A DNA stretch of 21,058 nt from Cochliopodium minus. Taxonomy: Eukaryota > Discosea > Himatismenida > Cochliopodiidae. Positions 1 through 21,058 of this stretch are shown here, in pieces. A program made the translations under genes and the position numbers. The notes below the pieces were generated by a model. That model did no database searches. It was not told the origin of the DNA and saw only the letters and a list, made by a program, of their open reading frames with translations. The stretch covers positions 232,610 through 253,667 of the forward strand of contig JAMYWO010000022.1 in NCBI GenBank assembly GCA_024220525.1. Reading direction: 5' to 3'. Position 1 is the stretch's first letter, and each line of letters begins with the position of its first letter.

Positions 1-92
1 AATAAAAAATAAAAAATAAAAAATAAAAAATAAAAAATAAAAAATAAAAAATAAAGAATAAAAAATAAAAAATAAAATAAAAAATAAAATAA
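1..92. repeat. TAAAAAA heptamer microsatellite, left edge
   Basis: The first ~57 bases are a nearly perfect array of the 7-base unit TAAAAAA, followed by a looser run of the same composition. It lies inside the intron by which the minus-strand ankyrin gene leaves the window. The same unit in the same orientation fills the right edge (20985-21058). It is not telomere-like, because telomeric ends would be in opposite orientation and contain G/C. Confidence 0.95.
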
Positions 93-102
93 ACAATTTT
101 AC

Positions 103-1656
103 AATTAATTAAGTTGGGATTAAAGGAATTTGATTGGCAGAATTTGTGAAAAGGAGTTTCGTGATATCTGTTCTTAATGTTGAAGTCTCCCCCAAATTTA
201 ACTAACAGTTCAAGGAAATCCATTCCTATATTCTTTTTGAGGCAAATGAAATGCAAAGCAGTGTCTCCATTTCTTGTTCTCATGTTCACATCCTAATTTT
301 ATTAATAAAATTTAAATAATTGGAAAAAACGAATCTTTAAAATAAAGAGTGAAAAATAAATAAAAAAATAAATACTATTGTATAAATAAAAAATTCAAAA
401 AAATAAAAAAATAAAAATAATGTTAATTTGATAGAGTAAAAAATAAATAAAAAAAGTAAAAAAGTAAAAAAATTTACACAAAAAACAAAAAATAAAAATA
501 AAAAATAAAATCATAGTCAAAAAAATAAAAAATTGAAAAAAAAAAAGAAACAGCTTTATGGTCGAAAAATTTGAGAATTAAAGAAGGAAGCAAAATTTCA
601 GTTTTCAAGCAAAAATTTTGAAAGGGGGTCTGCTTTAAAGTAGAAACCAAATTGGGATCAGCCTTGTTATCAAGAAAAATCTCCACAAACGTATTGTTGT
701 CAGTACCTGTCATGCATAGGGTGTGGAAGGGCGTTTCTTTAAGTGTTGTGTCTTGTGCGTTTAAGTCGGCTTTGTTTTGGATGAATGCTTCGATGCACAT
801 TCGGGAATATCTCAATATGAATGACGTGTATAAATGTAATGGTGTTTTACCTTGCTCAAAATTTAGATTTATGAGAATTTTTTTTATTGATATTCTTTAA
901 TTTTTTAAATAAATTGTTTTTTAAAAAAATTGTTCTTAAAATTTCGTTTTTTCAAAAAAAAATCAAAAAATTTGTTTTTTAAAAAAAAATGTAAAAAAAA
1001 AATTAAAATAAAACAAAAATATAATTCAAAAAAATTTGAAAAAAAAATTAGTAAAAAAAAAAACCTTCTTCGTTTTTATGGTTAACAAACTCTTTTAGTT
1101 CGTTGATGATGTCACTAGTGAGATGGTAAGTTGCGAGATAGTGCAAGAGAGAGGCATTACGAGCGTTCTTGTAATGTTTGAATCTCCTGATCAGCTCGAG
1201 CATCGTTTGGGTTGTGCTCGTTTCTTGGTAGATTTTGATGAAGGCTTCTTCGTTGTAGATGGGAAACAAATTGAGTTTCACAAAAAAATTGAGGAATTTT
1301 TTAGAGAGGAAACTTCCTCTTCGGATGAGCGCTATATACATTTTATCCCTGCTTATACAATAGATTAGCACGTAATAGAATAGTATGAACAAGATAAAGG
1401 ATGGTGATAAAATGTTGGTGCTTGTGATGATGAATATGGGCAGGATATAGAAGAAATTGGAGTGATAATTCAGCAGGATGATTCCCATCAGTTGATAGAG
1501 GATATTCCATCTGAAGATCAGTGCCACGTAATACACAAAGGAATAGATGTTTCTGCTCGCTATTATTCTTCTATCATGAAAATACCTAATAAAGGGAAAT
1601 AGCAAGATGAATAAATCATATAAAGAATAATCCCCACCAGTGGGATTGATATTCAT
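103..1656 (-). CDS. Membrane-anchored ankyrin-repeat protein, 3' end off the window
   Basis: Three exons are visible: 1656-1065, 850-552 and 292-103. The introns are phase 1 and phase 0 with GT/AG ends, and a third intron (phase 1, donor GTAAAA at 102) runs off the left edge. The first ~110 residues are very hydrophobic, with about four possible membrane segments. From about residue 150 the protein becomes ankyrin repeats with a ~35-residue period (motifs such as KTPLHLY, ETPFHTLC, TALHFIC, ETPFHKFC). Splicing 1065 to 850 restores NEEGKTPLH, a typical repeat start. The ATG at 1656 is the first of the open frame; an inner ATG at 1341 would drop the membrane part, so the start is uncertain. Ankyrin repeats bind proteins; the partner is unknown. 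The missing 3' exons are probably those at 20933-20237 (see findings), giving about 561 residues. Confidence 0.65.
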
Positions 1657-1689
1657 TTTTTTTTTTGTTTTTTTCGAAAATAAAAAAAA

Positions 1690-1885
1690 GAATCTTTGTG
1701 CAAATGAAGAGGTAAACAGACGAAGACAGATGGTTCACTCCTTATCATTCGTTGAGAACCAAAAAATTTCATGAATTCTACTAGCTCCAACATTGGAAAT
1801 AAGGCAAACAAAGTTGGGAGAAAAGGTTAAAACAAGAATTAAAAGGACTGCAAGAACTCAGAAGAAAGATTGAAGATCAATAAAT
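1690..1885. other. Unexplained GC-richer island between two minus-strand genes
   Basis: The spacer 1657-2020 contains a stretch clearly richer in G/C than the usual A/T spacer. On the plus strand, the frame from about 1716 to 1881 reads like a charged, helical protein (WFTPYHSLRTKKFHEFY near the start) but has TAG and TAA codons inside it. On the minus strand a frame is open from about 1814 to 1659, with an ATG at 1793. Neither matches a family I recognise. It could be a decayed gene, a short upstream reading frame of the membrane ankyrin gene, or an untranslated leader. Confidence 0.35.
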
Positions 1886-2020
1886 TCCCTTTTATTGTGC
1901 TGTTTCCTCCAAAAACATTAAAACCGTTGTTGTAAATATTTAGAAGATGCAAATGAGAATTTAATCAAACTTTTTTTTGAATTAATTTTCTAAAATAATT
2001 TTCCTTTAATTTAATAATCT

Positions 2021-3970
2021 TTATTTATCAGCTTGTTGGTGAAGTTTCGTGTAGTGCTCATAACCTTGTATGTCACCTTCATTTTTCAAAAAGAGAGAAT
2101 AGTTGTAGAGTCCATCAGGGTTCCCAAGATCAGCAGACTGTTTGGTCAAAGTCCTTGCCTTCAGATAATTCTCATCACCACCCTCAGACACCAACAAAGA
2201 AGCATAATTGTTCATTCCGTCAGTATCACCAAACACAACAGATTCTTCGTAGAGAAGTTTAGCTCTTTCGATGTTGTCCTTACCACCTTGTTTCTTCAAC
2301 AAAAAAGCATGATTGTTCAAAAATTTTTTTTCGCCAAGTTTGTGCGCTCTTTCGTAGAGGAGGATCGCTTTTTTAAAGTTGCCTTCGTTAGTCAAGAAAA
2401 TGGCATAGTTTTGAATGCCATCAAGATTGTTGAGTTGCGTGGATTGTTCATAAAGTTGTGTTGCCCTCTCCTTGTTTTCTTTTCCGCCCAATTTAACAAG
2501 AAAGAAAGCAAAGTTAGCCATGACGAGAGAGTTGTCAGGATGATGTAGAAGAGCGAGCTCGTATGTTTTTTTGGTTCTTTCGAGATCATACTCTTCTCCG
2601 AAAAGAAGATCAGCAAAAGCAGGAAGACCGTTGGTGTTCCCATATTCGTACGCTTTTTGGTAGAGCTGAACAGCTCTCTCCACATTTTCGTATCCCCCGA
2701 GATTCCCCAAATAATTAGCATAATAATTTAACGCACTCGTGTCTCCCAATTCAATCGCAATGTGATAAAGTTGGACAGCTCTCTCGACGTTCTCATTTCC
2801 ACCTTCCATGATCAACAAAGCAGCTCTGAGGGTCATTGCTCTAGTTTCGCCCAACCAGATCAGTTTTTCACAAATTTGCGCTGCTTTTTCCAAATTGTCC
2901 TTTCCTCCTTTCTCAGCCAAAGTTTTGGCATTCTGAAGCAACTCGACTTTGTCCAAATTGCTTTTTTCTCCCTGAGCTTTCAAAACAAGGGAGATGTGTT
3001 TGATTGCACCAGGATCTCTCACTTTGAGTGCTTGTTCAAAAAGTTTTTGTGCCTTCTCTCTGTATTGCTCTTCATTTTCTTTCATAAGCAAACTGTAATA
3101 ATTGTAGTACGCAGATGTGACGCCTGCGTTGACTGCTTTTTCATAGAGTTCTTTGGTTTTTTCAAAGTTATGTTTCTCTTGTTCGATTTCATAAATAAGA
3201 GCAAGGTATACTATGGACTCATTATTCCCGCTCTCAATAGACTGTTCGAGTAATTTTTTTGCTTTGTAGTTGTCTTTCAAGTTCCCATACTTATCATAAA
3301 GGTATGTGGCGTACTTGTGTAGAGCCTCCGTGTGTCCCAATCCTATCACTTGTTCGTACAGTTGTTTTATTCTCGAGTTGTTTTTTTCTCTTCCCTCGTT
3401 GGTAAGAAAAGTAATGTAAAGATATATCGCCGATTTGTTCCCACCTTGAGATGCTTGCTCGAATAACTTTTTTGCTTCTTCTACTTTCCCTTCTTTCCCT
3501 AATAAATTGGCGTAGTTTGCCATTGAATGTGTGTTTCCCAATTCAACTCCCTCTTTGTATAACTCCTTTGCTCTTTCCGTGTTTTCTTTTCCTCCCAACA
3601 GCTCCAAAACCAAAGCATAGTTGTTTATTCCCTTTTTGTTTCCGAATCCGTAAGATATGTTGTACAGTTTTTTCGCTTCCAGAAGATTTTTTCTTCCACC
3701 TTCTTTTGTATATTTCTCTGCTTTTTCATTCATCATATCTCCTATCATGAATGATGATTCATCTTTTTGATCCTCCACTGCTGATTCATTTTTGATAGTT
3801 GTATAATATCTCTTTTTTTCAAATTTGTTAAATGAGATTTTAAAATGGTAAGGAGCAAATGAATTATGTTTATTCCCTAAAAATGAAAGATTGGAAGAAT
3901 GTATATTCAACCATTTCTTTTTTATTGATGCGAAAATTTTTTTTTTATTGAGCTGCTTTATTGTTTTCAT
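2021..3970 (-). CDS. Sel1-like repeat protein, possible mitochondrial presequence
   Basis: A single uninterrupted exon encodes 649 residues; ATG at 3970 is the first in-frame ATG and the stop is TAA at 2021. From about residue 85 the protein consists of roughly fifteen Sel1/TPR-type helical repeats of ~36 residues, with the pattern A..LYE.A...GNT.A..NYA..L...GG.EN.ERA. These form a superhelical scaffold for protein-protein contacts in the known family. The first ~65 residues are rich in K, S, T, N and aromatic residues, lack acids until late, and end in RYYTT. That resembles a mitochondrial targeting peptide, but this is inference. It is intronless, unlike most of its neighbours. There is no enzymatic domain, so the specific role is unknown. 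Confidence 0.88.
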   Translation of the reverse strand: MKTIKQLNKKKIFASIKKKWLNIHSSNLSFLGNKHNSFAPYHFKISFNKFEKKRYYTTIKNESAVEDQKDESSFMIGDMMNEKAEKYTKEGGRKNLLEAKKLYNISYGFGNKKGINNYALVLELLGGKENTERAKELYKEGVELGNTHSMANYANLLGKEGKVEEAKKLFEQASQGGNKSAIYLYITFLTNEGREKNNSRIKQLYEQVIGLGHTEALHKYATYLYDKYGNLKDNYKAKKLLEQSIESGNNESIVYLALIYEIEQEKHNFEKTKELYEKAVNAGVTSAYYNYYSLLMKENEEQYREKAQKLFEQALKVRDPGAIKHISLVLKAQGEKSNLDKVELLQNAKTLAEKGGKDNLEKAAQICEKLIWLGETRAMTLRAALLIMEGGNENVERAVQLYHIAIELGDTSALNYYANYLGNLGGYENVERAVQLYQKAYEYGNTNGLPAFADLLFGEEYDLERTKKTYELALLHHPDNSLVMANFAFFLVKLGGKENKERATQLYEQSTQLNNLDGIQNYAIFLTNEGNFKKAILLYERAHKLGEKKFLNNHAFLLKKQGGKDNIERAKLLYEESVVFGDTDGMNNYASLLVSEGGDENYLKARTLTKQSADLGNPDGLYNYSLFLKNEGDIQGYEHYTKLHQQADK

Positions 3971-4113
3971 TTTCAAAATTTTTTTATTTTTTTTGTTTAG
4001 TTTAATCTCTATATTGTAGATGTATCTTCTAATTTTGGATTTTCCTTTTATGTATGGAGTTTTGCCATACTTTAAAAAAAAAAATGTTGTAATAAAAAAT
4101 AATTTTTTAATGA

Positions 4114-5215
4114 TTAATATTCATAATCATCGTAATCATCATCGTTGTCTTTGTAGAAATCTCTCTCTTCATCTGAATCGTTAGAGTAGTGTTCATCCTC
4201 GTCATCAGGAGTGGAAGGATAGTCCACTTCATCAGAATCTCCTGGTCCATCATCTTCATTTTTGTAGTAATCACTGTCATCATCATTATCGTTTTCATTT
4301 ATATCCTAAAGGAATTTTAAAAAAAAAAATTAAATTAATTAAATTTTATTTTAATTGTTTTTTTACGTATTCATCCAACGAAAAAGGAGCAATTGGTAAT
4401 TCTTCTTTAATATCAAGATTTGAAGTAGATTCATCGATGATAAAGTAATCGTTGACAAACTCTTCGTGGACAGAAGATTCTATTCTCTCCAACTTGTCGT
4501 CGTTGATGTAGATGTCTTCCCTTTTCTTCTGAGGCAGTTCCATTTCGAATAATTTGAATTCATCTTTGTCTTTTGTGTTTTTTCTGAATGTTTCCACTTT
4601 TTTAATTCTGCTTTGTTTTATTCTTTCCTTTCAAGATTTCAAAAATTTAAAATTAAATTGAATTTTGGCGCCAATTTTTTTATCAAATTAAAATAACGTA
4701 ATAAGAGGCTTGATGATCAATGGATCAGATGATATGAATTCTTTTATATTTATATTCCTCTTTATAGTTTTATATTCAGCTTTATAATCAATATTGTCAC
4801 TTACATATAACTGATCTTTATCATTTTGTTTTCTATTTTGTATTGTTCTATTCAAATCCCTATCTTTCTCGTTGTCGTGCGAGATATTTTCTTTATTATT
4901 CAACATATCGAAGAAATTGGGATCAATTTTTTGATCATCTTTCAAGGATATCACCCTCTTGAACACTTTTAAATTTTGCTTTTTTTTGAGTGGGATAAAT
5001 TCGTTATTATTCTTATTATTATTATTGATGGATAAATCCTTTTGATTCTCTTTATCTTTTTTGAGAGATAGATTTTTGAATAGAGGTTCCATATTCCCAT
5101 CTTCTTCCAAAATGATTTTTTTATATTGCTTCTTAGAATTGTTAAATACTATAAAATCCAAAGGCTCTTCATCTCTTGGTCTTTTGATTTGCACAACGTG
5201 TACTTTATTGTTCAT
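4114..5215 (-). CDS. IWR1: Iwr1/SLC7A6OS-type RNA polymerase II nuclear import factor
   Basis: Three exons, 5215-4698, 4610-4367 and 4305-4114, join in consistent phases (2, then 0) with GT/AG introns and give 317 residues, close to human SLC7A6OS (about 310). The N-terminus has the family signature VVQIKRPRDEEPLD. The middle exon carries EEFVNDYFIIDES, corresponding to the conserved YDIYY-like patch of the Iwr1 domain. The last exon is extremely acidic with SDEVDYPSTPDDEDE, as in the Asp/Glu-rich tail of the family. In yeast Iwr1 carries assembled RNA polymerase II into the nucleus through an N-terminal basic import signal, then is exported. Identification is by motif pattern only. It lies head to head with the zinc finger ankyrin gene across about 425 bases. 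Confidence 0.72.
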
Positions 5216-5640
5216 TTTGAAATCAATTTTTTTTTATTTTTTATTTATATTGTTCAAAAATTGAAAATTCAAACATTCAAGAAAAATTTACTTAAAAAGT
5301 TTTTCATTTATTTGGACAAGAGTTTATGGAAATCTCGACTACGTAACTCTTTACCAATTTTTTTTGATTAAATCTTCATGCTCATCTATCTACTTTACAA
5401 ACAAGGTGAGGAACAACAAAGTACTTTGCTCCGATGACATTGTGAGCTTTTTTTTTTAACACTTGAAAAAAAACTCTTGTGTTTATGGATAAATCACGCA
5501 TTCATAATTTGTCCAAAAGATACAATGGATTTAATTCTTCATTGTAAAAAAAAAAGATAAAAAAATTCAATTTAAATCAAGATCTAAATTTGATTTACTT
5601 TTTTGAAATATTAAAAAATAAAAATAATATAAAATTTGAA
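5216..5640. promoter_or_regulatory. Divergent intergenic region with scattered inverted repeats
   Basis: This spacer separates the Iwr1 gene (minus) from the zinc finger ankyrin gene (plus) and must hold both promoters. Its centre is less A/T-pure than other spacers. It contains a 10-base inverted pair (ACAAGAGTTT at 5317-5326 with AAACTCTTGT at 5471-5480) and a 9-base inverted pair (TTTGGACAA at 5311-5319 with TTGTCCAAA at 5509-5517). GTTTATGGA also recurs as a direct repeat. No promoter motif or RNA gene can be named. Confidence 0.45.
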
Positions 5641-8215
5641 ATGGAAAAGAAAATATTTGAGGAAAAAATAATCAATGAATCAAATACGCTATTATTGGAA
5701 GATAATATGAATGTATTTGGATCAAAAGAGATAGATGAAGCCATAAAAAATAAAGAAAGAGAAAATGCTGTGAATAATGTGTCACAAATAGATTCCCATT
5801 CTTATTCATTCAAAAAGGAGGATGCAAATGACGATGGACTATTCATATTTGGAAATAATAACGATATGGACACTCCAACATCTTCCGAAGAGAAGATATC
5901 TTTTAAATTTGAATTTAAATCCTTCACAACTGAAAATAATGTCTTCATCAGTGAGGATAATCAACCATTCAAATTAGATATCATTCATGAGGAGAAGAAT
6001 ATTGAAATGGGGAATGAGAGAGGAGCATATGGCATTAAAAAAATGAAGCCAAGAAAAAATAATATGAAGGGAGGAATGATTAGGATGAAGAATCAATCAA
6101 CAAAGAAGAATATCAAATCGAAAATCAAATCAACAGAAGAGAAGAATATGATAGAGGATATCTCCAAGATAGAGGAAATAGATGAGAAGGTGCAATGTGA
6201 TTGTCCGAAGCCAGCGAAATACATGATAACGAGAGATAGAAAGATATACAACTGCCAAGATAAGAAATGCGGGTTCTTGTACTGGCAAGTGGTGACAGAG
6301 GAGATAGATGTGAATGAAGAAGATCTCTCGACGTTCAAAAACCAAGAGGATTACTTCCATTTCATAGACACGTACGACGTAAAGAAGAAAAAGGAAATAA
6401 CGTTGAAGAAACTGGTGTATTTTTTGGAGTTCATCCAAATCGACATCAACTCGAAGAATAACAAGGGACACACGTTGTTGGACCTTTCAATTTTGTCACA
6501 ACAAAAAATGAGCATAATAAGTTATTTATTAGAAAACAAAAGTAACGTGAATTTGTTGGACAATCAAAACAACACAGCGTTACATTTAGCGTGTACTTGC
6601 TACAAGTATTCTGTCGACATAATAAAACTTTTGTTAGAAAATAAAAGTGAAGTAAATTCACTGAATAGATTTGAGTTAACACCCCTCCATTTACTATGTC
6701 GAAACGAGCATTACACGCTCGATTTAATTAGTTTCCTCATCGAAAACAAAAGCAACGTCAACAGCCGGACAAGGAATCACTTGACTCCCCTCCACATGGC
6801 TTGCAAGAATGTCGGCGTGACTTTCGAGATGATCAAAACCTTGGTTGATAATAAAGCGGATATTAATTTTTTAAATTTGGAGAACAACTCTCCTTTTCAC
6901 TTTGCTTGTCAAAATAGGTTTGTCACTTTGGATCTCGTCAAGTATTTCGTAGAGAACAGTTGTGACCTGAAAAAATGCAATTCGCAAGGCTTTTCCCCGC
7001 TCCATCTCATCATCACCTCTGGAGAACCTCACTTAGATATCATCAAGTATCTCATCGAAAATAAGTCAGATCTCAACAAAGAGAACGAAGACAAAATGTC
7101 TCCCATCAACTTGTACCTCTCCCAATCCGATATTGTCCTCGATGTCCTTAAATATCTCGTCAAAAATAACTCCGACATTAATTCCCTCAACCATTCGAAC
7201 AAGACCCCTTTGCACTTGCTTTGTGGCAATCAAAAGGTTTCCTATGAAATGGTCGAGTACATGCTCAATGAAAATTGTATGATCAACGCTACTGACTCTG
7301 GTGGTTTCTCCACTCTCCACATTATTAGTAATAACCCTAATTATTCGTACGAAACTATAAAACTGATGGTAAACATTTTTTGAATAAGAAGCTTATGTGA
7401 ATTCTTTAAAAAAAAATTTTTCAAAATTATTTTTGAGCTACAAAAAAGTTTTTTTTGTTTCAAAATTGTTTTTTGTTTAATTTTTCTTTGTTTTAATTAT
7501 TCGGATCATTCATTCATTTTTTTTGTAAAGGTTGAAAAAAAAGGGAATTTGTCCCTTAAAGACAGTAACAAAAACACTCCCTTCCACTTTATGTGTCAAT
7601 CTCCAAAGCTCTACATAGACCACACTTTTTTGAATTTTCTTTTGGACAACAAAGCCAGGTTGGACGAGAGCAACAATTTGAAACTCACTCCCTTTGACAT
7701 CATTAAAACTTTTTTTGATAAAATCACAGAAGAGTTTATCATCACTTTGTTGATCCAAAAAAATTTCATATTTAAAAATGATAACACAAGATTTTCGAGC
7801 AATATTCATCAAGTTTTTGTAGAGTATCGAGCCGGTAAAATAATTTTGTTCGAAAAAAAAATTATTTTTGTTAGCAAAAAAAAAAATAAAATCAACATTT
7901 TAAAAGTTTTCTTTTAAAATTAATTTTAATATTTATGAAAAAAATCAATTTTCATTTATTAAAAATCTATTCTTTTTTTTAACAGGGAAACTGTGGAAAA
8001 TTGAAAGAAATAAATATTTCCCGAGTGAATTCAAGGAAAAAGTTTATACTTTGCTCCTCATTTTTAAGAGAATTTCTAAAGAGTCGTTGAAACAAATTTT
8101 TCCGAAACCTCTCCTCTATCTTATAGTCCAGATGGATTCCAGGCCCATTAGTAAATCGCCCTTATTGGTGTTTAATTCCAATAAAGCCAGAAGATCTGAC
8201 AAAATTACATATTAA
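5641..8215 (+). CDS. GRF-type zinc finger plus ankyrin-repeat protein
   Basis: Three exons, 5641-7368, 7531-7834 and 7986-8215, join in phases 0 and 1 with GT/AG introns to give 753 residues. Residues 1-140 are polar and acidic, probably disordered, and are followed by a Lys/Arg-rich stretch to ~170. At 186-215 lies C-x-C...C-x4-C-GFLYW (Cys186, Cys188, Cys205, Cys210, Trp215), the pattern of zf-GRF fingers, which bind single-stranded nucleic acid in topoisomerase III alpha, APE2 and NEIL3. From ~255 to ~690 run about a dozen ankyrin units of 35 residues (for example TPLHLLC, TPLHMAC). The last exon encodes a conserved-looking tail (LWKIERNKYFPSEF, then FPKPLLYLIV) shared with the other ankyrin gene. 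The start is the first ATG after stops in the A/T leader. Substrate and partners are unknown; the finger suggests a nucleic acid role. Confidence 0.8.
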
Positions 8216-8277
8216 AATAAGTGTTTTTTTTCAAGTTTTTTTTAATAGTTTAAAAATGGAGAATTTTTTAAAAAAAA

Positions 8278-9834
8278 ATGAAATTTAAATTAAAAAAAAA
8301 AATGAAGAATATTATACTCTATTCATTTTTTATATTGGCAATCTCTTTTTCTATTTTTTGCCAAAATTCTAATGTAGGGTATCCCCAAAAAGGATTCAAT
8401 GCCCAAAACAACAAGCATGTCCCCTATCTTGCCAATAAGCCGGCTTCTTCTGTTTATCAATCAGACTCTGGAGTATTTCAGACGATCGTTGCAAATAATG
8501 GAGATATTGTATTTGGATATAATAAACAAGGAAGTTCCATTTTAATCCTCTCTCAAGATTTTAAAGGCAAAATATATTTATTTTTTTTTTTTTTTTTTTA
8601 CGTCGACCTATCAAAGGTTTCTTATGATGTAATTCAAATATGAAAAGAATTTCATTTTTTTGAAAATATATCTAAATAGTGAAACAAAATATTTCATTGA
8701 ACATCAATGAAACAGCAACTTCTGTCGCACTTTCTAGTGACTATTTGTTTGTTGATGTCTCCAATCTCAAATCATCAGGAGAATCAGAATTCTATATCAA
8801 TGCATACAACATAAGTGATTCGTACAAATTTATTTGGACAACAATTTATTTTTCAAGCACAAACAAAATAACCACTTCCAACATTATCTTAGGACTTAAG
8901 AATTTCTTTTATTTTTATTATTACACATCAACAGAATTTGTTCAATTTGGCTTTGATGGTAGTTCTGGGACACAATTGTGGAATTTCACACTTCAAACTA
9001 ACACCTCCCAAAATTATTTTTTCAATAATTTATTAAGTGAAGATTTAAGCCAATTGTACATTTCATATATTGGTACAGGGTAACAAATAAATTCAATTTT
9101 TGAAAAAAAAATTTATTTTTTAAAGGTTCTCTTGCGTTGTTTTAGATGTTTTTAATGGCTTTCTTTTACACAATAATACACTAAGTGGATACTATAAACC
9201 AAGTTATATTCAAACAGCATTATTAGCTGGACTCCTCATTTTCACCTCTTGCGATAATTCTTTGTGTTCTGGTCAATGTAAAAAAAAGATGAAAAAATAA
9301 TCAACTTTTAAAAATTTTTGAAAAGATTATTTAGTTGCATATTTTCAATATACTCAATCAGTTTTGTGGAAAAAATCTTTCAATTCTGTCGATAAAATTG
9401 AAACTTTTTGTGGAAATTCTAAAGATTTATTTGTGGGACTTTACACAGAGTATTTTTTTTATTTTTTTAAAAAGTAAAATTAAACACACGAAAAAAGTTC
9501 AAACCTAGTCTCCATTTCATCCATCAACTCTTTTAATGGTAATACAAACTACAATATCACTGATAATGTCGGAGGATTTATTGATGGCAGCTTAACTGAT
9601 GGAAGTGTCATATTTTCGGGTTCAAAATTATCATCATATAACTTGACTGATGGAAGTAATTTTTTTTTATTGATTTTTACTTGTTTTATTATTTCCCTTT
9701 TTTTTTTTTTTTTGTAAGATCCACTATGGTCTTTCACTATTCCAAACAAAAACGGATACAATGTACAAATCTACCAAGAAAGTTCTTACATCCTTTGTTC
9801 TGATTCTTCAAACCAATGTTCCATTTACAAGTGA
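8278..9834 (+). CDS. Secreted PQQ-like beta-propeller protein
   Basis: Six exons (8278-8566, 8680-9079, 9126-9271, 9326-9449, 9498-9655, 9719-9834) fit together in phase throughout and give 410 residues. Two ATGs compete (8278 and 8302); the second places a clean signal peptide (ILYSFFILAISFSIFC) at the very start. The mature part shows repeated beta-propeller strands of the PQQ/quinoprotein type, such as GFDGSSGTQLWNF, CVVLDVFNGFLLHN, QSVLWKKSF and GNPLWSFTIPN, with Asp-Gly turns followed by Leu-Trp. It has several Asn-x-Ser/Thr sites and Cys residues, consistent with secretion. Such eukaryotic propellers often have no PQQ and serve as binding scaffolds; no catalytic residue can be named. 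The first intron appears to be GC-AG (8567-8679). It begins 62 bases after the ankyrin gene ends and converges with Trm1. Confidence 0.72.
8567..8679 (+). other. Probable GC-AG intron in the beta-propeller gene
   Basis: Exon 1 ends AAAG and is followed by GCAAAATAT. The only acceptor that keeps the next exon open (TAG at 8677-8679) requires a phase-1 donor. Later GT sites in the open frame (at the GTC and GTT codons near 8600-8620) are phase 0 and do not fit. An earlier phase-1 GT inside a GGAAGTTCC context (8534) is possible but would cut out a strand-like peptide (SSILILSQDFK). Confidence 0.55.
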
Positions 9835-10056
9835 AAAAAAAAATAAAAAATTGGAAATAAAAGATAAATTTGATATTGAAATAAAAAATTATAATAATAA
9901 AAAACAAAAACAAAAAAAAAAAATAAATATATAATATTAAAAACAAAAAAAAAAAAATGAAAAACAAAATAAATTTAAAATGAAAAGTAAAAAATTTTAG
10001 GGAAATAAAATCAAATAAAAAATAAATAAAATGTTAAATAAAATCATTTTAATAAT
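9835..10056. other. A-rich convergent spacer
   Basis: This spacer lies between the convergent ends of the beta-propeller and Trm1 genes. It is almost entirely A and T with AATAAA-like hexamers on both strands, which could serve as polyadenylation signals. Nothing else is recognisable. Confidence 0.6.
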
Positions 10057-11072
10057 TCAAATTTTGTCGTCTTCCATATCTTCAAGATTATTATTGTTGT
10101 CTTTATTGGTTTCGCCATCTTGTTCGCCAATCTCGCGTTTTCTCTTGGGAGGCTGAGCACGAGCCTTGGGACCCCAGTTGGGAGGGTTCTCGAAGAATCT
10201 GCCTCTAACTTTTTTGATCTCCTTGGACTTTACTTTGGCTTCTTCAAAGTCTATTTCTAAGTTGGGTTTTTTTTGCAAAATTTTGATTGTTTCTAACATT
10301 TCTAAACAAAAAAATCGTAAAAAAAAAAAAATGTTTAAATTTGAAAATAAAAAATGAAAAATACAAACTTTAAAAAGAAATAAATCCAAAAAAAAAAAAG
10401 CAGACAAGAATTAAAAAAACAATAATAATAAAGTTAAATGAAAAAAACTTTTGTAAAAGAAGTGAAAAAAATTATAAAAAAATTGAATAAAAAATTGAAT
10501 AAAAAATAAAATAAAAAAAAAAAAGAAAAAGAAAATAATAAAATAAAAAAAACTAAAAAAATAAAAAATAAATTTAATAAAAATAAAAATAAATAAAAAA
10601 TAAAAAAAACTTGCCTTTGTCCTTGGAGGAATAAATTGCCCAAGATTTGACGATGTCCCAGACAAGAGAGGAAGGGGCATTGGTTTTGAAGGAGCCCTTT
10701 GAAGTGTGGCTGTCAGAATACAAGTAGCCCTTTTGTTGCAAAATGTACTGCATGATTTTGGAGGACATCATTGTTGACTTTACTGTGGAGAACAGTTCCG
10801 CGTTGTTGAAAACGAAGCAGGTGTCAATTTCTATTTGAAAAAAAAAATTTAAAAATGAAAAATGAAAAATGAAAAATGAAAAATGAAAAATGAAAAATGA
10901 AAAATGAAAAAAATTAAAATAAAAATCTAAAAAAGAAAAATGAAATATGAAAAATGAAAAATGAAAAATGAAAATTATAAAATAAAAATAAAAAATTAAA
11001 TAACAGAATGATAAAATTTAAAATAAAAAAATAAAAAAAAAAATGTAAAAAAAAAATAAAAATGTAAAAAAT

Positions 11073-11109
<37 letters not shown>

Positions 11110-11568
11110 ATTATAATAAAACAAATTTTTTGATTTAAAAATAAAAATAAACACCAAAAAAATTGAACTACCTTGTTCTGCAAGTTGCAAAAAACCCATG
11201 GACTTTTTGTAACTTCCAAAAGATTTCTCGTTTTCTTTCATGTACTCAATCACAGAATTAACAAACTTTTTGTCATGCAAAGGACCTTAATTTAAATATC
11301 AAAATTTTTTTAAATTTTTAATTTTTTTAAATTTTTAATTTTTAAATTTTTTTTTTTTAAATTTTTAATTTTTAAATTTTTTTCAAATTTTTTACCAGTA
11401 TACACAGGACCAGCAATGTGAAAACTGGAATCACATATTTCACAATTTGAAGGAACCACATTCTTTGAGACAGAGACGCCAGGGTTCTGCTTCTGTTTGG
11501 TTTCCACACCGAAATTCTGTACGTGAAAGTTGTTGCACTGTCTGCATGTGTAAATCAAACCGGTTTTT
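10057..11568 (-). CDS. TRM1: Trm1 tRNA (guanine26-N2)-dimethyltransferase, C-terminal part only
   Basis: Four exons, 11568-11396, 11285-11172, 10830-10615 and 10301-10057, encode 248 residues that follow the Trm1 C-terminal domain in order. These are YTCRQC plus CEIC (zinc-binding Cys pairs), AGPVYTGPLHDKKFV, GYLYSDSHTSKGSFKTNAP, LVWDIVKSW and finally RFFENPPNWGPKARA. Trm1 dimethylates G26 of many tRNAs from S-adenosylmethionine. This domain grips the tRNA, while the Rossmann methyltransferase half, with its FYNP-type motif, should precede it. That half is absent from the whole window: upstream come a spacer, a base N at 11671 and then a kelch gene. The first exon shown starts with a phase-2 acceptor, so an upstream exon is required. 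Either the 5' half was separated by a misassembly or chromosome break near 11671, or this is a remnant. The intron 10614-10302 uses a GC donor. Confidence 0.88.
10302..10614 (-). other. GC-AG intron in Trm1
   Basis: The donor reads AAAG|GCAAGT, the known consensus for GC-AG introns. Only phase 1 joins KDK to EMLETIK and keeps the conserved RFFENP..WGPK block in frame. The nearby GT (four bases downstream) would be phase 2 and no matching acceptor exists. Confidence 0.75.
10852..10980. repeat. AAAAATG heptamer repeats inside a Trm1 intron
   Basis: About eight tandem copies of a 7-base unit (AAAAATG) occupy 10852-10910, and a shorter, imperfect block follows at 10936-10975. Both lie in the 341-base Trm1 intron 11171-10831. 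The period equals that of the TAAAAAA arrays at the window edges, differing by one base. Confidence 0.9.
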
Positions 11569-11602
11569 CTAAAAATTATAAATAAAAAATTTCAAAAAGA
11601 AA

Positions 11603-11713
11603 TTAAAACACAAAAAGAAAAAAACATGAAAAAAGTTTTGAAGATAATGGGGGTAGAGGAAGAGAATTTGNCAAATCATCTTCATTATTCTTTGTTGCAT
11701 ATTTCTCTACCAT
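11603..11713 (-). other. Possible exon or short frame containing the ambiguous base N
   Basis: An ATG at 11713 on the minus strand opens a frame (MVEKYATKNNEDDL, an unknown residue from the N at 11671, then NSLPLPPLSSKLF) ending at TAA 11603. It is GC-richer than its surroundings and sits between the kelch gene and Trm1 on the same strand. It may be a further exon of the kelch gene reached through TTTTAG|TTTGA, or two unrelated pieces joined at the N. It does not splice in phase to the Trm1 exon at 11568 as written. ATTTG and CAAAT flank the N as a 5-base palindrome. Confidence 0.35.
11671..11671. other. Ambiguous base N, candidate assembly joint
   Basis: This is the only non-ACGT base in the window. 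It lies exactly between a Trm1 gene without its 5' half and a kelch gene that looks short at its 3' end. Confidence 0.5.
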
Positions 11714-11861
11714 AAAAAAAAAAATCAAACTAAAATCATATTTAAAAGAAAAAAAAATATTTAAAAAAAAATAATTAAAAAAAAAAATAAACTAAAAAAA
11801 AAATAAACTAAAAAAAAATAAAAAATTAAAAATAAAAGATTAAAGATTAAAAATAATCAAT

Positions 11862-12579
11862 TTAATATATGTACAGATCATGCAACATGTTGCTTTTTCT
11901 GTCGTATCCTCCGTGGATATAAAGCTTTCTGTTAGAGGATTTGTAGAAAGATCTGTGAGCAGCTCTGGGTGTAAAACCTTGTAGCTCAACTGTTTTTTTT
12001 TTTAAAAAAATTTGAAATAAAAAATAAAAAAAATAAAAAAATAAAAAAAAATAAAAAATAAATAAAAAAATAAAAAATAAAAAAATAAAAAATAAAAAAA
12101 TAAAAAAAATAAAAAAAAAATTTAAAAAAAAAAATTTAAAAAATTTTTTACATTTTTTCCATTCTAAATATTGTTCTTTATCTGTTCCTAGTTTGCTTGC
12201 CCCATTCAACATGTACAATTTGTCTAACCCGTTGTATCCACCAAATATGTATATCTTTTTCAAAAAAAAAATAAAATTTTTGGTTTAAAAATAAGAAAGT
12301 TTTCTCTTACCTTATCATTTCCGTAATTCAATGTGTGTCCTGCCCTCTTTTTTTTATATTTTTTTTTTTATAAGAAATTTCGGTGAAACTTTTTGGTTAA
12401 GTAAATATACCCAATAATCTGATTTGGTCGGAAAATCCCCAAGACAATATACTATGTTTTTTTAAATTCATGGTGTGAGTTTATAACTTTATAGTTTAAA
12501 TATTCTCTTAATGTATATTTATAACTCATCAAAATTAAATTTATCAAATTTTTTTGTCTATCTTTACCTGGTGTGACAT
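11862..12579 (-). CDS. Kelch-repeat protein with small exons
   Basis: Five exons fit in phase: 12579-12568 (12 bases), 12451-12411 (41), 12344-12311 (34), 12254-12152 (103) and 11989-11862 (128), giving 105 residues to TAA. Two kelch blades are clear: AGHTLNYGNDKIYIFGGYNG, and then FTPRAAHRSF with RKLYIHGGYDR and HDLYIY. The double glycine preceded by hydrophobics is the diagnostic kelch feature. Kelch propellers normally need five to seven blades, so 105 residues is short. The true gene probably continues past a donor near 11880 into lost or distant exons, or it is truncated. The first two small exons are supported by phase and by restoring the AGHT start of a blade, but they are less certain than the last two. 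Function is unknown beyond a protein-binding propeller. Confidence 0.65.
12005..12140. repeat. A/T microsatellite in a kelch intron
   Basis: The intron between the last two kelch exons (12151-11990) is a run of A(4-10)T units related to the edge TAAAAAA arrays but irregular in length. No other content is seen. Confidence 0.85.
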
Positions 12580-12790
12580 AATTTTCTATTCTATTCAAAA
12601 AAAATATTAAAAAAAAATGTTCGCCTTGAATGGATCTATTTAAATTATGGTTTTTTTATTACTCCATATATATGTTCGAGGATCTTATTTTTCAAGCAAA
12701 AGAAATTTGGATTTTTTTTTTTTTATTTTGAGAAAAATATAAAAAAAAAAAATAGTATAATCACTTTGTACAGAAGATAGATATAGTGAA
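12580..12790. promoter_or_regulatory. Divergent spacer, kelch and small membrane gene
   Basis: About 210 A/T-rich bases lie between two divergently read genes. They contain long T and A runs and a TATATAT stretch near 12667. No specific site can be assigned. Confidence 0.4.
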
Positions 12791-13060
12791 ATGTCTTATT
12801 TAAAAAGCAGAATATTTTGGCAGAAGAGATGGTCTAATTTCAAATCAGATATTCCTCAAATCATCCCTGTTCTAGCTTTAACCTTTGGATTCATTGGATA
12901 TCAGGAGGTTATGGAGAAGAGAGAAGAGAATGGAAAGTACATATGGGAATTATATTTTCCCAAAGTTGTAGAAAATGAAAAATCAATTTGGTCAAATGAT
13001 AAATTGCTAAAAATAGGATCAAAAGATAAAGAGGAAAAATTTCATATAGAGAAAGATTAA
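12791..13060 (+). CDS. Small single-pass membrane protein, unknown
   Basis: An intronless frame of 89 residues starts at the first ATG after a T-rich leader. It begins with a basic, aromatic segment (FWQKRWSNFKSD), has one hydrophobic stretch around residues 24-38 (IIPVLALTFGFIGYQ), and continues into a charged tail with two Trp residues. The shape of short basic N-terminus, one membrane helix and charged tail is common among small mitochondrial inner-membrane subunits and assembly factors, but no family motif was recognised. Its GC content and codon use resemble those of neighbouring genes, so it is likely real. Confidence 0.65.
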   Translation: MSYLKSRIFWQKRWSNFKSDIPQIIPVLALTFGFIGYQEVMEKREENGKYIWELYFPKVVENEKSIWSNDKLLKIGSKDKEEKFHIEKD

Positions 13061-13333
13061 ATTATTTATTTGCTCAACACTCTTTTATATATTTACTATT
13101 TTATTTCTATCAAGATAATCACAATTTGAATTCATATTCATATAACATAAGATGATAAATCTTCCAATTTACAATATGACTTTTTATTGTTCACATATTG
13201 AATTCAATTTTTATAGGACCCGAAGCAAGTCTTGAATAGATAGATACCAAAGTAATGATGGAAATCTAGCGTTTTATGATGCCTGATTTTTTTTTAAATG
13301 TCCCTTGAAGTGAATTTTTGAAAAAAAAAAAAA
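13061..13333. other. Spacer before the collagen-like gene
   Basis: This 273-base region is less A/T-pure around 13216-13300, including GGACCCGAAGC and later ATGATGCCTGA followed by nine Ts. It could hold a small RNA or a leader, but there is no cloverleaf, convincing C/D box pair or open frame. Treated as unassigned. Confidence 0.35.
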
Positions 13334-15095
13334 ATGAAGATATTTCTGTTAATAGTACTTTTCATTTTTGTCTTGAGCATAAGTTGCAAAAAAGAAAGGG
13401 AAAATGATGAAATGAGTGGAGAAACACATTCAATTGAAATGAGAGCAAGTTATAGAAGAAAAAAAGGTAAACAAGGAGAGCCTGGAGAACAAGGTCCTCC
13501 AGGAGAAAGAGGTTCTAAAGGATCTACAGGTGCCCAAGGAGAGGCGGGTCCAAAAGGAGATGTGGGTGAGAAAGGTGAAGTTGGTGGGGCTGGTGCAGCA
13601 GGTGAACGAGGAGAAAGAGGTAGAAGAGGTAGAAGAGGTATTACTGGTGCTGTTGGTATTACTGGAGAAAAGGGAGAGGTGAGTTTTTTTAAATGAAAGA
13701 TTTTTTTAACTTGTTGAATAAATCATTAAGAGAAGAATTCATCAAAAAAAGAATTAAAAATTTGGATTTATACAAACTTTTGACACTATATAATTTTAAC
13801 ATTGGCATAAAATATCTACGTATATATAATTGAAAATTTCATTTTTGGAAAATTAAATTTATATTTAAAGGTCGGACAAAAAGGGGAAGTAGGATCAAGA
13901 GGATTAAGAGGTATCAGAGGTACCAAAGGAGATTTTGGTTTGACTGGTGCTACTGGTGAAGCAGGTAGCAAGGGAGCTAAAGGACAAAGAGGGTTGAGAG
14001 GACTGCGTGGTGTAAAAGGAGAAAAGGGTGATTTAGGTTTGGCAGGTGCTAATGGTGAAAAGGGGGTTGCTGGAGAAAAGGGACAGAGAGGGTTGAGAGG
14101 AAGAAATGCAGTTGGAGAAAAAGGACAAAAAGGAGAAGTAATACTTTAAACTAAATGAAACTTGTTAATTACAATATTTCACTTAAAAAATTTATTTAAA
14201 TTTTTTTCAATCCAAATTTAATTTTTTTTTTTAGGCAGGTATCAATGGAACGAATGGTATTAATGGTACTCCTGGTGAAACTGGTGCTAGAGGAAGACGA
14301 GGTCCATCTGGTGTTGGAATAAAGGGGGAACCTGGATCTCCTGGAGAGAAGGGAAGAAGAGGAATGCGAGGACAAAAGGGAGAACCTTCAAGAGAAATCA
14401 GAAAATTCCTCAGAGAAGTTGATGTTGGCTTCGAAAAAAAGAAAGCAACTCATTTTATCCTCCCAATTGATCTTTACCAAGCTTTCTACAATAACACTCA
14501 AAGTTATTATTATTCTTTGTTTAATGATAAGAATATCTCTTTCGGTAAATCCAAAGATTTCGTACATTTTGATGGAAAGAAAGATTTCACCATCAGTTGT
14601 GGAGAAAAGACCTCATTCAGTGGAAAATGTATAATCAAGAGTTATTCCTATAACTTGAAGAAATTTTCATGTGATGATAGTCAAGAAGCCTGTACCTCTA
14701 TTGAACTTTCTCTCATTAAAAAAGGTTCAAATTTTGAAATAGATGATTCTTTTGAAAACTCTTTCTCTTGTTCTTATATTCCTGAAGAAGAAGGTGTTTT
14801 CCATATCGTGGAATTAGAAGCATTGTGTACCAATAACGAAAAAACTGAATCTATTTTTATAGCAAACCAAAACTCTATCAATTCTCAGCTTGAAAAGAAA
14901 CTTGCCGAGGAAGAATCTCTAAATAAGAAACTTGAAAGTAAAATGGCTTTGGAAGAAACATCCAATGAAAAGCTCAAGAGAGATTCTGCACAACAATCTG
15001 ATTTAATCGAACAACTCCTAGAAAGAGAGAAACAAGAGGAGATAGAAATCAAAAGACAAAGTGAAATTTTGGAAAGAATTTTGGCAAAGAAATAA
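13334..15095 (+). CDS. Secreted collagen-like protein with Cys-rich domain and coiled coil
   Basis: Three exons, 13334-13678, 13871-14137 and 14235-15095, all join in phase 0 and give 490 residues. Residues 1-18 form a signal peptide (FLLIVLFIFVLSISC). Residues 45-255 are about 70 Gly-X-Y triplets rich in Lys, Arg, Glu and Pro (GEPGEQGPPGERGSKG), with two breaks: GRNAVG at 192-197 and GVG at 230-232. Residues ~270-430 form a globular domain with six Cys, and ~420-490 is a Leu/Glu/Lys coiled coil. Gly-X-Y repeats form a triple helix; the C-terminal coiled coil could drive trimerisation, which is inference. Both introns fall at the same place within a triplet, after Gly-Glu. The product is probably an extracellular or vesicle-lumen filament. 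The globular domain matches nothing I recognise. Confidence 0.88.
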
Positions 15096-15132
15096 ATAAA
15101 TAAAATTAATATACAAAATAAAAAAAAAAAAA

Positions 15133-15642
15133 ATGAAAATCTCCAAAAAATGTAATCTTTCTGGATCATTAATTAAATTATCCAACAAATTGTCAAATAA
15201 AGAATTGAAAAAACAAGAGATCAGATCAGAAATCAATCAAATAATGAAGGATAAAAAATCACAAAGCAAGATTCTCAGAAATATCTTCATAGGTGTGTTT
15301 GGAATCTCCGTGTATGGCTATTATATGAGTGGAGATAGCAAAAAAAATGTGGATAAGATCAAAAAGTTGAAGGATGAAGAAATCGAGAAATTGAATGTTG
15401 AATTGAAATACAACAATAGAAAGACGAATAAGATATATTCCCAACTAGAAAAGCAATTCATAAATAATATTCCTCAATTATCTCAGAGATTGGGTTTGCC
15501 TGAAAAGGATTTGGAGGTTGGATTGATGAAAATATTGGAAGATTCCAAACAAATATTGTTTCCTGATCTATTGGAGATCAAAGAGGAAGTAAAAGAGGAT
15601 GAAGAAGTCGAAGAAAGAGAAAGGATAATATATGAGAAATAA
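15133..15642 (+). CDS. Single-pass membrane protein with coiled-coil, unknown
   Basis: An intronless frame of 169 residues starts only 37 bases after the stop of the collagen-like gene. A basic N-terminal ~50 residues is followed by one membrane segment (ILRNIFIGVFGISVYGYYM, about 53-72), then a Lys/Glu-rich helical region and a very acidic end (KEEVKEDEEVEERER). The RN..IG..G..VYGYYM pattern is loosely like the membrane helix of Coa3-type cytochrome oxidase assembly factors, but the long C-terminal part is not typical. That suggestion is weak. The tight spacing implies overlapping transcription signals with the upstream gene, or co-transcription. Confidence 0.68.
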   Translation: MKISKKCNLSGSLIKLSNKLSNKELKKQEIRSEINQIMKDKKSQSKILRNIFIGVFGISVYGYYMSGDSKKNVDKIKKLKDEEIEKLNVELKYNNRKTNKIYSQLEKQFINNIPQLSQRLGLPEKDLEVGLMKILEDSKQILFPDLLEIKEEVKEDEEVEERERIIYEK

Positions 15643-15936
15643 AGGAATTGAATAGGAAATTATTTATTATTTGCAAAAAAATCAAAGTGTATTAAATCAT
15701 AATGAATCAATTTGATTTCTCTTAATATTTTTATCTTTATAATGCATTCTACTTATTTATAGGAATCAAAAAAAATTTTTTTTTTTTTTTATAAAATTGT
15801 TTAATAATTATATATTAAAAATAAAAAAAAACTTGAAAGGTAAAATTGATTTAATTAAATTTTTGATGATATTATCATCAATATTATACTTCTACATGAA
15901 CATATAAATTTATAATCTATTTACAAATAGAATAAT
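15643..15936. promoter_or_regulatory. Spacer upstream of eS30
   Basis: About 290 A/T-rich bases include a 17-base T run (15776-15790 region) and A/T palindromes such as TATATAT. They must hold the terminator of the preceding gene and the promoter of a highly expressed ribosomal protein gene. No distinct motif is recognised. Confidence 0.4.
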
Positions 15937-16131
15937 ATGGGAAAAGTTCACGGAGGTTTAGCTAAAGTCGGAAAAGTAAAAAATCAAACACCAAAAGTCG
16001 ATAAGACTCAAGGTTTCAAGAAAAAAACTGGAAGAGCAAAAAAAAGATTGTTGTATAACAGAAGATTCCTTTCCCAAGTTTCCACTGATGGAAAGAAAAA
16101 GGGACCAAACGCACAAGATAGATTCATGTAG
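15937..16131 (+). CDS. RPS30: Small ribosomal subunit protein eS30
   Basis: A 64-residue, intronless frame matches eS30 along its whole length. It starts [20 protein letters not shown], continues [16 protein letters not shown] and ends [13 protein letters not shown] before TAG. eS30 is a very basic protein of the 40S subunit near the decoding region. In animals it is made as a fusion behind a ubiquitin-like domain (FAU). Here ATG directly precedes the mature sequence, so there is no fusion, as in fungi. The stop at the expected C-terminus also shows that TAG is a normal stop codon in this genome. Confidence 0.97.
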
Positions 16132-16442
16132 AAGATAAATCCTTCAAAATAATTTTTTACTTTGAATTATAATAAATAAATTATTCTTAAATGTTCAATT
16201 TTAATAATTTCTTAAAAAGATTTTATACATTTGAGCCATTTGAAAATAAAGACATAAATAAATGAGAAATTGCAAACTAAATTAATCAGTATATAAAGAT
16301 ACCTTTTGATCATTGATTATAAAATTGGTTATATACTTTATTAAAGCATATGGGAAATTTTTTCTTTTGAATATGTCCTATTCATATTTACATACTGTTT
16401 GGTGATTCGAATCATGCAAATTCCTAATGTTTGGAAACAGAT
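16132..16442. other. Convergent spacer between eS30 and DTWD1
   Basis: The 311 bases between the two convergent genes are A/T-rich, with several AATAAA-type hexamers near the eS30 end. They include a perfect 12-base palindrome, TGATTCGAATCA at 16403-16414. No gene is seen. Confidence 0.5.
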
Positions 16443-17502
16443 TTATTTAATGTAATTTATTTTCTTTGTGAATTCAATATTTTTTGTTTTGTAATTCCTT
16501 TGAATCAAAACATAGTTGTAAGAAAAAAAGAATAGTAAATCATCAAAACGTCCATCATATTCAATTGCAAGAACATTATTTTCGTTGTTGTCAATCTGGA
16601 CAGGCAAAGTAGCGAAAAAGTACTCCTTGTAAAAATAATAAATTGCTTCTATGGTAGCAAGACCTTTCTCACCAACGTTCTTTGGTTGATACCTCCAAAA
16701 CAAAGTATCGTGGGTATTGATGATGACACAGTTGAGATCACAGATGTTTTGGTGGTTGAGAATTTTTTTGGCTGTTTGCCATTGACTGTCTATGACTATC
16801 AACTTTTTTATATTTCCTAGATCTTCAATGTCTTTGACTAGTTTAGCTCCCTTTTTTGGAAAAAGTAAGACTACTTCGTCTTTGTTGTACTTTGGAATTT
16901 CGTCAGGAAATTCATATATTTCGGAGGTGGTTGGGCATATCACTTTATTTTTTTCAAAATAAATTTAAATTTAAAAAGATGAAACAATGATTTGAAATAT
17001 TAATCCCATATACAAATATATTCCCAATGAAATAATTAACTGTAAATTATACTTGACACTTTTATATTTTTGAAAAATGTGAATTACATTTTGCATGTAC
17101 AGCTGTGCTCTTTGTTTTTTTTTCTGTTGGATAATGTATACTAAATAAAATTTTTTAGATTTTTTGAGATAACAGATAATCATAAGATTGATTAGTATTT
17201 ATTTACATATCCATTTGTAGCGGCAAATTAATTGGTTTCAATTTTTTCGAATCTCCAACCAATTCATAACAATAACAACAATACCATTTACAATTCTTCT
17301 TGCATTTAGGACATTTATTTCTTTCTGTATTATTCTCCAATATATCATAAGATGTAAACTTGAAGTCTTTGAAAGGATTTTCCACTTTAACAGATTTATC
17401 ATTATTATCGATTATTTCATTGATATTTTTATCTTCTTTATTGCTATTGTTATCCATATTATCAGTTTCAATCTTCCTTTTCTTATTTAGTTCTTTATTC
17501 AT
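16443..17502 (-). CDS. DTWD1: DTWD1-type tRNA-uridine aminocarboxypropyltransferase
   Basis: Three exons, 17502-17207, 17140-17088 and 16942-16443, join in phases 2 and 1 with GT/AG introns (66 and 145 bases) to give 282 residues, close to human DTWD1 (about 304). After a polar N-terminus come Cys pairs (CPKCKKNCKWYCCYC, residues 64-78). The middle exon carries KSTAVHAK, the conserved KST motif. The last exon has the DxxW core (IDSQWQTAKK, Asp168 and Trp171) and RYQP...LATIEAIYYF, the end of the DTW domain. DTWD1 adds the aminocarboxypropyl group of S-adenosylmethionine to uridine 20 in the tRNA D-loop (acp3U). The exon structure is backed by continuous family motifs across both introns. It lies head to head with the lipase gene. 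Confidence 0.9.
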
Positions 17503-17854
17503 ACAAGGATAGTTTTTATTTTAATTTTTTTTTGAAAGAAAATTAAAAAAAATTTGATTTCTTTTAATTTTCTCATAAATTCATCCAATTTTTATGGAAA
17601 AAGACTTCAAAATGAAATGATTTCGTTCTATGGTGATTCATTCTTGAATAATTTTAATATATATAATTTGAGAATTCCATTCATGTTTGATCATCGATTT
17701 TCTTAGTTGATCCCATCAAATAGTTCAACAAAGATATGTGTTTGATGAATTATTTTGAATCTTATGATTATAAATTTCATTATAAAATAAAGGATCCATC
17801 CTTTATTTGAAGTAAATTTAAGATTTTTTAAATAAAATTGAATTGAGAAAGAAG
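17503..17854. promoter_or_regulatory. Divergent promoter region, DTWD1 and lipase
   Basis: A 352-base spacer serves both genes. It is less homopolymeric than most spacers here and has a perfect 11-base inverted repeat at 17785-17808, listed separately. No TATA box can be singled out in such A/T-rich sequence. Confidence 0.45.
17785..17808. repeat. Perfect 11-base inverted repeat before the lipase gene
   Basis: AAATAAAGGAT and ATCCTTTATTT are exact reverse complements separated by CC. The end is 46 bases before the lipase ATG at 17855. It could be a dimer-binding operator or a leader hairpin. Confidence 0.7.
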
Positions 17855-20207
17855 ATGGATAATACCAATATAGATGAAAGGAAGAAATTGAGATTCATCA
17901 CCCACACAATCTGCAAGGCCTCCAGTAGCAACGAGGAGGAATGCAGGAAGAAAATGGGGAAATTGGGGCTGGATGTAGACATGTGGAGCTCCTCCCTCAA
18001 TCTCCTATCGAATAATGACTATATCATCATCTGTTGTACTTTTAAACAGCCTACAGATAAAATCATAGAGCATATTCAAAATGGAACAAGCAATCAGATC
18101 CTTCAGATAGGAGATAGAACCATCAATGCATCCATCTATCAGGATTTCTGGAAGCAATCGTTTGAATTCGTATGGCATCAGAAATTGGATCTTCTGCTGG
18201 AATGCTCATCTCAGGAGAGGAAATTCATCATCTGTGGACATTCTATAGGAGGCGCCATTGCAATATGTTTGTATTTGAGGATCATCTCGTCGCAACTCCC
18301 TTTGAAATATGACATCAAAAAGATCCTCAAGAATATCTACGTAAGATCCCTAAAGATATATAGATATATAAAACCCAAAATTTCTTGATTCTTTTCTTCA
18401 CAAGAATTTTATCTAAGATATTGAACTTTTTTGTTTGGATTTTATCTTAAATTTAACTTTTAAAATCAAAAGATTCGTACTCAAAGATATATTCATTATA
18501 TACAATATCCAACGAACAGAATTATATTCCCTAACTTTGAAACATGTTTATTTTTTTTCAATTTTTTTGAATTTTTTTTTTATTTTAAATTATTATTTTT
18601 TATTTAATTTTAAAAATTATTATTTTTTATTTGTTTATTCATATTTATTTATAAAACATTTTTTGAAGGCAATCACATTTGGAGCACCAATAGTTGGAGA
18701 CAACAAAATCCAAAGTCTACTGGAAGAACTAAACATGAAAGAGAACATCACGCAGTACGCCAACAAAAGAGATCCCATCCCCCTCTTCCCCAAATGCTTT
18801 GACAACTACCTTATCAGCACCAAACAAATTCTTCCCTTGAATCTCGAGTATGGTTTGATTGGAACTCTCGCTTTGATTGTTGGAGATGCTGATGACCAAA
18901 CTACTCATTATTTTTTCAACGTTGAGGTTTTTTTTTTTATTTTTTAATATTTTTTTTTTTTTTATTTTTTAACAAATTTAAATTTCATTATTTTTTTTTT
19001 TCATTTTTTTTTTTAAAATTTGTTTGAATTAATTTTTTAATTTTATTTCCTCTATTTTTTATACTTTTTTTTAATGTATTAAATTGTAGAAATGTTTATT
19101 TTAAAATTTTTATGTATTTTTTATTTATTTGCAATTTAATTTTTTATTCAATTTTTTTATTTAAAAATTTCATTTAAATATTTCATTTAGAATATTTTAT
19201 TTCTGAAAAAAAAAGGATAAACAAAAATGGATGAGTTATTGTGAAAAAGACTACCAATTTATATTTGAAATAGAGGAAGAAAAAGACTTGCAAGATCCCT
19301 CTCAGAAAGTAGACCCCCTTTTGCTCATTCGTGAGACCATGCTCCATTACCTGAAGCCCAATGCCTTAGAGTCTTATGTGCCTGGTGCTTACATCGAAAA
19401 CAGAAAATTGTCTGAAAATTTGAAGTATGGTGCTTTTGTGTTATTTAAGGTTTGGAATATTTATTTTTAAATTTTTTATTTAAAATTTTTTTTTTATTTT
19501 TTTTAAAAATATGTTATATTTTCAACAATTTTTTTTCCAAATTTTTTTTTATGAAATTAGTTTTTTTATTTTCAATAAAGGGTTTCATTTTTTAAATAAA
19601 AAGTTTAACATTTTTTTTTTTAATTTTTTTTAAAACGAAGATAAATAAATGTTTTTTTTTAAAATTGCCATTAATGCATATTTTTTAGAATATATCACAG
19701 TTTAACTTTGATAAATTCAACAAAATTCTCGACCCTCCCAAAGGAGCCACAAAATGGTCTAAAGAACGCACCTCTTGGCTTTTAGAGAGGCTCAAAGAAG
19801 ACTACAATGGCTTCGACAACCTCGAAAAGTCCCACAAAAACCTCCACTTGGAGCTAGCGAAGGGTCGTTTTTCCAAAATTTCATGGTGGAATCCGTATTT
19901 TTCTTCTATTGAAGGTTGAATTATTTTTAATTAATTTTTTTTTTTTAAATTTAAATTTTTTTTTAATTTAAAAAAAGGAAAAGTAAAAGTACAAATTTCA
20001 GATAATGTGACACAATGGTCTTATGTCTCTTCAGGAAATGAATTTTTGGGAGTTCTTGAGTATGTGGTGTTGCAGTACTTTATCAACTTTGAGAGCAAAA
20101 TCAGGGAGGTTTCCCAGCATCAAATCGATTTGGATAACATGGAAGTAGTGGATTTAGGAGAATTGGAGATTAAAAATGATGATAAAAAAAGTGAAGAAAA
20201 TAAATAA
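17855..20207 (+). CDS. Class 3 (fungal-type) lipase-like protein
   Basis: Five exons, 17855-18340, 18669-18926, 19216-19449, 19689-19914 and 19978-20207, join in phases 0, 0, 0 and 1 to give 477 residues. An alternative acceptor for the last exon is possible at 19999-20001. The alpha/beta-hydrolase core shows the nucleophile elbow CGHSIGGA (Ser130), the AITFGAPIVGD block (163-173), RDPIPLFP with the likely catalytic Asp197, and a plausible His242 in TTHYFF. This is the full triad pattern of Lipase_3 enzymes, which hydrolyse acyl esters. There is no signal peptide or membrane helix, suggesting a cytosolic enzyme. Residues ~249-477 form a Trp-rich, charged helical extension of unknown role that recalls, only in layout, plant EDS1-like proteins. 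The stop lies 29 bases from the stop of the convergent ankyrin gene. Confidence 0.85.
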
Positions 20208-20236
20208 TTTTTTTTAAAAAAACCTCTTGAAATTTT

Positions 20237-20933
20237 TTAATTTTCTGTTTTTAGAGACAAAAATTCAAAAATGATATTTAACAAGTACTTTGGTACTTTG
20301 ATCTTTTTTTCCAAGCAGTTATTTACGAGCAGGAAAGTTTCCACAGAATACCGAAACTCTTTAGGATGAAAAGTGTGGGTACGATAGCCCCAAATGCTAC
20401 CTTTTTTAAAAAAAAGTGCAATAGTTTTTGCAGACTCTTTATTACAAAATTTGTAGGCTAATTGTTCAGGTGTGAGTTTATTATGTACGGTATTCTTGAG
20501 AGGAAAGGCAGAATAGCAAAGAAAAATTTCCAATAAATTTGTTTTGTCTAGTTTTGTTCTTTTACATAAGTTGAGAAAGGGGGAATCCCTTTTCAAATTA
20601 GGGGTATTGGGGTTTGCCCTTTTTCTCAGTAAAACTACAATAATTTTTTTTTAAATTTTTTTTTTTTTAATTAACAAAAAATTCAAAGTTATGTAAAAAA
20701 TTAAAATTAATTTAAAAAATTTATACATTTAAGGACATTTTCTTTTAGTTTGTGGTCTTTGACTGCAAAATGTAACAAAGTCTCATGGAACTCATTTTGG
20801 GTATTGATGTAGATTCCTTTTTCAACTAAAAGACGGAGAGTATCCAAAGGGATGGAATTTCCTATCATGTGTTGGAAGGGGGTAAAACCTTTTTTATTTC
20901 CAATGATCGGGTTAGCACCATTTATTAACAAAT
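20237..20933 (-). CDS. Ankyrin-repeat protein, C-terminal exons; 5' part off the window
   Basis: Two exons, 20933-20727 and 20634-20237, join in phase 1 (ENVLK to FLLRKRANPN) and are preceded by an intron that runs off the right edge. They encode about four 33-35-residue ankyrin units (GANPIIGNKKGFTPFQHM, HETLLHFAV, DSPFLNLC, LTPEQLA). A C-terminal module follows (WGYRTHTFHPKEFRYSVETF, then VPKYLLNIIFEFL) that resembles the tail of the gene at 5641-8215. The first exon begins with two bases completing a codon, so the missing upstream exon must end in phase 1. The left-edge ankyrin gene leaves the window in just such a phase, and the two are proposed to be one gene. Confidence 0.85.
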
Positions 20934-20984
20934 CTTTTCATTTTTTTTTTGGAAATATAATAAATAATAAATAATAACAAGTTG

Positions 20985-21058
20985 TAAAAAATAAAAAATA
21001 AAAAATAAAAAATAAAAAATAAAAAATAAAAAATAAAAAATAAAAAATAAAAAATAAA
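20985..21058. repeat. TAAAAAA heptamer microsatellite, right edge
   Basis: About ten almost perfect copies of TAAAAAA fill the right end, in the same orientation and nearly the same register as the left edge. The array lies in the intron upstream of the ankyrin exon at 20933. If the ends abut, one unit would be a base short, as expected for a microsatellite of uncertain copy number. Confidence 0.95.

Follow-up and report, generated by a model that had tools for sequence, protein, structure and literature searches.

Ankyrin-repeat exons at the two ends of a Cochliopodium minus scaffold stretch and a probable reversal of contig order

Genes and features of the window

The window analysed here is a stretch of 21,058 nucleotides of Cochliopodium minus (GenBank assembly GCA_024220525.1, contig JAMYWO010000022.1, called C22 below). 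It corresponds to C22:232610-253667, and its right end is the end of the scaffold. A run of 1856 N lies directly to its left, and the sole non-ACGT base within it is a single N at 11671, which separates the two parts designated contigs A and B (Table 1). To the left of the window, a further contig, designated S, starts at C22:214502, next to a single N at C22:214501, and has its right end at C22:230753, so that the order printed in the scaffold is S-A-B. S was taken as one contig but may carry another N within C22:216201-222700, and further N joins may also lie in C22:207224-208611 and C22:211786-212899. Genome searches were performed on 44.65 Mb in 598 contigs, which is smaller than the published draft (50.57 Mb in 1474 scaffolds, PMC9198077), so pieces are missing from the sequence searched.

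Table 1. Contigs, join and gene features of the window, in window coordinates
Feature	Position	Strand	Basis and remarks
Contig A	1..11670		Single N at 11671 and TRMT1-type gene halves; in the genome, S lies to its right and B probably to its left
5' part of interrupted ankyrin intron	1..102	-	Pure TAAAAAA array at 1-55
Ankyrin exon with phase-1 donor at 102-101	103..292	-	Pfam Ank
Preceding ankyrin exon, left-edge gene	552..850	-	Pfam Ank matches on 477-896; intron 551-293; start at 850 set by eye from splice sites
Putative first exon of left-edge gene	1065..1656	-	Open frame; limits by eye; hydrophobic N-terminal region
TRMT1-type tRNA (guanine-N2) methyltransferase gene, C-terminal half, several exons	10057..11568	-	PF02005
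Scaffold join A-B, false	11671..11671		Only non-ACGT base in the window; A-side gene continues elsewhere
Contig B	11672..21058		Ankyrin gene exits right end of B as left-edge gene of A requires; probably left of A in the genome
Kelch-like exons, left end of B	11865..12259	-	Best match PF24681, E 2.6e-5, 24.1 bits against a cut-off of 50; below curated cut-offs
Last exon of right-edge ankyrin gene	20240..20634	-	Intron 20726-20635; C-terminal region common to other genes of the genome
Ankyrin exon with phase-1 acceptor at 20935-20934	20727..20933	-	Pfam Ank
3' part of interrupted ankyrin intron	20934..21058	-	Last 74 nt are a pure TAAAAAA array

Both edges of the window carry parts of ankyrin-repeat genes. 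On the minus strand, exon 292-103 terminates in ...AATTAATT/GTAAAATTG at its donor, and exon 20933-20727 is preceded by ...AATGAAAAG/ at its acceptor; exons, splice sites, strand and phase were all found as described in the initial annotation, which had proposed that one ankyrin gene spans the two window ends. The joined reading that it had given, NPNLIN-Y-LLINGANP, was reproduced, and the frame is open over 132 aa of the joined exons. Also recovered were the lengths of 35 residues that it had reported for the unit before the joint and the unit across it (TALHF...YHE and TPFHKFC...KKGF, scoring 32.7 and 27.8 bits with an ankyrin profile of 35 positions derived from the same genome). Pfam Ank is above its cut-off on both edge exons. 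With Ank_4, the edge halves score 30.0 and 30.3 bits (cut-off 22.7) and the join 58.7, with no gain beyond the sum, and with Ank_2 the halves score 26.1 and 22.3 bits and the join 52.0.

Within the right-edge gene, the intron between the last two exons matches the claimed joint in both position and phase, so the pattern recurs inside that gene. The C-terminal region encoded by its last exon was matched 25 times in the genome, including itself (24 other places), without any Pfam match, and the N-terminal region in the left-edge gene's putative first exon gave neither a Pfam match nor a second copy in the 44.65 Mb searched. The exact overlap of the window ends is 55 nt and consists entirely of the TAAAAAA array; no overlap of unique sequence was found between them, and an over-long array could hide one. 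Elsewhere in the window, at 13400-15092 on the plus strand, collagen-like GXX-repeat frames follow a hydrophobic start and are succeeded by a coiled-coil-like region, in what looks like an ordinary gene.

The TRMT1-type gene and the join at 11671

The second gene that bears on the contig order is the TRMT1-type methyltransferase gene near the right end of A. A search of the genome with PF02005 returned three places, namely C533 (profile positions 15-288), C22:215949-214722 on the minus strand (17-240) and the window. When the A exons were given in spliced form (a 167-aa part), profile positions 235-375 were matched with 91.7 bits, and the full profile is covered by the two halves, 17-240 on S and 235-375 on A. 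The match in C533 overlaps the PF02005 part in the window, which identifies C533 as the site of a paralogue. The N-terminal half of the gene lies at C22:216138-214741 (minus), at the left end of S and on the same strand as the A half, and its leftward run-off reaches the single N at C22:214501.

For alignment, the two halves and the C533 paralogue were spliced by hand. Against the paralogue, the N-terminal half aligns to residues 20-264 and the C-terminal half to residues 265-330, with no gap and no overlap, and in a match to the solved structure 2dul they span 4-239 and 273-375, respectively. The donor CAATC/GTAATCG (phase 2) at C22:214741 and the acceptor TTTTTAG/A at window position 11568 contribute two bases and one base to a single codon, and the paralogue is also interrupted by an intron at the point of the split. 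Because the halves meet with matching splice phase, the right end of A adjoins S, which is printed before A. The gene thus passes from the right end of A into C22:214741-216138 and not into B, sequence continuity from 11670 to 11672 fails, and the A-B join at 11671 is false.

This result bears directly on the three explanations that had been offered initially for the adjacency of the window ends: a circular molecule, a tandem unit of 21 kb, or a linear locus whose printed order is rotated. The circle and the tandem unit are lost because 11670 does not continue into 11672, whereas the third explanation is supported, as a swap of A and B mends both genes. A circular molecule equal to the window would account for the agreement of its ends in strand, phase and array, and a precedent might be seen in scaffold C270, whose two ends overlap exactly over 77 nt of unique sequence with an RBR-like gene across them; such a circle nevertheless requires 11670 to be followed by 11672, while A continues into C22:214502, its ends lack a unique terminal overlap, and the published scaffolding linked A to the body of C22, which together leave it with scarcely any probability. 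Tandem repetition of a 21-kb unit would draw on the same end agreement and the same precedent but needs the same false A-B join, and neither edge exon had another copy in the genome searched (next best identities 34% and 37%), unless the array was collapsed, in which case copies would be hidden; it is just as hard to credit. With S rather than B as the right neighbour of A, both 21-kb forms are effectively excluded. Slightly better placed, and still very improbable, is a larger circle or tandem unit that would really exist, about 37 kb long and in the order S-B-A, in which the right end of S would adjoin the left end of B: it is compatible with both gene junctions (A to S and B to A) and keeps both genes continuous, but no evidence of an S-to-B junction was obtained, and a linear order B-A-S takes fewer assumptions.

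Weight of the agreement between the window ends

The ends of 20 scaffolds were sampled (40 ends, 600 nt each), of which eight starts consisted of N and 32 ends were readable. Four or more TAAAAAA copies were present in the terminal 80 nt at 11 of the 32 readable ends, compared with 87 of 19,388 random interior 80-mers. Genome-wide, a six-copy pattern gave 3,942 overlapping matches and a twelve-copy pattern six matches at two places. Contigs thus stop at long arrays, and the shared TAAAAAA array of the window ends is uninformative; the flanking microsatellite, which had been counted as evidence, does not exceed chance. Little weight could likewise be given to the 35-residue repeat spacing, which is the commonest in this genome (35 aa in 62 cases, 34 aa in 32, 33 aa in 15 and 36 aa in 14). 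The claimed agreement in phase and register fared better and is moderately beyond chance: in a set of 24 ankyrin introns called by script (12 with loosened thresholds) and two read by hand, only seven of 302 between-locus pairs had the same phase and differed by no more than one position in the unit. No ankyrin unit was found in the last 600 nt of any of the 32 readable ends, and the presence of ankyrin at both window ends exceeds this chance expectation. A comparison of the residual likeness of the left and right units, taken at face value, spoke against a single gene, with a left-right value (-0.52) below all 406 between-gene and all 29 within-gene values; the left-left (-0.42) and right-right (-0.62) values were similarly low, so that the test had no power and was dropped as evidence.

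The main rival is coincidence, in which the scaffold would otherwise be correctly ordered near B and the edges would be cut in introns of two separate ankyrin genes whose agreement is fortuitous. Ankyrin genes are plentiful here (Ank_2 was matched at least 181 times and the left exon 145 times), the proportion of scaffold ends terminated by arrays is that given above, and at the left end of C214 (C214:1-1300) a further ankyrin gene is interrupted within an intron that carries an A-rich array. Set against this, the donor in C214 is, by eye, at a different ankyrin unit position from the window joint, phase and register are shared by few pairs and ankyrin units by none of the sampled ends, and the A-B join, which would keep B on the right of A, is false. 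A rival 5' ankyrin partner was not found among 11 regions (scaffold ends or near-end ankyrin loci), which form a small part of all ends. Coincidence is accordingly considered unlikely, although it retains more probability than any of the circular or tandem forms.

Contig order, assembly background and comparable scaffolds

The window ends are most probably adjacent through a fault of contig order in the assembly, in which the true order B-A-S was printed as S-A-B and an ordinary gene was cut in two. With the order B-A-S, the ankyrin gene (B to A) and the TRMT1-type gene (A to S) are both continuous and the right end of the window comes to lie beside its left end. As expected of a contig-order error, the halves of the TRMT1-type gene join only under a changed order, and the apparent ankyrin junction from B to A is a second, independent one with the same new order. 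We infer that the two ankyrin halves are one gene, a reading strengthened by the independent TRMT1-type junction, and the two ends of the window probably belong together in the genome.

The fault probably arose as follows. The window comprises two short-read contigs, A and B, and at both outer ends the assembler halted in a TAAAAAA array that exceeded its reach. During scaffolding, S, A and B were probably recognised as neighbours and printed in reversed order while keeping the orientation of each contig. A single minus-strand ankyrin gene would then start in A, leave it at the left end via the array-bearing intron and continue in the right end of B, and the TRMT1-type gene is divided likewise between the left end of S and the right end of A. 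A mate-pair orientation or order error during scaffolding is the presumed cause. For a negative gap, SSPACE prints one N. If the mate orientation had been misread, the printed gap might, as a conjecture, equal twice the insert length minus the lengths of S and A and the true gap; a 15-kb insert, a size drawn from papers on other projects, would then leave 222 nt as the true gap for the printed 1856, on the assumption that S is one contig.

An inverted arm of 102 nt (89%) is common to the right end of S and C22:205667, and tentatively suggests that the reversal would extend by one contig, but other copies of the sequence exist, with 51 of 54 positions in C548 and, at the protein level, weaker similarity in C48 and C104. 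A short sequence, ATCATAGATGAGTGG..., recurs at C22:230660-230753, C22:205667-205767 and C548:813, twice at contig ends and inverted, and no Rfam match was obtained for it. The left flank of the 1856-N run was considered as the missing ankyrin C-terminus and rejected, because the sequence has other copies; it gave no Rfam match.

Among 18 myosin-head loci (three incomplete) and 16 kinesin loci, no other gene was found split in reversed order within a scaffold, and the contig reversal is shown at scaffold C22 only. The incomplete myosin-head genes lie at C84:93140-94221 (profile positions 2-315), C79:163295-164665 (384-593) and C496:115-1617 (22-277); their other halves are not adjacent, and further false joins or scaffold breaks are possible at these places.

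According to PMC9198077, the assembly was built from SPAdes contigs with Redundans and with SSPACE using artificial mate pairs from a linked-read assembly, and scaffolds were cut at gaps over 10 kb. This pipeline, as described there, fits both the single-N joins and the scaffold starts composed wholly of N. At least 600 N were present at the start of eight of the 20 sampled scaffolds (C60, C90, C150, C180, C300, C330, C420 and C480) and at the end of none, a distribution that fits cutting at large gaps with the N left on the following piece.

The junction of the window ends is therefore best explained as an assembly artefact and not as a real genomic feature, and its biological interest is low, the biology being that of a single ankyrin gene cut through an assembly fault. 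Its consequences concern the published draft, in which at least one scaffold has a wrong contig order, so that gene models, synteny and transfer claims that cross its N joins should be checked. The case also illustrates that a misordered scaffold can be detected through gene continuity from sequence alone.

Compared with the other ankyrin-repeat genes of this genome, the window gene is alike in its Pfam Ank matches above cut-offs, its 35-aa units and its AT-rich GT-AG introns, and differs by a hydrophobic N-terminal region without relatives in the genome searched. Scaffold C270 (53,240 bp; C270:1-600 compared with 52641-53240) resembles the window in that one gene apparently crosses its printed ends, the RBR-like gene running from the right end (RING-like part) to the left end (a weak IBR match, below cut-off). 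Its terminal overlap consists of 77 nt of exact, unique coding sequence, whereas that of the window is 55 nt of array only, and C270 represents a circular path or, alternatively, a scaffold of two swapped contigs. The closest comparison is with a mate-pair scaffolded draft that contains a contig-order error: order errors go unmentioned in the part of PMC9198077 available and the reversal described here concerns one scaffold, but the single-N joins, uneven N runs, split genes and low-complexity scaffold ends are those of such a draft.
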